Assembly (NCBI RefSeq): GCF_900079725.1
Contig: NZ_LT599032.1
Span: 1,704,209-1,768,208 of the forward strand
Source of the DNA: an uncultured Dysgonomonas sp.
Lineage (GTDB): Bacteria; Bacteroidota; Bacteroidia; Bacteroidales; Dysgonomonadaceae
Length of the DNA stretch: 64,000 bases
Direction of reading: 5' to 3'
The notes under the pieces: generated by a model
Told to the model about the DNA's origin: nothing
Database searches by the model: none
Seen by the model: only the letters and a program-made list of their open reading frames with translations
Shown: positions 1-64,000 of the stretch, in pieces
Layout of the letters: each line of letters opens with the position of its first letter
How positions within the stretch are numbered: the stretch's first letter is position 1
Position numbers and translations under genes: made by a program

Positions 1-1
1 A

Positions 2-817
2 ATCCGCATATTCAGAATGCGCGACAATGCTTTGCGTATGCAATCTTCGTGTCATGGCATTATGATGGCCGAACTGCCTGTGGAAGTATTCGAAGAAACT
101 GTACTGAAAGCTGTAAAACTAAACGAACGCTTCATACCCCCATACGGTAGCGGAGCTTCATTATATATACGCCCGTTATTGCTGGGCATGGGTGCACAAG
201 TAGGAGTAAAACCGGCTAACGAATACCTGTTCCTTGTATTCGTTACACCTGTAGGACCTTACTTCAAGGAAGGATTTAAACCTACTCCTGTAGCCATTCT
301 TCGCGGATTTGACCGTGCTGCGCCGCTGGGCACAGGTACCATAAAAATAGGAGGAAACTACGCAGCCAGCCTAGTAGCCGGAAACAAAGCTCACGAAATG
401 GGTTATTCGGCTGTATTATATCTGGACGCTAAAGAAAAGAAATACCTGGACGAGTGCGGCCCTGCCAATTTCTTTGGAATTAAGAATAATACATACATCA
501 CCCCTCTTTCTTCATCCATATTGCCATCCATCACCAATAAAAGCCTGATGCAACTGGCAGAAGACATGGGGATGAAAGTGGAGCGCAGACAAGTGGCTGA
601 AGAAGAACTGGCGACATTCGAAGAAGCCGGACAGGTGGGTACCGCTGCCGTTATAAGCCCTATATTAAGGGTAGATGACATAGACGAAAACAAATCGTAT
701 GCAATATCCAAAGATGGAAATGCAGGCCCTGTGAGCACAAAATTATATAACAAACTGAGAGGTATACAACTCGGTGACGAACCCGACACTCATGGTTGGG
801 TTACCGTATTAGAATAA
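2..817 (+). CDS. ilvE: Branched-chain amino acid aminotransferase, 5'-truncated by window edge
   Basis: PLP-dependent fold type IV transaminase that interconverts valine, leucine and isoleucine with their 2-oxo acids in the cytoplasm. The reading frame is open to the left edge, and the residues before the first Met (IRIF then RMRDNALRM) are typical internal IlvE sequence, so roughly the last three quarters of a protein of about 340 residues are present. Visible family features are the IRPLLLG segment, the GGNYAAS stretch and the ECGPANFFGI segment. The PLP lysine lies in KIGGNYAAS. lptB follows after an 18-nt gap, so the two may be co-transcribed. Identification is confident; the true start lies outside the window. 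Confidence 0.93.
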   Translation: MRIFRMRDNALRMQSSCHGIMMAELPVEVFEETVLKAVKLNERFIPPYGSGASLYIRPLLLGMGAQVGVKPANEYLFLVFVTPVGPYFKEGFKPTPVAILRGFDRAAPLGTGTIKIGGNYAASLVAGNKAHEMGYSAVLYLDAKEKKYLDECGPANFFGIKNNTYITPLSSSILPSITNKSLMQLAEDMGMKVERRQVAEEELATFEEAGQVGTAAVISPILRVDDIDENKSYAISKDGNAGPVSTKLYNKLRGIQLGDEPDTHGWVTVLE

Positions 818-835
818 GCATCCTTATAAGCAGGC

Positions 836-1630
836 ATGGAGGAAAAAATAGAAGAAATTACTGTACCGGAGGAGAAGCACATGGTGCTGCGTACCGAAAA
901 TCTGGTTAAACGATACAAATCGAGAACAGTTGTCAATCACGTTTCTATAGACGTGAAACAAGGTGAGATCGTAGGTTTGCTCGGCCCCAACGGGGCGGGT
1001 AAGACTACCACTTTCTACATGACTGTAGGACTTGTAATGCCTAATGAGGGTAAAATCTTTCTCAACGAACAGGAGATAACAAAATTTCCCGTATACAAGC
1101 GTGCACAGAACGGAATCGGATATCTGGCCCAGGAAGCATCCATCTTCCGGAAAATGACTGTGGAAGATAATATACGTTCTATCCTGGAAATGACTAAAAC
1201 TTCAGCCGCTTATCAGAAGGAGAAGTTGGAAAGCCTCATTGAAGAATTCGGATTGCAAAAAGTAAGGAAAAACTTGGGGGACAGGCTCTCCGGAGGTGAG
1301 CGCCGGCGTTCTGAAATAGCCCGTTGTCTGGCTATAGACCCTAAATTCATCATGCTCGATGAACCTTTCGCCGGAGTAGACCCCATTGCTGTACAGGATA
1401 TACAGGAAATCGTAGCCAAGCTCAAATATAAAAACATCGGAATACTTATCACCGACCACAATGTGGACGAAACACTCAGTATTACCGACCGGGCATACCT
1501 GTTGTTCGAAGGAAAAGTTTTATTTCAGGGCACAGCCGAACAGCTTGCCAACAATGAGATAGTAAGAGAAAAATACCTCGGACGCGATTTCGAGCTGAAA
1601 CGTCGTAACTTCGAACATCTGAAAGAGTAA
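836..1630 (+). CDS. lptB: LPS export ABC transporter ATP-binding protein LptB
   Basis: Cytoplasmic ATPase of the LptB2FG transporter that extracts lipopolysaccharide from the inner membrane for delivery to the outer membrane. A complete ABC domain is visible: Walker A GPNGAGKT at residues 50-57, the signature LSGGERRR, Walker B FIMLDEP followed by the LptB-typical FAGVDPIAV, and the switch histidine in ITDHNV. The family usually begins near [12 protein letters not shown], which here is an internal Met at 881 preceded by a purine-rich GGAGGAGAAG. Translation could therefore start at 836 or 881. Its C-terminal tail (RDFELKRR) fits LptB. Other lpt genes are not in the window. Confidence 0.93.
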
Positions 1631-1719
1631 TATATCAACCCTCCGGAAATTATTATTACAAAGCAACTTTACAAACACAACTGATAGAAAGACATAATAT
1701 CACCCCGATATACAGCCAA

Positions 1720-1761
1720 TTCTATTCTTATTTTTGTTATAAAAAACAAAATAGAATAGAT
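1720..1761. terminator. AT-rich hairpin downstream of lptB
   Basis: An imperfect inverted repeat (about TTCTATTCT-TATTTTTGTT paired with AACAAAATAGAATAGA, arms 1720-1738 and 1745-1761) with a short loop lies between lptB and the ruvX promoter. It has few GC pairs and no clear U-tract, so it may only be a weak terminator or a processing hairpin. Confidence 0.35.
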
Positions 1762-1808
1762 TCAGACTATTTACTTAATTAGATTAGAGATAAATAAAGA
1801 TTTTTATC

Positions 1809-1816
1809 TACCTTTG
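1809..1816 (+). promoter_or_regulatory. Bacteroidetes -7 element upstream of ruvX
   Basis: TACCTTTG matches the TAnnTTTG -7 consensus of the Bacteroidetes primary sigma factor. I see no good -33 TTG at the usual spacing. The predicted transcription start lies only a few nucleotides before the ATG at 1826, so the ruvX mRNA may be nearly leaderless. Confidence 0.6.
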
Positions 1817-1825
1817 TTTTTTAAT

Positions 1826-2251
1826 ATGGGAAGATTTTTGGCTTTAGATTATGGGACAAAGCGAACAGGCATAGCGGTTTCCGATACGCTTAAAATTATT
1901 GCTAACGGCTTGACTACTGTTCCTACTCATACTCTGTTCGATTATCTTAAAACCTATCTGGAAAGAGAAGATGTAGAGCGCATCATAGTTGGCTTACCCA
2001 AGCAAATGAATAACGAATATTCTGAGAATATGAAGCATATTCGCCCGTTTGTGAAAAAGCTGCAAAACCTTTATCCGGATATCCCTGTTGAAATGTACGA
2101 CGAACGCTTTACATCAGCCTTAGCTCAAAAAACAATGATTGATGCGGGTCTAAAAAAGAAAGACAGGCAAAACAAAGCTCTTGTAGACGAAATCAGTGCG
2201 GTCATTATACTGCAAAGCTATATGGAGAGCCTGCGATTACAAAACAAATGA
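1826..2251 (+). CDS. ruvX: RuvX/YqgF-family putative pre-16S rRNA nuclease
   Basis: RNase H-fold protein of the YqgF family, 141 residues. E. coli YqgF processes the 5' end of 16S rRNA, and the family was earlier annotated as a Holliday junction resolvase. Key motifs are the first acidic strand FLALDYGTKRTGIAVSD, VERIIVGLPKQMN, the YDERFTSALA segment and the C-terminal VDEISAVIILQSY. The frame is open to a TTG at 1814, but the ATG at 1826 gives the family N-terminus (MGRFLALDYG) and sits behind a good -7 element, so I place the start there. def follows after 13 nt. Confidence 0.9.
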   Translation: MGRFLALDYGTKRTGIAVSDTLKIIANGLTTVPTHTLFDYLKTYLEREDVERIIVGLPKQMNNEYSENMKHIRPFVKKLQNLYPDIPVEMYDERFTSALAQKTMIDAGLKKKDRQNKALVDEISAVIILQSYMESLRLQNK

Positions 2252-2264
2252 ACAATAAAAAAAT

Positions 2265-2828
2265 ATGATACTACCCATATATCTGTATGGTCATTCGGTG
2301 CTAAGAAAGAAAAGCAGAGATATCTCACCCGACTACCCCAATCTGAAAGAACTTATCGAAAATATGTTCGAAACCATGTACAATGCTGATGGTATCGGAT
2401 TAGCCGCTCCCCAGATAGGACTGGATATACGCCTCTTTGTTATCGACTTAGAGCCTTTAGCCGAAGACAATCCAATCTACTCAGGATTCAAGAAAGTATT
2501 TATCAATCCGGTTATTATTGAAGAAACAGGTGAGGTAGTAAAAATGGAAGAAGGTTGCCTAAGCATTCCGGGTATCAATGAGAGTGTAGACAGGAATGAA
2601 AAAATCCGGATACAATATCTCGACGAAAATTTTGTTTCTCATGACGAAGTATACGATGCTTTTTTTGCACGTTGTATACAGCACGAATACGATCATATAG
2701 AGGGAATCTTGTTTATAGACAAGATATCAGGCATACGCAAACAATTAATAAAAAGCAAACTGAATAATTTAATAAAAGGGCGGACAAATTGTCATTACAA
2801 AGTAAAACCTTCGGATAATAAAAATTGA
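2265..2828 (+). CDS. def: Peptide deformylase
   Basis: Metalloenzyme that removes the N-formyl group from nascent proteins. All three signature motifs are present: [18 protein letters not shown] with the metal-binding Cys98, and the HEYDH metal site (His140, Glu141, His144). At 187 residues it has normal length. It begins 13 nt after ruvX and ends 19 nt before the first polysaccharide export gene, so it looks like part of the unit that starts at the 1809 promoter. The C-terminal tail is slightly basic, as in Bacteroidales homologues. Confidence 0.95.
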
Positions 2829-2847
2829 GAAACCGGATATATAATTT

Positions 2848-3660
2848 ATGAAAAGCCTAACAAAAGTACTTTTAATACTGTTTTGTATTATCTCCAGTCT
2901 CAGTTCTTGTGTAACCAACAAGCAAACGGATTTGCTGCAAGATATAAAACTGAATTACCCTCAGTTGATGGTCAAGGCAGAAGAATATAAAGTAATTCCC
3001 GGAGATCAGTTAAGCATCATTGTATATGCATGGGATCGCGAAACCGCAAATATGTTTGCAGGATATAGCCCCCAATATACATACAGAGGTATGAACGAAT
3101 CGACAGGTGTCAGTGTAGGCTCCGAAATCAGAAGTCTGGAAAACACATGGAACATAAGACCTACAACCGTCTATGCCGATGGTACTATTAACTTTCCTTA
3201 TGTTGGAAAAATATATGTACAAGGGCTTACCCTCCTGCAAATAAAAACCGCCATCAGCCAAAAACTAAATACCTTCTCGGAAGGAACTATGGCCGATGTT
3301 ACACTAGCCAACAGGTATTTCAGCGTACTGGGAGAAGCCGGAGCAAACAGGATAACGATGACCAGCACTTCTATGACAATATATCAGGCACTATCCATAG
3401 CCACAAATATCGGGCCTTACGGCGACCGGTCCAAGGTGACCATTATCAGGCAAAATGCCAGCGGATCACTCACTAAAACATTCGACCTGAGAAGCAAAGA
3501 TATTATCGACACTGAATTTTATTATATACAGCCAAACGATGTTATATATGTACCTCAGACCAAAGGAAAATTCCTGGGGGCAACCACATCATTTACAGGA
3601 GTTTTCGGCATGCTAACATCACTAGCCGGAGTTATAATATTAATACTCAGAATCTTTTAA
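2848..3660 (+). CDS. Wza-like polysaccharide export outer-membrane lipoprotein (first copy)
   Basis: Predicted outer-membrane polysaccharide export (OPX) protein that would form the export channel for capsule or exopolysaccharide. It starts with a lipoprotein signal (ISSLSSC, lipid Cys near residue 21). A Poly_export domain follows (EYKVIPGDQLSIIVYAW and YADGTINFPYVGKIYVQGLT), then an SLBB-like segment ending in FYYIQPNDVIYVPQ, and finally a C-terminal hydrophobic helix. At 270 residues it is shorter than E. coli Wza and resembles the compact Bacteroidetes form. A paralogue lies 91 nt downstream and a Wzc-like kinase follows. The exported polymer cannot be predicted because no glycosyltransferases are nearby. 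Confidence 0.88.
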   Translation: MKSLTKVLLILFCIISSLSSCVTNKQTDLLQDIKLNYPQLMVKAEEYKVIPGDQLSIIVYAWDRETANMFAGYSPQYTYRGMNESTGVSVGSEIRSLENTWNIRPTTVYADGTINFPYVGKIYVQGLTLLQIKTAISQKLNTFSEGTMADVTLANRYFSVLGEAGANRITMTSTSMTIYQALSIATNIGPYGDRSKVTIIRQNASGSLTKTFDLRSKDIIDTEFYYIQPNDVIYVPQTKGKFLGATTSFTGVFGMLTSLAGVIILILRIF

Positions 3661-3726
3661 TATGAAAACGAGCATGAATAATAACTCACCGGAGTACATG
3701 ATAATTTTGTCATGCGAGTTTCCATA
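3661..3726. repeat. Intercistronic inverted repeat between the two export-protein genes
   Basis: Arms 3661-3677 and 3710-3726 are imperfect inverted copies of 17 nt (about 14 of 17 matching) around a 32-nt loop. No U-tract follows, so it is more likely an mRNA processing or stabilising hairpin than a strong terminator. Confidence 0.4.
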
Positions 3727-3751
3727 CATCCATTAAAAACAAAATTATTGT

Positions 3752-4498
3752 ATGAAATACACATTATATTTTCTGTTACTCAGCATATCCATCTCAGGTA
3801 TTTTCTCTTCCTGTATATCGAGCGAAGAGATAAACTACCTTCAGGCTATTGACAAACAGTATCCCCTGCAGGAATTTAAAGAATATAAACTGGATGTCGG
3901 AGATATGATATCATGTGCTATTTCATCCAGCGACCAGGAGTTGGTTAGTACTTTCAATACAGTAATTACCAATAACCAGAATGTATTGAAAACATATACG
4001 ATCTACGAAGACAGTACTGTTATACTTCCGTTTTTCGGTACAGCCAAAGTTGCCGGGCATACCATACAAGAAGCCGAAATCATTGTACAAAACCTGATGC
4101 AACAATCTGTAAAAGATGTACAAGTAAAAGTAACTATGGCCAATAATTTTTTCTATATTTATGCCAACGATAAAAGAGGTTCTTATCAGGTATATAAAGA
4201 CAATATGACTATTTATCAGGCATTGGCCATATCACAACAGACCACCGGCCTGATGGATCTTACCAGGGTAAGTATAGTGCGAAAAGGACCGGATGGAAAT
4301 ACACAGGTAAAAACATTCGACCTGAGGAGTCAGGATGTAATTCAGTCCGAATATTATTATATTAAGCCAAACGATGTAATTTATTTCCCTACAAATAAAA
4401 ACTCATTCTTCAATATAAGCTCAATGAGTTCATTTATCACAACAATGTCAGTTCCCTTGCAGTTCTTGCTATATTCAATCATATACCGGGGATTTTAG
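3752..4498 (+). CDS. Wza-like polysaccharide export outer-membrane lipoprotein (second copy)
   Basis: Second OPX-family lipoprotein, 248 residues, with lipobox GIFSSC near residue 20. It shares the architecture of the preceding gene: an N-terminal Poly_export domain (EYKLDVGDMISCAIS, STVILPFFGTAKVAGHT), a middle segment with the shared MTIYQALAI, a shared FDLRSQDVIQSEYYYIKPNDVIYFP and a hydrophobic C-terminal helix. The two proteins are diverged paralogues, which suggests an old tandem duplication, perhaps giving a hetero-oligomeric channel or one for a second polymer. The BY-kinase gene starts 120 nt downstream. Confidence 0.86.
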   Translation: MKYTLYFLLLSISISGIFSSCISSEEINYLQAIDKQYPLQEFKEYKLDVGDMISCAISSSDQELVSTFNTVITNNQNVLKTYTIYEDSTVILPFFGTAKVAGHTIQEAEIIVQNLMQQSVKDVQVKVTMANNFFYIYANDKRGSYQVYKDNMTIYQALAISQQTTGLMDLTRVSIVRKGPDGNTQVKTFDLRSQDVIQSEYYYIKPNDVIYFPTNKNSFFNISSMSSFITTMSVPLQFLLYSIIYRGF

Positions 4499-4618
4499 AT
4501 AAAAGAGCGAGCAGACACAGATGTAGAGAGATAAAAGACAATAAACATTCAGTTAGTGATGATAATTAATTGAAGAACAAAGACCCAAACATAAGCGTTA
4601 TAGAAACAGATAGTTATC

Positions 4619-7024
4619 ATGGATAATAACAATAAAAAAGTAATAGAGTCCGATCCCTATTTCGAGGAAGTAAAAACAAAGACAAACATCTCATTCGATT
4701 TTGTCCTTTGGTTTTACCGTATATTGAAATACTGGTATCTATTTATTATATCGGTTGCCCTATTTCTTGGCTATGCATACATCAAGAATAAATCATGGGT
4801 ACCTGTATTCTATGTTCAGGCCCTGATGATTTTGGAAGATAGGAACACGGCCAGTGTTGTTGCAGGATCTGTACCAACAGGAACATTATTACGCAATACA
4901 GAAAATCAGCAAATTGTATTAAAATCTTATGGACTAACCGAAAGGACGGTAAAAAGTTTGCCGGCTAAAATGCGTATCGAGTATTATATACAGACCCGTT
5001 TCAAATATATCAGCCTATATACAGACACTCCTATCGAAATAGAAATGATCGATATTAAGCCTGAAGCATATAATTACGCGTACGAAGTCACATATATCGA
5101 TCAGGAAAAATGCGAAATCAGTTATAAAGAAAATCCTGAATCAGAAACTAAAATCTCTTTGATAGCCCCATTCGATCAAGAAATTGACTATAAGCTATTC
5201 AGGATAAAACTACATAAGACTCCTAATTTCAGAAAAGATGTCAAAGGTGCTTTTAAACCGGACATATCAACATTCAACTTCAGATTCCTTTCGGAAGCTC
5301 AACTTATTGGAATGTATAGCGGGCGTATAGGCTCTGCCCTCCAAAACAATTCGTCTATCCTATCCATATCCATGTCAGGCACCAATCCTGCTAAGGATGT
5401 AGATTACCTGAACGTATTACTTAAAGAATTTGAAAATTACAACTTAGCTCTAAAAAACGAGCAGGCTGAGCTTACAATAGAATTTCTCGACAACCAGTTG
5501 AAATTAATTAACGATTCCCTGGATATCTCACGCTTCAAACTCGAAAGATTTCAGAAGGAAACCGGTGTATATGATGTTTCATCCCAATCTTTAAGAATAG
5601 CTCTCGACAGTGCAGACAGGGAAAAAGACGCTCTCGCTTTAAGAGAAAAATCGGTATTGCTCCTGACCGAAAAAATGAAGGAGAAAATACTCGGAACTGA
5701 CGATTTAATGGATCCGGCTAGTATGAATATCCGGAATCCTAAACTAAGTGAATTCGTAGTAACATATAATGAATTATTACAAAAAGCGCGCAATCTGGGT
5801 GCAAAAAACCCATTATACAATAAAACCATAGATGAGCTGAACGACCTAAGGGTGAAAATTTTACAAGAAATCCAAGTCTCCCAGATCAATCTTCAAAACC
5901 AGAAAGATGCCCTAGTACGAAAGTATGAAGTGCTACAGTTAAAAATAGATAATCTCCCCCCTCAGGAGCGGGATTTGATAAAGTTTCAGCGGGAGTTCCG
6001 TGTAAATGAAATGTATCACCAGTATCTTACTCAAAGACAATATGAGGCCAAGATACAAAAGGCGTCAAATACACCGGACAACTTTATATGGGAAGCACCG
6101 CGGCAAATGGGCGGAGCTGTAAATGGCGGAGAAATAGGTAAGAACTATACATATTACTTTATTATAGGTCTCATCCTACCATTATGCTTTGTGGTACTGA
6201 AAGAAGAAATTTTGAATTTCTCGATTACAACGAAAGAAGAATGTGAAAAAATTTCAGGATTCCCCGTTATCGGTACAATAGAAAATGTTTCCAAAAAACT
6301 CAACAATGGAGTGGTTTTAGTCAAGAATTATCCGAAATCGAGCTTTGCCGAATCGTTCCGTAACATGCGAGTCCGGATAGAATATATGGCGCAGCGGGAA
6401 AATAAAATAACAGTCTTGGTTACATCTACCGAGCCGGCTGACGGCAAAACATTCATAGCCACAAACATTGCATCTGTGTATCAACTGATGGGTAAAAAAG
6501 TTATCATTGTAGACTTAGACCTTCGTCGCCCCTCGGTTGCTAAAACACTACAAATTGATTCGCAGAAAGGGATATCGAACTACCTGATAGGTCAGGTTAC
6601 ACTGGATGAAATCATATACTCTCATCCCGATTATGGCTTCGATATTATTCCTGCCGGAACACTGCCTCCAAACCCAAGTGAGTTAATAAAAACGGCTAAG
6701 ACAAAACAAGTACTGGAACACCTGAAGGAAATGTACGACTATGTAATCATCGACTGTAGCCCCGTAGGACTGGTTTCGGATGCATATATACTATCCGAAA
6801 TAGCTGATACAACATTGTTTGTTGTACGCCGAGCCAAGACAAACAAATCATTCTTCAAGAGCGTGATTACCCAGCTGAAATATGACGGCGTAGAAGATAT
6901 AGCACTTGTGTTCAATGATGTTAAAGGACGTGAAGGTTATTACGGAACATCCCGTTATTATGGCGACAGGACATATTACCTCAAGAAGAATTCGTATTAT
7001 CACGACGACTATTTCGAAAACTAA
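4619..7024 (+). CDS. Wzc-like polysaccharide co-polymerase / tyrosine autokinase
   Basis: Inner-membrane chain-length regulator fused to a cytoplasmic BY-kinase, 801 residues. The N-terminal Wzz-type domain begins with a membrane helix near residues 30-55. A long periplasmic coiled-coil region (about 280-480) leads to a second helix near 515-535. The kinase domain has Walker A EPADGKTFIATN near 604-615, Walker A' VIIVDLDLRRP near 628-638 and Walker B DYVIIDCSPV near 707-716. The C-terminal tail is tyrosine-rich (YYGTSRYYGDRTYY and more), the usual autophosphorylation cluster. With the two Wza-like proteins it forms the transenvelope export machine. A terminator follows directly. Confidence 0.92.
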   Translation: MDNNNKKVIESDPYFEEVKTKTNISFDFVLWFYRILKYWYLFIISVALFLGYAYIKNKSWVPVFYVQALMILEDRNTASVVAGSVPTGTLLRNTENQQIVLKSYGLTERTVKSLPAKMRIEYYIQTRFKYISLYTDTPIEIEMIDIKPEAYNYAYEVTYIDQEKCEISYKENPESETKISLIAPFDQEIDYKLFRIKLHKTPNFRKDVKGAFKPDISTFNFRFLSEAQLIGMYSGRIGSALQNNSSILSISMSGTNPAKDVDYLNVLLKEFENYNLALKNEQAELTIEFLDNQLKLINDSLDISRFKLERFQKETGVYDVSSQSLRIALDSADREKDALALREKSVLLLTEKMKEKILGTDDLMDPASMNIRNPKLSEFVVTYNELLQKARNLGAKNPLYNKTIDELNDLRVKILQEIQVSQINLQNQKDALVRKYEVLQLKIDNLPPQERDLIKFQREFRVNEMYHQYLTQRQYEAKIQKASNTPDNFIWEAPRQMGGAVNGGEIGKNYTYYFIIGLILPLCFVVLKEEILNFSITTKEECEKISGFPVIGTIENVSKKLNNGVVLVKNYPKSSFAESFRNMRVRIEYMAQRENKITVLVTSTEPADGKTFIATNIASVYQLMGKKVIIVDLDLRRPSVAKTLQIDSQKGISNYLIGQVTLDEIIYSHPDYGFDIIPAGTLPPNPSELIKTAKTKQVLEHLKEMYDYVIIDCSPVGLVSDAYILSEIADTTLFVVRRAKTNKSFFKSVITQLKYDGVEDIALVFNDVKGREGYYGTSRYYGDRTYYLKKNSYYHDDYFEN

Positions 7025-7038
7025 AAAATATATTAAAA

Positions 7039-7069
7039 AGAGAGACTCCGGCAGTCTCTCTTCTTTTTT
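7039..7069 (+). terminator. Rho-independent terminator after the wzc-like gene
   Basis: A perfect stem AGAGAGACT / AGTCTCTCT (7039-7047 and 7053-7061) has the 5-nt loop CCGGC and runs into a T-rich tract through 7069. It closes the ruvX-def-export unit. Confidence 0.85.
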
Positions 7070-7085
7070 GTTAACGTATTATTCA

Positions 7086-7093
7086 TATATTTG
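7086..7093 (+). promoter_or_regulatory. -7 element for the TPR gene
   Basis: TATATTTG is a full TAnnTTTG match 27 nt upstream of the GTG start at 7120. A TTG lies at 7068-7070, somewhat closer than the usual -33 spacing. Confidence 0.5.
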
Positions 7094-7119
7094 CTGCTCA
7101 ATGATTAATACAATCTATC

Positions 7120-9174
7120 GTGAAGAGATTTTTATTTTCAATACTTGTTCTGATAAACAGCCTGATCGCAGTTTCCCAGATTAATACCGACCGTGTAATC
7201 TTAATAGGACGTAACTCACTCTATTTCGAAGATTATGTCTTGGCGATACAATACTTCAATCAGGCCATAAAAGCAAAACCGTACCTTGCAGAGCCTTACT
7301 TTTACCGTGCTATTGCAAAATATTATCTCGACGATTACAGAGGTACAGAAGATGATTGTACACTGGCTCTGGAAAGAAACCCTTTCATGTCAAAAGCTTA
7401 TCAGCTACGAGCCGACGCCCGCCAGAATCAGAATAACTATGACGGAGCATTAGAAGATTACAAAGTTTCGCTGGAGGTATATCCGAACGATAAATTCGCA
7501 TTAATCAACATGGGTATAGTCAATATCCAAAAGAAGGATTACGAAGAAGCCGAAAAATATCTGAACACCCTGCTTAAATCCTATCCGACCTATACACAAG
7601 GCTTCCTTACCAGAGGAGCACTATATCAGGAAAAAGGGGATACTGTGCAGGCATTCGAAAATTATAACCAAGCTATAAAACTCGACAAATACCTACCCCA
7701 ATCCTACTCTATGCGCGGGTTGCTCCATTATTATAAAAAGGACTATGACAAAGCAATGGCCGACCTTGACGAAGCCATACGTATAGACCCGCTTCAATCC
7801 GGCAATTATATCAACCGGGGATTGATACGGTATTCAAAGAATGACCTGCGCGGAGCAATGTCCGACTACGATAAAGTTATCGACCTCGACCCGAATAATA
7901 TAATTGCCCGTTTCAACCGAGGGTTATTACGGTCACAAGTAGGTGACGACAATCGTGCTATAGCCGATTTCGATGTAGTATTGAAGTTTGAACCGAACAA
8001 CTATATTGCATATTTCAACCGCTCCCTGATAAAGAATAACATTGGAGATTACACAGGATCTTTGGAAGACCTGAATGTTGTGTTGGCCGAATATCCCGAA
8101 TTTTATCACGGATTTTATATGCGTTCCGAGATCAAACGTCGCCAAAACGACCTGAAAGGTGCTGAACGGGATTTCAATTATGCACGTAATGAGGAAAGCC
8201 GTAAGAACAAAGAAATACTGGCCGGACAAACCGAAGAAAAATCAGACAAAGATAAGACTAGGGAAAAATCAGACAAAGATATTGACAAATTTAACCTGCT
8301 CGTTGTAGCTGATAAGACGGAAGAAGAAAAAAGCAAATATAATAATGATACCAGAGGCCGTATACAGAATAAGCAGGTCAAACTCGATCTGGAGCCTCAG
8401 TTTATTGTTTCATATTACGAAAAACCGAACGATATCCGCCGATTTGTGTATTACAGCCAGCTTATCGACAATATAAACAAACGGGCGATACTTCCTAAGA
8501 AACTCAGAATCACCAACAGTGAAGCTTCCCTGAACGAATTCCAGATACAGGAACACTTCAGGTCGATAGACGACTTGTCGAAACGTATTGCCGATCAGCC
8601 GGCAAATGCCGACCTGTATTTTGCCAGAGCTATGGATTATATGCTCGTGCAGGATTTTACCAACTCTATCGAAGACTTTAATAAGGCAATAAGCCTCGAT
8701 CCGAAATTTACGCTGGCATACTTCAATCTGGCCGTTGTATATACAAAACAACTCAATCTGAGGGAGAATGTACCTGAGTATGAAAAGAAAAGTGATCAAA
8801 CGGATTTGGCTACCTTGGGCGGTATAAAGAAAGATAACTCATTACCCGCTACAACAACTATTGTAGACCCGGGCAAAATGGAGTACGACCTGATTGTCAA
8901 GAATTATAATAAGGTGATAGAACTCAATCCTGAATTTATCTATGCTTATTACAACAGGGCGGGAATACGCTACAAGCAAAACGATTACCGTGCCGCCATA
9001 CTAGACTACAACGAGGCTCTCAGACGCGATCCTGAATTTGCCGAAGGATATTACAACAGGGGATTAAGCCGCTTCCAGGTCAAAGACAAAGACCGTGCGC
9101 TCGACGATATGCGTAAAGCCGGGGAAATGGGCGTTGTGGAGGCTTATAGTATAATCAAACGCATGACAGAATAA
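7120..9174 (+). CDS. Exported tetratricopeptide-repeat protein
   Basis: 684-residue TPR protein of unknown role, probably a periplasmic or outer-membrane-associated scaffold. The GTG start gives a clean signal peptide (KRFLFSILVLINSLIAVSQ). At least eight TPR units fill roughly residues 25-350 (repeats such as AIKLDKYLPQSYSMRG and AIRIDPLQSGNYINRG). A charged linker near 365-410 contains a duplicated EKSDKD segment. A second TPR block occupies the C-terminus from about residue 495. It has its own promoter and terminator, so its position next to the export genes may be incidental. Confidence 0.85.
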   Translation: MKRFLFSILVLINSLIAVSQINTDRVILIGRNSLYFEDYVLAIQYFNQAIKAKPYLAEPYFYRAIAKYYLDDYRGTEDDCTLALERNPFMSKAYQLRADARQNQNNYDGALEDYKVSLEVYPNDKFALINMGIVNIQKKDYEEAEKYLNTLLKSYPTYTQGFLTRGALYQEKGDTVQAFENYNQAIKLDKYLPQSYSMRGLLHYYKKDYDKAMADLDEAIRIDPLQSGNYINRGLIRYSKNDLRGAMSDYDKVIDLDPNNIIARFNRGLLRSQVGDDNRAIADFDVVLKFEPNNYIAYFNRSLIKNNIGDYTGSLEDLNVVLAEYPEFYHGFYMRSEIKRRQNDLKGAERDFNYARNEESRKNKEILAGQTEEKSDKDKTREKSDKDIDKFNLLVVADKTEEEKSKYNNDTRGRIQNKQVKLDLEPQFIVSYYEKPNDIRRFVYYSQLIDNINKRAILPKKLRITNSEASLNEFQIQEHFRSIDDLSKRIADQPANADLYFARAMDYMLVQDFTNSIEDFNKAISLDPKFTLAYFNLAVVYTKQLNLRENVPEYEKKSDQTDLATLGGIKKDNSLPATTTIVDPGKMEYDLIVKNYNKVIELNPEFIYAYYNRAGIRYKQNDYRAAILDYNEALRRDPEFAEGYYNRGLSRFQVKDKDRALDDMRKAGEMGVVEAYSIIKRMTE

Positions 9175-9191
9175 ATTAAAATACTCCCGAT

Positions 9192-9237
9192 AATATTCCT
9201 CATAGAACTGTATAAATTTCTATGAGGAATATTTTTT
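9192..9237 (+). terminator. Rho-independent terminator after the TPR gene
   Basis: A 16-bp perfect stem (AATATTCCTCATAGAA at 9192-9207, complement at 9218-9233) with a 10-nt loop is followed by a T-run. Confidence 0.85.
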
Positions 9238-9342
9238 ATACCTATTCTTCAATCTTCTACAAAAATTTTATCTATATAGTCAGAGTCGACAGCCTTTAGC
9301 TACTGGCTTGTAGCTCTTTGAAGTATTATTCAGCCCCTTCAA

Positions 9343-9514
9343 CCTCCCCTTGGGGCAGGGTTGTTAAGTTCTCCGCTTTGTTCTATTATTTTCTGCTGTC
9401 ATCCTGAGTGGAATGAAGGATCCCGATCCTGAAAAACGAGATGTTTCACTCCGTTCAACATGACACAGAGGGTATAAAAAATAGAACTTAACAGCCCTGC
9501 CCCTTGGGGGGAGG
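9343..9514. repeat. Nested inverted repeat, MITE-like or REP-like intergenic element
   Basis: The outer arms 9343-9372 and 9483-9514 are inverted copies containing GGGGCAGGG and GTTAAGTTCT, with a few mismatches. Inside them a second pair (TGTCATCCTGAGTGGAATGA from 9397, and its counterpart ending TTCAACATGACA at 9465) forms an inner palindrome. The TGTCATCCTGAG type of motif is one I recognise as a dispersed intergenic repeat in Bacteroidetes and relatives. There is no ORF inside, so it would be non-autonomous. Confidence 0.65.
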
Positions 9515-9582
9515 CTACAGAGAGGGTAAAAGCTAATTATTAATTATTCATTCTTAATTATTAATTGCTCTTTGTGTTACCT

Positions 9583-9850
9583 TTGTTACCTTTTAACAAG
9601 TAGTAAGTTGAAAGTTAAGTGAGATACGGGTTGGTAACTGATGACTGCTAACTGTTGACTGTTTACTGAAAAAAGTGTTCTTTGTGTAAATCTTTGTGCC
9701 CCTTGTGGTAAAGAGATTTACCACTAAGTACACGAAGGAAATCACAACGGGCACAAAGGCTAAAAAGACTGTTACGTTTGTTACCTTTTGAAGAGAGTTA
9801 CAAGTAGACAAGATACAAGTTGTTAACTGCTGACTGTTGACTGTTAACTG
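9583..9850. repeat. Diverged direct repeat with a small palindrome
   Basis: Two related blocks (about 9583-9669 and 9776-9850) each begin with TTTGTTACCTTTT, continue with ACAAGTAG, and end in strings of ACTGTTGACTGTT type. Between them lies a perfect hairpin GTGGTAAA-GAGA-TTTACCAC (9705-9724) flanked by imperfectly paired CTTTGTGCC / CACGAAGG arms. No coding potential is evident. With the preceding nested repeat it fills the gene-free interval 9238-9950. Confidence 0.5.
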
Positions 9851-9952
9851 ATATATCTTTTACCTTTTTTATAACCGGTCACCAATAGCGGTTTACAGAA
9901 AGCGTATCTAAATTAAAATAGACAGAATATCACATCTGTTACAAAAAATGAT

Positions 9953-9960
9953 TATTTTTG
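9953..9960 (+). promoter_or_regulatory. -7 element upstream of thrS
   Basis: TATTTTTG matches TAnnTTTG and gives a leader of about 50 nt before the thrS ATG at 10017. No convincing -33 TTG is seen. Confidence 0.55.
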
Positions 9961-10016
9961 CAAGTTCAAAAAAGTAGCTTGTTTGTAGGAGCTGCATAAT
10001 TAAATAGAAACTAAAA

Positions 10017-11969
10017 ATGATAAAAATTACATTTCCGGATGGTTCCGTGCGAGAATTTGCAAAAGGAACCACATCGATGCAGATAGCAGAAAGCATCAGT
10101 TCGCGTCTGGCTCAGGACGTACTTGCAGCCAAAGTCAATGGACAAGTATGGGATTTGACCCGTCCAATAGACGAAGACGCAACGATCGAATTGCTGAAAT
10201 GGGAAGATGAAGACGGTAAACACGCATACTGGCATTCTTCCGCCCACCTTATGGCCGAAGCCGTACAGATACTTTATCCTCATGCCAAATTCGGTATCGG
10301 GCCTGCCATCGAAAACGGATTTTATTATGATATAGACTTTGGTGATACCCCGGTAAAAGATGCAGACTTTGCTAAAATAGAAGCAAAGATGATGGAGCTT
10401 ATCGCCAATAAAGAAGAGATCAAACGCCAGAGCATTTCCAAATCTGATGCAATAAAGATGTTCGATGCCCGCCACGAAAACTATAAGGTAGAGCTTATAA
10501 ATGATCTCGAAGACGGTACCATCACCACATATACACAAGGTGTGTTTACAGACCTTTGCCGCGGACCTCACTTGCCTAATACATCTTACATTAAGGCGGT
10601 AAAAATCCTTAGTGCGGCAGGTGCATACTGGCGTGGCGATGAAAAGCGTAAACAACTTACCCGTCTCTACGGCATCACTTTCCCTAAAAAGAAAATGCTG
10701 GACGAGTATCTGATAATGCTTGAAGAAGCCAAAAAGCGCGATCACCGCAAGATCGGAAAAGAGCTGGAATTGTTCGCTTTTTCCGAAAACGTAGGAAAAG
10801 GGCTTCCATTATGGCTTCCACGTGGTACTCAGTTACGTTTGAAACTGGAGGATTTCTTAAAGAAAATCCAGCGTAAGTTTGATTACCAGCAGGTAATGAC
10901 TCCGCATATAGGTAGCAAGATATTATATGTTACTTCGGGACACTACGAAAAGTACGGTAAGGATTCTTTCCAGCCTATCCATACACCGGAAGAAGGAGAA
11001 GAGTTCTTATTGAAACCGATGAACTGTCCTCACCACTGCGAGATTTACAAAATAATTCCACGCTCATACAAAGACCTGCCTTTGCGTCTGGCTGAGTTTG
11101 GCACTGTTTACCGTTACGAACAAAGTGGAGAGCTTCACGGCTTAACCCGTGTCCGTGGATTTACTCAGGACGATGCGCATATATTCTGTACACCTGAGCA
11201 ATTGAAAGCTGAATTCCTGAAAGTAATGGACATTGTTTTCATTATCTTTAAGGCGCTTGACTTCGAAAATTTCGAAGCCCAGATATCTTTGCGCGACCCT
11301 GAAAACCGTGAAAAATATATCGGTAGCGATGAAAATTGGGAAAAAGCAGAACGTGCCATTATAGAAGCCTGCGAAGAAAAAGGCCTGCCTGCAAAAGTAG
11401 AACTTGGTGAAGCGGCCTTCTATGGTCCCAAACTCGACTTTATGGTAAAAGACGCCTTGGGCCGCCGCTGGCAGCTGGGAACAATACAGGTTGACTATAA
11501 TCTCCCTGAACGTTTCGAACTGGAATACACAGGCGCAGACAACCAAAAACACCGTCCGGTGATGATCCACCGTGCACCGTTTGGCTCGATGGAACGCTTC
11601 ATTGCAGTACTTATCGAGCATACTGCGGGTAAATTCCCGTTATGGCTGGCGCCTGACCAGGTGGTAATATTACCTATCAGCGAGAAGTTCAATGATTATG
11701 CTCACAGAGTGAACAGCTATTTCAAACAACAGGGAATTAGTTCGCAGGTGGATGACCGTAATGAAAAGATCGGACGTAAAATCCGCGATAATGAATTGAA
11801 AAGAATCCCTTATTTGCTCATTGTAGGCGAGAAAGAAGCAGAAACAGAAGAAGTTTCGGTAAGAAAACAGGGCGAAGGTGATAAAGGTTCGATGAAATTT
11901 ACTAACTTTGCTGCCCAATTGAATGAAGAAGTAGAGAAAATGATGAATGCATGGGAGCAGCAATCCTAA
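10017..11969 (+). CDS. thrS: Threonyl-tRNA synthetase
   Basis: Class II aminoacyl-tRNA synthetase that charges tRNA-Thr, 650 residues. The N-terminal TGS domain covers about residues 1-60. The editing domain follows with the zinc-type HSSAH motif (His73, His77) and the CRGPH segment. The catalytic core has [10 protein letters not shown], motif 2 [10 protein letters not shown] near 363-372, the [11 protein letters not shown] segment and motif 3 GSMERF near 523-528. The anticodon-binding domain is C-terminal. It heads the conserved thrS-infC-rpmI-rplT cluster, with infC 72 nt downstream. No leader resembling a T-box or thrS operator was recognised. Confidence 0.97.
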
Positions 11970-12041
11970 GTATTCGTTATTTATATTTTTGAAAATTAAA
12001 TATTTAAATAAAAAAGATAAAGGAATTCTAACAGTTTTTGA

Positions 12042-12674
12042 ATGAGAAACAACAGATTTAATAATCGCAAAGAAGAGTTACACAAAATCAATGGAAATAT
12101 TCGGGCTCGGGAAGTCCGTTTAGTCGGTGACAATGTAGAACAAGGTGTATACACCATAAACGAAGCCTTACGACTAGCTGATGACCTCGAACTTGATTTA
12201 GTTGAAATTTCTCCAACAGCCGATCCCCCTGTTTGTAGAATCACCGATTATCAGAAGTTCCTTTATCAGCAGAAGAAAAAACAGAAAGAGGCTAAAGCCA
12301 AGTCTGTAAAAGTTGTGGTAAAAGAGATCCGTTTCGGACCACAAACCGATGACCATGACTTTAACTTTAAGCTCAATCATGCGAAAAACTTCCTCGAAGA
12401 AGGAGCAAAAGTGAAAGCTTATGTGTTCTTCAAAGGACGTTCGATCCTGTTTAAGGAACAAGGAGAGGTTCTTCTTCTACGTTTTGCTACAGAACTTGAA
12501 GACTTAGGAAAAGTGGATCAATTGCCTGCCCTTGAAGGTAAGAAGATGATCATGATGCTTTCCCCTAAAAAGCAACCAGCAAAAGCTCCGGCTCCGGCTA
12601 AACCGAAAGACGGTGAGAAAAAGGTTATAGAGAAAAAAGCAGACAAACCAAAAGAAGAGAACAACGAAGAATAA
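12042..12674 (+). CDS. infC: Translation initiation factor IF-3
   Basis: Binds the 30S subunit, controls start-codon fidelity and keeps the subunits apart. Both domains are present: the N-domain ([16 protein letters not shown], then [20 protein letters not shown]) and the C-domain ([29 protein letters not shown]). A Lys/Pro/Ala-rich tail of about 35 residues extends beyond the usual fold, a feature common in Bacteroidetes. The start is a plain ATG, whereas the enterobacterial gene uses AUU, so that form of autoregulation is not indicated. It sits between thrS and rpmI as expected. Confidence 0.96.
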
Positions 12675-12727
12675 AACGGATACTTTGTATGTATTCGTAC
12701 TTTAAATAATTAAATTAATAAACTGAG

Positions 12728-12925
12728 ATGCCAAAAATGAAGACTAATTCCGGTGCCAAAAAGAGGTTCGCCCTTACCGGATCAGGAAAAATCAAAAGAA
12801 AACATGCTTTCAAAAGTCACATCCTGACTAAGAAAACGAAAAAACAAAAGAGAAATCTTACTCACTCTTCACTTGTTCACAAAGTAGACGAGAAAGCGGT
12901 GAAAAAATTATTAGCTCTTAAATAA
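12728..12925 (+). CDS. rpmI: 50S ribosomal protein L35
   Basis: A 65-residue, very basic ribosomal protein of the large subunit. The family signature [14 protein letters not shown] opens the protein, and [14 protein letters not shown] follows. Length and position 53 nt after infC and 106 nt before rplT are canonical. Confidence 0.97.
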
Positions 12926-13031
12926 TCTATTTCGTTTTACAAAAGCAAGTTTTAAAGATTTATTAACCGGATGTATGCACCAAAGAGTTCCAAAACGAAA
13001 GGAACCGCTGACATTCAAAACAATGTAAATT

Positions 13032-13376
13032 ATGCCAAGATCAGTCAATCATGTTGCTTCGCGCAACCGCAGAAAAAAAGTATTAAAACTAACAAGAGGT
13101 TACTACGGAGCCCGCAAAAATGTGTGGACAGTAGCCAAAAACACATGGGAAAAAGGTCTTACCTATGCATTCCGTGACCGTCGTGCTAAAAAACGCAACT
13201 TCCGTGCACTGTGGATACAACGTATCAACGCTGCTGCACGCCTTGAAGGATTGTCTTATTCCCGCCTGATGGGAGCTCTTCACAAAAACGGAGTGGAAAT
13301 CAATCGCAAAGTTCTTGCAGACCTTGCTATGAACCATCCTGAAGCGTTCAAAGCAATTGTAGATAAAGTAAAATAA
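13032..13376 (+). CDS. rplT: 50S ribosomal protein L20
   Basis: A 114-residue ribosomal protein required early in 50S assembly that binds 23S rRNA. Characteristic segments are [38 protein letters not shown] and [19 protein letters not shown]. In several bacteria L20 represses its own operon by binding a pseudoknot in the infC-rpmI leader; I could not identify such a structure here. It is the last gene of the operon, and a strong terminator follows after 15 nt. Confidence 0.97.
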
Positions 13377-13391
13377 ATCGCTTTACTATAT

Positions 13392-13426
13392 AAAAAAGAC
13401 CGGACAAAATTGTCCGGTCTTTTTTA
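13392..13426 (+). terminator. Strong terminator of the thrS-infC-rpmI-rplT operon
   Basis: A perfect 11-bp stem AGACCGGACAA / TTGTCCGGTCT (13397-13407 and 13410-13420) has a 2-nt loop and is flanked by A-run and T-run. Confidence 0.92.
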
Positions 13427-13481
13427 TTTAATCAGTATAATAATTTCTTGAAATCCTTACATCTAATTGTTAAAAAAGAGA

Positions 13482-13489
13482 TACATTTG
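13482..13489 (+). promoter_or_regulatory. -7 element upstream of the DUF1080 gene
   Basis: TACATTTG, a full TAnnTTTG match, lies 45 nt before the ATG at 13535. A TTG at 13467-13469 is closer than usual for a -33 box. Confidence 0.5.
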
Positions 13490-13534
13490 TTCACCTTATG
13501 ATTTATTTAAATGTATTATTAAAAAACAAATGCC

Positions 13535-14200
13535 ATGAAACGTATCTTTTTGATCTTATCTATTTTATTAATTGCCTGTTCTTTATCCGCTTTATCAGCT
13601 AACAAAAACAAATGGAAACCACTCTTCGGGACTAATCTTTCAGATGCAAATTATAACCCGGAAGTATGGAGCGAAAAAGACGGAGTACTCGGCGCAGTAA
13701 AAGACGAATCTATCTGGACTACCACCCAATATGAAAACTTTGAGCTTGATCTCGAATTCAAAACAGATGAAGCAACCAATAGCGGAGTAGTCGTTTACTG
13801 TACAGATACCAAGAACTGGATCCCCAATTCGGTAGAAATACAAATAGCCGATGACCATAGCGAGCATTTCAAGAATGCCAAGCCATACGAAAAATGCGGT
13901 GCTATCTATGGCCATCTGGGTGCAAACAAAGACAAAGTAGTAAAGAAACCGGGAGAATGGAACCACATGCATATAAAATGTGAAGGACAGCATATCACTG
14001 TGACACTTAATGGACAGAAAGTCACAGAGATGAATATGAGCAAATGGACTTCGGGGACAACAAATCCTGATGGAACAAAAATTCCGAGCTGGCTGCCTAA
14101 ACCATTTGCCGAACTACCGACAAAAGGATTTATCGGTTTGCAGGGAAAACATGGAAACTCCTTAATCTGGTTTCGTAATGCAAAAATACGTAGTTTATAA
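13535..14200 (+). CDS. Secreted DUF1080 (3-keto-disaccharide hydrolase-type) protein
   Basis: 221-residue exported protein. It has an N-terminal signal peptide (MKRIFLILSILLIACSLSA) and one DUF1080 domain, a concanavalin-like jelly roll (KPLFGTNLSD, WSEKDGVLGA, LDLEFKTDEATNSGVVVYC, EWNHMHIKCEGQHITVTLNG, KGFIGLQGKHGNSLIWFRN). Pfam now names the family 3-keto-disaccharide hydrolase, but members vary and an enzymatic role is not shown by the sequence. A Cys in the leader (LIACS) might be a lipobox. It is monocistronic, with its own promoter and a hairpin behind it. Confidence 0.82.
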   Translation: MKRIFLILSILLIACSLSALSANKNKWKPLFGTNLSDANYNPEVWSEKDGVLGAVKDESIWTTTQYENFELDLEFKTDEATNSGVVVYCTDTKNWIPNSVEIQIADDHSEHFKNAKPYEKCGAIYGHLGANKDKVVKKPGEWNHMHIKCEGQHITVTLNGQKVTEMNMSKWTSGTTNPDGTKIPSWLPKPFAELPTKGFIGLQGKHGNSLIWFRNAKIRSL

Positions 14201-14228
14201 TAACGATCAGAATATGTGATTTACTTGC

Positions 14229-14262
14229 GAATAGGGCGATAAATAATTTTATCGCCCTATTC
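14229..14262. terminator. Perfect hairpin after the DUF1080 gene
   Basis: A 15-bp perfect stem (GAATAGGGCGATAAA at 14229-14243, complement at 14248-14262) has a TAAT loop. The T-tract is poor, so termination efficiency is uncertain. Confidence 0.65.
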
Positions 14263-14272
14263 ACTATATCAC

Positions 14273-14293
14273 AATGTCCGTTTTTTACAAGAC
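14273..14293 (+). promoter_or_regulatory. Candidate AraC-family binding site upstream of its own gene
   Basis: AATGTCCG-TTTTTTACAAGA begins 39 nt before the -7 element at 14312. A near copy (18 of the first 20 positions identical) lies at 15157, also 39 nt before the -7 element of the VOC gene. Neither promoter shows a -33 TTG at normal spacing, as expected for activator-dependent promoters. Confidence 0.55.
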
Positions 14294-14311
14294 AAAGAAA
14301 AGATAAGCGCT

Positions 14312-14319
14312 TAACTTTG
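14312..14319 (+). promoter_or_regulatory. -7 element of the AraC-family gene
   Basis: TAACTTTG fits TAnnTTTG and predicts a leader of about 25 nt before the ATG at 14352. Confidence 0.6.
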
Positions 14320-14351
14320 CTTCTGCTTTATTTTTTCATATATTTATCTTA

Positions 14352-15149
14352 ATGGAAACTTTCAGATTCATAAAGCCATCACCAATACTGGCTCCATTTG
14401 TTAAGCACTATTGGATATTAGAAATGGATGGGATTAATACCGTTTCGGAACGGGTAATCCCTACGGGATTTATGCAAATGATTTTCCATCGTGGTGACAG
14501 AATGAACTCGCTATCCGATAATAAAATACAACCCCAATCATTTATTTGCGGACAATCGACAGGTTTTACGGATTTAGTGTCTACCGGTAAAGTAAATATG
14601 ATTGTCGTTGTTTTCCACCCTTTCGGAACCAAGGCATTCTTTCCGATGCCTATGAATGAATTCTACAGAATGGATGTATCTCTTAACGACTTGAGCGATA
14701 AATCCCTGAGCGAGCTGGAAGATCGTGTTTATAACGAAGAAGATAACAATAAGGCAATAGCATTGATAGAATCCGCACTTATTTCCCGTCTAAGGCTATT
14801 CGACAATCACAACCGGAAGCGGATAACGGAAGTAATAAAAGCTATAAATCACAAGCACCAGTCCAGTATTAGATCTTTATCCGAAATAGCATGCCTTAGT
14901 TATAAGCAGTTCAACCGTATATTTACTGAATATGTGGGTATCAACCCAAAAGAGTTTACACGCATAGTACGTTTTCAAAGGGCGTTATATACCCTACAGA
15001 ACACACCGGATATTAATATCACAGAGTTGGCCTTCGATTGCGGATATTACGACCAACCTCATCTGATAAAAGAATTTAAAGCTTTTGCCGGCTATACTCC
15101 TCCCGAATTTATATCAGTCTGCACCCCTTATTCCGATTATTTCTCGTAG
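14352..15149 (+). CDS. AraC-family transcriptional regulator (DUF6597-type N-domain)
   Basis: 265-residue regulator. The N-terminal sensor part (FIKPSPILAPFVKHYWILEMD, GFMQMIFHRGD, FICGQSTGF, VFHPFGTKAFF) is of the DUF6597 type common in Bacteroidetes. The C-terminal AraC DNA-binding domain, about residues 155-260, has two helix-turn-helix units, including LSEIACLSYKQFNRIFTEYV and the canonical ITELAFDCGYYDQPHLIKEF. The ligand is unknown. A VOC-family gene follows after 85 nt with its own -7 element, and both promoters share a 20-bp upstream sequence. This suggests the protein activates itself and the VOC gene. Confidence 0.88.
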   Translation: METFRFIKPSPILAPFVKHYWILEMDGINTVSERVIPTGFMQMIFHRGDRMNSLSDNKIQPQSFICGQSTGFTDLVSTGKVNMIVVVFHPFGTKAFFPMPMNEFYRMDVSLNDLSDKSLSELEDRVYNEEDNNKAIALIESALISRLRLFDNHNRKRITEVIKAINHKHQSSIRSLSEIACLSYKQFNRIFTEYVGINPKEFTRIVRFQRALYTLQNTPDINITELAFDCGYYDQPHLIKEFKAFAGYTPPEFISVCTPYSDYFS

Positions 15150-15156
15150 CAGATTG

Positions 15157-15177
15157 AATGTCCTTTTCTTACAAGAT
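15157..15177 (+). promoter_or_regulatory. Second copy of the candidate AraC-family site, upstream of the VOC gene
   Basis: AATGTCCT-TTTCTTACAAGA differs from the 14273 site at only two of the first 20 positions and has exactly the same 39-nt offset to the -7 element (15196). It begins 7 nt after the AraC gene stop codon. Confidence 0.55.
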
Positions 15178-15195
15178 TCGAAGAGCCTGATACCC

Positions 15196-15203
15196 TACTT
15201 TTG
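15196..15203 (+). promoter_or_regulatory. -7 element of the VOC gene
   Basis: TACTTTTG matches TAnnTTTG and lies 31 nt upstream of the ATG at 15235. Confidence 0.6.
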
Positions 15204-15234
15204 CAATGTCAATTAACATATTAAATTCAGACTT

Positions 15235-15603
15235 ATGAAAAGATTAGTATCGTTCTTCGAAATCCCTTGCAGTAATTTTAGCAGGGCTGTAAAATTTTAT
15301 GAAACTATTTTCGGAATCGAAATGCCAAAATTTGATTGCGAGAGTGAAAAGATGGCTTTCTTCCCTGACGAAGACGGCTTGTCGCCCGGCGCAATTTCAT
15401 GGGCGGAAGATTTTCTCCCGTCAAAAAACGGAGTGCTTATCAGCCTCAACTGTGAAGATATAGCTTTCGCCTTATCTTTAATAGAATCGAATGGAGGAAA
15501 AGTTGTTATCCCAAAAACAAAAATAGAGGCAGAAAACCGTGGCTACTTCTGTGTATTTGCCGATAGCGAGGGGAACCATGTAGGATTATATTCAGACAAA
15601 TAG
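15235..15603 (+). CDS. VOC-family (glyoxalase/dioxygenase-like) protein
   Basis: 122-residue vicinal oxygen chelate protein with two beta-alpha-beta-beta-beta halves. The first half begins VSFFEIPCSNFSRAVKFYETIF and the second carries ISLNCEDIAFALSLIESNGGKVV and GYFCVFADSEGNHVGLYS. Members include glyoxalase I, fosfomycin and bleomycin resistance proteins and dioxygenases, and the substrate cannot be named from the sequence. It is likely controlled by the adjacent AraC-family protein, so it may act on or sense a small reactive metabolite. A perfect palindrome terminator follows. Confidence 0.83.
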   Translation: MKRLVSFFEIPCSNFSRAVKFYETIFGIEMPKFDCESEKMAFFPDEDGLSPGAISWAEDFLPSKNGVLISLNCEDIAFALSLIESNGGKVVIPKTKIEAENRGYFCVFADSEGNHVGLYSDK

Positions 15604-15612
15604 CAAAAATAA

Positions 15613-15636
15613 GGGCTGAACTTTAAAGTTCAGCCC
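15613..15636. terminator. Bidirectional terminator between the VOC gene and fumarase
   Basis: A perfect 24-nt palindrome (GGGCTGAACTTT joined to its complement) sits between convergent genes. On the minus strand it is followed by TTATTTTTG, so it probably works best for the fumarase transcript. Confidence 0.8.
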
Positions 15637-15665
15637 CTGTTTGTCTTATAATCATATAAATGATT

Positions 15666-17306
15666 TTAGCATGTCGCACAGTTAATAGGCTTCAATTGTT
15701 GGAAGAAATCATTTCCTTTATCATCTACCAGAATAAAAGCAGGAAAATCAACGACCTCAATTTTCCAGATAGCCTCCATACCTAGTTCAGGATACTCAAG
15801 ACACTCTAGGCTCTTGATACTGTTCTGTGCCAGAATAGCCGCCGGACCACCTATACTACCCAGATAGAAGCCTCCATGCTTATGACAGGCATCTGTTACC
15901 TGCTGGCTGCGGTTCCCTTTGGCAATCATGATAAGGCTGCCACCTTGCGACTGGAATGAGTCTACATAGGAATCCATACGCCCCGCTGTAGTCGGCCCCA
16001 TAGATCCGCTGGCGTAGCCTTTCGGCGTTTTTGCCGGACCTGCATAGTAAATAGGGTGATCTTTTATATATTGTGGTAATCCTTCACCGTTATCGATTCG
16101 TTCCTGCAATTTTGCATGAGCAATATCACGCCCAACGATAATTGTGCCGGTAAGGGACAAACGGGTCGAAACAGGATATTTAGTCAGTTCTGCAAGAATT
16201 TCTTTCATCGGACGGTTCAGGTCTATCTTTACTCCACCGGCTTCCCCCGCATTGCGTAATTCTTCAGGGATGAGACGAGCCGGATTATCTTCCAGTTTCT
16301 CCAACCAAACTCCGTCCTTATTGATTTTACCTTTAATATTCCTATCTGCCGAACAGGATACTCCCATTCCTACCGGACAAGAAGCTCCATGGCGAGGCAA
16401 ACGGATTACACGGATATCGTGAGCAAAGAACTTACCACCGAATTGCGCCCCCAGGCCTAACTCCTGGGCTGCCTTCAATAATTTCGCCTCCATCTCCAGA
16501 TCGCGAAAAGCCTGACCACCTTCATTCCCTGAAGTAGGTAGGTTATCATAATATTTTGTAGAAGCCATCTTCACTGTCTTCAGATTTGTTTCGGCGGAAG
16601 TGCCGCCAATAGCAAATGCAATATGATAAGGAGGGCAAGCTGCTGTTCCCAACGATTTCATTTTCTCTATAAGGAATTTTTCCAGCTTACCGGGAGTCAG
16701 CAATGCTTTTGTTTCCTGATAAAGATAAGTCTTATTAGCCGAGCCTCCACCTTTGGCTACGAACAAGAATTTATATTCATCCCCGTTTACGGCATATAAA
16801 TCTATCTGCGCAGGAAGGTTGCTCCCTGTATTTATTTCCTTATACATGTCCAGGGGCGCATTCTGCGAGTAGCGCAGATTGTCTTCCGTAAAAGTATTAT
16901 ATACTCCTTTCGAGAGAGCCTCTTCATCATTTCCTCCGGTCCATACATTCTGGCCTTTCTTACCCATTATAATCGCTGTGCCTGTATCCTGACAGAACGG
17001 AAGTATACCTTTAGCCGAGATCTCGGAGTTACGCAAAAAAGTAAGCGCCACAAACTTATCGTTATCACTGGCTTCAGGATCGGAGAGAATTTTTGCAACC
17101 TGCTCCTGATGCTCAGGACGAAGCAAAAACTCCACATTATGGAATGCATGCTGAGCTAATAAAGTAAGTGCTTCGGGTGATACTTTTAAAATTTCCTGAC
17201 CTTCAAAGTTTGCGGTAGAAACGAAGTCTTTCGACAAGAGATAATACTCTGTTGTATCTTTTCCAAGAGGGAAAGTTTCCTGATACTTAAACGGAGGTGT
17301 TGCCAT
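15666..17306 (-). CDS. fumA: Class I (iron-sulfur) fumarate hydratase
   Basis: Oxygen-sensitive [4Fe-4S] enzyme that interconverts fumarate and malate in the TCA or reductive succinate pathway. The single 546-residue chain contains both the alpha and beta type domains, as in E. coli FumA/FumB. The cluster cysteines are Cys105 (LPFCQDTG), Cys224 (TAACPPYH) and Cys318 (GVSCSA), at the same numbers as in E. coli FumA. The beta part carries [13 protein letters not shown] and KGNRS. A good promoter lies upstream on the minus strand and a terminator palindrome downstream, so it is monocistronic. Confidence 0.94.
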
Positions 17307-17339
17307 GAATTAATATTTTTATAGTTGATTTATTATGTG

Positions 17340-17370
17340 CAAAAGTAGCAAATATCTACAACCTTATCAA
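17340..17370 (-). promoter_or_regulatory. Promoter of the fumarase gene
   Basis: On the minus strand, TACTTTTG (17340-17347) is a full -7 match, and TTG (complement of 17368-17370) lies 20 nt further upstream as a -33 box. The predicted leader is about 30 nt. Confidence 0.65.
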
Positions 17371-17454
17371 GGATTGCAAGTTTATAAAATAATAAAATGA
17401 AATTCTAATTATGCTAAATTTTGTAAGAGTAAAATATCTTTCAATAAAAACTTG

Positions 17455-17462
17455 TATATTTG
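17455..17462 (+). promoter_or_regulatory. -7 element upstream of the 391-aa hypothetical gene
   Basis: TATATTTG is a full TAnnTTTG match about 60 nt before the ATG at 17523. The -33 region is not evident. Confidence 0.5.
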
Positions 17463-17522
17463 TTGCGTATATACTAACTAGGGTTACTATATCAAATACA
17501 TAAATTACATAAAGAGACACAA

Positions 17523-18698
17523 ATGAGTACAAGCAAATATATAATAACATTAACACTCCTACTGCTTATCCCGCTATTTGCAGAAGCCCAGATATATAGG
17601 GCTCCTACAAAGAAAGAGGCTGAACAGATAGGAAAAAGGATATATGTTATCAGCACAGGTGATACTACTCGTGTCGTAAATACCATCAGCGGTGGACTGA
17701 CTGATGAATACTCCAAATTTTTATTCAGGAAAAGCCAAAACGCAGAAATTGATTCTATCTTTGGCGAAACAGACCCCAATTATAGTAACTTAGAGGAAGC
17801 CGTTCTCGATATAGACCGGTTGTTACGTGAAGTCGGTGAAGAAAAGAAGATCAACAACGAAAGAAATGATGCTTTAGGCTTCCGGCTTGCCAGAGATTAC
17901 CGGAACAGGAAAAAGAAAGAACAAGCTGCTATGAACATAGCTGACAGCCTGATGAAAAAAGATGCCTCTATTCAGGAATTAACCAATATGTATATCGGAT
18001 TTAACGGAAAGCCGACCTATTACATTAATGGGCTGGAAGTACCGTTTTCTGTAACCAACCAGCTCTATCCATCGGAAGTTATTAAACGTGAGATGCGGGT
18101 TACCGATACTGCTTCGGGAAATCCATTCGGTGAGATTTGGTACCTTGTATCAGAAAAAACGCTGAATAGATTAAAAATCCCTATCGATCTGACAAATGAC
18201 TATTTATTCAACAATAATGTAGCTACTACGGCAACCACTGTACCTGTAAACAACACCTCTGAAGCAAAGAAAAAAGCACCTAAAGCTCCGGAACCTGTTA
18301 TTAGAAGGGAGATCACTGCCGATGGCAAGCTAGTAGACCGTGTTGTAAAAACAGAGGAAACAGATATACCTGAAGAAAAAAGTGCGACTGAATCAACAAC
18401 CAGGATTATCTCCAGAACTGTAAATGATGAAAAAGTAGGTACAGATGAAAATGCTACTTACATAATAAACAGACCAGGTATTAAACGGGTAGCCAATCCT
18501 CCTCAGTCAACCATAAGACAACAACATTATAATAGCAATAACAACAGTAGCACTACTACAATTAATAACAATGTAGAAAATCAGGAGAAACCTGCTAAAG
18601 TTGAAGAAAAGAAACAGCAGGATAATACCCCTAAAACTGTTCCCAAAAAGTCAGTTCGCAGGATAAAAGAAAGGCTACAAAATCAATATAAAGATTAA
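17523..18698 (+). CDS. Hypothetical exported protein
   Basis: 391-residue protein that I do not recognise. It has a signal peptide (residues 1-20, ending FAEAQ), a mixed-charge middle region with a probable helical stretch (KKKEQAAMNIADSLMKK) and a short folded-looking segment (YYINGLEVPF, then YPSEVIKREMRVTD and GEIWYLVSEKTLNRL). That segment loosely resembles the plug-type loops of carboxypeptidase-regulatory or TonB-plug proteins. The C-terminal third is low-complexity, Asn/Thr/Lys-rich and probably disordered. Its stop codon overlaps the stop of the convergent purN gene by 3 nt within a shared TTAA. Confidence 0.7.
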   Translation: MSTSKYIITLTLLLLIPLFAEAQIYRAPTKKEAEQIGKRIYVISTGDTTRVVNTISGGLTDEYSKFLFRKSQNAEIDSIFGETDPNYSNLEEAVLDIDRLLREVGEEKKINNERNDALGFRLARDYRNRKKKEQAAMNIADSLMKKDASIQELTNMYIGFNGKPTYYINGLEVPFSVTNQLYPSEVIKREMRVTDTASGNPFGEIWYLVSEKTLNRLKIPIDLTNDYLFNNNVATTATTVPVNNTSEAKKKAPKAPEPVIRREITADGKLVDRVVKTEETDIPEEKSATESTTRIISRTVNDEKVGTDENATYIINRPGIKRVANPPQSTIRQQHYNSNNNSSTTTINNNVENQEKPAKVEEKKQQDNTPKTVPKKSVRRIKERLQNQYKD

Positions 18699-19261
18699 CC
18701 GTTCAGCACCTTATTTATAATTACAGGAAAGTATGTGTACTCCAGTTCATGTACTTTTTTTGCAACATCTTCATAACCATCAGTAGCGGAAACCGGGCAT
18801 TTAGCCTGAAAGATAATTGCTCCTTCATCGTAATTTTCATTTACATAATGTATCGTAATCCCCGATTCCGACTCACCCGCTTCGACCACTGCTTTATGTA
18901 CATTATCTCCATACATACCTTTCCCCCCGAATTTTGGCAGTAAGGCCGGATGTATGTTAATTATCTTATCAGGATATGCCTGTAGCAGATTTTCCGGAAT
19001 TTTCAGCAGGAAGCCCGCCAATACAATAAAATCGACCTCCCTTTGCAACAAGCACTCAAGAACTTTATCTGTATGGTAAAAGTCGTTTTTTGAGTATGTA
19101 ACAGAATCTACCCCTAAATTTTTAGCCCGCTGATGTACATATGCATCTTCTTTGTTCGAAATGATGAGCTTTATACTTACAGTCTCATTATTTGCGAAAT
19201 ACTTTATTATATTCTCTGCATTAGAACCTGACCCGGAGGCGAAAATTGCGATTTTAGTCAT
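18695..19261 (-). CDS. purN: Phosphoribosylglycinamide formyltransferase
   Basis: Transfers a formyl group from 10-formyl-tetrahydrofolate to GAR, the third step of purine synthesis. Motifs are the N-terminal KIAIFASGSGSNAENI, VLAGFLLKIPENLLQ, the catalytic region NIHPALLPKFGGKGMYG and ITIHYVNENYDEG with the conserved Asp. The frame extends upstream to 19294, but the Met at 19261 gives the normal family start (MTKIAIFASGSG), making 188 residues. It is divergent from acpP and convergent with the hypothetical gene on its 3' side. Confidence 0.94.
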   Translation of the reverse strand: MTKIAIFASGSGSNAENIIKYFANNETVSIKLIISNKEDAYVHQRAKNLGVDSVTYSKNDFYHTDKVLECLLQREVDFIVLAGFLLKIPENLLQAYPDKIINIHPALLPKFGGKGMYGDNVHKAVVEAGESESGITIHYVNENYDEGAIIFQAKCPVSATDGYEDVAKKVHELEYTYFPVIINKVLNG

Positions 19262-19332
19262 TAAGTATAATTTAAGATGCCTGCACACAAACAAAAAAAA
19301 TGTGCAATTTTAACTATTTTATCCACAAAATA

Positions 19333-19365
19333 TTTGTTTCATATGTATAAAAAACTGTTACTTTG
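19333..19365 (+). promoter_or_regulatory. Promoter of acpP-fabF-rnc
   Basis: A -33 TTTG (19333-19336) and a -7 TTACTTTG (19358-19365, one mismatch to TAnnTTTG) are 21 nt apart. The predicted leader before the acpP ATG is about 45 nt. Confidence 0.6.
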
Positions 19366-19415
19366 CACCGACAAAATTAGAAATAAAAATTTATTATTAA
19401 TCAAAACTAGAAATT

Positions 19416-19652
19416 ATGTCAGAAGTAGCATCAAAAGTGAAAGCAATTATTGTTGATAAGTTAGGTGTAGAAGAATCTGAAGTAACAGATACTGCTAGCT
19501 TTACAAACGACCTAGGAGCTGACTCACTTGACACAGTAGAATTAATCATGGAATTTGAAAAAGAATTCGGCATTTCTATTCCAGATGATCAGACTGAAAA
19601 AATCGCTACAGTAGGAGATGCTGTCTCTTACATTGAAGCAAATGCAAAATAA
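19416..19652 (+). CDS. acpP: Acyl carrier protein
   Basis: 78-residue acidic carrier that holds growing acyl chains on a 4'-phosphopantetheine arm. The modified Ser37 lies in the canonical [10 protein letters not shown] motif, and the rest ([30 protein letters not shown]) is typical. fabF starts 21 nt downstream, the classic acpP-fabF arrangement, and rnc follows as in many Bacteroidetes. Confidence 0.97.
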
Positions 19653-19673
19653 TTTTTTTTCCAATATTTACTT

Positions 19674-20936
19674 ATGGAATTAAAAAGAGTAGTAGTAACA
19701 GGTCTAGGCTCGGTATCTCCTCTTGGCAACGATGTAGCCACTACATGGAACAACGCCATAAACGGGGTGAGTGGGGCTGGACCTATTACTCATTTTGACG
19801 CGTCAAAATTCAAAACACAATTCGCTTGCGAAGTTAAAGGATATGATCCTTCTGTCTATCTGGACAGGAAAGAAATGCGCAAATGCGATAGATATACATT
19901 ACTTGCTATAGGTGCTTCCGAAGAAGCTATCGCGGATTCAAAACTTGATTTTGAAAAAGAGAACTGCGATCGTATAGGTGTTATCTTCTCCGCTGGCATT
20001 GGTGGTATAAAGACTTTCGAAGAAGAAGTCAGTTATTATGCAAAAAATGAAGAAAACGGACCAAAATTCAATCCTTTCTTTATCCCTAAGATGATTTCGG
20101 ATATTGCAGCAGGACTTATTTCGATTCGTCATGGTCTACGCGGCCCTAACTACGGAACCGTTTCGGCCTGTGCTTCATCTACTCATAGTGCTATAAACTC
20201 TTTCGACATTATCCGTATGGGTAAGGCCGATGTTATTGTAGTGGGCGGTGCGGAAGCAGCTATTACAGCTGCCGGTGTCGGTGGTTTTAATGCCATGACT
20301 GCATTATCTACACGCAATGATTCGCCAGAAACAGCTTCACGTCCATTTAGCGCCAGCCGCGATGGGTTTATCATGGGAGAAGGTGCTGCATGTCTTATTT
20401 TCGAAGAACTGGAACATGCCCTTGCCCGTGGAGCTAAAATCTATGCAGAAGTAGTTGGCGGAGGTATGTCTGCAGATGCTTATCATTTAACTGCTTCTCA
20501 CCCGGAAGGATTAGGAGCTAAGTTGGTAATGAGAAATGCTCTGCAAGATGCAAACATGAGCCCTACTGATATGGATTATATCAATGTACACGGAACATCG
20601 ACCCCGGTAGGTGACCCGTCTGAGATAAAAGCTATCAAAGAAGTATTCGGTGAGCATGCATATAATCTGAACATCAGTTCTACCAAATCAATGACCGGCC
20701 ACTTATTGGGTGCAGCAGGAGCTTTGGAAGCCATGTTCTGTGTATTGGCGGTTCAGAACGATATCGTTCCTCCGACAATCAACTTTACAGAAGGTGATGA
20801 AGATACTGAAATAGATTACAAACTGAACCTTACATTCAACAAGGCTCAAAAGAGAACTGTTAATGTAGCACTTTCCAACACATTTGGTTTTGGCGGACAT
20901 AATGCATGTGTGATAGTCAAAAAGTTTAAGAAATAG
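19674..20936 (+). CDS. fabF: 3-oxoacyl-[acyl-carrier-protein] synthase II
   Basis: Condensing enzyme of fatty acid elongation that joins malonyl-ACP to acyl-ACP. It has a thiolase fold with the active-site Cys in GTVSACASSTHSAINS and the two catalytic histidines in NVHGTSTPVGDP and SMTGHLLGAAGA. The C-terminal NTFGFGGHNAC signature is present. Length of 420 residues is normal. It lies between acpP and rnc in one likely operon. Confidence 0.96.
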   Translation: MELKRVVVTGLGSVSPLGNDVATTWNNAINGVSGAGPITHFDASKFKTQFACEVKGYDPSVYLDRKEMRKCDRYTLLAIGASEEAIADSKLDFEKENCDRIGVIFSAGIGGIKTFEEEVSYYAKNEENGPKFNPFFIPKMISDIAAGLISIRHGLRGPNYGTVSACASSTHSAINSFDIIRMGKADVIVVGGAEAAITAAGVGGFNAMTALSTRNDSPETASRPFSASRDGFIMGEGAACLIFEELEHALARGAKIYAEVVGGGMSADAYHLTASHPEGLGAKLVMRNALQDANMSPTDMDYINVHGTSTPVGDPSEIKAIKEVFGEHAYNLNISSTKSMTGHLLGAAGALEAMFCVLAVQNDIVPPTINFTEGDEDTEIDYKLNLTFNKAQKRTVNVALSNTFGFGGHNACVIVKKFKK

Positions 20937-20945
20937 GAAAACAAC

Positions 20946-21767
20946 GTGCTTAAAAAGATATATCGAGGTATGAGGCTTCTTCCTAAAAGAGGGAAGGAGC
21001 CTTATGTATCTTTTTGCAAAATACTTGGGTTCTATCCGTACAATATTACATTATACGAACAGGCCTTATTACATAAGTCATCGTCGATAAAACTGAAAGA
21101 CGGCAGATGGATCAATAACGAACGCCTCGAATTCCTCGGTGACGCTATTCTGGATGCAATCGTAGCTGATATTGTATTCAAAGAATTCGAATATAAGAAA
21201 GAAGGCTTCCTTACCAATATGCGCTCTAAGATTGTCCAACGCGAAACGCTAAACAGGCTTGCTTTGGAGATCGGCATAGATAAACTCATCAAAACATCGA
21301 CCCGGAATACAACTCCGAATACGCACATGTATGGCAATGCACTGGAAGCATTCATTGGTGCCATATATCTTGATCAGGGCTATAGAGCTGCAAAACGATT
21401 TGTTTTTGAGCGCCTTATACAGGAACATCTGAACATAGAATCTGTAGCAGAACTAGAGGCCAATTATAAATCCAGATTGATAGAATGGAGTCAGAAGCAA
21501 AAGATATCTGTTAGTTTTGATCTTATCGATAGCTTTGTTGACGAGAACAATACTCCTATATTCAAAACAGCTGTGATAATTATGGGAGAGCAAGCTGGCC
21601 TTGGCACAGGTTACTCCAAAAAAGAATCGCAGCAGAAAGCGGCAAAAGAAGCCTACAATAAGCTACAACGCAACACAACTTTTCGCAATCATATATTTGA
21701 ATTATATGAACAACAACAGCAACTACAGAACGAAAAGTATGTAAATACTGCTCCTGAGGAGGAATAA
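20946..21767 (+). CDS. rnc: Ribonuclease III
   Basis: Double-strand-specific endoribonuclease for rRNA precursor and mRNA processing. The signature ERLEFLGDAILDAIV and the second acidic site GNALEAFIGAIYLDQG form the metal site. A C-terminal dsRNA-binding domain follows (YKSRLIEWSQKQKISVSF, GTGYSKKESQQKAAKEAY). I use the GTG at 20946, 9 nt after fabF, because the residues it adds resemble the N-termini of related proteins; an ATG at 20970 is the alternative. The tail is Gln/Glu-rich. Confidence 0.94.
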   Translation: MLKKIYRGMRLLPKRGKEPYVSFCKILGFYPYNITLYEQALLHKSSSIKLKDGRWINNERLEFLGDAILDAIVADIVFKEFEYKKEGFLTNMRSKIVQRETLNRLALEIGIDKLIKTSTRNTTPNTHMYGNALEAFIGAIYLDQGYRAAKRFVFERLIQEHLNIESVAELEANYKSRLIEWSQKQKISVSFDLIDSFVDENNTPIFKTAVIIMGEQAGLGTGYSKKESQQKAAKEAYNKLQRNTTFRNHIFELYEQQQQLQNEKYVNTAPEEE

Positions 21768-21829
21768 CCCTAAACTTCATAATATAGAGAAAGCCACTTC
21801 CAATCGGGGTTCAGGAATTTCATATCTTG

Positions 21830-23185
21830 TTACGACAAGCCATATCCGTTTAACATCCCGTTAAAATACAATGGTTTCAAAACCTTTACCTTTAGATGCC
21901 ATGCTGCTGCTTGCTCTTTCGACATATCCATCATGGTAAAAGGTGCTGATGGCTGAGGATTTTTATCATAATCAAATTCGCAAAGAAGAACATGCCCGTA
22001 GTCGGTGACGATAGGGCATGCTGCATATCCATTGTATTTCATCTCCGGAGACTTACCGTCCATCAGAGAAATAAGATTCATTGCAGCTACAGGAACTTGT
22101 TTACGCACAGCGGCAGAAGTTTTGCTGGTAGGAATTCCCGCGCAATCACCTAAACAAATAATATTGGAATATGTCTTGTGCACTAATGTCTCTTTGTCTA
22201 CCATGACCCAGCCTTCATCGGCTAATTTTCCCTCAGTCCAGGATAGCCCTGAATTCTTTACAAAATCGGGAGCAGACATAGGAGGTGTGAAGTGCAGGAA
22301 GTCATAGTCTTCGGTGATAGGCGTTATGATTTTTTCATCCCCGACAGTTTCTATATGATCCATATACACACGTTTAGCGGAAGTATCTACTCCTTTCAGG
22401 CGGGTAGTCAAATGTATCGGAATATTCCGTTCATTGTATATTTCTAGTAAACGTGGAGTATAATACGGTACATCGTAAAGCTCATTTGCCGCGGTGTAAT
22501 AGCTGAGGGTAACGTTGTCTCTTGTTTCTTGCTTGCGAGTATAATGTTCTGTCAATAAGCATATTTTTTTAGGAGCACCTCCGCATTTATGTTTGGTGTA
22601 AGTATCTGTAAAGATACCTTTTCCTCCCGTTTTGGAGAATTCCTGGATGGCAGTCCATGTTTTCTGAGCTCCTTCGAAATCATAGATAGAATGGGCATTC
22701 CCCAGGCCTAATGTATCTTTGCTGATTCCTTCTGTTTTCTCCCAGTTTATTTGTAACCCGGGAGTAAGTACAAGAAAATCATAGCTTATATTACCGTTTG
22801 ATTCTGTTACTATCTGATTGCTCACAGGATTTACTTCCTTTACACTATCCTTTATCCATTTTGTCTGACTGGGTACACAACCTTTCTGATCTTTCCATAC
22901 TTCATCAGGAGTGTACACCCCCGATGCAACCAGGGTGAATCCAGGCTGATAGTATTGGCGATCGCTGGGATCGATAAGGGTGATGTCCGGTTCATCCAAC
23001 CAGCGTTGCAGCAGGGCAGCCATGCTGAGGCCGGCGGCTCCTCCACCGATTATGACAATTTTACCTTTCGCATTACTAGAGAATTCTGTCAGTTTGTATA
23101 TTCCTGTTGCGGTAATTAATCCTGCTGCACTGGTAACGGCAGCAACTTTAAGAAACTTTCTTCTGTTAATCTTTCTATTAGGCAT
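21830..23185 (-). CDS. Tat-exported SQOR-like sulfide:quinone oxidoreductase
   Basis: FAD-dependent disulfide oxidoreductase family, 451 residues, expected to oxidise sulfide and pass electrons to quinone. It opens with a twin-arginine signal (NRRKFLK at residues 7-13, then a hydrophobic stretch). FAD-binding IVIIGGGAAGLSM is near residues 43-55. Redox cysteines are placed as in the eukaryotic-type SQOR: Cys201 in HKCGGAPKKI and Cys390 in GYAACPIVTDYG, with a third Cys103. The C-terminal FNGMLNGYG resembles the membrane-anchoring end of SQOR. It has its own minus-strand promoter and no sulfur-metabolism neighbours. Confidence 0.82.
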   Translation of the reverse strand: MPNRKINRRKFLKVAAVTSAAGLITATGIYKLTEFSSNAKGKIVIIGGGAAGLSMAALLQRWLDEPDITLIDPSDRQYYQPGFTLVASGVYTPDEVWKDQKGCVPSQTKWIKDSVKEVNPVSNQIVTESNGNISYDFLVLTPGLQINWEKTEGISKDTLGLGNAHSIYDFEGAQKTWTAIQEFSKTGGKGIFTDTYTKHKCGGAPKKICLLTEHYTRKQETRDNVTLSYYTAANELYDVPYYTPRLLEIYNERNIPIHLTTRLKGVDTSAKRVYMDHIETVGDEKIITPITEDYDFLHFTPPMSAPDFVKNSGLSWTEGKLADEGWVMVDKETLVHKTYSNIICLGDCAGIPTSKTSAAVRKQVPVAAMNLISLMDGKSPEMKYNGYAACPIVTDYGHVLLCEFDYDKNPQPSAPFTMMDMSKEQAAAWHLKVKVLKPLYFNGMLNGYGLS

Positions 23186-23247
23186 TAGTAGTTTATGATA
23201 ATTAGAGTTTTTATGGCATTTTCGTCTAAGTTCGGATTCGACTGGGG

Positions 23248-23278
23248 CAAAGATACATTATTTTTATTCATCAGCCAA
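23248..23278 (-). promoter_or_regulatory. Promoter of the SQOR-like gene
   Basis: On the minus strand, TATCTTTG (23248-23255) is a full -7 match and TTG (23276-23278) lies 20 nt upstream. The leader is about 55 nt. Confidence 0.6.
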
Positions 23279-23375
23279 CCGTAAATGCTTATCTATGGGG
23301 ATGATATATGTTTAGAGTGGAATGACATAATGTATTAATTGGTGTGAAAATGTTTCCATATTAATATTTAAAGGT

Positions 23376-23383
23376 TAACTTTG
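23376..23383 (+). promoter_or_regulatory. -7 element upstream of asnA
   Basis: TAACTTTG is a full match. Its position just before 23385 argues that translation begins at the ATG at 23421 rather than the in-frame GTG at 23385. Confidence 0.6.
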
Positions 23384-23420
23384 CGTGTTATTTAACAGCA
23401 AAAACGTTCAAAATACCAAA

Positions 23421-24458
23421 ATGAGCTATTTAATAAAACCAAAACAGTACCATGCTTTGCTTGACTTACAACAAACCGAAATGGGAATCAAGCGAATAAA
23501 AGACTTCTTCCAACAAAACTTATCATCAGAACTTCGGTTGCGTCGTGTTACCGCTCCTTTATTTGTCTTAAAAGGAATGGGGATAAATGATGACCTGAAT
23601 GGTGTGGAACGTGCCGTTAACTTTCCTATAAAAGATATGGGGGATGAACGCGCTGAGATTGTTCATTCACTGGCAAAATGGAAACGTCTTACTTTGGCTG
23701 ATTATGGAATAAATGAAGGGTATGGCATTTACACAGATATGAATGCAATCCGTGCAGATGAGGAATTAGGTAATTTGCACTCTCTGTATGTAGATCAATG
23801 GGATTGGGAGATGGTGATGTCTCCGGAAGATCGTAATCTCGATTTTTTAAAGGAAGTTGTTCGTCGTATTTATGCAGCCCTGGTTCGTACCGAATATCTT
23901 GTATATGAGGCATTCCCTGCTATAGTGCCGATTTTGCCTAGTGAAATTAAGTTTATTCATGCAGAGGAATTGTTGAAAAAATATCCGGGCTTTTCATCTA
24001 AAGAACGGGAAAATAAAGTGGCGGAAGAATATGGCGCTGTTTTTATTATAGGTATTGGAGGAGAACTGAGCAATGGTGAACCACATGACGGGCGTGCTCC
24101 CGATTATGACGACTGGACGACAAGATCTGAAAATGGATTTAATGGACTCAATGGAGATCTTATTGTTTGGAATCCGGTGTTGGGCCAGGGAATGGAGCTT
24201 TCCTCAATGGGCATTCGTGTTAATAGGGAAGTGTTACTTGAGCAATTGAAAAAATCAGGACAGGAAGATCGTACACAATTATATTTTCACAGACGTTTGC
24301 TTAATGGAGAACTCCCTCAATCTATCGGAGGCGGAATAGGTCAGTCCCGACTATGTATGTTTTACTTACGCAAAGCACATATAGGTGAAATACAGGCTGG
24401 TATATGGCCGGCAAAAATGCGAGTGGAAGCCGAAAGTCTGGGGATGCCTTTGATATAA
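23421..24458 (+). CDS. asnA: Aspartate-ammonia ligase (AsnA type)
   Basis: ATP-dependent, ammonia-using asparagine synthetase with a class II aminoacyl-tRNA synthetase fold, 345 residues. Family segments are MSYLIKPKQYHALLDLQQTE at the start, VERAVNFPIKDMGDERAEIVHSLAKWKR, the Gly-rich region of DGRAPDYDDW, LNGDLIVWNPVLGQGMELSSMGIRV and GGGIGQSRLCMFYLR. The frame extends to a GTG at 23385, but that start would lie almost on the promoter. It stands alone, with the nucleoside kinase gene about 155 nt downstream. Confidence 0.95.
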   Translation: MSYLIKPKQYHALLDLQQTEMGIKRIKDFFQQNLSSELRLRRVTAPLFVLKGMGINDDLNGVERAVNFPIKDMGDERAEIVHSLAKWKRLTLADYGINEGYGIYTDMNAIRADEELGNLHSLYVDQWDWEMVMSPEDRNLDFLKEVVRRIYAALVRTEYLVYEAFPAIVPILPSEIKFIHAEELLKKYPGFSSKERENKVAEEYGAVFIIGIGGELSNGEPHDGRAPDYDDWTTRSENGFNGLNGDLIVWNPVLGQGMELSSMGIRVNREVLLEQLKKSGQEDRTQLYFHRRLLNGELPQSIGGGIGQSRLCMFYLRKAHIGEIQAGIWPAKMRVEAESLGMPLI

Positions 24459-24613
24459 GGACTTTTCATAAAAAGATTTAAATAAGTGCTTTTCAGATGC
24501 TGAAAGAATCAGGATTGCAGCTATAAGTTGATTATTTTTCTTAACTTTATAATTCAAGGATGTTTTTTATTAAAGACATCCTTCGTTATTTTAATTATTC
24601 AACTAGACAAAAC

Positions 24614-26284
24614 ATGGAAAATAAGGTAACTATTCACTGCACAAATACAGACAGTTATAAGGACTTCCCCGTAGGGACAAGCCTGATTGATATAATGAAA
24701 GGTTTTTCTCTGAAGACAGAATTTCCGGTTGTGAATGCAAGGGTTAATAATAAGACTGAACCGCTGGACTATCAGGCCTATCATAATAAAACAGTGACAT
24801 TCGTTGAGCTGACAGAGCCTTCAGGGATGCGGACTTATGTGCGTTCACTGTGCTTCTTACTGGCAAAAGCAGTTTCGGAAATTTTTCCGGAAGGGCAACT
24901 TTATATAGAACATCCGATTTCGCTCGGCTATTTCTGCCGTATTATCAATGTATCTTCTGTTATAGATCAGGCAGCTATTGAATCTATAAAAACGAAGATA
25001 CGAGAATATATTGATGCTGATATGCGTTTCGAAGGGGTAGAAGAAGAGACAGTGCAGGTTGTAAAAATGTTCAGGGAGAGAGGTTTTGAAGATAAAGCCA
25101 TTCTGCTGGAGACTTCAGGTGAGATGTATTCTAAATACTACCGTCTGGGAGACTCTGTCGATTATTTTTATGGTTGCCTTGTCCCATCTGCCGGATACAT
25201 AGATATATATGACTTACTCTTGTATAATGATGGTTTGCTGCTGCGTGTACCTAACCGTAGTAATCCTATTGAACTTGAGCCTGTTATAGAACAACCGAAG
25301 ATGTATAATGTATACAAAGAGCACCTTAAGTTTCTTAATATAATAGGGTTGGATAATGTTGGCGATATGAATAAAGCCAATCAGGAAGGCTTGATGCCGG
25401 GAGTTATAAAAGTGTCAGAAGCCTATCAGGAAAAAACGATTGCTAATATTGCCGAGCAAATCGCAGCCCGCTCCGAAGACGGGGTTAGAGTTGTGCTTAT
25501 ATCAGGGCCTTCATCGTCTGGAAAAACTACGTTTCGTATGCGTCTTGAGGTCCAACTTATGGTAAATCTCTTAAAGCCAGTGGGGCTTTCTCTCGATAAT
25601 TATTTTGTAGATCGTGATAAGACGCCTCTGGATGAAGATGGCGGATATGATTTTGAATCATTATATGCTTTGGATATACCTAAATTTAATGAAGATCTGG
25701 AAAGTTTGTTGAAAGGTGAGGAAATTGAATTGCCGACATTTAACTTTACTACCGGCCAAAGAGAATATAAAGGTGATAAACTAAAGCTCGATGAGCATAC
25801 AATATTAGTTATAGAAGGCATACATGGGTTGAACCCGGATTTAACAATTGCAATTCCCGATTATCAGAAATTCAAGATATATGTTTCGGCTTTAACAACG
25901 ATTTCATTGGATAATCATAACTGGATACCTACAACTGATAACCGTTTGCTGCGCCGTTTGATTCGAGACTATCGCTATCGTAGCTATTCAGCTATAGATA
26001 CTCTGTCACGTTGGGCGAGCGTACGTAAAGGGGAAGATAAATGGATTTTTCCGTATCAGGAAAATGCAGATGTGATGTTTAATTCGGCTATGATGTATGA
26101 ATTTGCAGCTTTGCGCCGTTATGCAGAACCAATTCTGTCTCAGGTGCCTAACAATGCTCCTGAATATGCAGAGGCACATAGATTACTTAAATTTCTGAAA
26201 TACTTCAATTATATAAATGACAGGGAGCTGCCACCAACATCTTTGTTGAGAGAATTTGTAGGTGGAAGTAGTTTTAAATATTAA
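24614..26284 (+). CDS. Nucleoside (uridine/cytidine-type) kinase with ThrRS-like N-terminal region
   Basis: 557-residue protein. The N-terminal part resembles the TGS and second domains of threonyl-tRNA synthetase (VTIHCTNTDSYKDFPVGTSL, ELTEPSGMRTYVRSL, LYIEHPISLGYFCRI). The C-terminal half is a P-loop phosphoribulokinase/uridine kinase domain with Walker A ISGPSSSGKTTF, LSLDNYFVDRDKTP and VIEGIHGLNPDL. It probably phosphorylates a nucleoside or related substrate; the exact substrate and the role of the tRNA-synthetase-like domain are unknown. The ORF is open to 24560, but the ATG at 24614 (MENKVTIHCTN) fits homologues. A terminator follows. Confidence 0.87.
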   Translation: MENKVTIHCTNTDSYKDFPVGTSLIDIMKGFSLKTEFPVVNARVNNKTEPLDYQAYHNKTVTFVELTEPSGMRTYVRSLCFLLAKAVSEIFPEGQLYIEHPISLGYFCRIINVSSVIDQAAIESIKTKIREYIDADMRFEGVEEETVQVVKMFRERGFEDKAILLETSGEMYSKYYRLGDSVDYFYGCLVPSAGYIDIYDLLLYNDGLLLRVPNRSNPIELEPVIEQPKMYNVYKEHLKFLNIIGLDNVGDMNKANQEGLMPGVIKVSEAYQEKTIANIAEQIAARSEDGVRVVLISGPSSSGKTTFRMRLEVQLMVNLLKPVGLSLDNYFVDRDKTPLDEDGGYDFESLYALDIPKFNEDLESLLKGEEIELPTFNFTTGQREYKGDKLKLDEHTILVIEGIHGLNPDLTIAIPDYQKFKIYVSALTTISLDNHNWIPTTDNRLLRRLIRDYRYRSYSAIDTLSRWASVRKGEDKWIFPYQENADVMFNSAMMYEFAALRRYAEPILSQVPNNAPEYAEAHRLLKFLKYFNYINDRELPPTSLLREFVGGSSFKY

Positions 26285-26315
26285 TATAGCGAGATAGACT
26301 TAATTAAATAGCGAG

Positions 26316-26350
26316 AAGGCTGCCGATTTAAAATATTGGTAGCCTTTTTT
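26316..26350 (+). terminator. Terminator after the nucleoside kinase gene
   Basis: Stem AAGGCTGCCGAT (26316-26327) pairs with ATTGGTAGCCTT (26334-26345) using two G-U pairs and runs into a T-tract. Confidence 0.8.
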
Positions 26351-26585
26351 GTTGTGGCCTTTATTGAAATATCCTTGTTGAATATAAATGCTAATTTGGT
26401 TGCAAAAAGGAGGTCATCTTACTTTAGTGTCATTTTATGCTTTATTATTATCGATAAACATGTTTATTGTGTCATTATTTGTTTATTATATTCTATTGTT
26501 CACTTTTTGGTATTATTTTAAACTCTGGTTGTTTGTTTTGAATCATATATATGTTTAAAATCGAGCTAAATTGACTGAAATGTGC

Positions 26586-26616
26586 TTTGTCAATGACTTT
26601 AGAACGTCTATTTTTG
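26586..26616 (+). promoter_or_regulatory. Promoter of the putative HTH regulator, with overlapping inverted repeat
   Basis: TTTG (26586-26589) and TATTTTTG (26609-26616) are 19 nt apart, the best full promoter in the window. The -33 box overlaps an inverted repeat ATTGAC-N13-GTCAAT (26570-26594), a possible operator. The 26351-26569 stretch upstream is AT-rich, and I see nothing else in it. Confidence 0.6.
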
Positions 26617-26705
26617 TTTAAAGCTAAAATGCATTGTTTTTAAATGCAAATACACAAATATTTATTAATAACTATACCACCTTACCTGGGGTGTCTTCTT
26701 TTTTT

Positions 26706-27677
26706 ATGAAAACTATAATAAATGAAATGCTTGTTACATCAATAAACAATTCTCTGCCGGAAGGGGAGAAGCTTGTTTCGTTTCTAATGGATTTATTGAA
26801 TCTAAGCAGGGAATCGGCATATAGGCGGATAAGAAATGAGATTCCTTTTACTTTCGAAGAAGTTATTGCTATCTCTCTAAAGCTGGGACTTTCTTTAGAT
26901 GAAATAGCAGGACAAGAACAAAAGAACAGAGCTTTTTTTGATTTACCCGTTCCCAAATCGGCAGATCCATTGGATGTGTATTCCGAAATAGTGGATGTTG
27001 CAGCTGAGATATATAAAAAGATGCAAAAAAGTAAAGAGTCGGAAATATTCTTTACCGCAAACCAGTTGCCTTTTCCTTATTATATGTTATATGAGAATTT
27101 GTCAAAATTCTATTATTACAAATGGATACATAAGACACAGGAGGTTCCTCTCAATTTTTATTTATCTGAATTCTCGCCGCCCTCTCAGGTCTCTACTGTT
27201 CATAAAAGATACCGCTATGCGGCAACTAAGGTAAATCAGGTTACAGCTATATTGTGCCCCAGTTTTATTTTGTCTACAGTGAAAGAAATAATTTATTTTT
27301 ACAGGCGTAGATTGATAACAAAGGAAGAGCTCTTTCTTTTGCAGGAAGACTTATATAAAGTAATCAATAAACTTGAAAATGATACAAGAAAAGGGATTGA
27401 TGAGAATGGTGTAAAAACAGACTTGTATTGCTCTACTCTAAATATTGCATCAAATAGTATCTGGTTTAGGCATGATAATGAGACCGGAACACAGTTTTGG
27501 ACTTATACAGATCCTATTACGGTGTATAATACAGAGGTTTCGAAGAGACATAAAATGTGGATCGACTCATTGTTGAAATATTCTACACTTATATCTCAAA
27601 GTAATGAGATTCAGCGTTCGGAATTCTTTAATAAGCAAAATGAGTATGTTAAAAACATAGAGAATCTTACACTTTGA
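26706..27677 (+). CDS. Putative helix-turn-helix regulator, uncharacterised Bacteroidetes family
   Basis: 323-residue protein. An N-terminal segment of about 70 residues (EGEKLVSFLMDLLNLSRESAYRRIRNEIPFTFEE in outline, with LSRESAYRRIRNE as the likely recognition helix) looks like a lambda-repressor-type HTH. The remaining helical region has no recognised domain and is rich in Tyr and Phe (SKFYYYKW, IIYFYRRRL), perhaps a sensor or oligomerisation domain. The ATG at 26706 is preferred over an upstream TTG at 26634. A large surface protein gene follows after a 504-nt gap, and similar HTH genes next to surface proteins occur in this phylum. The function is inferred only. Confidence 0.6.
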   Translation: MKTIINEMLVTSINNSLPEGEKLVSFLMDLLNLSRESAYRRIRNEIPFTFEEVIAISLKLGLSLDEIAGQEQKNRAFFDLPVPKSADPLDVYSEIVDVAAEIYKKMQKSKESEIFFTANQLPFPYYMLYENLSKFYYYKWIHKTQEVPLNFYLSEFSPPSQVSTVHKRYRYAATKVNQVTAILCPSFILSTVKEIIYFYRRRLITKEELFLLQEDLYKVINKLENDTRKGIDENGVKTDLYCSTLNIASNSIWFRHDNETGTQFWTYTDPITVYNTEVSKRHKMWIDSLLKYSTLISQSNEIQRSEFFNKQNEYVKNIENLTL

Positions 27678-28181
27678 CAGAGTTAAGCGTATTGTCATTT
27701 TCTAGGAATCGGGGTGTTTGTATGCCTCTTTTATTGACAAACGAAAATGCTTTATTTTCACATTTATGCTGATTATATAAAATGTGAATATTTAATTTTG
27801 GTATTCGATAAGATGAATTAAAGACAAATATAGGGATAGATATTATTATAAATAGTATCTATATGTAGAGACAAAACTTACAATATCTAAAAAGAGGATT
27901 TTTTCCTGATCTAATCTTTTATGATGAAGTATTTACCCGTCGTGTTTAGTAGTTCTTTAAAAATTGTTTTATAAAGTTTTATGATGAAATAAGTAAAAGA
28001 AATTTAGACAACAATAGTTTTGCATTAGCATTGTTTGTCTTCTTATATCTGCTCTTTTCCATGCCTGAGAAGGTTCGTTGCAGTATACCGTCGTGCAGAA
28101 CTATTGTTGGCTAAATTTCTTTTTATAAAACAATAACGTGATTGACAAAACTATAGAATAATTACTTACTAATTTTAATTT
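27678..28181. other. Gene-free interval with repeats ahead of the surface protein gene
   Basis: No ORF is supported here. It contains a weak hairpin (27757-27788), a 12-bp direct repeat TTTTATGATGAA at 27917-27928 and 27977-27988 (exactly 60 nt apart), an 8-bp repeat CCGTCGTG at 27937 and 28088, and the inverted-repeat cassette listed separately. No full TAnnTTTG was found for the downstream gene. Confidence 0.6.
27963..28134. repeat. Inverted-repeat cassette: possible invertible switch, MITE or long RNA hairpin
   Basis: The left arm 27995-28023 and right arm 28095-28123 are 29-bp inverted copies with 27 matches, enclosing 71 nt. A second perfect 11-bp pair, ATTGTTTTATA at 27963-27973 and its complement at 28124-28134, flanks them. 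The cassette ends 47 nt before the start codon of the surface protein. Confidence 0.7.
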
Positions 28182-30182
28182 ATGACATTACAGAGATTCT
28201 GTTGGCTGTATGGCATGTTAGTCATGCTATTACTTACGTCCGGATTGAAAGCTCAGGTTACCGTTGGATCTAATAACCCACCGGAAAAAGCTGCCTTGCT
28301 GGATATAAAGGAGAAAATAGATAAGACGGGAGGCCCCACCGTCGATAAAGGAGGGCTACTTTTGCCAAGAGTGAGTCTGGAAAGGAAATATCAGCTATAT
28401 CCCTTTGTTAGAGAAGTTGGATATAATCCCTCAAATTTTGATGATCCCACCTATAATCCGGATGATGTGGATCCGGAATATGCATCCGAAAAATTAGCTC
28501 ATACCGGGCTTATTGTATATAATTTAGTAGCAGATGATGAAAACGAATTATGTTTGGGCTTAAATCAGTGGGATGGTGAAAAGTGGAACTGTTTTCAGGA
28601 AAAAATGGGAAATGCAATTGTTACCATAACCAATTGCGATTCTTTAAACTTCTATGGACAATATCAGAATAAGGTGTCATTGAATTCATCCAATTACATG
28701 ACTATACCTTTACTTGTAACAAAAGCAGGAGCTTATACAGTCACTATTATGCCGGATCCGGATAATGGATATTATTTTACTGCATCGGGTATATTTATGA
28801 CAACAGGGTATTATTTTATAACAGTGCCCGGTGCTGGTACGCCAATTGATTACACGCCGGCTACAGGTGCGGGTAGTAATGGTGATTTGATGAAGATCGT
28901 TTTTAATGGAAAACCATTGTCTTCATGCGATCCTCTGTATGTGAAGGTGGAAGATTCTTCGAAGAAGCCTCTCTATTCGATGGATTGTAGTAAGACTAAG
29001 GTGAGAGGGGTTTATAAAATCGATGTTCCGCTCGATACAGATGAGCATTATATAGACATGGTATTAACTGTAGATGCAGAAGCATTGGGTGCTACATATA
29101 TTATAGAAACCAATACTGTCGATGGTATTTATTTCAAAGCCGAAGGCACATTAAATAATACTAGTCAGCCCGTTAAATTATTAGGATATGGAGTACCTAA
29201 TAGTATGGATGATAAGGTATTTACTATTACTTCGAATAGTAAGAAAACAGTAGCCACATGTAAAGCTACTGTATATATGTGTTATACTCCCAAAAAGATA
29301 TTGGGAATAGGTTATTATAATACAAACTATGGATATTATATTCAAAATTCGGCATCGCTGGCGGTGATGAATGCTGATATAAATTTTGGCTCTTTGGAGA
29401 ATAGTACGGTAAAAGTGGAGAAGCCGTTTTCTTACAGCTATATAAAAGGTGAGACCCAGGGTAATATCGACGGTGCGGGTTATATAAATGCAACAGCGCT
29501 TAGCACCGAGTTGGCTAAGAATCCGGATATTGTTGTCCTGGGCTTTTTCGTATCTTTTAATGCAAATACGATACAACAACTTACAGAATATCTGAATAAA
29601 GGCGGTGTTCTGGTTATGTTTACAGAATACTATACAAGTAATGCAGTGAGCGCGGAGGCCCTCTTTCGCAACATTTTCGCTGATTCTAACATCACAGGGG
29701 GTATGAAAAATGCAAGAAGTGCTGTTTACCCGTTGAGCTCTATAAATGATGAAATATTGAACGGGCCGTTTGGCGACGCCAGAGGAAAACTATGGGGAGA
29801 AGATGCTTCGCAGACATATGTTATACAGGGGCTGCCCGCAGGTGATATATACACATATAGTGGTGGAAGTCGGTTAAATGCTACAGGAGCCAATATACTT
29901 CCCGGTGTCACAATGTTTAGACATAAAACTCTAAATCTCTTCTGGGTAGGTGATGGTGGCTTTAATTCAAATCTGGGCCCGTATTACGGCAATACATATT
30001 TAGATAAAGGTATTTGCCCATTCACTATTAATTCTTCTATGCAACCTATACCACGTATCGATTATGGTGAGTCTGCTATGGGAAATGTTAATCAGACAGT
30101 ATATAATTCAATATTATTTGGCAATATAATGGCTTGGGCTATAAAACAAGCTGAATTTAATGGTATCAATACTGTGAAATAA
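28182..30182 (+). CDS. Large exported surface-type protein of unknown function
   Basis: 666-residue protein with a signal peptide (cleavage near LKAQ, residues 21-25). The N-terminal part has a layout seen in many Bacteroidetes surface proteins: AALLDIKEK, GGLLLPRVSLE, TGLIVYNLV and LGLNQWDGEKWNCFQ. The middle appears to be repeated beta-rich modules (YTVTIMPDPDNGYYFTASGIF and a related unit later, YIETNTVDGIYFKAEGTL). The C-terminal part from about residue 365 resembles an alpha/beta domain of ThuA or class I amidotransferase-like type (NPDIVVLGFFVSF, GGVLVMFTEYY), which is a loose impression only. It may be controlled by the upstream HTH protein or by the repeat cassette. Confidence 0.68.
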   Translation: MTLQRFCWLYGMLVMLLLTSGLKAQVTVGSNNPPEKAALLDIKEKIDKTGGPTVDKGGLLLPRVSLERKYQLYPFVREVGYNPSNFDDPTYNPDDVDPEYASEKLAHTGLIVYNLVADDENELCLGLNQWDGEKWNCFQEKMGNAIVTITNCDSLNFYGQYQNKVSLNSSNYMTIPLLVTKAGAYTVTIMPDPDNGYYFTASGIFMTTGYYFITVPGAGTPIDYTPATGAGSNGDLMKIVFNGKPLSSCDPLYVKVEDSSKKPLYSMDCSKTKVRGVYKIDVPLDTDEHYIDMVLTVDAEALGATYIIETNTVDGIYFKAEGTLNNTSQPVKLLGYGVPNSMDDKVFTITSNSKKTVATCKATVYMCYTPKKILGIGYYNTNYGYYIQNSASLAVMNADINFGSLENSTVKVEKPFSYSYIKGETQGNIDGAGYINATALSTELAKNPDIVVLGFFVSFNANTIQQLTEYLNKGGVLVMFTEYYTSNAVSAEALFRNIFADSNITGGMKNARSAVYPLSSINDEILNGPFGDARGKLWGEDASQTYVIQGLPAGDIYTYSGGSRLNATGANILPGVTMFRHKTLNLFWVGDGGFNSNLGPYYGNTYLDKGICPFTINSSMQPIPRIDYGESAMGNVNQTVYNSILFGNIMAWAIKQAEFNGINTVK

Positions 30183-30192
30183 ATTGATGAAT

Positions 30193-30233
30193 ATAAAGAA
30201 AGCCACTTCATTTTTTGAGGTGGCTTTCTTTAT
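30193..30233. terminator. Bidirectional terminator between the surface protein and nlpE-like genes
   Basis: Stem ATAAAGAAAGCCACTTCA (30193-30210) pairs with 30216-30233 except for one G-T wobble, with a short T-rich loop and T/A-rich flanks on both sides of convergent genes. Confidence 0.88.
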
Positions 30234-30249
30234 ATAAAACATCAAAGAA

Positions 30250-30702
30250 TTATTTCTTCAAAATATACAGGTCGGCCATATCTCCGGTAATTTTATTACC
30301 CTCCATATCCAGCTGAGTCAATGTATTCTCTCCTACAAAATACTGATTAGGCGCATCTTTAACACCATCCAGAACTATGGTATTACCGGCAGCATTCCAG
30401 GTATATTTTCCTTTTTCTTCCGATTTACTGTTTTTCTTATTTACATACTCTGTATTTTTAACAAATGTACTATCAGATAATGTAATGGAAACAACCATAC
30501 CTTCACCACTGGCTGTAGGTATTTTACCTGTATATGTTCCTTGATAATCAAGTGAATTTTTAGCGTTATGCTCATCTTTCACTTGTTTTGCGATTTCAGA
30601 GAATTCATCAACAGAAGCTTTTTCTTCCTGTCCTTTCTGAGTGCCACCACCACAGCTATACATCAATCCCATAGTTGCAATAATGATAAATAATTTTTTC
30701 AT
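30250..30702 (-). CDS. NlpE-like lipoprotein (copper resistance/envelope stress type)
   Basis: 150-residue lipoprotein with lipobox LMYSC (Cys17) and a Gly-rich start. The domain matches the NlpE N-terminal family: YQGTYTGKIPTASGEGMVVSITL, KYTWNAAGNTIVLDG, YFVGENTLTQLDMEGN. E. coli NlpE is a copper and surface sensor that activates Cpx, but Bacteroidetes homologues are mostly uncharacterised. It lies 9 nt downstream of an exported HMA-domain gene and is almost surely co-transcribed with it, which favours a metal-related role. Confidence 0.8.
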   Translation of the reverse strand: MKKLFIIIATMGLMYSCGGGTQKGQEEKASVDEFSEIAKQVKDEHNAKNSLDYQGTYTGKIPTASGEGMVVSITLSDSTFVKNTEYVNKKNSKSEEKGKYTWNAAGNTIVLDGVKDAPNQYFVGENTLTQLDMEGNKITGDMADLYILKK

Positions 30703-30711
30703 CTTTCTATT

Positions 30712-31032
30712 TTATTTTTTCTGTTCACTATTATGTATCTTAACCTCATAGCCTAATTTTTCAATTGCGGCTTTAAGATTCTCCACCGTTGTCTGAGTTT
30801 TCTTGAATTCGATCTGTACTGTTTTATTTTCAAGATCTACCTTCATATCCGTAACTCCTTTTTCGAATGCAATATTCTTTTCAATACGCTTCTGACAATT
30901 CTCACAAGTCATTGACACATCGAATAGAACTGTCTCTTTATCATTCTTCAATGGTTTTTTATTCTGAGCATCTACTGTTGTACTTATACCCATCATTAAA
31001 ATAACCGTCATTAAAAATAATTTCAATTTCAT
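30712..31032 (-). CDS. Exported heavy-metal-associated (HMA) domain protein
   Basis: 106-residue protein with a signal peptide (MKLKLFLMTVILMMGISTTV, cleavage near VDAQ) and one HMA domain carrying the CxxC metal site in SMTCENCQKRIEK. The ferredoxin-like fold continues through GVTDMKVDLENKTVQIEF and KAAIEKLGYEV. It probably binds Cu(I) or a similar soft metal in the periplasm. The NlpE-like gene follows 9 nt downstream on the same strand. The intergenic region to gcvP (31033-31147) shows a near -7 TTAATTTG on the minus strand. Confidence 0.85.
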   Translation of the reverse strand: MKLKLFLMTVILMMGISTTVDAQNKKPLKNDKETVLFDVSMTCENCQKRIEKNIAFEKGVTDMKVDLENKTVQIEFKKTQTTVENLKAAIEKLGYEVKIHNSEQKK

Positions 31033-31147
31033 AGTTTCACAATTTTGTGTCTATTCTTACAATAAACAAATTAATACGATTTTAGTTTAAACTCTTTTTA
31101 TATGTTTAGAACAATTCACAATCTACTGTTCCATTAAAATAGAGACA

Positions 31148-34000
31148 TTATCCCATATCACACAGACAGGTAATCAGGTTCCGATCACCAAATGCATTAT
31201 CTATACGGGCTACATTTATCCAGAATTTATTATCCTTTACAAACTGAAGAGGATAAGCTGCTTTAGATCGCGGATAAGCATGTTTCCATTCGTCGGCACA
31301 TACTTCATATTCAGGATGAGGAGCATTCACCAGTACATTATCTTCTTTAGTATATGTACCATTCTCCACTTCCTTGATTTCCTCCCATATCTGGTTCATT
31401 GTATCTACAAAACGGTTAAGTTCTGCAAGGCTTTCACTCTCGGTAGGCTCTATCATCAATGTACCGTGTACGGGGAAAGACAATGTAGGAGCGTGGTAAC
31501 CGTAATCCATCAAACGCTTGGCAATGTCCGATTCTGTTATACCGGATGTATCCTTCACCTTGCGACATTCCAGAATCAATTCATGTCCTACCCTGCCCGA
31601 TGTACCTCTGTAAACGACACCATAAGTATCTTTAAAGCATTCGGCCAGATAGTTTGCATTCAGTATAGCTATTTTTGTCGCATGCGTAAGACCTTCTGAA
31701 CCCAGCATACGGATATATCCATAAGTAATAGGCAATATCCCCGCACTGCCAAACGGAGCAGAAGCAACAGTATTCACCGTACTGCCATCCAGCTCGGGAT
31801 GGTGAGGAAGAAACGGGATCAGGTGCTCAGCCACACAAATAGGACCTTCACCAGGGCCGCCGCCGCCATGAGGGATAGCAAATGTTTTATGGAGATTGAG
31901 GTGACAGACATCGGCACCGATAAAGCCCGGATTGGTCAGTCCAACCTGTGCATTCATATTTGCTCCGTCCATATACACCTGTCCTCCTTTTTCATGGACA
32001 ACCTTGCACATTTCCTTTATCTCCTTTTCGAAAATACCATGTGTAGACGGATATGTAATCATACATCCTGCCAGATTATCTTTATGCAGATCAGCTTTCG
32101 CTTGCAAATCCTCCAGTACTACATTCCCATGTGTATCGCAATCTATTGTAACAGTATCATATCCGGCCTGTATAGCGGATGCAGGATTAGTACCGTGAGC
32201 CGACGCAGGAATAAGGATAATGTTGCGATGCCCCTGTCCGATACTCTCCTGATATTTACGGATTGTCATCAGGCCGGCATATTCTCCGGCTGCACCCGAA
32301 TTAGGTTGGAAACTAACCCCGGCAAAGCCTGTTATTTCTTTAAGATATTCACCCAGTTCTTCTATCAATTCATTATATCCCTGAGTCTGCGACTGAGGTG
32401 CAAAAGGATGGATATTCTGGAACCCGCCCAATGAAAGAGGGAGTAATTCTGATGCTGCATTCAGTTTCATAGTACATGAACCAAGGGATATCATGGACTG
32501 TGCCAGAGAGATGTCTTTCCTATCGAGGCGTTTAATATAGCGCATCAACTCGGTTTCTGTATGGTATGAATTAAATACTTCATGCTGCAGGTATTCACTT
32601 TTACGGAGGAATTCATCTTTGATAGTCAATTTTTCGGGAAGATCATCAATCATAAATACCTCCATACGTCCGGCTGCAAGGGAAAATACAGCCAGAAGTT
32701 CGTGGGCTTTATATTCCGTAATAGCCTCATCTATGCTGATACCGACTTCCCCACCTTCGTAATAACGCAGATTGATATCACGCATTTCAGCATATTCACG
32801 CAGAGAATATTGGGAGACACCACTGGCCAAACCTATTTTTAAGGTATCAAAATACTGTTCATTAAGGACAGTATAGCCCAGTTCTTTCAGTTCATCTGCA
32901 ATCAATGCTGTTGCGGAGTGAATCCGTTTTGCAATCTCCTTCAAGCCTTTAGGCCCATGATATACGGCATAGAAACCGGCCATAGTAGCCAACAGCGCCT
33001 GAGCAGTGCAAATATTCGACGTTGCTTTCTCCCGCTTGATATGCTGTTCGCGGGTTTGTAATGCCATACGATACGCCGACTTACCATAAGCGTCTTTCGA
33101 TACACCGATGATACGTCCGGGCACATTCCGTTTGTTTTCTTCTTTTGTTGCAAAGAATCCGGCTGAAGGGCCCCCATAAAACATCGGAATACCAAACCGT
33201 TGGCTGCTTCCGAAAGCAATGTCTGCGCCCCATTCTCCCGGAGGAACTAACAAGGTCAACGCCATCAGATCGGTAGCTACAGCGACTTTGCATCCTGCTG
33301 CATGCACTTTTTCCGTGAAAGCTGTATAGTCTTCTACACTACCGTTCGAATTCGGGTATTGGATAACAGCACCGAAAAATTCACTGTTAATATCAAACAC
33401 CTTATAATCGCCAACCACGACCTCTATACCTTGTGGTACGGCACGGGTATTAATTACTGCGAGTGTTTGCGGAAATATATTTTTATCAACAAACAATTTG
33501 TTTGCTCCGTTTTTCACCTGATCGCGACTGCGAAGGGCATGCATCATTGCTGCCGCTTCGGCTCCTGCTGTAGCTTCATCTAGCAGGGAACAATTAGATA
33601 GAGGAAGACCTGTCAACTCGCTCACCATTGTCTGAAAGTTCATTAAGGCTTCGAGACGGCCTTGAGATATTTCCGCCTGGTATGGTGTATAAGATGTGTA
33701 CCAAACCGGATTTTCGAATACATTACGGAAAATAGGTGCAGGGCATACTGTATCGTACCATCCCATCCCTATATACGAAGCGCATATACGGTTTTTCGAA
33801 GCTATCAGTGCCATTTCTTCGGCATATTCGCGTTCACTAAGAGCTTCCGGCAAACTCAATCCTCTTTGCAAACGGATATTCTGAGGAATCGTCTGATCTA
33901 TCAGCTCATCAAGGGTTTTCACCCCGATTTTAGCCAACATTATTTTCTCTTCTTCTGCATTGATGCCAATATGGCGATGTTGGAATCTTTCGCTTTTCAT
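31148..34000 (-). CDS. gcvP: Glycine dehydrogenase (decarboxylating), P-protein
   Basis: PLP enzyme of the glycine cleavage system that decarboxylates glycine and passes the aminomethyl group to the H-protein. It is the long single-chain form of 950 residues, with both halves present. The first half has FQHRHIGINAEE and SYIGMGWYDT, and the second has the PLP lysine (Lys705) in HLNLHKTFAIPHGGGGPG. The other Gcv genes are not in the window. An MBL-fold hydrolase starts only 17 nt upstream on the same strand, so the two are likely co-transcribed. Confidence 0.96.
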   Translation of the reverse strand: MKSERFQHRHIGINAEEEKIMLAKIGVKTLDELIDQTIPQNIRLQRGLSLPEALSEREYAEEMALIASKNRICASYIGMGWYDTVCPAPIFRNVFENPVWYTSYTPYQAEISQGRLEALMNFQTMVSELTGLPLSNCSLLDEATAGAEAAAMMHALRSRDQVKNGANKLFVDKNIFPQTLAVINTRAVPQGIEVVVGDYKVFDINSEFFGAVIQYPNSNGSVEDYTAFTEKVHAAGCKVAVATDLMALTLLVPPGEWGADIAFGSSQRFGIPMFYGGPSAGFFATKEENKRNVPGRIIGVSKDAYGKSAYRMALQTREQHIKREKATSNICTAQALLATMAGFYAVYHGPKGLKEIAKRIHSATALIADELKELGYTVLNEQYFDTLKIGLASGVSQYSLREYAEMRDINLRYYEGGEVGISIDEAITEYKAHELLAVFSLAAGRMEVFMIDDLPEKLTIKDEFLRKSEYLQHEVFNSYHTETELMRYIKRLDRKDISLAQSMISLGSCTMKLNAASELLPLSLGGFQNIHPFAPQSQTQGYNELIEELGEYLKEITGFAGVSFQPNSGAAGEYAGLMTIRKYQESIGQGHRNIILIPASAHGTNPASAIQAGYDTVTIDCDTHGNVVLEDLQAKADLHKDNLAGCMITYPSTHGIFEKEIKEMCKVVHEKGGQVYMDGANMNAQVGLTNPGFIGADVCHLNLHKTFAIPHGGGGPGEGPICVAEHLIPFLPHHPELDGSTVNTVASAPFGSAGILPITYGYIRMLGSEGLTHATKIAILNANYLAECFKDTYGVVYRGTSGRVGHELILECRKVKDTSGITESDIAKRLMDYGYHAPTLSFPVHGTLMIEPTESESLAELNRFVDTMNQIWEEIKEVENGTYTKEDNVLVNAPHPEYEVCADEWKHAYPRSKAAYPLQFVKDNKFWINVARIDNAFGDRNLITCLCDMG

Positions 34001-34017
34001 GTCCTTCCCGTTCTGTT

Positions 34018-34659
34018 TTATTGTAAATAAAAATTACTTTTGATTTCTTCTCCTATTGTAGTTAATGGCCCGTGGCCTGAATATATGACTGTTTCTTTAG
34101 GCAGTGTGAGCAGTTTGCTCTTTATACCGGCAATAAGCTGTTCATGGCTTCCTCCGGCAAGGTCGGTACGCCCTACACTTCCCCTGAACAATACATCTCC
34201 GACAAAAGCACAGCCTGCATCCTGATTATAGAAAATGATGCTGCCCGGCGAATGTCCCGGTATTTCCAGAACTATAAATCTCTGATTACCGAATGTCACC
34301 ACATCGTTTTCATTCAGATACTTGCTAATCCGGGGGATTTCAGCACTTTCATTCTTAAAGCCGAACATTTGCAATTGGGCCGGCAATTGCTCCAGAAGAA
34401 ATTCATCTCCTTTGTTTGCCTCTGTTTCCAGATGAAACTGTTCGTATATAAAATTATTTCCGAATATATGGTCAAAATGCAGATGAGTATTCAAGAGGTG
34501 CTTCACTACCAAATCGTTATCGAGGATAAAATTCAGTAAAAGCGCCTTCTCATCCGGGAAGAAACAACCCGGATCGATGATAACACACTCCTTTGTTTCA
34601 TCATATGCTACATATGTATTTTCGCTAATCGGGTTAAATTCAAATATTTTTACGTTCAT
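34018..34659 (-). CDS. Metallo-beta-lactamase-fold hydrolase (glyoxalase II-like)
   Basis: 213-residue MBL-fold protein with the dinuclear metal motif NTHLHFDHIFGN, then GHSPGSIIFY, FVGDVLFRGSVGRTDLAGG and the last ligand region YSGHGPLTTIGEE. These match the glyoxalase II/persulfide dioxygenase-like group of small hydrolases, but the substrate is not settled by the sequence. It lies 17 nt upstream of gcvP on the same strand. A near -7 TACCTTTA (minus strand, 34695-34702) may serve as the promoter of both. Confidence 0.87.
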   Translation of the reverse strand: MNVKIFEFNPISENTYVAYDETKECVIIDPGCFFPDEKALLLNFILDNDLVVKHLLNTHLHFDHIFGNNFIYEQFHLETEANKGDEFLLEQLPAQLQMFGFKNESAEIPRISKYLNENDVVTFGNQRFIVLEIPGHSPGSIIFYNQDAGCAFVGDVLFRGSVGRTDLAGGSHEQLIAGIKSKLLTLPKETVIYSGHGPLTTIGEEIKSNFYLQ

Positions 34660-34757
34660 AGATTTTACAAATGACTTTCTGTTAAAAAACAGCCTAAAGG
34701 TAAAACTTTTTTCGTTTCAAAACTAGCCATTTAAGCTTATATCTTATGTTATAAATA

Positions 34758-34793
34758 TACAAAAAGGCAGCATTCATATTTGAAATACTGCCT
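34758..34793 (-). terminator. Terminator of the NmrA-like gene (minus strand)
   Basis: On the minus strand the stem AGGCAGTATT / AATGCTGCCT (34784-34793 and 34765-34774, one G-U pair) is followed by TTTTTGTATA. Confidence 0.8.
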
Positions 34794-34837
34794 ATATCGT
34801 ATAGATTCTATATATCAATTAAGAAACTGTTTAGATT

Positions 34838-35488
34838 TTAGTAGCCGGCTGTAAAACGTTGACGAGAGTATTTGTGATTCTCAATTTCGTCAACAACGGC
34901 AACCGCCAGATCTTCAACGGACAATACCGATTCGCCATCCTTATCAAATACAGGTTCATCTGTCCCCAGCCTGTATTTACCTGTTCTTCCGGTTTTAATA
35001 CCCTGATGCATATTGATAGCCGGTGAAAACATTGTCCAGTCAAGCTCTTGTTCTTTTTTAAGCACATCCAGATAATCCCTTGCCGCAGTTGCTCCGGGTT
35101 TGATACTTTCGGGAAAATCAGCGCCATCCACGATTTGCTGTCCATCAATGTACAGGCTGCCGGCGCCTCCTATCATTACATAACGCTTAACTCCGGCTTC
35201 CTTTACCGCCTGCTGGATAGCTTCCGATCCTTTCATAAAATCATTATAAATATTGGGATTCGACCATCCGGGATTAAAAGCGCTCAGTACAACATCATTC
35301 CCTTTTAACACTGAAGTTAAAGATTTTACGTCTGTTACATCTGCTGCAACCGCCTTTGGCTGACCATCCTTCACCGGAATTTTATCTACCGAACGAGCCA
35401 CTGCTGTTACATCAAAACCTCTGTTTACCAACTCTTGTAATAAATGCGAGCCGACAAAACCTGTTGCTCCTATTAATGCTACTTTCAT
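34838..35488 (-). CDS. NAD(P)-binding, NmrA/SDR-like oxidoreductase
   Basis: 216-residue Rossmann protein of the atypical short-chain dehydrogenase type. The nucleotide-binding loop is GATGFVGSHLLQELVNRG, followed by VTAVARS, DVVLSAFNPG and VKRYVMIGGAGSLY. Family members act as quinone or flavin reductases or NAD(P) sensors. The Rrf2-family gene lies 65 nt upstream on the same strand, and the gap carries a copy of the Rrf2 promoter palindrome. It is therefore a likely Rrf2 target, perhaps in redox or thiol stress. Confidence 0.83.
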   Translation of the reverse strand: MKVALIGATGFVGSHLLQELVNRGFDVTAVARSVDKIPVKDGQPKAVAADVTDVKSLTSVLKGNDVVLSAFNPGWSNPNIYNDFMKGSEAIQQAVKEAGVKRYVMIGGAGSLYIDGQQIVDGADFPESIKPGATAARDYLDVLKKEQELDWTMFSPAINMHQGIKTGRTGKYRLGTDEPVFDKDGESVLSVEDLAVAVVDEIENHKYSRQRFTAGY

Positions 35489-35514
35489 ATTATTCTATTT
35501 TTAAATGTTACCTT

Positions 35515-35539
35515 TTCTGTATTTATATTTATTACAGTT
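35515..35539. promoter_or_regulatory. Candidate Rrf2 operator upstream of the NmrA-like gene
   Basis: CTGTA-N11-TACAG (35517-35521 and 35533-35537) has the same half-sites and spacing as the perfect palindrome at the Rrf2 promoter, and 18 of 25 positions are identical between the two. It lies 26 nt upstream of the start codon. Confidence 0.5.
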
Positions 35540-35553
35540 TTATATAAAAAAAA

Positions 35554-35964
35554 TTACTCAAACTTCTTCTTAAAATCAGCCAGTGTCTGATCTGAAAGCT
35601 TCGCGATTATAAAATCCTCTGCTTCTATATTCAAATCGTGCAGGTGTTCATTAATCTGTTTCCCTACAGGACATTTCGGATTCGGAGACGCTAATGAATT
35701 ACCTAATGCTGTCCGGGAACTGACTATTCTATATATATCGGAAAGAAGGATTTTATCTGCCGGCTTTGCCAACATACTCCCCCCGTTCTTTCCTTCTTTA
35801 CTAAGAACAATCCCATGCCGACGAAGGTTCGATAATTCTTTCCTTACCAATACAGGATTGATATTCATACTTCCGGCCAGATAGTCGGAAGAAAGCCACT
35901 CATCCGTACTCGTAGCCAAAAGCACTAATATATGCATTGATATTGAAAACTTACGATCGCTCAT
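35554..35964 (-). CDS. Rrf2-family transcriptional regulator
   Basis: 136-residue winged-helix regulator. The N-terminal DNA-binding part is FSISMHILVLLATSTDEWLSS, SSDYLAGSMNINPVLVRKEL and SNLRRHGIVLSKEGKNGG. Only one cysteine is clear in the C-terminal half (NPKCPVGKQI), so it lacks the three-Cys iron-sulfur set of IscR/NsrR and may sense through a single thiol or a ligand, like YwnA/CymR-type members. Its promoter carries a perfect palindrome, consistent with autorepression. Confidence 0.88.
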   Translation of the reverse strand: MSDRKFSISMHILVLLATSTDEWLSSDYLAGSMNINPVLVRKELSNLRRHGIVLSKEGKNGGSMLAKPADKILLSDIYRIVSSRTALGNSLASPNPKCPVGKQINEHLHDLNIEAEDFIIAKLSDQTLADFKKKFE

Positions 35965-35988
35965 ACTGTAATATTTTTAATTACAGTA
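35964..35988. promoter_or_regulatory. Palindromic operator at the Rrf2 gene promoter
   Basis: TACTGTAAT-N7-ATTACAGTA is a perfect 9-bp inverted repeat that abuts the -7 element and reaches the start codon. This is an ideal position for a repressor. Confidence 0.65.
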
Positions 35989-36017
35989 CAAAGGTAAACA
36001 TATTTTCCTCCCTACAA
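35989..36017 (-). promoter_or_regulatory. Promoter of the Rrf2 gene
   Basis: On the minus strand, TACCTTTG (35989-35996) is a full -7 match and TTTG (36014-36017) lies 17 nt upstream. Confidence 0.62.
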
Positions 36018-36034
36018 AAAGAATTAACAATTAT

Positions 36035-36655
36035 TTAAATAAGAACGTAAACGATTTTCTTGGTCTTGAAATATTCTTCTTCGAAGAACATAGATAAGTC
36101 ATCAGCTTCAGCTGTCTTCTTAAAAGGTTTCAATTCGCCTTCAAGATTCCCCCCTTTAAGGCAAATCAAGCCGTTTGGCAGAGCGTTGTGTTGCTCTTTT
36201 GAAATATTCTTTTTTATAATCTTTACCAGATCGGGCAACGGCATTACTGCACGGCTTACTACAAAGTCAAATTTTTCTTTTACTTCTTCAGCTCTACAAT
36301 GGCGAAACTGGATATTCTTCAATCCGATAGCTGTCGCCACCTCTGTTGCCACCCTTATCTTTTTACCGATACTATCTACCAACAGAAACTTGCATTTCGG
36401 AAACAATATAGCCAATGGTACACCGGGAAAACCTCCACCTGTACCTACATCCATAAGCTGTGTCCCATCGGTAAACTGTATAAGTTTCGCTATGGCAAGT
36501 GAATGCAAAACATGGTGTGTATACAGGTTTTCTATATCCTTACGCGAAATTACATTTATCTTTGAATTCCAGTCAACATATAGGTCATAAAGAGCCGCGA
36601 ATTGCACCTTCTGTTCTTCGCTGATATCCGGAAAATACTTAAGAATTATTTCCAT
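36035..36655 (-). CDS. rsmG: 16S rRNA (guanine527-N7)-methyltransferase
   Basis: SAM-dependent methyltransferase (GidB) that modifies G527 of 16S rRNA. It has the family N-terminus MEIILKYFPDISEEQ, WNSKINVISRKDIENLYTHH, the SAM loop LMDVGTGGGFPGVPLAI, LLVDSIGKKIRV and FVVSRAVMPLPDL. I place the start at 36655, one nucleotide after the stop of the upstream lipoprotein gene, because it gives the family N-terminus. A longer start at 36670 would overlap that gene. The two are co-transcribed. Confidence 0.93.
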   Translation of the reverse strand: MEIILKYFPDISEEQKVQFAALYDLYVDWNSKINVISRKDIENLYTHHVLHSLAIAKLIQFTDGTQLMDVGTGGGFPGVPLAILFPKCKFLLVDSIGKKIRVATEVATAIGLKNIQFRHCRAEEVKEKFDFVVSRAVMPLPDLVKIIKKNISKEQHNALPNGLICLKGGNLEGELKPFKKTAEADDLSMFFEEEYFKTKKIVYVLI

Positions 36656-36656
36656 A

Positions 36657-37502
36657 TTATTTTCCGACAAAAATTGATATTGGCGAATTATCTCTCAGCA
36701 GGTCCCTGATTTCATTATAGGGAAGGGATACTCGGATTTCCCCAAGAGAAGGGGCCGAATATTCTCCCGGATTGAAAATATAGGTCAGACCATTATTATC
36801 CACTAGGAAATTTTCATTCGATGTCAGGTCTTCAATCCCCCAGTAACCGAATTCGAGAAGGTCTTCGGGTTTCTGCACTTTATTCTGAGCTACTATTTTC
36901 CTTATCAAAATAGCATTCAGCAATTTCCTGTATTCGGGCAAGAATATATCCTGTTCACTCAATATATTTCCGGTCTTTAAATCTATCACAATATTGCGGT
37001 AAGCAGTAGAAGAGTTTGCCCCGCCTTTATAATCCATCGATGATATTTGGTACGACAATATATCGTCCATATCGAATATCACTTTTGTATCCAATGTTTT
37101 ATAATATGAAAAATAATCCTCGGTGTCACCTGATTCCTGCCAGTCGGGAAACTGCTCTTTGGCATCAGTCTTATATTTTTCCACATAATCTTCTACATAT
37201 TTATTGATGGCATCCTGCGGCTTCATTTGCTCATATTTCTCGTCTTCCATCAGTGCAAAATTCAATTCCTTCTGTACCGTAGCCAAAATTTTCTCATCAG
37301 CAAACTTCACGGGGAAAATATATGTGATCTTTAACGAACATGACGGTTTTGTAGAATCGTTATCCAAATGATATATCTTGGAAACCGATATGGAATCGTA
37401 AGATATCGCATTCGGTGTATTTATCTTTTTCTCTGTTTTACAGGATATAAAAACAGAAAGAGATAATACAAATAAGCCTATAGATGTAAATATGATTTTC
37501 AT
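36657..37502 (-). CDS. DUF3298/RsiV-type lipoprotein
   Basis: 281-residue lipoprotein with lipobox VFISC (Cys21). The N-terminal part (CSLKITYIFPVKFADEKILATVQKEL) and the C-terminal part (GLTYIFNPGEYSAPSLGEIRVSLPYNEIRDLL) fit the DUF4163-DUF3298 pair found in RsiV-like proteins. RsiV itself is an anti-sigma factor that binds lysozyme; this protein has no cytoplasmic sigma-binding part, so it may bind an envelope ligand. It is immediately upstream of rsmG. Confidence 0.78.
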   Translation of the reverse strand: MKIIFTSIGLFVLSLSVFISCKTEKKINTPNAISYDSISVSKIYHLDNDSTKPSCSLKITYIFPVKFADEKILATVQKELNFALMEDEKYEQMKPQDAINKYVEDYVEKYKTDAKEQFPDWQESGDTEDYFSYYKTLDTKVIFDMDDILSYQISSMDYKGGANSSTAYRNIVIDLKTGNILSEQDIFLPEYRKLLNAILIRKIVAQNKVQKPEDLLEFGYWGIEDLTSNENFLVDNNGLTYIFNPGEYSAPSLGEIRVSLPYNEIRDLLRDNSPISIFVGK

Positions 37503-37523
37503 ATATGCTATTATTTAACAATA

Positions 37524-37531
37524 CAAATATA
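37524..37531 (-). promoter_or_regulatory. -7 element for the DUF3298 lipoprotein-rsmG unit
   Basis: TATATTTG on the minus strand is a full TAnnTTTG match 22 nt upstream of the start codon. A hairpin at 37605-37640 separates it from the VWA gene. Confidence 0.5.
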
Positions 37532-37730
37532 CGACAAAATGGAAGAATGCCGATTTTTACCTAACATTTTTACATTTCGATACCCTTTTATCTTCATAGA
37601 TTAAGTAAGCTACTTCCTGTAAATCTAGTCAGTAGCCTACCTATCATAAAAACAAAAAACTCATGGATTTGTTTATCTCCTCAGTATTTGTATTGGCATA
37701 GTTTTGCTCCGGTACAAGGCCCGTAGATCA

Positions 37731-38912
37731 TTACTTACTGATAGTATAACCCTTCTGATTGGCAAATGCAAGAACGGATTCATTTATAGCCTTGCCAAGA
37801 TCGTCGCTAGCATTGTCATTTTTCAACTGCTTGTCTATATAGTCCTGACGTTTTTTTGCCAGCTCGTTTATTTCTTTCTGTATAGCTGCTCTTTCAGCTT
37901 CTTTTTCGGTTATTACCTTTTGAATTTCAATCTTCGATTTGTTCTGCAATTCTTTCGGCAATTCAGATTGCCTAATATTATTCAAGGCTTCTTTATCGTC
38001 TTTCACCCTGTCTACCAAATCCCAGTCACTATTCTTGTAAACGCTAGCCGACTTGCTTACAGCCCGCTCTGCCATATTAGCTCTCGATATAGATTTCGCA
38101 TTCACATCCTGAACAGCCTGCATCTCTTTCCGTGCAAAACCAAGGTGTCCGTAGCCCAAATAAGTAGCATTCAGCCGGTCGTTACAAATACTTATCCTGT
38201 CATCGTAAGGAGTATCGTAATAGCGCACTCTCGCATTGTGATCGATATTGAAAAACTTTCCCTTTCCTCTTATTGCTGCATCACGCCACATGCCACTAAC
38301 GCCCGAACTGTGGTTGCCACAATGTATTGTATTCACAAATATATCTTTGCCCAAAGCACGATCTATAGACGTTTTATAAGAAATACGCCCCTGTGTGAAC
38401 GGTTCATTACCAGCGATATAAATAAGCTTCATATCCGATGAGTTTTTTCCCCAATCCAGTGCTTCTACGGCTTTATTTATAACTGCCCCGCAATATTCGT
38501 CTCCTCCATAGGTAGTCAGTGCGAATAGTTTTTGAGAAATCAGATCGAGATCGGTAGTCAGAGGTGTTACCTGCCGGATATAATCGCTCGTGCGTATACC
38601 GTCATTCCCATATTCATACAAAGCAATTTCTATACGGGGAGCTTTCCCCTCATACCGCAGTGTGGTAAGTGTATTCACTATGTTCCATAAACGAGACTTG
38701 GCCTGTTCAATCAGCCCGTCCATACTGCTCGACGTATCGAGCAGAATAGCAACCTGTATTTTCGTCCCCCCATTCATTTCATTATCAGTTGCAGATACAG
38801 ACAATTCCATGTTCTGCTCTTTTCCCCTATTTTCGGCTGTTGCGGCGGAACAGCCAACAGTCATTGCTATAAAAGCAAATAACACTGAGCTTAATAGTAC
38901 AAACTTTTTCAT
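37731..38912 (-). CDS. VWA-domain lipoprotein
   Basis: 393-residue predicted lipoprotein (leader MKKFVLLSSVLFAFIAMTVG, lipid Cys21). A von Willebrand factor A domain begins with the MIDAS motif AILLDTSSSMDGLIEQ (DxSxS) and continues through IALYEYGNDG and LTTYGGDEYCGAVIN. It extends to about residue 250. The C-terminal third is a charged coiled coil (KIEIQKVITEKEAERAAIQ). It probably binds a protein partner through a metal-dependent VWA surface; no partner is evident. It is monocistronic. Confidence 0.82.
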   Translation of the reverse strand: MKKFVLLSSVLFAFIAMTVGCSAATAENRGKEQNMELSVSATDNEMNGGTKIQVAILLDTSSSMDGLIEQAKSRLWNIVNTLTTLRYEGKAPRIEIALYEYGNDGIRTSDYIRQVTPLTTDLDLISQKLFALTTYGGDEYCGAVINKAVEALDWGKNSSDMKLIYIAGNEPFTQGRISYKTSIDRALGKDIFVNTIHCGNHSSGVSGMWRDAAIRGKGKFFNIDHNARVRYYDTPYDDRISICNDRLNATYLGYGHLGFARKEMQAVQDVNAKSISRANMAERAVSKSASVYKNSDWDLVDRVKDDKEALNNIRQSELPKELQNKSKIEIQKVITEKEAERAAIQKEINELAKKRQDYIDKQLKNDNASDDLGKAINESVLAFANQKGYTISK

Positions 38913-38941
38913 ATCATTGTGTTTTAATTGGTTTCTTTGCT

Positions 38942-38949
38942 CAAAAGTA
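38942..38949 (-). promoter_or_regulatory. -7 element of the VWA gene
   Basis: TACTTTTG on the minus strand is a full match 30 nt upstream of the start codon, with a possible -33 TTG at 38966-38968. Confidence 0.5.
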
Positions 38950-39069
38950 TTATGATAAGAATTAACAATCGCTACAAAATGGGTGAACGGTCATTTTGAA
39001 TTGGTGAACTATAAGGTATAAATGTTTTAAAAGTATTTACTTTACAATCTCAATCAAACACAACAGCTT

Positions 39070-40875
39070 ATGCATATCAGATATATACTTATACTCCTTC
39101 TTATCCTGATTTCATCACCGGGTTGGGCGCAGCAGCCGAAGAGCGCATCCAAGAAATCGAGAGAGAATATGCGGATACAGGAGGTCTCCAAAGCCATAGA
39201 AGAAGGTAAGTCCGATATGGAAGTGGCCGAAAGCTATGAGAAACTGGCAAAAGAACTGTCCGGAAAAGGAGAATATGCAAAGGCCGAAGATTATCTGACA
39301 AGAGCTAAACGAATATACCAGATCCGTAGAGAAAAGGAGAAACTGGCGGCTGTGGAACGGGAACTGGCAATAGTTCAAGAAGCACAGGATAAGAGGCATG
39401 ATGCCTTTCTCAACTTTAGTTCGGCACAGACAAACACATCCAATAAGAAGATGCAGCAAATCAATACTAATGATATGTATCGTGTTCAAAACTACAACAA
39501 TCCGGCTGTACAATCGGGATATATACAACAAAATATACAACTGGCCGAAGAACTGGATAGTAAAGAGGATCAAGCACTCGCTTACCGGCAAATGGCACAG
39601 GTGAACAAAGATATGGACAATGCTCCCGAAGCAATTAAGAATCTCGAGAAGGCGTTAGTCACAGTCCAGAACCAGCCGGAGGCATCCATGCAAATACGAC
39701 AAGATATAGCCAGCACTTATGCTGCCAACAATCAGATAGGAAAAGCAATAGAGATAAATAAGAATCTGGTAGCAGAAGCCAAAGAAACGAATAATCCTAA
39801 AGCCGAAATCAAGCAACTGCAAGCCTTGTCGGAAAATTACATAGAAGCGAATAAACTGACCGAGGGTGTATCTGCCCTGCAACAAGCATATAGCCTCGCC
39901 ATAGATAACGGACAGACCATAGAGGCCAAAAACAGCCTTGAATTGCTCGTAGAACAATATCAGAGGATGCGTCAACCCCAGAAAGCCCTGGATGCTTATT
40001 CCGACTTCATGAAGAAGCTCGAAGGACTTGTAAAGAACGACAGTACGCTGATAGACGAAAAATTCTTTCAGGTACAGGAAGAGAAAATACTCCGGCTGGA
40101 AAAAGAGCGTGCGCTGAAAGACGAACTGATATCCAGAACCAATAAGTTCAACTATGTACTACTCACAGCCATTGTTCTGATACTCACATCACTCGTCTTT
40201 ATAGCCAAAGCTCTCTATTCTATCAAGAAGAAGAATAAGCGAATAGCCTTGCAATCGCTGCGCAGGGAAATGAACCCCCACTTCATTTTCAACAGCCTAA
40301 ATAGTGTGAACCAGTTCATAGCGCAAAATAACGAATTGGAAGCCAACAAATACCTGTCTTCCTACTCCAAGCTGATGCGCAATATCATGGAAACCTCAAA
40401 CAAGGACTTCATTCCGTTGGCTACCGAAATGGAGCAGATGAAGGAGTACCTCGATCTGGAATACATGCGCTTTCACGACAAGTTTGCCTATAAGATAGAG
40501 ATAGACAATTTGCTGGATGCCGATTCCCTGTTTATTCCCAATATGCTGATACAGCCTCAATTAGAAAATGCCATCTGGCACGGGCTACGCTACAAGGATA
40601 GTATGGGGCTGCTCACACTTACCGTTAAGACCGACAATAATCATCTGACAGTAATAATCGAAGACAACGGCATTGGCCTTGCAAAAAGCCTCGAGTTGAA
40701 AACCAAGCATCAGAAAGAACACCGTTCGCGCGGACTGAACAATACTCAGGAGCGCATAAATCTGCTGAATAGCCTGTACCATACCGACATATCAATTTCC
40801 ATCACCGAAAAAGAAGGCGAAGAGAGCGGAGTGATAGTCATACTACAATTCCCATTAATGAATAAGAACCTATGA
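39070..40875 (+). CDS. LytS-like sensor histidine kinase with periplasmic TPR domain
   Basis: 601-residue kinase. It has a signal peptide (PGWAQ), a helical TPR sensor region with coiled-coil stretches to about residue 355, one membrane helix at 360-382 (VLLTAIVLILTSLVFIAKAL) and a His_kinase domain of the LytS/YehU family. The phosphorylated His404 lies in REMNPHFIFNSLNSVNQF, and the ATP-binding part has LIQPQLENAIWHG and IIEDNGIGLA. It overlaps the response regulator gene by an ATGA. The signal is unknown; the TPR sensor suggests protein or peptide binding. Confidence 0.9.
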   Translation: MHIRYILILLLILISSPGWAQQPKSASKKSRENMRIQEVSKAIEEGKSDMEVAESYEKLAKELSGKGEYAKAEDYLTRAKRIYQIRREKEKLAAVERELAIVQEAQDKRHDAFLNFSSAQTNTSNKKMQQINTNDMYRVQNYNNPAVQSGYIQQNIQLAEELDSKEDQALAYRQMAQVNKDMDNAPEAIKNLEKALVTVQNQPEASMQIRQDIASTYAANNQIGKAIEINKNLVAEAKETNNPKAEIKQLQALSENYIEANKLTEGVSALQQAYSLAIDNGQTIEAKNSLELLVEQYQRMRQPQKALDAYSDFMKKLEGLVKNDSTLIDEKFFQVQEEKILRLEKERALKDELISRTNKFNYVLLTAIVLILTSLVFIAKALYSIKKKNKRIALQSLRREMNPHFIFNSLNSVNQFIAQNNELEANKYLSSYSKLMRNIMETSNKDFIPLATEMEQMKEYLDLEYMRFHDKFAYKIEIDNLLDADSLFIPNMLIQPQLENAIWHGLRYKDSMGLLTLTVKTDNNHLTVIIEDNGIGLAKSLELKTKHQKEHRSRGLNNTQERINLLNSLYHTDISISITEKEGEESGVIVILQFPLMNKNL

Positions 40876-41630
40876 ACACACTACAAAAAATAAAGAGCGT
40901 AATAGTAGAGGACGAGCCCGCCGCACGGGAAGCCCTGAAAAACTATCTGGCAAAATACTGTCCGCAAATAGAGTTTATAGGCGAAGCGCATAATTGCAAG
41001 GATGCCATACCACTTCTTCACGATCTAGAACCGCAGCTTGTATTCCTCGATGTGGAAATGCCGTTCGGTAATGCCTTCGATGTACTTGAAGGCTGTAAAG
41101 ACCTTTACTTTGAGACGATATTCGTGACAGCTTTTTCTGAATACTCTTTGCGGGCTTTGAATCAGAGCGCGGCATACTATCTCCTGAAACCTGTAAGCAT
41201 AGAGGAACTAATATTGGCCGTAAATAAAGTTCAACAACACATTATCAATAAGGAAGTCTTCAACCGCAACAAAATACTGATAGAGAACTTCCGCGAAACC
41301 AAGCCGGAAAAACAGCAGGTCATACTCCCTACTCTCGAAGGCTTTGAAGTAGTGAAGATGGAGGATATCATCCGCCTACAAGGTAACGGAAACTTCACCG
41401 ATATCTACCTGAAAGATAAGAGTAAGAAGATGGTTTGCAGGTTCCTCAAGCATTTCAGCGAGATACTGCCCTACCCTTTCATCCGCATTCATAAGTCACA
41501 CATCATAAACTTCAACTTTGTAAAGTCATACCACAAAAACTCCGGCGGATATGTGACTCTGGAAGATGGCACGGAGATTGAAATATCATCCAGCTATAAG
41601 GAAGATTTCCTCAGGCTATTTAAAGCATAG
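40872..41630 (+). CDS. LytTR-family response regulator
   Basis: 252-residue regulator. The receiver domain has the phosphoacceptor Asp60 in LVFLDVEMPFGNAFDVL, the acidic pair VEDEPAA, and the switch Thr/Lys in IFVTAFSEYSLRAL and YYLLKPVSIEEL. A LytTR DNA-binding domain follows (DIIRLQGNGNFTDIYL, FIRIHKSHIINFNFVKSY). It is translationally coupled to the kinase gene through a 4-nt ATGA overlap. The regulon is unknown; the GH-encoding genes begin 26 nt downstream, but convergently. Confidence 0.93.
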   Translation: MNTLQKIKSVIVEDEPAAREALKNYLAKYCPQIEFIGEAHNCKDAIPLLHDLEPQLVFLDVEMPFGNAFDVLEGCKDLYFETIFVTAFSEYSLRALNQSAAYYLLKPVSIEELILAVNKVQQHIINKEVFNRNKILIENFRETKPEKQQVILPTLEGFEVVKMEDIIRLQGNGNFTDIYLKDKSKKMVCRFLKHFSEILPYPFIRIHKSHIINFNFVKSYHKNSGGYVTLEDGTEIEISSSYKEDFLRLFKA

Positions 41631-41656
41631 ATACTGAGCACATTTAAGCAAACCTA

Positions 41657-42934
41657 CTACCGGGAATCCCTTTTCGGCATCGGGATACTCAATGGCTTTT
41701 GTCTTTTCAGCATTTTAGACGCTTCCCCTGTAAGCCAGAGATAATGATCGGATGGTACTCCGTCCAACCCTACGAACTTAGCGATATCACTTACCGGAGG
41801 GTTGTCGCTGCATTTGAATATTGCCGTCCCTTCATTTACCTCATCGAACATAGCCGCATAGATCATACCGGCGCCCGCATTGATAGCAGTAGATATCTGC
41901 TGCCAATAAAAACGTCCCCCTTGGCGTGGTATAGACCCGGAGGGCTTTATATCATCGGGAAACTCAAAGCGGCTGAGATTATGCCAACTGAATCCCGGAG
42001 TCACACAAGGCACATAATCGATATTGTTATTTTTACACCACTCCATATCACCTATTATCAGGTCGCGGAAACGGTCCATATCGTTATGCAAAAGCGGTGT
42101 AAAGCGCTGGACAGTCCAAGGAAGAACGATGTCGGCCTGTTTGATTATCGTATGTAAATAGGGGTCCGGTATACAATCGGCAGTCAGTTCACGCCAAAAT
42201 GTAGGTACCCCCAGCATAACGCTGCATCCGCCATATTCCGGATCGTTTTTCAGGAAGTCGATGAAACGTTCTATGCCTATATTACGGATATTATAAGGTC
42301 TGTCAGGGAACCCGATACCCCAAATGGCGACAAGAGGTTTCCCGTTGAAAAATAAATATGTCTGATTTCCTTTCTGGTTTGTCACCCTTATGGAATCTAC
42401 AAGGTACTTCCAGTCCTCTATCAGGCTGGAACAATCTTCTCCCGATCTTTTCAGTCCCGACAAATCATACATAACAGCTATCGCACGCTGATATTTAGAC
42501 GCAGCCTCAAACGCGTTTCTGATTACAGCGGTCGGAGCTTCCTTCCTGGCTTTTGCCTGAGCAGAACCGAAGAAACGCTGCATAAACACACCGTCTACAC
42601 CATATTCCTGCATCCATTTGAAATGCAAATCTATTGTGCTCTTGTCCGTAGAACTGAAAAAGCGGGCTGTGGAACCGTCCGCGTGCTTCAATCCCGTAGG
42701 ATATGTCTTTTCATACTCGCTCACATCCGGCCACATATCTATGCGGACTTGTTTTTCATCGGGATACATCACTCCATCGGCCGGCGCCCTGAACCATCCC
42801 TGATAACCTGCCATAATCAGTCCTTTATAGCTTGGATACTGTGTCTTAACTGAGTGTTTGTATGTCTGAGCAGTAATCTTAGTCATAAAAAGACAGGATA
42901 AGATTATCACAGACAGAATAATTCGCTGATTCAT
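41657..42934 (-). CDS. Secreted GH99/GH71-like glycoside hydrolase (first copy)
   Basis: 425-residue exported protein (signal peptide about residues 1-22). It has the same layout as the later gene at 59.7 kb: KGLIMAGYQGWFRAPADG near the N-terminus, HFKWMQEYGVDGVFMQRFFG, IAVMYDLSG, KPLVAIWGIGF, MLGVPTFWREL and the C-terminal MFDEVNEGTAIFK. Glu365 and Glu368 in that last motif resemble the paired acids of GH99/WbsX-type (beta/alpha)8 enzymes and are candidate catalytic residues. Related families cut alpha-mannans (GH99) or alpha-1,3-glucan (GH71); the substrate here is unproven. It follows GH95 by 54 nt on the minus strand. Confidence 0.78.
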   Translation of the reverse strand: MNQRIILSVIILSCLFMTKITAQTYKHSVKTQYPSYKGLIMAGYQGWFRAPADGVMYPDEKQVRIDMWPDVSEYEKTYPTGLKHADGSTARFFSSTDKSTIDLHFKWMQEYGVDGVFMQRFFGSAQAKARKEAPTAVIRNAFEAASKYQRAIAVMYDLSGLKRSGEDCSSLIEDWKYLVDSIRVTNQKGNQTYLFFNGKPLVAIWGIGFPDRPYNIRNIGIERFIDFLKNDPEYGGCSVMLGVPTFWRELTADCIPDPYLHTIIKQADIVLPWTVQRFTPLLHNDMDRFRDLIIGDMEWCKNNNIDYVPCVTPGFSWHNLSRFEFPDDIKPSGSIPRQGGRFYWQQISTAINAGAGMIYAAMFDEVNEGTAIFKCSDNPPVSDIAKFVGLDGVPSDHYLWLTGEASKMLKRQKPLSIPMPKRDSR

Positions 42935-42988
42935 TATATTTTAGTTTTATATGATTAAATAACTGCTTAAATTTTAATGTTTTAGTTC

Positions 42989-45430
42989 CTATTTCAGGCC
43001 TCTCTTAAATGTATATGCCTGCCCTTGCCGTGTATCCACGTCATACTCATATATCTTATACAGCAACGGATACTGAGCATTTATCTCTTTGGAGACCAGA
43101 GGTTCCTTTATTTGTGCAGTTCCGTACAGCGGGTTTGGATTTACTCCCTTAGCCTCCGACAGTCCCGCACCTGTCAATGGCACGTAAGAACGCAGGCGCA
43201 TATTCCCGCCCAATTTAGATAATACCGAAACAGTCAGAAGTTCCCCGTTGTCCCACTCCATAGAAACTTCGAAACCGCCGCGAGCCATCAGCCCTTTCAC
43301 TGCGCCCTTTTTCCATGCATCGGGCAGGGCAGGAAGCAGATGGAGCGCTCCATCGTGGCTTTGCAATAACATTTCGGCCACTCCGGCAGTGAACCCGAAA
43401 TTACCGTCGATCTGGAAAGGCGGGTGCGCGTCGAACAGGTTCGGATATGTACGCCCGTCGTTATTCCCCGGTTCTACAAGCGATAACATATTGGATATAA
43501 TCTTATATGTATGGTTTCCATCCAGAAGGCGTGCCCAGAAGTTTATTTTCCAGCCTATCGACCACCCCGTAGCCATATCGCCACGGTAAAGCAACGAATT
43601 CTTTGCTGCCTGAAACAATGCAGGATGCGAATAAGGAGATATCTGGTTGCTCGGATACAACCCATACAGATGCGACACATGGCGATGGTCATTCTTTGGG
43701 TCGTCTACGTCATCGAGCCACTCCTGTAACTGATTGTATTTGCCTATCTGCATAGGGGCAAGACGCGAAATCATATCTTCCAGTCTTCTTTCATATGCAT
43801 TATCGGCCAGTTGCAAAGCCCTGGATGCGTTCAATGCATCACTCAGTACATCAAATACTATCTGGTTGTCCATCGTAGACCCGGCCGTGATGCTTGTCCC
43901 CGTTCCCGGAGGGCCTTGTTCGGGCGAAGAGGAAGGAGCCGATACCATCCATTTATATTTCGGATGCTCTACAAGAAAATCCAGAAAGAAATCAGCCGCA
44001 CCTTTCAGTACAGGATACACTTCGCTCAGGAATGTCTTATCGCCTGTATATAGGTAATGCTGCCACATATGCCGGCTAAGCCATGCCCCGCCGTTAGGCC
44101 ACATCCCGTAAAAAGCACCGTCTACAGGTCCGGTCGTACGCCAGATGTCCGTATTGTGATGCGTAACCCATCCGTTGGCATTGTACATTACTTTTGCTGT
44201 CTCTTTCCCCGTTTCGGCTATTTCTTTCACCATTCCGAACAACGGAAAATGTGTTTCGCTAAGATTGGTCACCTCGGCAGGCCAGTAATTCATCTCGGTA
44301 TTGATATTGATAGTGTACTTGCTATCCCAGGGTGGTACAAGCTGATCGTTCCATATACCCTGCAATGTCGAAGGCTGACCTCCCGGTTGTGACGAACTGA
44401 TAAGCAAATAGCGTCCAAACTGGAAAAGCAGTGTAACAAGGTTTTGGTCTTTACCATCCTTAAAGTTCCGCACACGGCTATCGGTTTCGTCGTTCATTCT
44501 TTCGGAAGTACCCAGATCCAGCTCAACCCGGTTAAACTGATTCTGATAATACTTTATATGGTCGTTCAGCGCAGTCTGATACGGTTTAGCCAGCGCGGAC
44601 TTCAATATTGCTCCTGCTTTTCTGGTCTCGTTACCGCTTACATTCTTATAGTCTATAAAATTGGTCGCGATGGATATGTATATTGTCGCTGTATTTGCAT
44701 TTTTCACAACGATATTATCTTTTCCGGCTTTTACCGTTCCGCCTTCTGTTTGTATTTCAGTCTGATTTTCGAATCTTACCACACCCTTTACGCCTTCATG
44801 ATCAGAGCCTGTACCTTTCAGCACCAGCCTGTTGCCCTTTGCCGATATGGCATAACCTTTCACCGGAGAATCATATGACGCGGAGAAGTTGATACTGTTC
44901 TCCTTATCTGCCGTAATACGCATGATAATCACATTATCGGCAAACGAAGTGAAAACTTCACGGGTATATGTTACACCATCTACAGCGTACCGGGTAGTTG
45001 CTACCGCCGTTTTTAAATCCAGATTGCGTGAGTAATCCGAGAAATTGTCATGTCCGGCGAAGTCAAGATACAAGTTTCCGATTGTCTGATACGGCATGCC
45101 GTTGTGAGGCGTCCGCATCGTTTTGTCCAGTAATGCCTCTGCCTGCTTTTCTTTCCCTGCAAAAATAAGATTCCTTACTTCATCCAACGAACCCAGCAAA
45201 GCGGGGCTATCGTTCCGGTGCGGGCCTCCGCCCCACATTGTTTCTTCGTTCAGTTGCAGGCGCTCCCGGGCCGGGCTGCCAAAAACCATCGCTCCCAACC
45301 GTGAGTTTCCTAAAGGAAAGGCTTCTACCCATTCTTTTGCGGGACGTTTATACTGTAATTTGATATCACCGGCCTGAACGGTAAGGATGCTCAGCGCCAA
45401 AAACATGAATAATCCGAATCTCTTTCTCAT
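42989..45430 (-). CDS. GH95 family alpha-L-fucosidase-type glycosidase
   Basis: 813-residue exported enzyme with signal peptide (SILTVQAG). The GH95 layout is complete. An N-terminal beta domain ([39 protein letters not shown]) is followed by an (alpha/alpha)6 catalytic barrel with [34 protein letters not shown] carrying the probable acid Glu and [12 protein letters not shown], then a C-terminal domain with [19 protein letters not shown]. Known members remove alpha-1,2-fucose or alpha-L-galactose. It is the first gene of the minus arm and probably co-transcribed with the GH99/71-like gene. Confidence 0.92.
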
Positions 45431-45547
45431 GGTGTTATTTTAAGTATTGGTTATTTCCCGGGACAAAATAAAGCCAGGGGTATTAACAGGAGAGTTAAAA
45501 ACGTATTAATATAATATTAAAATAGAACCTGGTATTTTATTTAGAGT

Positions 45548-45652
45548 AAAACCTGACAAACTTGACACTTTTTGCGCATTTTCTAATCTGTCAATTTTCG
45601 CCCCCGCTACTGGTCGCTATTTTATAAAAACTTGACAAATCTGACACTTTTT
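45548..45652. repeat. Two 26-bp direct repeats with paired TGACA half-sites upstream of GH95
   Basis: Units 45548-45573 and 45627-45652 match at 23 of 26 positions. Each contains two TGACA motifs 9 bp apart (45554/45563 and 45633/45642). They lie in the 344-nt gap between GH95 and the regulator gene, where a direct-repeat-binding regulator could act. Inverse TGTCA copies occur nearby (about 45591 and 45728). Confidence 0.5.
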
Positions 45653-45774
45653 TTCAGTTTTTCAGATATCTCTATTTTAACTATCAGTAATATCAAAGAC
45701 CTATCAGCCAACCGCTAAAAGCTGTCAGCTAACATATAGATAAAATTATTTTCAATTAAGAAGGAAAAGGAGAC

Positions 45775-48351
45775 TCAATCTTCGATATTGTTCCGGCTTA
45801 TCACATCGGTAAGGGAGTACTTATATTTCGAGCCCAGCAGATTATAGTATTCTTTACAGAAATTGTCATAAATGCTTTTCGCAATTCCTTTCTTACCCGA
45901 ATTGAACAATATAGAGCATTTGAGGTATAACGCTTCTTCATTTATATAATCGTGGAGGAATAAAGTATCGGCAATCTTAAGTTTCAGGTCATCAGTGAGC
46001 TTATAATAATTGCTCTGTGATAGTTCCGTCAATATATCTATCGTCATATTAGAAAAATCACTTTTGAATCCGTCTACCCAGTCAGCTTCTGTGTTTGGTA
46101 ACAATACTCCCCTAAGCAATAGTTCGAGCAGCCTGTCTATATTCGTCTGATCGGGTGAAGCATTTTCTTTTATTATACCAAATAACCGCATGGCCTCTGT
46201 ATAATCACACATGATACCTTCATTCAATTTTATACTCCAAAAGCCGTTTTGGTTTATAATCTCTGCATTCCCTACATTTTCGAGTATTGCACGCAATTTA
46301 CTAAGATAGACGTTTCTGTTGTTCTTAGCAGACTCTTCATTCTTATCGAACCAAAGCAACTGAATCAGCTTCTTCCCCGATATACCTTTTTCATCCCTCT
46401 CTGTACTAAGAATGAGCAACACCAACAGGTATTTCAGCATCGGCGTAAACTGGCCTGTTATATTCTGCCCATTTTTATCCATTACCAGAAAGCCTCCAAG
46501 AAAACAAACCGATCGTCGGGAGAAATCATAATACTGAACTTCAGGCTCCTTCGCTTTTGCCTCACTTACAGCAGGTACTATAATTCGCTGAGATGGAGCC
46601 ATTATCTTTTTTCCGGTTTTTCTTTTAAATGTTCCACTTCTAATTAAAAAATAGATCGGAAGAATAAGCACAAATATAAGCCCCAGAGCTATTACTACAA
46701 TCATCCACATGGAAGATGGCGAAGCCGGCTCCTCTATTGGCTGAGTAACCTGTATCTCGCTTAGAGCGATTGGCGGATAATTAAGTGAATAGATCGCAAC
46801 TTCGGCTGACTTATCTGTTTTTATTTTATTTATCAATACATAAAATTTATTATCGGCCTTGGAATAATATAGCTTCATATATAAATAGTGAGCCGTGAGA
46901 TCTTCGTGTATAGGAAAAGACATAGCCTCAAAGCCGGCAACATCTTTCTTAAGCCTCATTAATGTGCCGCCATTCTGGCTTGTAAATACATAAAAACAAT
47001 CTTCTTTTTCATCATAAATCATATTCTCACCCGGAAGAAATTCCAACTCGGGTGCCGGAGTCTCCATTTCCCACAGTTTATTTGTCTGTTCTGTCAGGAG
47101 ATTAACCGAATAAAAGTCGTAATAATTGCGGGGAGATAATTCCTGGCGCCCTGTTTTATTACCCCATCCTCCATAGATATACAAAGTATTGTTTACAATA
47201 ACGGTTGAGGAAGAATGCCGGGGGGAAATATCGGGCAAAGTAGACTTTTTTATAGATTTCCGGCTTGGGTCTAAACGGAGTAATTCATTGTTATATTTAT
47301 AAAAGCCATAACCTCCAAAAGACACCAATGAAGAATCGGAAGGCGAAAAAGAAACTGAGTTATTCCAATAGGCATGTTCCAGAAGCGATTTTGTATTATT
47401 TTCCCACGATTCGGAAACCGGATTGAATACGGATACTATGTTCTCGTCGAGATTATAGGATAACAGCTTGTTCGAAACAGGGTTGTAGAATAACTGATTA
47501 GGGGCATTGGCAGCTATTATTCCGCTTTTCACAGCTATTACATTTTCTTTCCTTTTATCGGCATCGAAAGTGATAAGCTCTTTAGAATCGGGGGAAGCAA
47601 TATAAATTATCCCCTGATTCGGATTGAAGGCAAACAGTGAATTCTCTTTAATATGCTTCGAATAGATCTTTTCCCAAGTTGCATAAATATCGATTATCCA
47701 TCGTGGATTTGTAACTACTGCCGGTACCTGGGCTACAGAGTCGGGACTGTGTTTTTCATCGTGTTTCTCCAATTTCCAGTGCCTCTGCAGATTTTTACCA
47801 TTGAATATTTTTACATCCCGGATATTCACCGATGCTATATCATATAACATATATCCTTCAAATGGACATAGACCAAAAGAGACTTTCACCTCATTGGCAT
47901 GTGATATCTGGTAAGGGACAGATAACTTAGTCTCCCCATACAATACAGTGATTTCATTTTTCTCTGACGATAACGTTATACTTACCGGTAGCCATTCATC
48001 GCAGATTATTTCTTTGGAAATCATATAGACAGATTCATTTACCACAAGCATCGGATATCGTTTATCTCCCTCACCCACTGTAAATAACAAGTCTATATTT
48101 TCTTTCTTATCGGTAATCATCCTGAACACGACCCCAAACACATTGTCTTTGCGCACGCTCATATCAAATGTCATGGTTGTCTCATTGTGCAGCCTGATCG
48201 GTTGGTTATTCTCCAGTATCAGTGATGTTTTTTCCTGATCATTGAACGGGAATGACTTTATATATAAACCATAATCTATACTATCAGGTTGTGCAGCATT
48301 GATTAATACTGACAAAAAGAGAAATAAAATAGTAGAGAAGAGTTTTTTCAT
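45775..48351 (-). CDS. Single-chain membrane sensor-regulator: Kelch-like sensor, one TM helix, winged helix plus BTAD (SARP-like)
   Basis: 858-residue protein that appears to combine sensor and transcription factor. After a signal peptide (residues 1-20) comes a concanavalin-like beta region (about 30-200). A Kelch-type beta-propeller follows (about 225-535) with FSPSDSSLVSFGGYGFYKY, SSSTVIVNNTLYIYGGWGN and similar blades. One membrane helix spans about 548-571, followed by a basic stop-transfer KRKTGKK. The cytoplasmic part has an OmpR/SARP-type winged helix (about 605-705: QFTPMLKYLLVLLIL, SGKKLIQLLWFDKNEESA, NRNVYLSKLRAIL) and a bacterial transcriptional activator domain (about 720-850). 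It lies between the two arms of the polysaccharide locus and is the likely regulator. No kinase domain is present. Confidence 0.8.
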   Translation of the reverse strand: MKKLFSTILFLFLSVLINAAQPDSIDYGLYIKSFPFNDQEKTSLILENNQPIRLHNETTMTFDMSVRKDNVFGVVFRMITDKKENIDLLFTVGEGDKRYPMLVVNESVYMISKEIICDEWLPVSITLSSEKNEITVLYGETKLSVPYQISHANEVKVSFGLCPFEGYMLYDIASVNIRDVKIFNGKNLQRHWKLEKHDEKHSPDSVAQVPAVVTNPRWIIDIYATWEKIYSKHIKENSLFAFNPNQGIIYIASPDSKELITFDADKRKENVIAVKSGIIAANAPNQLFYNPVSNKLLSYNLDENIVSVFNPVSESWENNTKSLLEHAYWNNSVSFSPSDSSLVSFGGYGFYKYNNELLRLDPSRKSIKKSTLPDISPRHSSSTVIVNNTLYIYGGWGNKTGRQELSPRNYYDFYSVNLLTEQTNKLWEMETPAPELEFLPGENMIYDEKEDCFYVFTSQNGGTLMRLKKDVAGFEAMSFPIHEDLTAHYLYMKLYYSKADNKFYVLINKIKTDKSAEVAIYSLNYPPIALSEIQVTQPIEEPASPSSMWMIVVIALGLIFVLILPIYFLIRSGTFKRKTGKKIMAPSQRIIVPAVSEAKAKEPEVQYYDFSRRSVCFLGGFLVMDKNGQNITGQFTPMLKYLLVLLILSTERDEKGISGKKLIQLLWFDKNEESAKNNRNVYLSKLRAILENVGNAEIINQNGFWSIKLNEGIMCDYTEAMRLFGIIKENASPDQTNIDRLLELLLRGVLLPNTEADWVDGFKSDFSNMTIDILTELSQSNYYKLTDDLKLKIADTLFLHDYINEEALYLKCSILFNSGKKGIAKSIYDNFCKEYYNLLGSKYKYSLTDVISRNNIED

Positions 48352-48439
48352 TTAGATTTTTGTAGAAGATAAATTGTATTTTTAAAAGTCGTAACAGAAG
48401 CTAACGATTGTAAAAATAATCTATTTCTTTTTTTATTCC

Positions 48440-48521
48440 AACTAAAAGATTTTAGTTTTCCGATAAATCATCTATTTTTAGTCTCATTCTTTTAAAATAA
48501 AGAATATTAATCTTATTTTAA
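48440..48521. promoter_or_regulatory. Two palindromes in the divergent regulator/GH3 promoter region
   Basis: AACTAAAA-GA-TTTTAGTT (48440-48457) is perfect, and TTAAAATAAAGA (48492-48503) pairs with TCTTATTTTAA (48511-48521) with one bulge. Both lie in the 255-nt gap between the divergently transcribed regulator and GH3 genes. A near -7 TTATTTTG for GH3 lies at 48568-48575. Confidence 0.4.
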
Positions 48522-48606
48522 CCGGTACATTAATGTTTGATTTCAACTTTTATTAATGCCTTTTGCTTTATTTTGTATTTAATAAATATCCTAAAAAATC
48601 TTTATC

Positions 48607-50823
48607 ATGAAAACTAAGGCACTCTTGCTTCTCATTCTTTTCGCATTTTCGGGCAATCTGATATTCGGCCAGTTGTATCCTTTCCGGGATACAAAACTAT
48701 CTACAGACAAACGGGTATCTGATCTGGTATCCCGTCTGACTTTAGAAGAAAAGGTATTGCAAATGCTCAACAATACCCCGCCTATAGAACGACTTAATAT
48801 CCCGGCTTATAATTGGTGGAACGAATGCTTGCACGGCATTGGCCGCACAGAATACAAAGTTACTGTTTTTCCCCAAGCTATAGGAATGGCTGCTGCATGG
48901 GATACCAGATTACTAAAAGATGTAGCAAATGCTATTTCTGACGAAGGGCGTGCAATATACAATGATGCTTCGGCAAAAGGGAACTATTCTATATACCATG
49001 GTCTGACATATTGGACACCCAATGTAAATATATTCCGTGACCCACGCTGGGGACGCGGACAAGAGACATATGGCGAAGACCCTTACCTGACAGGGGCTTT
49101 AGGCAAATCATTTGTCGCCGGACTGCAAGGTGACGATTCCAAATATCTAAAAGCAGCCGCCTGCGCTAAACATTATGCTGTACACAGTGGTCCGGAGAAT
49201 ACTCGTCATACATTTAACACATTTGTAACCACATTCGACTTGTGGGATACGTACCTTCCGGCATTCCGCGATTTGGTTGTAGATGCCAAAGTTGCAGGTG
49301 TGATGTGCGCATATAATGCTTATAGCGGAGAACCTTGTTGCGAAAACAATCTGCTAATGCAGGAAATATTGAGAGACAAATGGGGCTTTACAGGATATGT
49401 AACATCCGATTGCGGTGCTATCGACGATTTTTACCGTCATCATAAAACACACCCTGAGGCTAAATACGCTGCTGCCGACGCTGTATACAGCGGAACTGAC
49501 ATCGACTGTGGAAACGAAGCTTACAAAGCCCTTGTAGATGCCGTGAAAACCGGGCTAATTACAGAGGAACAAATAGATATATCTTTAAAGCGCCTATTCG
49601 AAATACGTTTCAGACTGGGGATGTTCGATCCCGCAGAAGATGTAAAATTTTCAAAAATTCCACTTTCGGTACTGGAATCACAACCTCATAAGGATTTAGC
49701 CCTTAAAATAACCAGAGAATCAATCGTATTATTAAAGAATGAGAATAGCTTTCTGCCGCTAAGTAAGAAGTTGAAGAAAGTAGCTGTCATCGGACCTAAT
49801 GCAGATAATGAAGTATCAGTCTTGGGCAACTACAATGGCTTCCCTACCCAGATAACAACTCCTTACAAAGCGATTAAGAACAAGCTGAAAAATGCAGAGG
49901 TGACTTACGAAAAGGGCATTGACTTTGTAAAACCTTCGGAAAACAGCAAAGAAGAAATCTCAGCTCTGGCCAAACGTTTGAAAGGAATGGACGTAGTTAT
50001 ATTTGCAGGAGGTATATCTCCGGAACTGGAAGGTGAAGAAATGCCTGTCAAAATAGAAGGATTTACGGGAGGTGACCGTACCAGCATAAAACTGCCGAAA
50101 ATACAGACAGAACTGATGCAGGCTTTAAAAGCAGAAGGAATACCGACTGTCTTTGTTATGATGACGGGAAGTGCAATCGCCGCCGAATGGGAATCACAAA
50201 ACGTACCTGCAATATTAAATGCCTGGTATGGAGGACAAGATGCGGGAACAGCCATTGCCGACGTCCTTTTCGGGGATTATAACCCTTCGGGAAAATTACC
50301 TGTGACATTCTATGCAAAAGATAGTGACCTTCCTGCATTCAATTCTTATGAAATGAAGAACAGAACCTATCGTTATTTTGACGGACAAGTACTTTATCCA
50401 TTCGGTTATGGATTAAGTTATACCAAGTTTGAATACTCCCCGATACAAACCCCTGCAAGTATAAAAGCAGGTGAAAATATGGAAGTTTCCGTTACTGTAA
50501 AAAACACAGGAAAGACAGATGGAGAAGAAGTCGTCCAACTCTATATATCCCACGACAACAACGGGACAAACAGACAATTACCGTTATATGCACTGAAGAG
50601 CTTCGAAAGAATTTCCCTGAAGGCGGGAGAAAGTAAAATTGTAACCTTCAAACTCTCGCCAAAAGAAATGGCCCTGGCAGACGAAGATGGTATATTGAAA
50701 ATGACTAAAGGAAAAAACAAACTATATATCGGAGGAACTTCTCCTACAAAAACAAGTGCGGAAAAATTACCTCTTGTAGAAACTCAGTTCGAAATAACAG
50801 GGAATGATTATATAATTGATTAA
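48607..50823 (+). CDS. GH3 family beta-glycosidase (beta-glucosidase/xylosidase type)
   Basis: 738-residue exported enzyme (signal peptide ending IFGQ). The N-terminal barrel has LTLEEKVLQML, IPAYNWWNECLHGIGR, FRDPRWGRGQETYGEDPYL, AKHYAVHSGPE and the nucleophile Asp268 in GYVTSDCGAIDDFY. The (alpha/beta)6 sandwich (LKKVAVIGPNADNEVSVLGNY) and a C-terminal Fn3-like domain (NTGKTDGEEVVQLYISHD) follow. The ENTRHTFNT and SGTDIDCG details are more like beta-xylosidase or related GH3 clades than typical beta-glucosidases. It is probably periplasmic and removes terminal beta-linked sugars from imported oligosaccharides. Confidence 0.92.
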   Translation: MKTKALLLLILFAFSGNLIFGQLYPFRDTKLSTDKRVSDLVSRLTLEEKVLQMLNNTPPIERLNIPAYNWWNECLHGIGRTEYKVTVFPQAIGMAAAWDTRLLKDVANAISDEGRAIYNDASAKGNYSIYHGLTYWTPNVNIFRDPRWGRGQETYGEDPYLTGALGKSFVAGLQGDDSKYLKAAACAKHYAVHSGPENTRHTFNTFVTTFDLWDTYLPAFRDLVVDAKVAGVMCAYNAYSGEPCCENNLLMQEILRDKWGFTGYVTSDCGAIDDFYRHHKTHPEAKYAAADAVYSGTDIDCGNEAYKALVDAVKTGLITEEQIDISLKRLFEIRFRLGMFDPAEDVKFSKIPLSVLESQPHKDLALKITRESIVLLKNENSFLPLSKKLKKVAVIGPNADNEVSVLGNYNGFPTQITTPYKAIKNKLKNAEVTYEKGIDFVKPSENSKEEISALAKRLKGMDVVIFAGGISPELEGEEMPVKIEGFTGGDRTSIKLPKIQTELMQALKAEGIPTVFVMMTGSAIAAEWESQNVPAILNAWYGGQDAGTAIADVLFGDYNPSGKLPVTFYAKDSDLPAFNSYEMKNRTYRYFDGQVLYPFGYGLSYTKFEYSPIQTPASIKAGENMEVSVTVKNTGKTDGEEVVQLYISHDNNGTNRQLPLYALKSFERISLKAGESKIVTFKLSPKEMALADEDGILKMTKGKNKLYIGGTSPTKTSAEKLPLVETQFEITGNDYIID

Positions 50824-50859
50824 AAGAGAGATCTATTCATAGAGAAACTTTTTTAGACA

Positions 50860-50916
50860 AATAATCAGGGTGGATAAACATTCGACAAAGACGAAAGGTT
50901 ATCCACCCCGATTATT
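50860..50916 (+). terminator. Long hairpin after GH3
   Basis: Arms AATAATCAGGGTGGATAA (50860-50877) and 50899-50916 pair at 17 of 18 positions around a 21-nt loop. There is no T-tract, so it may be a processing site rather than an intrinsic terminator. Confidence 0.55.
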
Positions 50917-51258
50917 TAACGTCTCTAATCTATATTATCCAATATACAAGAAGCCGCAAACATAATATTTTATTATATCTTTATTATCCGTACTTATTTC
51001 GTCATTAGCTATAGAAGAGAAATTTTGAACACCTAATCTTAACAAACTTACATATATTAATATCAATAAACTTTAATGAAATACCGTGTCTGGTTTAATT
51101 ACTATTTCTCACTATTTAATTTACTTCCGGATTCAAAAACATTTGTTATCTTCTGAATTAATGAAACCCTTATGAATAAAAGGTTTAAAAGCCTAAATTA
51201 TAGAAATTTTAATGGCTCTGTTAATGTTATTTTTAGAAAAATATTAATATGTGTTATA
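50917..51258. other. Gene-free AT-rich interval before the DUF4988-SusC leader
   Basis: I see no supported ORF, RNA gene or repeat here. It is very AT-rich and lies between the GH3 hairpin and the -7 element at 51259. Confidence 0.5.
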
Positions 51259-51266
51259 TAAATTTG
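51259..51266 (+). promoter_or_regulatory. -7 element of the DUF4988-SusC-SusD operon
   Basis: TAAATTTG is a full TAnnTTTG match with no clear -33. It predicts a leader of about 270-360 nt depending on the start codon used, long enough to hold regulatory structure. Confidence 0.45.
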
Positions 51267-51459
51267 CTAACACTCAAGTCCTATTAAAATTAATAATATA
51301 TAAACATGAAAAACACATTAAATTCCTCTTGAACAGAAAGCAATCATCTAAGAAGATCCGGATCCGTGTATATATTATATAACCATAGGTGTAAGACAAC
51401 ATAAGCCTAAGCCATTTGATATATAAATCCTCGAACCTAAACGATTATAACAACAATTT

Positions 51460-51555
51460 ATGAATAATAATTCCAGGGAAAAATACAAGCAAAAAACAGC
51501 CTGTTTTGGGCTAATAAAATCTTGTTTTTCAGAAACTACTAAAAATGAAAAATAA
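51460..51555 (+). CDS. Possible 31-codon upstream ORF in the operon leader
   Basis: ATG at 51460 opens 31 codons (MNNNSREKYKQKTACFG at its start) and stops at 51555, overlapping the first possible start of the DUF4988 gene (51545) by 11 nt. It has no homologue I recognise and could be fortuitous. If translated it might couple to or compete with the downstream start. Confidence 0.2.
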   Translation: MNNNSREKYKQKTACFGLIKSCFSETTKNEK

Positions 51556-51584
51556 AGATCTCACAACTAAAGTTATCACTTCAC

Positions 51585-51644
51585 TTAATCCTTATTTATC
51601 TATGAATAAACCATTTAATCCCTATTTATGTATGAACAAACGAT
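51585..51644 (+). repeat. 30-bp tandem duplication around the DUF4988 gene start codons
   Basis: Units 51585-51614 and 51615-51644 match at 26 of 30 positions. In protein terms this repeats NPYL-x-MNK-x-F, so the gene has two equivalent in-frame ATGs at 51602 and 51632. Confidence 0.75.
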
Positions 51645-53362
51645 TTTTAAATTTGCTCCTATGTGGAGTCATGATTTTTTCAACAGGTATTTTCTCATCA
51701 TGTGGAGACGACGTCGATGACCTGAAATCAAGAGTATCTGTATTAGAAGTGGCAATTGCTGATCTCAAAGAGCAACTGTCGAATGCAATGACAACCGGTG
51801 CAACTATCGTAAAAGTAGAAGAAAAAGACGGCACCTATACTTTAACTTTGAGTGATGGAAAAGTTATTACAATTAAACCGGGTACCAGTGGCGGGTCAAA
51901 TATTACTGTAGAAAAAAATGAAAATAATATAATTATTACTGTGGATGGAACTGAATATGTACTACCTATTGGTTCGGCCGTAAACTCATTAATCTACAGT
52001 CCTGAAACTATCGACGGTATTGTCAATATTGGTAATACTGGTGCTAATGTGAATTTCCTGGCTACACCGGCTATCAGTTCCGGTGACTTGGCGAATGCTA
52101 CGTTTGCCATTGCGGAAGCTCACCAACTGAAAGCAGGTGGCAATGACATGTTCAAGGTTGACGGTGATGCAACTATTGAGGGCGATTTCATTAAAGTACA
52201 CCTTAAAGCTCTTGGAGTAGAAGCGGGTAAAACATATGCTGTGGCACTCCAAATGAACTTCAACGGTACCGCTATCAGTTCCAACTACTTTATGGTAAAA
52301 GTATCTGACGACTTCTCCTTCAACAGTGAAGAAATTGGAGGTTTTACAATAAAAGCGGCCTACAACCCCAAATCTCTTGAAAATGGTTTCAGTGAAATGA
52401 CCATCAATGGACTTGATCTACTGAAAGTTACCAACTTCAAAGATTTATTTGACGAAATTCCTGCCAATGCAGTATTCTCTGTAGCCGGTAAAAGTGTGCA
52501 ACCCGGAGGTTCAGCTCAGGAAAGATGGGATGCACTTAACAAAAATTTGTCTCAAGATGGAGCTTGGGCTATGAAAACAAGATTGGGTACAAGTTTTAAT
52601 GACAATGCGGATCGGAAAGGATTCTTATTCAATATAAAAGCGAATGACGTAGTGAAGGCAAAAATTTACGTTATTATTAACGATGAGCTTGCAGGTATTG
52701 ATTTTTCTGGTCAGTTTACTAAAGAGGCAGAAGCAGAATGGGGTGGACGCGAAAAAAGTCTAGCTATGGGTGCTCAGACTATTAATATACAAAAAGGATT
52801 TACAAATTACGAAACAGACTATACGATTATTCATGGCGGTGCTGCTGAATTCTTTGCCAAATGGGCTACTTTCGAAGTGAAGAAGGGCGATGACCTTCTG
52901 GTTTACAACGACGGTTCAAAATTAGTACTAGGTAACATTGCTAAGGAATACGCAACTGGTTGCCGCGGCCTGTATTGGTTCTATCGTGGTTTTGCCATCT
53001 ATGTACCCGAAGCATTAGCAACAACTAATGGAAAATATGTAGATGTAAATGGTAAGGAATATGACGGCGCCGGTGGTTATGGTTATGATTTCTGGTTGGG
53101 CCAATATGATGAATATATCAATAATCCTTCGACATTCTATCCTCCTGCAGTTACTAACTTTGGCATAACTATCGATGCAACAAACGGTTCGGTTACACTT
53201 CCGGCCTCTTATTCAGGCTATGGATTCCGTATTGGGATTGGTGCTGGTTACGAATATGCCTATGGTGTGAAGAAAATCGGTTCGGCAGACCAACTCGGTT
53301 TGTTCTTCTTCAACCGTCGCTTGGCTCCCGAAGGTGCAACAATGCCTGCACCTCAATCATAA
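51632..53362 (+). CDS. DUF4988-type surface lipoprotein of the polysaccharide locus
   Basis: 576 residues from the ATG at 51632, which gives a proper lipoprotein signal (MNKRFLNLLLCG, lipobox GIFSSC). Earlier in-frame ATGs at 51602 and 51545 would push the signal too far in. After the lipid Cys comes a coiled-coil segment (DDVDDLKSRVSVLEVAIADLKEQL) and two short beta repeats (YTLTLSDGKVITIKPG, IIITVDGTEYVLPIG), as in DUF4988 proteins. The rest is beta-rich with a Gly/Tyr-rich C-terminus. It is probably a surface glycan-binding or adhesion protein serving the SusCD pair 120 nt downstream. Confidence 0.72.
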   Translation: MNKRFLNLLLCGVMIFSTGIFSSCGDDVDDLKSRVSVLEVAIADLKEQLSNAMTTGATIVKVEEKDGTYTLTLSDGKVITIKPGTSGGSNITVEKNENNIIITVDGTEYVLPIGSAVNSLIYSPETIDGIVNIGNTGANVNFLATPAISSGDLANATFAIAEAHQLKAGGNDMFKVDGDATIEGDFIKVHLKALGVEAGKTYAVALQMNFNGTAISSNYFMVKVSDDFSFNSEEIGGFTIKAAYNPKSLENGFSEMTINGLDLLKVTNFKDLFDEIPANAVFSVAGKSVQPGGSAQERWDALNKNLSQDGAWAMKTRLGTSFNDNADRKGFLFNIKANDVVKAKIYVIINDELAGIDFSGQFTKEAEAEWGGREKSLAMGAQTINIQKGFTNYETDYTIIHGGAAEFFAKWATFEVKKGDDLLVYNDGSKLVLGNIAKEYATGCRGLYWFYRGFAIYVPEALATTNGKYVDVNGKEYDGAGGYGYDFWLGQYDEYINNPSTFYPPAVTNFGITIDATNGSVTLPASYSGYGFRIGIGAGYEYAYGVKKIGSADQLGLFFFNRRLAPEGATMPAPQS

Positions 53363-53383
53363 ATTATTCTATAATAACAGATA

Positions 53384-53438
53384 AAGAGGAAACGAGGGTG
53401 TGGCAAAAGTATGTTGATACACTCACACCCTCCCCTCT
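53384..53438 (+). promoter_or_regulatory. Intercistronic hairpin between the DUF4988 gene and susC
   Basis: GAGGGTGTG (53394-53402) pairs perfectly with CACACCCTC (53424-53432), extended outward by AAGAGG / CCTCTT. There is no T-tract. Such a hairpin can set different mRNA levels for the genes on each side. Confidence 0.55.
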
Positions 53439-53482
53439 TGACACAAAAGAATGATTTCCGATTAATAATTTAAAATTATATC

Positions 53483-56400
53483 ATGAAAGATAGTAACTCA
53501 AAAACATATGGAAAAAGCGCGTCAGCCTCATGGAGGTTCATTACAGTCGCGTTTTTATGCCTCCTAGTGGCATTGCCTGCTTCAGCGCAGCTCCGGATGG
53601 TTCAGGGAATCGTCGTTGACGCCCTAGAAGAACCAGTCATCGGAGCCACTGTAACAGTCAATGGAAACGCTACCCGTGGTACAATGACCGACTTAGACGG
53701 TACTTTCAAAATAGAGGCATCGAAAGAAGAAAAGCTGACAATTTCATTCATTGGCTATCAGACAGTTGTGGTAACAGCTGATAAAACTGATCTGAAAATC
53801 ACCTTACAGGAAAACAGCAAGGAATTGGAAGAAGTAGTCGTTGTAGGCTATGGCACACAGAAGAAAGTAACACTGACAGGTGCCGTTTCGGCGATAAATA
53901 GTAAAGAAATCGCTGTTACTAAGAATGAGAATGTAGTCAATATGCTTTCCGGTAAAATACCAGGTGTGCGCATCTCGCAGAATAGTTCGGCTCCCGGCGA
54001 TTTTGATAGTAAAATTGACATCCGTGGTATGGGCGAACCTCTGATCGTAGTCGATGGAATTCCCCGTGATAAAGGATACTTTTCCCGTATGGATGCCAAT
54101 GAAATAGAAAGCGTATCCGTACTGAAAGATGGTACGGCAGCTATTTATGGTGTTCGTGCCGCCAATGGCGTTATTCTGGTTACAACCAAGCGTGGTGATT
54201 CCACCAACGGTAAGTTTGATATCACGTTTTCTGCCAATTTAGGCTGGCAACAGTTCCTCTATGTACCCGAAACATCAAGTGCAACAGATCATATGTTGCT
54301 TACCAACGAAAAAAGATACAACGATTTTAACAGCAACTATCCTATTCGCACTACTCCTCAATATACATGGGAGGAAATGCTTGAATACAGCACAGGCCGC
54401 AAAAAAAGTACCAACTGGAACGATGAGTTGTTCAAGAACAATGTGCCGCAGTCGCAATACAACATCAGTATGGATGGAGGATCGGATAAAGTGAAGTATT
54501 TCTTCAATCTGGGCTACATCAAACAAGAAGGCGCCTACAGAAGCGGTTCTCTGAATTACGACCGTTGGAACTTCCGTAGCAACGTTGATGCACAAATTAC
54601 CAAGCGTCTGAAAGCCTCTGTGCAGTTGAGTGGTTATATGGATGAAAAGAACCAGCCGCTCACCGACATATGGACAGTGTACAAAAAAGCATGGAGCTAT
54701 CGCCCAACGGCCGAAGCATGGCTGGATGGCGATCATAGTATGCCTGCTTTCAACGAGCAAATGCCGGTAGCAGGTTATATGGACAATCCTGTAGCTCAAA
54801 CCAACAGTGATTTTGCCGGTTTCCGCCGCGAAAAGCGTAATAACTTCAACGGCTCTTTGGCGTTGACTTATGATATTCCTGGAGTAGAAGGATTGAATGC
54901 AAAAGCATTCTATAGCTACGATTATTATTCTACAAATAATACGGAATACAAACGTACCCATAATCTATATCAACGGTTGGGTAATGGGGCTATAGAGCCT
55001 ATTGTTCAGAATGCTGACAGTTATCTGAGACGCCGCACCGATCCGGCTTATGGAACAGTAATGCAATTATCATTGAACTATGCCCGTAAATTCGGTGACC
55101 ACAACATCAACGCTATGGTGCTGTTCGAGGAGCAATACAATAACTATGACAACTTCTACGGGCAGCGCGATATGCTTCTCGATGGTGAATACCTTATTTA
55201 CGGTGAAGCCGAAGGCCAAACCGCATTTTCCGACGGTGGCGGCATTTGGGATGTAGTTCGTCAAGCTGTGGTAGGAAGGGCGAATTATGACTACAAAGGC
55301 CGTTATATAGCAGACTTTGCTTTCCGTTACGATGGATCATCACGTTTTCCGTCCGGATCACGTTGGGGATTCTTCCCTACCGCATCTCTAGGGTGGCGCA
55401 TCAGTGAAGAACCATTTATGAAAGAATGGATTCCATTCTTAAACAACCTTAAGCTGCGTGGATCTTACGGACGAATGGGTGACGATGGTGGCGCAGGCAA
55501 TTATCCTCCTACGGTAGTCGGTTATGAACTGAATGGTAGAAAGCTCGGTTGGATTTATAACGGAGCTCTTATGGGCGGATTAACGCCCACGGCTATCCCC
55601 AATCCTGACTTGACATGGTACACCATAGACACTTGGGACTTTGGACTTGACTTCGACCTCTGGAACTCGAAATTGACAGGAACATTCGATGTATTCAAAC
55701 GTAGCCGGAACGGACTGTTAGCAAGAAGTACATCCGTTATTCCGGGTACGGTAGGAGCTTCCATGCCTTTAGAAAATATCGAAAGTGATGAAACATTCGG
55801 ATGGGAAATCAGCCTGGGACATAATAACAAGATAGGCGACATTACATATTGGGTAAATGGACAGATTTCGGCTACAAAGAATCGTTGGGACTATAAGATT
55901 GATTCTCCGGCACAAAACTCTATGGAAAATTGGCGCCGGTGGCAAACATCGGGTCGTAACAAAGACATCTGGGCTACCTACGTGGAAGGAGGACGCTTCA
56001 GCAGTTACGATCAAATCCGTTATCACAACACCACCGGAGGCAATTACGGACAGGGTTCACTACCGGGCGACTACTGGTACGAAGACTGGAATGGAGATGG
56101 AGTAATCAACCATCTGGACGAACATCCGGTGGCCACATACAACCTTCCGGTATTCAATTATGGAATCACCATGGGAGCTACATGGAAGGGTGTAGACATT
56201 TCGATGAACTGGCAAGGCTCAGCAGGTGTATACAATCAATATACTGAAGTATTTGCCGAAGTAGGTGCATTCGGGGGTGCTATACTGGATATCTACCAGG
56301 ACCGTTGGCATACGGCTAATGCGACAGATGACCCATGGAATCCAAATACCCAATGGGAAGAGGGGCTATATCCGGCCACAGGCAGACCTTTTGGTTCAGG

Positions 56401-56674
56401 CACCACAGGTATTAAAAATACTTCGTATATACGTCTGAAAACATTGGAAGTAGGCTATACACTACCCAAACCCTTGATTAGCAAAATGGGTATCAAAAAC
56501 GTTCGCGTATATCTGAATGCCTATAACCTATTGACGATAACAGGACTGGACAACATCGACCCTGAACGTCCGGGTGCTAAAGGAGGATCCAATAATAATG
56601 ATGAGCAAGGTGTTTTATTTTATAATTATCCGGTGAACCGCACCTTCAATGTAGGTGCTACAATTAAATTCTAA
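53483..56674 (+). CDS. SusC/RagA-family TonB-dependent outer-membrane transporter
   Basis: 1063-residue importer of large glycans. After the signal peptide (ending PASAQ) come a carboxypeptidase regulatory-like domain (VQGIVVDALEEPVIGATV, about 38-115), the SusC signature EEVVVVGYGTQKK, a plug domain (LSGKIPGVRIS, IDIRGMGEPLIVVDGIPRD, AANGVILVTTKRG) and a 22-strand barrel ending in VNRTFNVGATIKF. It lacks the N-terminal STN signalling domain, so it should not control an anti-sigma factor. The SusD partner follows immediately. Confidence 0.95.
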   Translation: MKDSNSKTYGKSASASWRFITVAFLCLLVALPASAQLRMVQGIVVDALEEPVIGATVTVNGNATRGTMTDLDGTFKIEASKEEKLTISFIGYQTVVVTADKTDLKITLQENSKELEEVVVVGYGTQKKVTLTGAVSAINSKEIAVTKNENVVNMLSGKIPGVRISQNSSAPGDFDSKIDIRGMGEPLIVVDGIPRDKGYFSRMDANEIESVSVLKDGTAAIYGVRAANGVILVTTKRGDSTNGKFDITFSANLGWQQFLYVPETSSATDHMLLTNEKRYNDFNSNYPIRTTPQYTWEEMLEYSTGRKKSTNWNDELFKNNVPQSQYNISMDGGSDKVKYFFNLGYIKQEGAYRSGSLNYDRWNFRSNVDAQITKRLKASVQLSGYMDEKNQPLTDIWTVYKKAWSYRPTAEAWLDGDHSMPAFNEQMPVAGYMDNPVAQTNSDFAGFRREKRNNFNGSLALTYDIPGVEGLNAKAFYSYDYYSTNNTEYKRTHNLYQRLGNGAIEPIVQNADSYLRRRTDPAYGTVMQLSLNYARKFGDHNINAMVLFEEQYNNYDNFYGQRDMLLDGEYLIYGEAEGQTAFSDGGGIWDVVRQAVVGRANYDYKGRYIADFAFRYDGSSRFPSGSRWGFFPTASLGWRISEEPFMKEWIPFLNNLKLRGSYGRMGDDGGAGNYPPTVVGYELNGRKLGWIYNGALMGGLTPTAIPNPDLTWYTIDTWDFGLDFDLWNSKLTGTFDVFKRSRNGLLARSTSVIPGTVGASMPLENIESDETFGWEISLGHNNKIGDITYWVNGQISATKNRWDYKIDSPAQNSMENWRRWQTSGRNKDIWATYVEGGRFSSYDQIRYHNTTGGNYGQGSLPGDYWYEDWNGDGVINHLDEHPVATYNLPVFNYGITMGATWKGVDISMNWQGSAGVYNQYTEVFAEVGAFGGAILDIYQDRWHTANATDDPWNPNTQWEEGLYPATGRPFGSGTTGIKNTSYIRLKTLEVGYTLPKPLISKMGIKNVRVYLNAYNLLTITGLDNIDPERPGAKGGSNNNDEQGVLFYNYPVNRTFNVGATIKF

Positions 56675-56690
56675 CATGAAAGGGCAGAAT

Positions 56691-58703
56691 ATGAAAACAT
56701 TCAAATATATATGTATAGCAGCGTTGGTACTCACCATGGGCTCCTGCTATGACATGGATCTGGAACCAAAAGGAATCATTGGAGAAAATGTCCTGTTGAC
56801 TTCCGACAATGGTATCAAAAAGTATTTCGCTGTCACTTATCAGGACCTTCCTATCGAAGACTTTAACTATAATCATACAGGGTCTGATGGTAACGGGAAG
56901 GGATATGCAACCGTCAATCAGGATGGTTGGCATACTGGCAATAAATGGACAGCACAGAAGGGCAGCCCGGCTTCAGCCGCTCTCGAAGCCTTAGGCCGCG
57001 GTACATCTTATGGTGATGGTTGGGGATATTGGCCTTACGACCGTATCCGTGATATCAATAATTTTATTCAGGTTTTTCCTAACTATAGAGATAGTTATTC
57101 GACCGAAGAAGAATATAATTCTTACCTGGGTGAAGCTCATTTCCTGCGTGCGTTTTATTATTTTGGAATGGTGAAACGCTATGGCGGAGTACCTATTGTA
57201 AAAGAAGTTCTGAACCCGACTGCAGGCGACGCATTGCTACAACCACGCAATACAGAGTACGAATGCTGGAAGTTCATCTACGAAGATCTGAAGTTTGCTA
57301 TGGAAAATGCTGCAGATAGAAGCAAGTATGAGCCAGGTCGCGCCAATCGCTATGCTGCTGCAGCCCTGATGTCCCGTGCTATGTTGTATGCCGGATGTGC
57401 TGCTAAATATGGCGGCTACATCAACGTAAGTGGTCCCGCCGTCAGCAGTGGACTGATGAGTATTCCTGCAGATAAAGCAGAAGAATTTTTCCAATATGCA
57501 TACGATGCTTGTAAGTTTATTCAGCAAGGTGGCTATACTCTGCATGGAGCAGGCGCCGCCGATGCTGCTGCCAAAGAAAAAGCGTATGTAGAAGTCTTCT
57601 TGAATGATAATAAAGCTGACGAGGACATTTTTGTGAAACAATATACGGCTGTGGCTGATGCCATTTGGGATACTAGTTTATTCCATTGCTGGGACGGAAT
57701 GGTATTACCTTTGAGTATGATTGGCGGAGGAGCAGCAGGAGCTGCTTTGCAACCGACATGGGAACTCATGAAATTGTATGAAATGCCTGCCATCATCGAC
57801 GAAGATGGCAAACCGGTTCGTTTCGACAGTCCCGAAGAGCTTTGGAATAACGGAGAAATGGAAGCTCGCTGCCGTGCCAATTTCTACTTCACCGGAATGA
57901 CTGAACCAGGCTCCGGCAAAAAAACCGACATCCAGGCTGGTGTTTATACAGAATATCCGGGAACAGCCGCTGACGGCACTGCCGAAATTGGAGGAAGCCG
58001 CAATGACTATACAGACAAATATCGTATCAGGGCCCAGCGGGCAGGCGAAAGTCGGAATATTGGAGGTAAAACAGTAAGAGTAAGCGGACAGGACGGCTTG
58101 GGCGAAGGCCTCGGAGACGAAGGATATACCCGTTCGGGAGCGTTTATTCGTAAATATACAGACCCTTCGGCCGCTGCTGCCAGCCGTGTATTGTTCGGCA
58201 GTAAACAACCTTGGAAAGTATTCCGCTATGGAGAAGTGCTTTGCAATTGGGCAGAAGCCGCTTATGAGTTGGGCACGCTGAAAAATGACAACAACCTGAA
58301 GAAAGAAGCATTCGTATATGTGAATCAGATCCGTTTACGTGCCGGGGCTCATCCTCACGAAATGGTAGCCAATCCGGAAGATATAGGTACATCACTCTAC
58401 GGATTCGCTATCGACGAAAACCTGAAATATATCCGTGACGAACGCGCTCGTGAACTATGCTTTGAGAACCACCACCTTTTCGACCTACGTCGTTGGAGAG
58501 TGGCCGATGTAGATTTCCTTAACGGAAAATTCGGACATACCTTACTCCCTTATTATGTACTGAACGAAGACAAATGGATATACCTGAACGAGGTAGAGAC
58601 CATAGCCCGTACAGTGACATTCGAAAGAAGATGGTATTATGAACAAATACCGGGTGGAGAAATAGGGAAGAATCCGAATTTGGTACGTAATGATGGTTAT
58701 TAA
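56691..58703 (+). CDS. SusD/RagB-family outer-membrane lipoprotein
   Basis: Surface lipoprotein that caps the SusC channel and binds glycan. The start at 56691 gives MKTFKYICIAALVLTMGSC with a lipobox; Met codons at 56676 and 56655 are alternatives, the last overlapping susC. The family features include AHFLRAFYYFGMVKRYGGVPIV, the TPR-like helical core, and the C-terminal IRDERARELCFENHHLFDLRRW. At about 670 residues it is long for the family, with extra insertions (for example MVLPLSMIGGGAAGAALQP). susC ends 16 nt upstream. Confidence 0.93.
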   Translation: MKTFKYICIAALVLTMGSCYDMDLEPKGIIGENVLLTSDNGIKKYFAVTYQDLPIEDFNYNHTGSDGNGKGYATVNQDGWHTGNKWTAQKGSPASAALEALGRGTSYGDGWGYWPYDRIRDINNFIQVFPNYRDSYSTEEEYNSYLGEAHFLRAFYYFGMVKRYGGVPIVKEVLNPTAGDALLQPRNTEYECWKFIYEDLKFAMENAADRSKYEPGRANRYAAAALMSRAMLYAGCAAKYGGYINVSGPAVSSGLMSIPADKAEEFFQYAYDACKFIQQGGYTLHGAGAADAAAKEKAYVEVFLNDNKADEDIFVKQYTAVADAIWDTSLFHCWDGMVLPLSMIGGGAAGAALQPTWELMKLYEMPAIIDEDGKPVRFDSPEELWNNGEMEARCRANFYFTGMTEPGSGKKTDIQAGVYTEYPGTAADGTAEIGGSRNDYTDKYRIRAQRAGESRNIGGKTVRVSGQDGLGEGLGDEGYTRSGAFIRKYTDPSAAAASRVLFGSKQPWKVFRYGEVLCNWAEAAYELGTLKNDNNLKKEAFVYVNQIRLRAGAHPHEMVANPEDIGTSLYGFAIDENLKYIRDERARELCFENHHLFDLRRWRVADVDFLNGKFGHTLLPYYVLNEDKWIYLNEVETIARTVTFERRWYYEQIPGGEIGKNPNLVRNDGY

Positions 58704-58732
58704 TGGAAATAAATGAACTAAAATACTTGAAT

Positions 58733-59479
58733 ATGAAAAAAGTAATATATAGTCTGCTTGTGGGTGTCTCAGCTCTGTTAGCTACTTCGTGTATGGAGGT
58801 TGACAACTTTGATGAACCCAATGCCCATTTCACCGGACGTATTATAGATTCGACTACAGGCCAGAATATTCTTGCGGATCAGGGTGAAAATCGTGTTCGC
58901 ATCTGGGAAAAGAGTTACAGTCTAAATCCCGCTAATCAGGATATCCCTGTGAAGCAGGATGGAACTTTCAATAACACGAAACTCTTCAAAGGTACTTATG
59001 ATGTAGTTCCCGAAGGAGCTTGGTGGCCTTGCGATACGATACGGGTAGGTATTGGAAAGAAGTTAGAACAAAATTTTGAAGTGACCCCTTATCTGACAAT
59101 GTTTGATTTCCAAATGGAGTATGTCAACGATTCACTAACAATGTCGTGCCGTTTCGACGCCCCTATCAAAGCAGGTCTACCCAATATCAGGGATATCAGG
59201 CCGTTTCTTAGCTTGAATCAATTCTGTGGTGCCGGCAATTCGATCAGTTATTATAACACTCCGGAGGATGCTAATGGTGATCCTCTTTATTGGAAAAGCA
59301 TCATGTCAAGCTGGGCCAACATACCTAAGCTACAAGATGGAAAGAGTCAGGTTTATAGCTTTAGGCTACCTGTTAAACCTGGTTATATTTATTTCGCCCG
59401 CATGGGTGCCAGAGTAAATGATACTCAACAGAAATATAATTATACAGAGATCAAAATGATTGAAATCCCGAGTAAATAA
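58733..59479 (+). CDS. DUF3823-type lipoprotein downstream of SusD
   Basis: 248-residue lipoprotein with lipobox LLATSC. The N-terminal DUF3823 region is visible in HFTGRIIDSTTGQNILAD, VRIWEKSYS and FKGTYDVVPEGAWWPCDTIRV, followed by a second beta domain (LTMFDFQMEYVNDSLTMSCRF). Such proteins sit at the SusE position after SusD and are probably surface glycan-binding accessories. The ORF is open to an ATG at 58703 that overlaps the susD stop, but the Met at 58733 gives the correct signal peptide. A terminator follows. Confidence 0.82.
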   Translation: MKKVIYSLLVGVSALLATSCMEVDNFDEPNAHFTGRIIDSTTGQNILADQGENRVRIWEKSYSLNPANQDIPVKQDGTFNNTKLFKGTYDVVPEGAWWPCDTIRVGIGKKLEQNFEVTPYLTMFDFQMEYVNDSLTMSCRFDAPIKAGLPNIRDIRPFLSLNQFCGAGNSISYYNTPEDANGDPLYWKSIMSSWANIPKLQDGKSQVYSFRLPVKPGYIYFARMGARVNDTQQKYNYTEIKMIEIPSK

Positions 59480-59519
59480 AGGTACTATAAGGTGATTTAA
59501 ATTATTCTCAAAATGTTAC

Positions 59520-59563
59520 CGGGAGGGCTGACATAAAGAAAACAGACTCCCTCCCGTTTTTTT
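59520..59563 (+). terminator. Terminator after the SusC-SusD-DUF3823 genes
   Basis: CGGGAGGG (59520-59527) pairs with CCCTCCCG (59549-59556) over a 21-nt loop and runs straight into seven T. Confidence 0.82.
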
Positions 59564-59693
59564 ACTTTTTACAATGGTTCGTTATTAAACAGGGTAAATG
59601 ACCGACTCCAAACAAACAATAAAAAGCACTTATAGATCAACAGTTTGTAGCTATTTATCCACAATTTATAACAAACTAATATTTACAATAAAG

Positions 59694-61211
59694 ATGAAAT
59701 ATATGAAACTAAACAAGATACTATTGGGAGGTCTGTTATTATTAGCAACCTCTTGTAACAGCGGAGATGACGACTACATTCCGCCCGCAATAGAGCCGGA
59801 TCCGAAACCAAATCCACCAGTAGAAGAGGTATATAATGATCTTGGATTTGCCCCACATGAAGACGGTAAACCTTTCGATACATACCGCGGATTGGTGATG
59901 GCAGGTTATCAGGGTTGGTTTGGTGCTCCCGGAGACGGATGCCTACATGCCGACCATGCAAATACCGAGTGGTATCACTACCGTGAGAACGAAGGTTTTA
60001 AGCCCGGTGTGTTACGAAACTCTATTGATTTTTGGCCGGATATGAGCGAATACACAGTTCAGTATACACCCGGAGATGATGGAACACCCGGTAGGTCAGA
60101 ACATTTTTTCTATCCCGATGGAGAAAAGGCTACCGTATATAGTGCTTATGATGAATCGAGCGTATTGCTCCATTTCAAATGGATGAAGGAATACGGTCTC
60201 GATGGAGTATTTATGCAGCGCTTTGTGGGTGAGGTAATCAACAATGCGGATGGGAAAGCTCATTTCGACAAGGTGCTGGAGTCTGCTATGAAAGGGTCTA
60301 ATACCTATCAGCGAGCCATTTGCGTAATGTACGACCTGGGTGGATATGAGCCAAATAAGAATAACAATACCGCTGCTGTTCTGGCCGACGCCAGAGATAT
60401 TATGGATAAATATCAACTGTTGAATAGAGATGCTAAACAGAAATACTATCTCTATGAAGACGGGAAGCCATTGATTGCTTTGTGGGGTGTCGGTTTCAAT
60501 GACGGCCGCCCTTACAGCCTTACCGATGTGGAAGAATTAATGAATGGATTAAAGGAAATGGGCTACAACATCATGCTGGGTGTTCCTACTTACTGGCGCG
60601 AAAGGCGGAACGATGCTTTACCTGATGCTAAATTGCACGATCTGGTCAAAGCTGCCAAAGTGATCATGCCGTGGTTTGTGGGACGATATGACAATAATAA
60701 CTTTCCGAACTTCCACAGTTTAATAGAGCAAGACGTGAAATGGTGTAAAGAGAACAATGTAGGCTATGCTCCGCTTTGTTTCCCCGGATCTGCCGACCGC
60801 AATATGCATCCAAACAATACTGTTCAGCCGCGTCTGGGGGGTACATTCCTTTGGAATCAGATGTATCATGGCATCAAGTCGGGAGCCCAGATGCTCTACA
60901 TTGCTATGTTTGATGAAATAGATGAAGGCACAGCTATCTATAAATGTCTCAATCAATCTAAAGTTCCCGTTAATACAGCCGCCCAGGATTATTATGTGGT
61001 ATTTCAGAATGGTGGATATCGGATGACTTCCAGTATGGTAGAGGGACTGACAGGAAATGATTGGTGCAAAAAAGCCTCAGAACTAAATGTCACCTTTACG
61101 GGTATCGAAGACAATTTGCCTACCGACCACTATCTGTGGCTCACTGCGGAAGGTAAAAAGATGCTGCGCGGAGAAATCCCTTTGAAATCTACCTGGCCTG
61201 CTAGAAAATAG
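59694..61211 (+). CDS. GH99/GH71-like glycoside hydrolase, lipoprotein (second copy)
   Basis: 505 residues from the ATG at 59694 (59703 is an alternative), with lipobox LLATSC and a Pro-rich linker. Catalytic domain landmarks parallel the copy at 41.7 kb: RGLVMAGYQGWFGAPGDG, LLHFKWMKEYGLDGVFMQRFVG, ICVMYDLGGY, KPLIALWGVGF, MLGVPTYWRERR, IAMFDEIDEGTAIYK and DNLPTDHYLWLTAEG. The FDE-xx-EGT motif holds the likely catalytic acids. It is probably exposed at the cell surface, in contrast to the signal-peptidase-I form of the first copy. The GH43 gene follows after only 5 nt. Confidence 0.8.
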   Translation: MKYMKLNKILLGGLLLLATSCNSGDDDYIPPAIEPDPKPNPPVEEVYNDLGFAPHEDGKPFDTYRGLVMAGYQGWFGAPGDGCLHADHANTEWYHYRENEGFKPGVLRNSIDFWPDMSEYTVQYTPGDDGTPGRSEHFFYPDGEKATVYSAYDESSVLLHFKWMKEYGLDGVFMQRFVGEVINNADGKAHFDKVLESAMKGSNTYQRAICVMYDLGGYEPNKNNNTAAVLADARDIMDKYQLLNRDAKQKYYLYEDGKPLIALWGVGFNDGRPYSLTDVEELMNGLKEMGYNIMLGVPTYWRERRNDALPDAKLHDLVKAAKVIMPWFVGRYDNNNFPNFHSLIEQDVKWCKENNVGYAPLCFPGSADRNMHPNNTVQPRLGGTFLWNQMYHGIKSGAQMLYIAMFDEIDEGTAIYKCLNQSKVPVNTAAQDYYVVFQNGGYRMTSSMVEGLTGNDWCKKASELNVTFTGIEDNLPTDHYLWLTAEGKKMLRGEIPLKSTWPARK

Positions 61212-61216
61212 AACTT

Positions 61217-62869
61217 ATGAAGTTATCAATAAATCTGTTTAAAACAGGAAGTCTGATCATTGCATTGCTCTTTGCGTCATGCAGTGATAGTAACGAGACC
61301 CCTGAGAAACTTCCGGAGGAAACGCCTCCGGAAGTTACTCCTCCTACACCCTCCGAGCCGGATGGCCCTTATGTCTATGATAATGATCTGGATTATGACA
61401 CAGAGGCGTTTCTTAATGCCTATAAAGGAACGGCTTATAAAGGGCCTAATCGTGTGCCGGGAACAGTAGAGGCCGAAAACTTCGACGAAGGAGTGAATGG
61501 TGTTGCTTACTACGAAAGTGATTCTAAAACTGCTGACGGTCATAGAAGCGGACATGCAGTTGATATACGTGGAGATGCCAGTGCATCCGGTGGATATTAT
61601 ATAGGTGAAGTACAGCCCGGTGAATGGATATGCTATACTATTGAGGTGGACGAAGCCGGTGCTTATTCTATCGACACCTATTGTGTAAAAGGAGATGGCT
61701 CGGATGGCAGTTTCTATTTTGAAGTGGATGGACGTGGAGCAAGCCGGAGCATAACTATACCTCAGGGTGGATGGACGGACTTCACTAAAAAAACAACAGC
61801 TACAAACATCCAGTTGACCAAGGGGAAACATGTACTGAAATACTTCGGTAGTACCCCCGGCAATGTGGATAAGTTTGTATTTACACGCACAGGAGATTTA
61901 GAGGAACTTTCCAATTCCTTCACCTATCCTGTCACTAAAGCGATGACCAATCCTCTGTTTGTAGACTTTGAGTCGCCAATGTATAATAGCTGGTTGAAAG
62001 GTCCACTGTATACAGCCGATGCTTCGGCTCGCGTATGGAACATCAATGGGAAAGAAGTACTTTATGTATATGCATCGCACGACATGGAACCTGCACAGGG
62101 ATGTGACCGCATGGATCGCTATCATGTGTTTTCGACAGAAGATATGGTCAACTGGACAGATCATGGCGAGATCATGAATGCAGCTACTGTACGAAAACAA
62201 GCCGGTTGGGGCTGTGAAGGTTTTATGTGGGCTCCCGATTGTGTATACAATCCGGCCAATGAAACGTATTACTTCTATTTCCCTCATCCTACAAATGCAG
62301 CCAATTGGAATAGTACCTGGCGTATCGGTGTAGCTACCAGCAAATATCCCGATAAGGAATTCCGTGTACGGGGATATGTAGAAGGTATGTCTGCCGAAAT
62401 AGATCCATGCGTATTTGTTGACGATGATGGACAACCATATATCTACAATGGCGGCGGAGGCAAAATGTATGGTGGCAAATTAAAGAAAGATGACTGGACA
62501 AAGTTAGACGGAGCAATGACGCCAATGACGGGAATGAGTGATTTTCACGAAGCAGCTTGGGTGCACAAAAGAAATGGTGTCTACTATTTGTCTTATGCTG
62601 ACAATAATCCGGGGGCTAATCGTTTGAGGTATGCAACAAGCAATTCACCACTGGGGCCATGGAAATATGAAGGTATTTATCTGCAACCGACTACTTGCGA
62701 CACCAGTCACGGCTCTATCGTTGAGTTCAAAGGTCAATGGTACGCTTTCTATCATACCTCAGATGTTTCCGGGGAGGGAACTCTTCGTTCGGTGTGCGTA
62801 GATAAATTGTATTACAATTCTGACGGGACTATACAAGAGGTGAAACAGACTCGCAGACAAAAATTATAA
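61217..62869 (+). CDS. CBM6-GH43 family glycosidase, lipoprotein
   Basis: 550-residue lipoprotein (lipobox LLFASC) with an acidic Pro-rich linker. An N-terminal CBM6-like module (about 75-225: GTVEAENFDEGVNGVAYYES, GGYYIGEVQPGEWICYTI, KHVLKYFGSTPGNVDKF) precedes a five-bladed GH43 propeller. All three catalytic acids are visible: base Asp268 in YTADASARVW, pKa modulator Asp396 in AEIDPCVF and acid Glu445 in DFHEAAWV. GH43 enzymes cleave arabinose, xylose or related linkages. It is coupled to the GH99/71-like gene 5 nt upstream. Confidence 0.88.
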   Translation: MKLSINLFKTGSLIIALLFASCSDSNETPEKLPEETPPEVTPPTPSEPDGPYVYDNDLDYDTEAFLNAYKGTAYKGPNRVPGTVEAENFDEGVNGVAYYESDSKTADGHRSGHAVDIRGDASASGGYYIGEVQPGEWICYTIEVDEAGAYSIDTYCVKGDGSDGSFYFEVDGRGASRSITIPQGGWTDFTKKTTATNIQLTKGKHVLKYFGSTPGNVDKFVFTRTGDLEELSNSFTYPVTKAMTNPLFVDFESPMYNSWLKGPLYTADASARVWNINGKEVLYVYASHDMEPAQGCDRMDRYHVFSTEDMVNWTDHGEIMNAATVRKQAGWGCEGFMWAPDCVYNPANETYYFYFPHPTNAANWNSTWRIGVATSKYPDKEFRVRGYVEGMSAEIDPCVFVDDDGQPYIYNGGGGKMYGGKLKKDDWTKLDGAMTPMTGMSDFHEAAWVHKRNGVYYLSYADNNPGANRLRYATSNSPLGPWKYEGIYLQPTTCDTSHGSIVEFKGQWYAFYHTSDVSGEGTLRSVCVDKLYYNSDGTIQEVKQTRRQKL

Positions 62870-62874
62870 TCAAA

Positions 62875-62929
62875 AAGGCTTAATTCTCTATTCATTTTCT
62901 AATAAATCGATCGAATTAAGTCTTTTTTT
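62875..62929 (+). terminator. Terminator after the GH43 gene
   Basis: AAGGCTTAATTC (62875-62886) pairs with GAATTAAGTCTT (62913-62924, one G-T pair) over a 26-nt loop and ends in a T-run. Confidence 0.75.
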
Positions 62930-63010
62930 AATCTAAAATTAATCTATCTGTTAGTTGGTATCCTTTTTATTTGCTTTTGTAAAAAATATCAACTTAATAA
63001 ATTACTTATC

Positions 63011-64000
63011 ATGAAAATCAGTAATGTATTTTTCTTCATTTGCATCCTTATTTTATCAGCTTGTACATCTATAAATAATGATAGTGCAAATAAACAGCCG
63101 GTCGACTATGTAAATCCTTATATGGGCAACATCAGTCATCTGCTTGTACCTACCTACCCTACCATTCATCTGCCAAACAGTATGCTTAGGGTATATCCCG
63201 AACGAGCCGATTTCACAGGCGATAATGTCAAAGGCCTGCCATTGATTGTAACCAGCCATAGAGGACGTTCGGCTTTCAACTTAAGCCCATATCAGGGAGC
63301 TAAAGAAAATATAAAGCCTGTCATTGCATATAGCTACGACAGGGAAAAGCTGATGCCATACTACTACGAAGTAGACCTGGACGACCAGCAAACGCATATC
63401 CAATATGCACCTTCGCATCAATCGGCTATCTACCAGATTGACTTTTCAAAATCCGAAACACCGGCTTATCTTATATTGAATTCCAAAAACGGAGCAATAA
63501 AAGTAGAGGACAATGCTGTCAGCGGATACCAAAAACTGGAAAATAATACCAACGTATATATATATCTGGAAACAGAACAAACTCCTGTAGAATCCGGCAC
63601 ATGGAAAGACAATGCCATCGACGAAAGCCAAAGACAGGCTGAGGGAGACAATGCTTTTGTTGTACTATATTACGGAGACAAAGCACAAACAATAAACCTT
63701 CGCTATGGTATTTCGTTTATCAGCGAAGAACAAGCAAAGAACAACCTGAAAAGGGAACAAAAAGATTATAACGTAAAACAACTCGCCGATAAAGGACGCG
63801 CGATTTGGAATGAGGTTTTAGGTAAAATTAAGGTGAATGGAAACGACGATACAGAGAAATCTGTATTCTATACATCTCTGTATCGTTGTTATGAACGTCC
63901 GGTTTGCATCAGTGAAGACGGGCACTATTTCAGCGCCTTCGATGGTAAAGTACACGAAGACGGTGGCAAACCGTTCTATACCGACGACTGGATTTGGGAT
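63011..64000 (+). CDS. GH92 family alpha-mannosidase-type protein, truncated by window edge
   Basis: An open frame of 330 codons runs from the ATG at 63011 off the right edge. It starts with a lipoprotein signal (lipobox LILSAC). The next residues, QPVDYVNPYMGNISHLLVPTYP and LPNSMLRVYP, are the hallmark opening of GH92 exo-alpha-mannosidases, and FYTSLYRCYERPV and PFYTDDWIWD match the linker to the catalytic domain. Only the N-terminal part, about 40-45% of a usual 730-780 residues, is visible, so the catalytic residues lie outside. The terminator upstream suggests its own promoter in 62930-63010. Confidence 0.88.
   Translation, partial: MKISNVFFFICILILSACTSINNDSANKQPVDYVNPYMGNISHLLVPTYPTIHLPNSMLRVYPERADFTGDNVKGLPLIVTSHRGRSAFNLSPYQGAKENIKPVIAYSYDREKLMPYYYEVDLDDQQTHIQYAPSHQSAIYQIDFSKSETPAYLILNSKNGAIKVEDNAVSGYQKLENNTNVYIYLETEQTPVESGTWKDNAIDESQRQAEGDNAFVVLYYGDKAQTINLRYGISFISEEQAKNNLKREQKDYNVKQLADKGRAIWNEVLGKIKVNGNDDTEKSVFYTSLYRCYERPVCISEDGHYFSAFDGKVHEDGGKPFYTDDWIWD

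Follow-up and report, generated by a model that had tools for sequence, protein, structure and literature searches.

A predicted membrane-anchored Kelch-SARP regulator and a candidate TTAA-array operator at glycan loci of a Dysgonomonas sp. and its relatives

In the parts of the literature on which we draw here, glycan sensing in Bacteroides is described as the work of HTCS, SusR-like and ECF/anti-sigma systems (PMC3878776). The same parts of that account describe SusR-like regulators as SusCD-linked membrane proteins with a periplasmic sensor and a cytoplasmic DNA-binding part, whose predicted repeats are spaced at 67 or 77 bp, and give an average distance of 21 bp between the predicted repeats of HTCS (PMC3878776). 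For SARPs, the cited sections of a further account report direct repeats at a spacing of 11 or 22 bp, the 3' one being 8 bp away from the -10 element, and AfsR SARP units that dimerise on adjacent 11-bp repeats over the -35 element while holding region 4 of sigma (PMC10936776). Among the literature matches listed, a set in which few subscription journals were covered, there was no account of a Kelch-SARP or of a membrane SARP in Bacteroidota. Here, we report a single-chain protein encoded in a window of 64,000 nucleotides (the whole stretch of DNA analysed) from an uncultured Dysgonomonas sp., which is probably a SARP activator of glycan loci that is anchored in the membrane and works as a one-component system, and not a SusR, HTCS or ECF/anti-sigma system.

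The regulator gene occupies 45778..48351 on the minus strand, with its stop codon at 45775-45777, and encodes 858 residues from an ATG start (ORF and AF2 model), which agrees with the one ORF that an earlier note on this DNA had read at 45775-48351; the protein features that follow are all on the same strand. The AF2 model of the full-length protein (mean pLDDT 82.9, pTM 0.58) begins with a helix at residues 2-17 and continues as an all-beta part to about residue 215, a propeller to about 529, a membrane helix at 545-571 and a second folded unit. By hydropathy and this model helix, the N-terminal hydrophobic stretch (residues 1-20, 48292..48351) fits the signal peptide claimed earlier, and we call it signal-peptide-like. 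Residues ~25-215 (47707..48279) form an all-beta domain by secondary structure and pLDDT, largely confident in the model; of the concanavalin-like region proposed for this protein, the beta structure stood and the likeness to concanavalin is kept as a possibility. The propeller at residues ~221-529 (46765..47691) is assigned by Pfam, VIA and Foldseek: Kelch_6 and Kelch_3 both exceed their Pfam cut-offs, the other Pfam matches of the ORF are of Kelch type save for one weak, chance-like match, and residues ~221-530 of the full model align to Kelch propellers in VIA with a best Z of 20.7, in line with the Kelch-like extracytoplasmic region that had been claimed. The single membrane helix lies at residues 545-571 (46639..46719; model and hydropathy) with its hydropathy maximum at residue 552, close to the 548-571 of the earlier reading. 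In the window protein and 23 homologues (24 of 24 sequences), lysine and arginine are more numerous in the 15 residues that follow the hydrophobic core of this helix than in those that precede it, and this C-terminal excess predicts, with good support, that the SARP unit is cytoplasmic and the propeller outside. Against this topology, a further hydrophobic window occurs in nine of the 24 sequences, though the window protein is not among them.

The second folded unit consists of an OmpR/SARP-type winged helix (residues ~614-709, 46225..46512) and a BTA-like helical domain (residues ~716-852, 45796..46206), both assigned by structure and profile comparison. Modelled alone from 20 sequences, the unit reached a pLDDT of 91.7, and in the comparison with SARP folds that the earlier note had proposed, the sole PDB chains below a Foldseek E of 0.001 were six, all AfsR or EmbR (E 2.5e-8 to 5.3e-6). 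VIA placed the AfsR and EmbR matches at Z 14.1-14.8 across 230-241 residues, and the next match reached Z 10.1 over 69 residues only. In hhalign, 24 regulator sequences matched a profile of four Bacteroidota SARP proteins, taken from four of the five loci recovered by the Pfam BTAD model, at 97.8% (E 8e-13, 214 columns) in an alignment that spans the winged helix and the BTA part together; three unrelated window proteins gave 0.2-0.8%, these controls being single sequences and the SARP target a four-row profile. At the sequence level, Pfam, NCBIfam and PDB searches gave no above-threshold match to the C-terminal domain: Trans_reg_C appeared below its Pfam cut-off in nine of the 24 sequences (best E 0.044), and Pfam BTAD, never above its curated cut-off, was listed for one of the 24 (E 0.21), for which reason we speak of a distant SARP-like protein and not of a Pfam BTAD member. 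The cytoplasmic winged helix and BTAD that had been read from the sequence are nearly invisible to Pfam and are borne out by model structure and profile comparison, which together support homology of the unit to SARPs and make the fold a well-supported prediction. When residues were mapped by hand at ungapped spacing, without an aligned AfsR sequence, W74, S91 and R94 of AfsR corresponded to W667, S684 and R687, and R87, T88, R92 and K95 fell on N680, V681, K685 and A688; under this spacing, T88 and R92, which contact bases in AfsR, have no identical counterpart. Against a single soluble TPR-SARP protein, L038, hhalign gave 96.5%. This regulator (L038:151-2283), from another Bacteroidota genome, has a Pfam BTAD match above the cut-off and no Kelch match, and may link the soluble SARPs to the Kelch-SARP family.

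The linker that follows the membrane helix (residues 571-603) is modelled with low confidence, which would suit a scheme in which sensing is followed by regulated proteolysis that releases the SARP part from the membrane as a soluble activator. We hold this to be unlikely; no intramembrane-protease family occurs in the Pfam matches of 20 window proteins, though this weighs little against it.

The regulator sits in a polysaccharide locus, as the earlier note had it. On the minus strand lie GH95 (42989..45430) and a GH99-like gene below the Pfam cut-off (41657..42934), which we predict to be targets together and which are conserved beside the regulator; on the plus strand are GH3 (48607..50823), also a predicted target, and a run headed by a gene for a DUF4988 protein (51545..53362), the predicted target there, followed by a SusC-like TonB-dependent receptor (53483..56674), a SusD-like protein (56655..58703) and DUF3823, GH99-like (below cut-off) and GH43-CBM6 genes (58703..62869), all identified by Pfam. 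The SusC-like receptor has no STN match at E up to 0.001 in Pfam, as had been noted. Past the window, the run of glycan genes continues with GH92, GH43, pectate-lyase-like, GH31, GH3, GDSL esterase and GH43 genes.

A candidate operator was first seen when the GH95 promoter of five loci and the regulator upstream region of six loci were aligned, revealing TTAA blocks spaced 11-12 bp and then a TTnnTTTG element, conserved in orthologues. Its general layout is one of TTAA direct repeats at 11-12 bp steps, 11 bp upstream of a TWnnTTTG (-7) element, and the -7 consensus reported in the cited part of one study is TAnnTTTG (PMC7366714). The GH95 promoter (45464..45520, minus strand) carries four TTAA boxes with steps of 11, 11 and 12 and a gap of 11 to TTATTTTG; the GH3 promoter (48507..48575, plus strand), in the divergent region between the regulator and GH3, carries four with steps of 11, 12 and 23 and a gap of 11 to the same TTATTTTG; and the DUF4988-SusC-SusD promoter (51209..51266, plus strand) carries three with steps of 12 and 23 and a gap of 11 to TAAATTTG, with an additional fourth TTAA box at 51185. 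In the whole genome, the first pattern had two matches, at the GH95 and GH3 promoters, and the reversed control none, the motif having been first noticed in two of the promoters on which it was later scored. The third site, at the DUF4988-SusCD promoter, was found by a general scan independent of the motif definition. A second pattern covering all three sites has four matches in the 5.2 Mb genome, every one in the gene run of the regulator; the fourth (G000:C1:1774966-1775022), which is 22 kb away from the regulator gene, precedes a GH3-GDSL-GH43 group. A three-box TTAA array at 62916 is without a -7 element and was not counted. Judged from sequence, the TTAA array is a new candidate operator.

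The arrays overlap the promoter, and the sign of control cannot be read from sequence, so the protein might instead be a repressor that is released by its ligand. We regard this as quite unlikely: AfsR, as described in the sections cited, activates from a comparable position (PMC10936776), and a TTTG in the -33 zone is found at none of the 54 sites identified across homologue loci, a weak argument because few would be expected by chance.

Those 54 sites come from the window and 60 homologue loci, 61 loci in all, of which 37 carry at least one, and the reversed sequences gave none. Their box steps are 11-12 and 22-24, and the gap, allowed to be 10-12, is 11 in 51 of them; the sites can be regarded as predictions with good support. 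Among 45 non-redundant loci, 23 have a site; with any gap from 2 to 30 allowed, the commonest value is 11 (28 cases), intergenic TTAA-TTAA distances peak at 11 (67), 12 (53) and 23 (54) over a base of ~12, and TTAA ranks first in periodicity among the 256 4-mers by our own measure. Twenty chosen regulator-free SusD loci of the same genome (398 kb) held no site and no comparable peak. A gene lies downstream in the stretch at 52 of the 54 sites, and 50 are within 400 nt of a possible start; the regulator is never that gene, so no self-control is predicted. The strict site is absent from 24 of the 61 loci (22 of the 45 non-redundant ones), including those of the own-genome copies L090 and L092. 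In L090, an array with a gap of 11 to TACCTTTA can be made out by eye, and a relaxed search of the 22 site-less non-redundant loci gave candidates in four, with the TTAA distance of 11 still in excess (31 vs ~8). L092, L096, L104, L108 and L109 form a divergent subfamily without the strict operator, in which a ~610-aa SusC-profile match lies directly upstream of the regulator.

Across 101 genomes of the family, there were 51 pattern matches vs five for the reversed pattern. A homologue lies no more than 500 bp away from 15 of the 51 (~0.03 expected) and no more than 25 kb away from 27 (~0.5 expected), the expectations being based on rough genome sizes. Eleven of the 15 near matches are promoters that defined the motif, and four are independent (G012, G024, G030 and G032 contig 100). 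Outside the family, three of 101 matches are within 500 bp of a homologue (two in G411, one in G482). Order-wide there is much background: the pattern matches 110 times in 295 genomes and its reversed form 61 times, and most of the pattern matches come from genomes that lack a homologue. Pure 11-bp TTAA arrays with the same -7 spacing occur order-wide in, among others, G375, G455, G467, G494 and G515, and resemble Pho-type boxes. In G503, an order genome of 3.4 Mb with six homologues, none of eight pattern matches lies within 5 kb of the listed homologues, and they look as if they were a regulon spread over the genome.

Related winged helices bind 11-bp direct repeats, and several of the order-wide matches are pure 11-bp arrays, so the TTAA arrays could be the boxes of another OmpR/PhoB-type regulator in a pure 11-bp register, with the Kelch-SARP protein acting elsewhere. 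We consider this very improbable, since step length sets Pho-type boxes apart as a source of the arrays (15 of 38 family matches with a step of 23 or 24 lie within 500 bp of a homologue, but none of 13 with a step of 22), the 20 other SusD loci are without sites, and the own-genome matches keep to the regulator's gene run.

The linkage of the Kelch-SARP protein to glycan genes extends to its homologues. Matches were found in at least 41 of 101 family genomes with query P0001, and, with a different query (profile A2), in at least 16 of 295 order-sample and four of 148 phylum-sample genomes at a minimum, own genome included in each tally; carriers include Dysgonomonas, Parabacteroides goldsteinii and Bacteroidales MAGs. 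The five copies in the own genome all lie 5.9-10.1 kb from a SusD match; 23% of random positions are no farther than 10.1 kb from one, so five of five would arise by chance at ~0.0006, a figure for which the distance was set at the largest observed. Of the 51 loci flanked by 6.5 kb or more on each side, no fewer than 37 have SusC/SusD genes within 6.5 kb, a lower bound because the home-made SusD profile matched only 33 times in the loci, and by that profile the other 14 have none within 6.5 kb. The survey of homologues suggested in the earlier note thus confirmed an association with SusCD genes for all own copies and these 37 loci, and did not extend it to the remaining 14. The 85 neighbouring ORFs in 15 SusC-less loci include GH92 (6), GH3 (3) and GH2 (3) besides unrelated families, and 74 neighbours elsewhere include CarboxypepD_reg (14), Plug (9), GH92N (7), GH95 (5) and GH3 (4), with regulator genes represented by HTH_18 (AraC-type, 4), Response_reg (3) and HisKA (2). 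A few homologues directly adjoin an HTCS- or AraC-type regulator gene, which, like the mixed neighbours of the SusC-less loci, speaks against the proposed role. Short contigs (L005, L006, L008 and L014) were left out of both neighbour scans; L017, whose regulator is in fragments, was left out of the protein alignments and L017:9998-10840 out of A7; L013 was left out of A3, L022-L025, under the structure rule, out of A1 and A3, and L113, whose match is a TPR protein, out of A5; L021 is the window itself and was dropped.

In four relatives (L001, L003, L094 and L100), the regulator, GH95 and GH99-like genes stay together. Comparison with L003 shows 91-98% identity for the regulator, GH95, GH99-like and GH3 genes of the window, yet 48% for SusC and 41% for SusD (53483-58703 vs L003:1572-6708); the SusCD transporter module has apparently been swapped around a fixed regulator/GH core, in a case of modular PUL swapping. 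This 91% relative also points to Dysgonomonas as the probable source of the window. The earlier premise that no other regulators are present fails, for a histidine kinase with a TPR match (39070-40872, plus strand) and a LytTR response regulator (40872-41627, plus strand), both found by Pfam, lie 4 kb from the regulator gene. That this pair or a distant regulator controls the locus, with the Kelch-SARP protein a bystander or a non-DNA-binding sensor, is the least probable alternative, given that the pair, also present in L003 at 91 and 98% identity, occurs in only that one of 15 loci compared, whereas regulator, GH95 and GH99-like genes are together in four, and that fold and operator evidence speak against it. 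The remainder of the earlier reading, an outside sensor, one membrane span, SARP output and a polysaccharide locus, is supported by structure, profile, topology and neighbourhood; on the two points where it could have failed, a BTAD or winged helix in the C-terminal part and glycan loci beside the homologues, the outcome was in its favour.

We propose that the periplasmic half of this Kelch-SARP activator (beta domain and Kelch propeller) would bind a glycan or fragment imported by the neighbouring SusCD, and that the signal would cross the single membrane helix and a flexible linker of ~33-42 residues, an anatomy that is predicted for a signalling step that we infer. Cytoplasmic SARP units, two or more side by side, may then bind the TTAA direct repeats of 11-12 bp period, which would occupy the place of the -33 element, 11 bp upstream of the -7 element, and bound SARP could recruit RNA polymerase to the GH95-GH99-like, GH3 and DUF4988-SusCD genes and to the distal GH3-GDSL-GH43 group; activation is the sign we infer because it is SARP practice. 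Arrays of three to five boxes beside the -7 element, together with a membrane-tied reader, suggest that ligand-driven clustering of the tethered chains would load the array. Given that the regulator, GH95 and GH99-like genes are constant in four relatives while SusCD varies, the presence of the operator may show which transporters the regulator has come to control. More generally, we lean towards a further class of PUL control, not recognised until now, in which membrane-tethered SARP activators with a Kelch glycan sensor, up to several per genome, would read TTAA arrays of ~11.5-bp mean period that replace the -33 element. Sequence would then allow the prediction of a signal path that runs from the periplasm to the promoter in one step, and of much of the regulon. 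If true, a membrane SARP fused to a Kelch sensor adds a direct route of glycan sensing, and SARP-type control extends beyond actinobacterial antibiotic genes, with an operator that can be read.

Among known systems, the nearest in logic is SusR, which shares the predicted topology of a periplasmic sensor and a cytoplasmic DNA-binding part; unlike SusR, the Kelch-SARP regulator has candidate repeats 11-12 bp apart, not 67 or 77. A SusR-like candidate of the same genome (L122:3969-5648), a DUF6377 protein whose membrane helix lies mid-chain, was chosen for its SusCD/GH31/GH97 context, and this one candidate had no similarity to the regulator (0.3% and 2.4%). HTCS are likewise single-chain, PUL-linked proteins with a periplasmic sensor, but Pfam at E up to 10 found no histidine kinase, receiver or AraC domain in the regulator. 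ECF/anti-sigma systems with a SusC partner also exert envelope-spanning control of SusCD loci, but no sigma or anti-sigma match was found in the regulator by Pfam, and the SusC of the window lacks STN. Regulators of the CadC/ToxR/TcpP type have a membrane-tethered winged helix with an N-terminal DNA-binding domain and, to our knowledge, no BTA domain; TcpP is among the VIA matches of the C-terminal model (Z 7.8, 95 residues), but the DNA-binding unit of the Kelch-SARP regulator is C-terminal and is joined to BTA. As in the SARPs AfsR and EmbR, the winged helix precedes an all-helical BTA domain; in the ungapped mapping, W74, S91 and R94 of AfsR have counterparts at the same spacing, and the candidate sites, direct repeats about one helix turn apart and just upstream of the core promoter, would resemble the layout reported for SARPs, their steps being 11-12 and 22-24 bp and their gap to the -7 element 11 bp. 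Unlike AfsR and EmbR, the regulator is predicted to be membrane-anchored, its SARP unit is C-terminal and a Kelch sensor replaces the STAND and FHA modules; and unlike AfsR of Streptomyces, it belongs to a Bacteroidales host, with a candidate TTAA half-site, a -7 TWnnTTTG promoter and a score below the Pfam BTAD cut-off. Its newness would lie in being SARP-like by fold and probable ancestry, yet membrane-tethered, with another sensor and another role.
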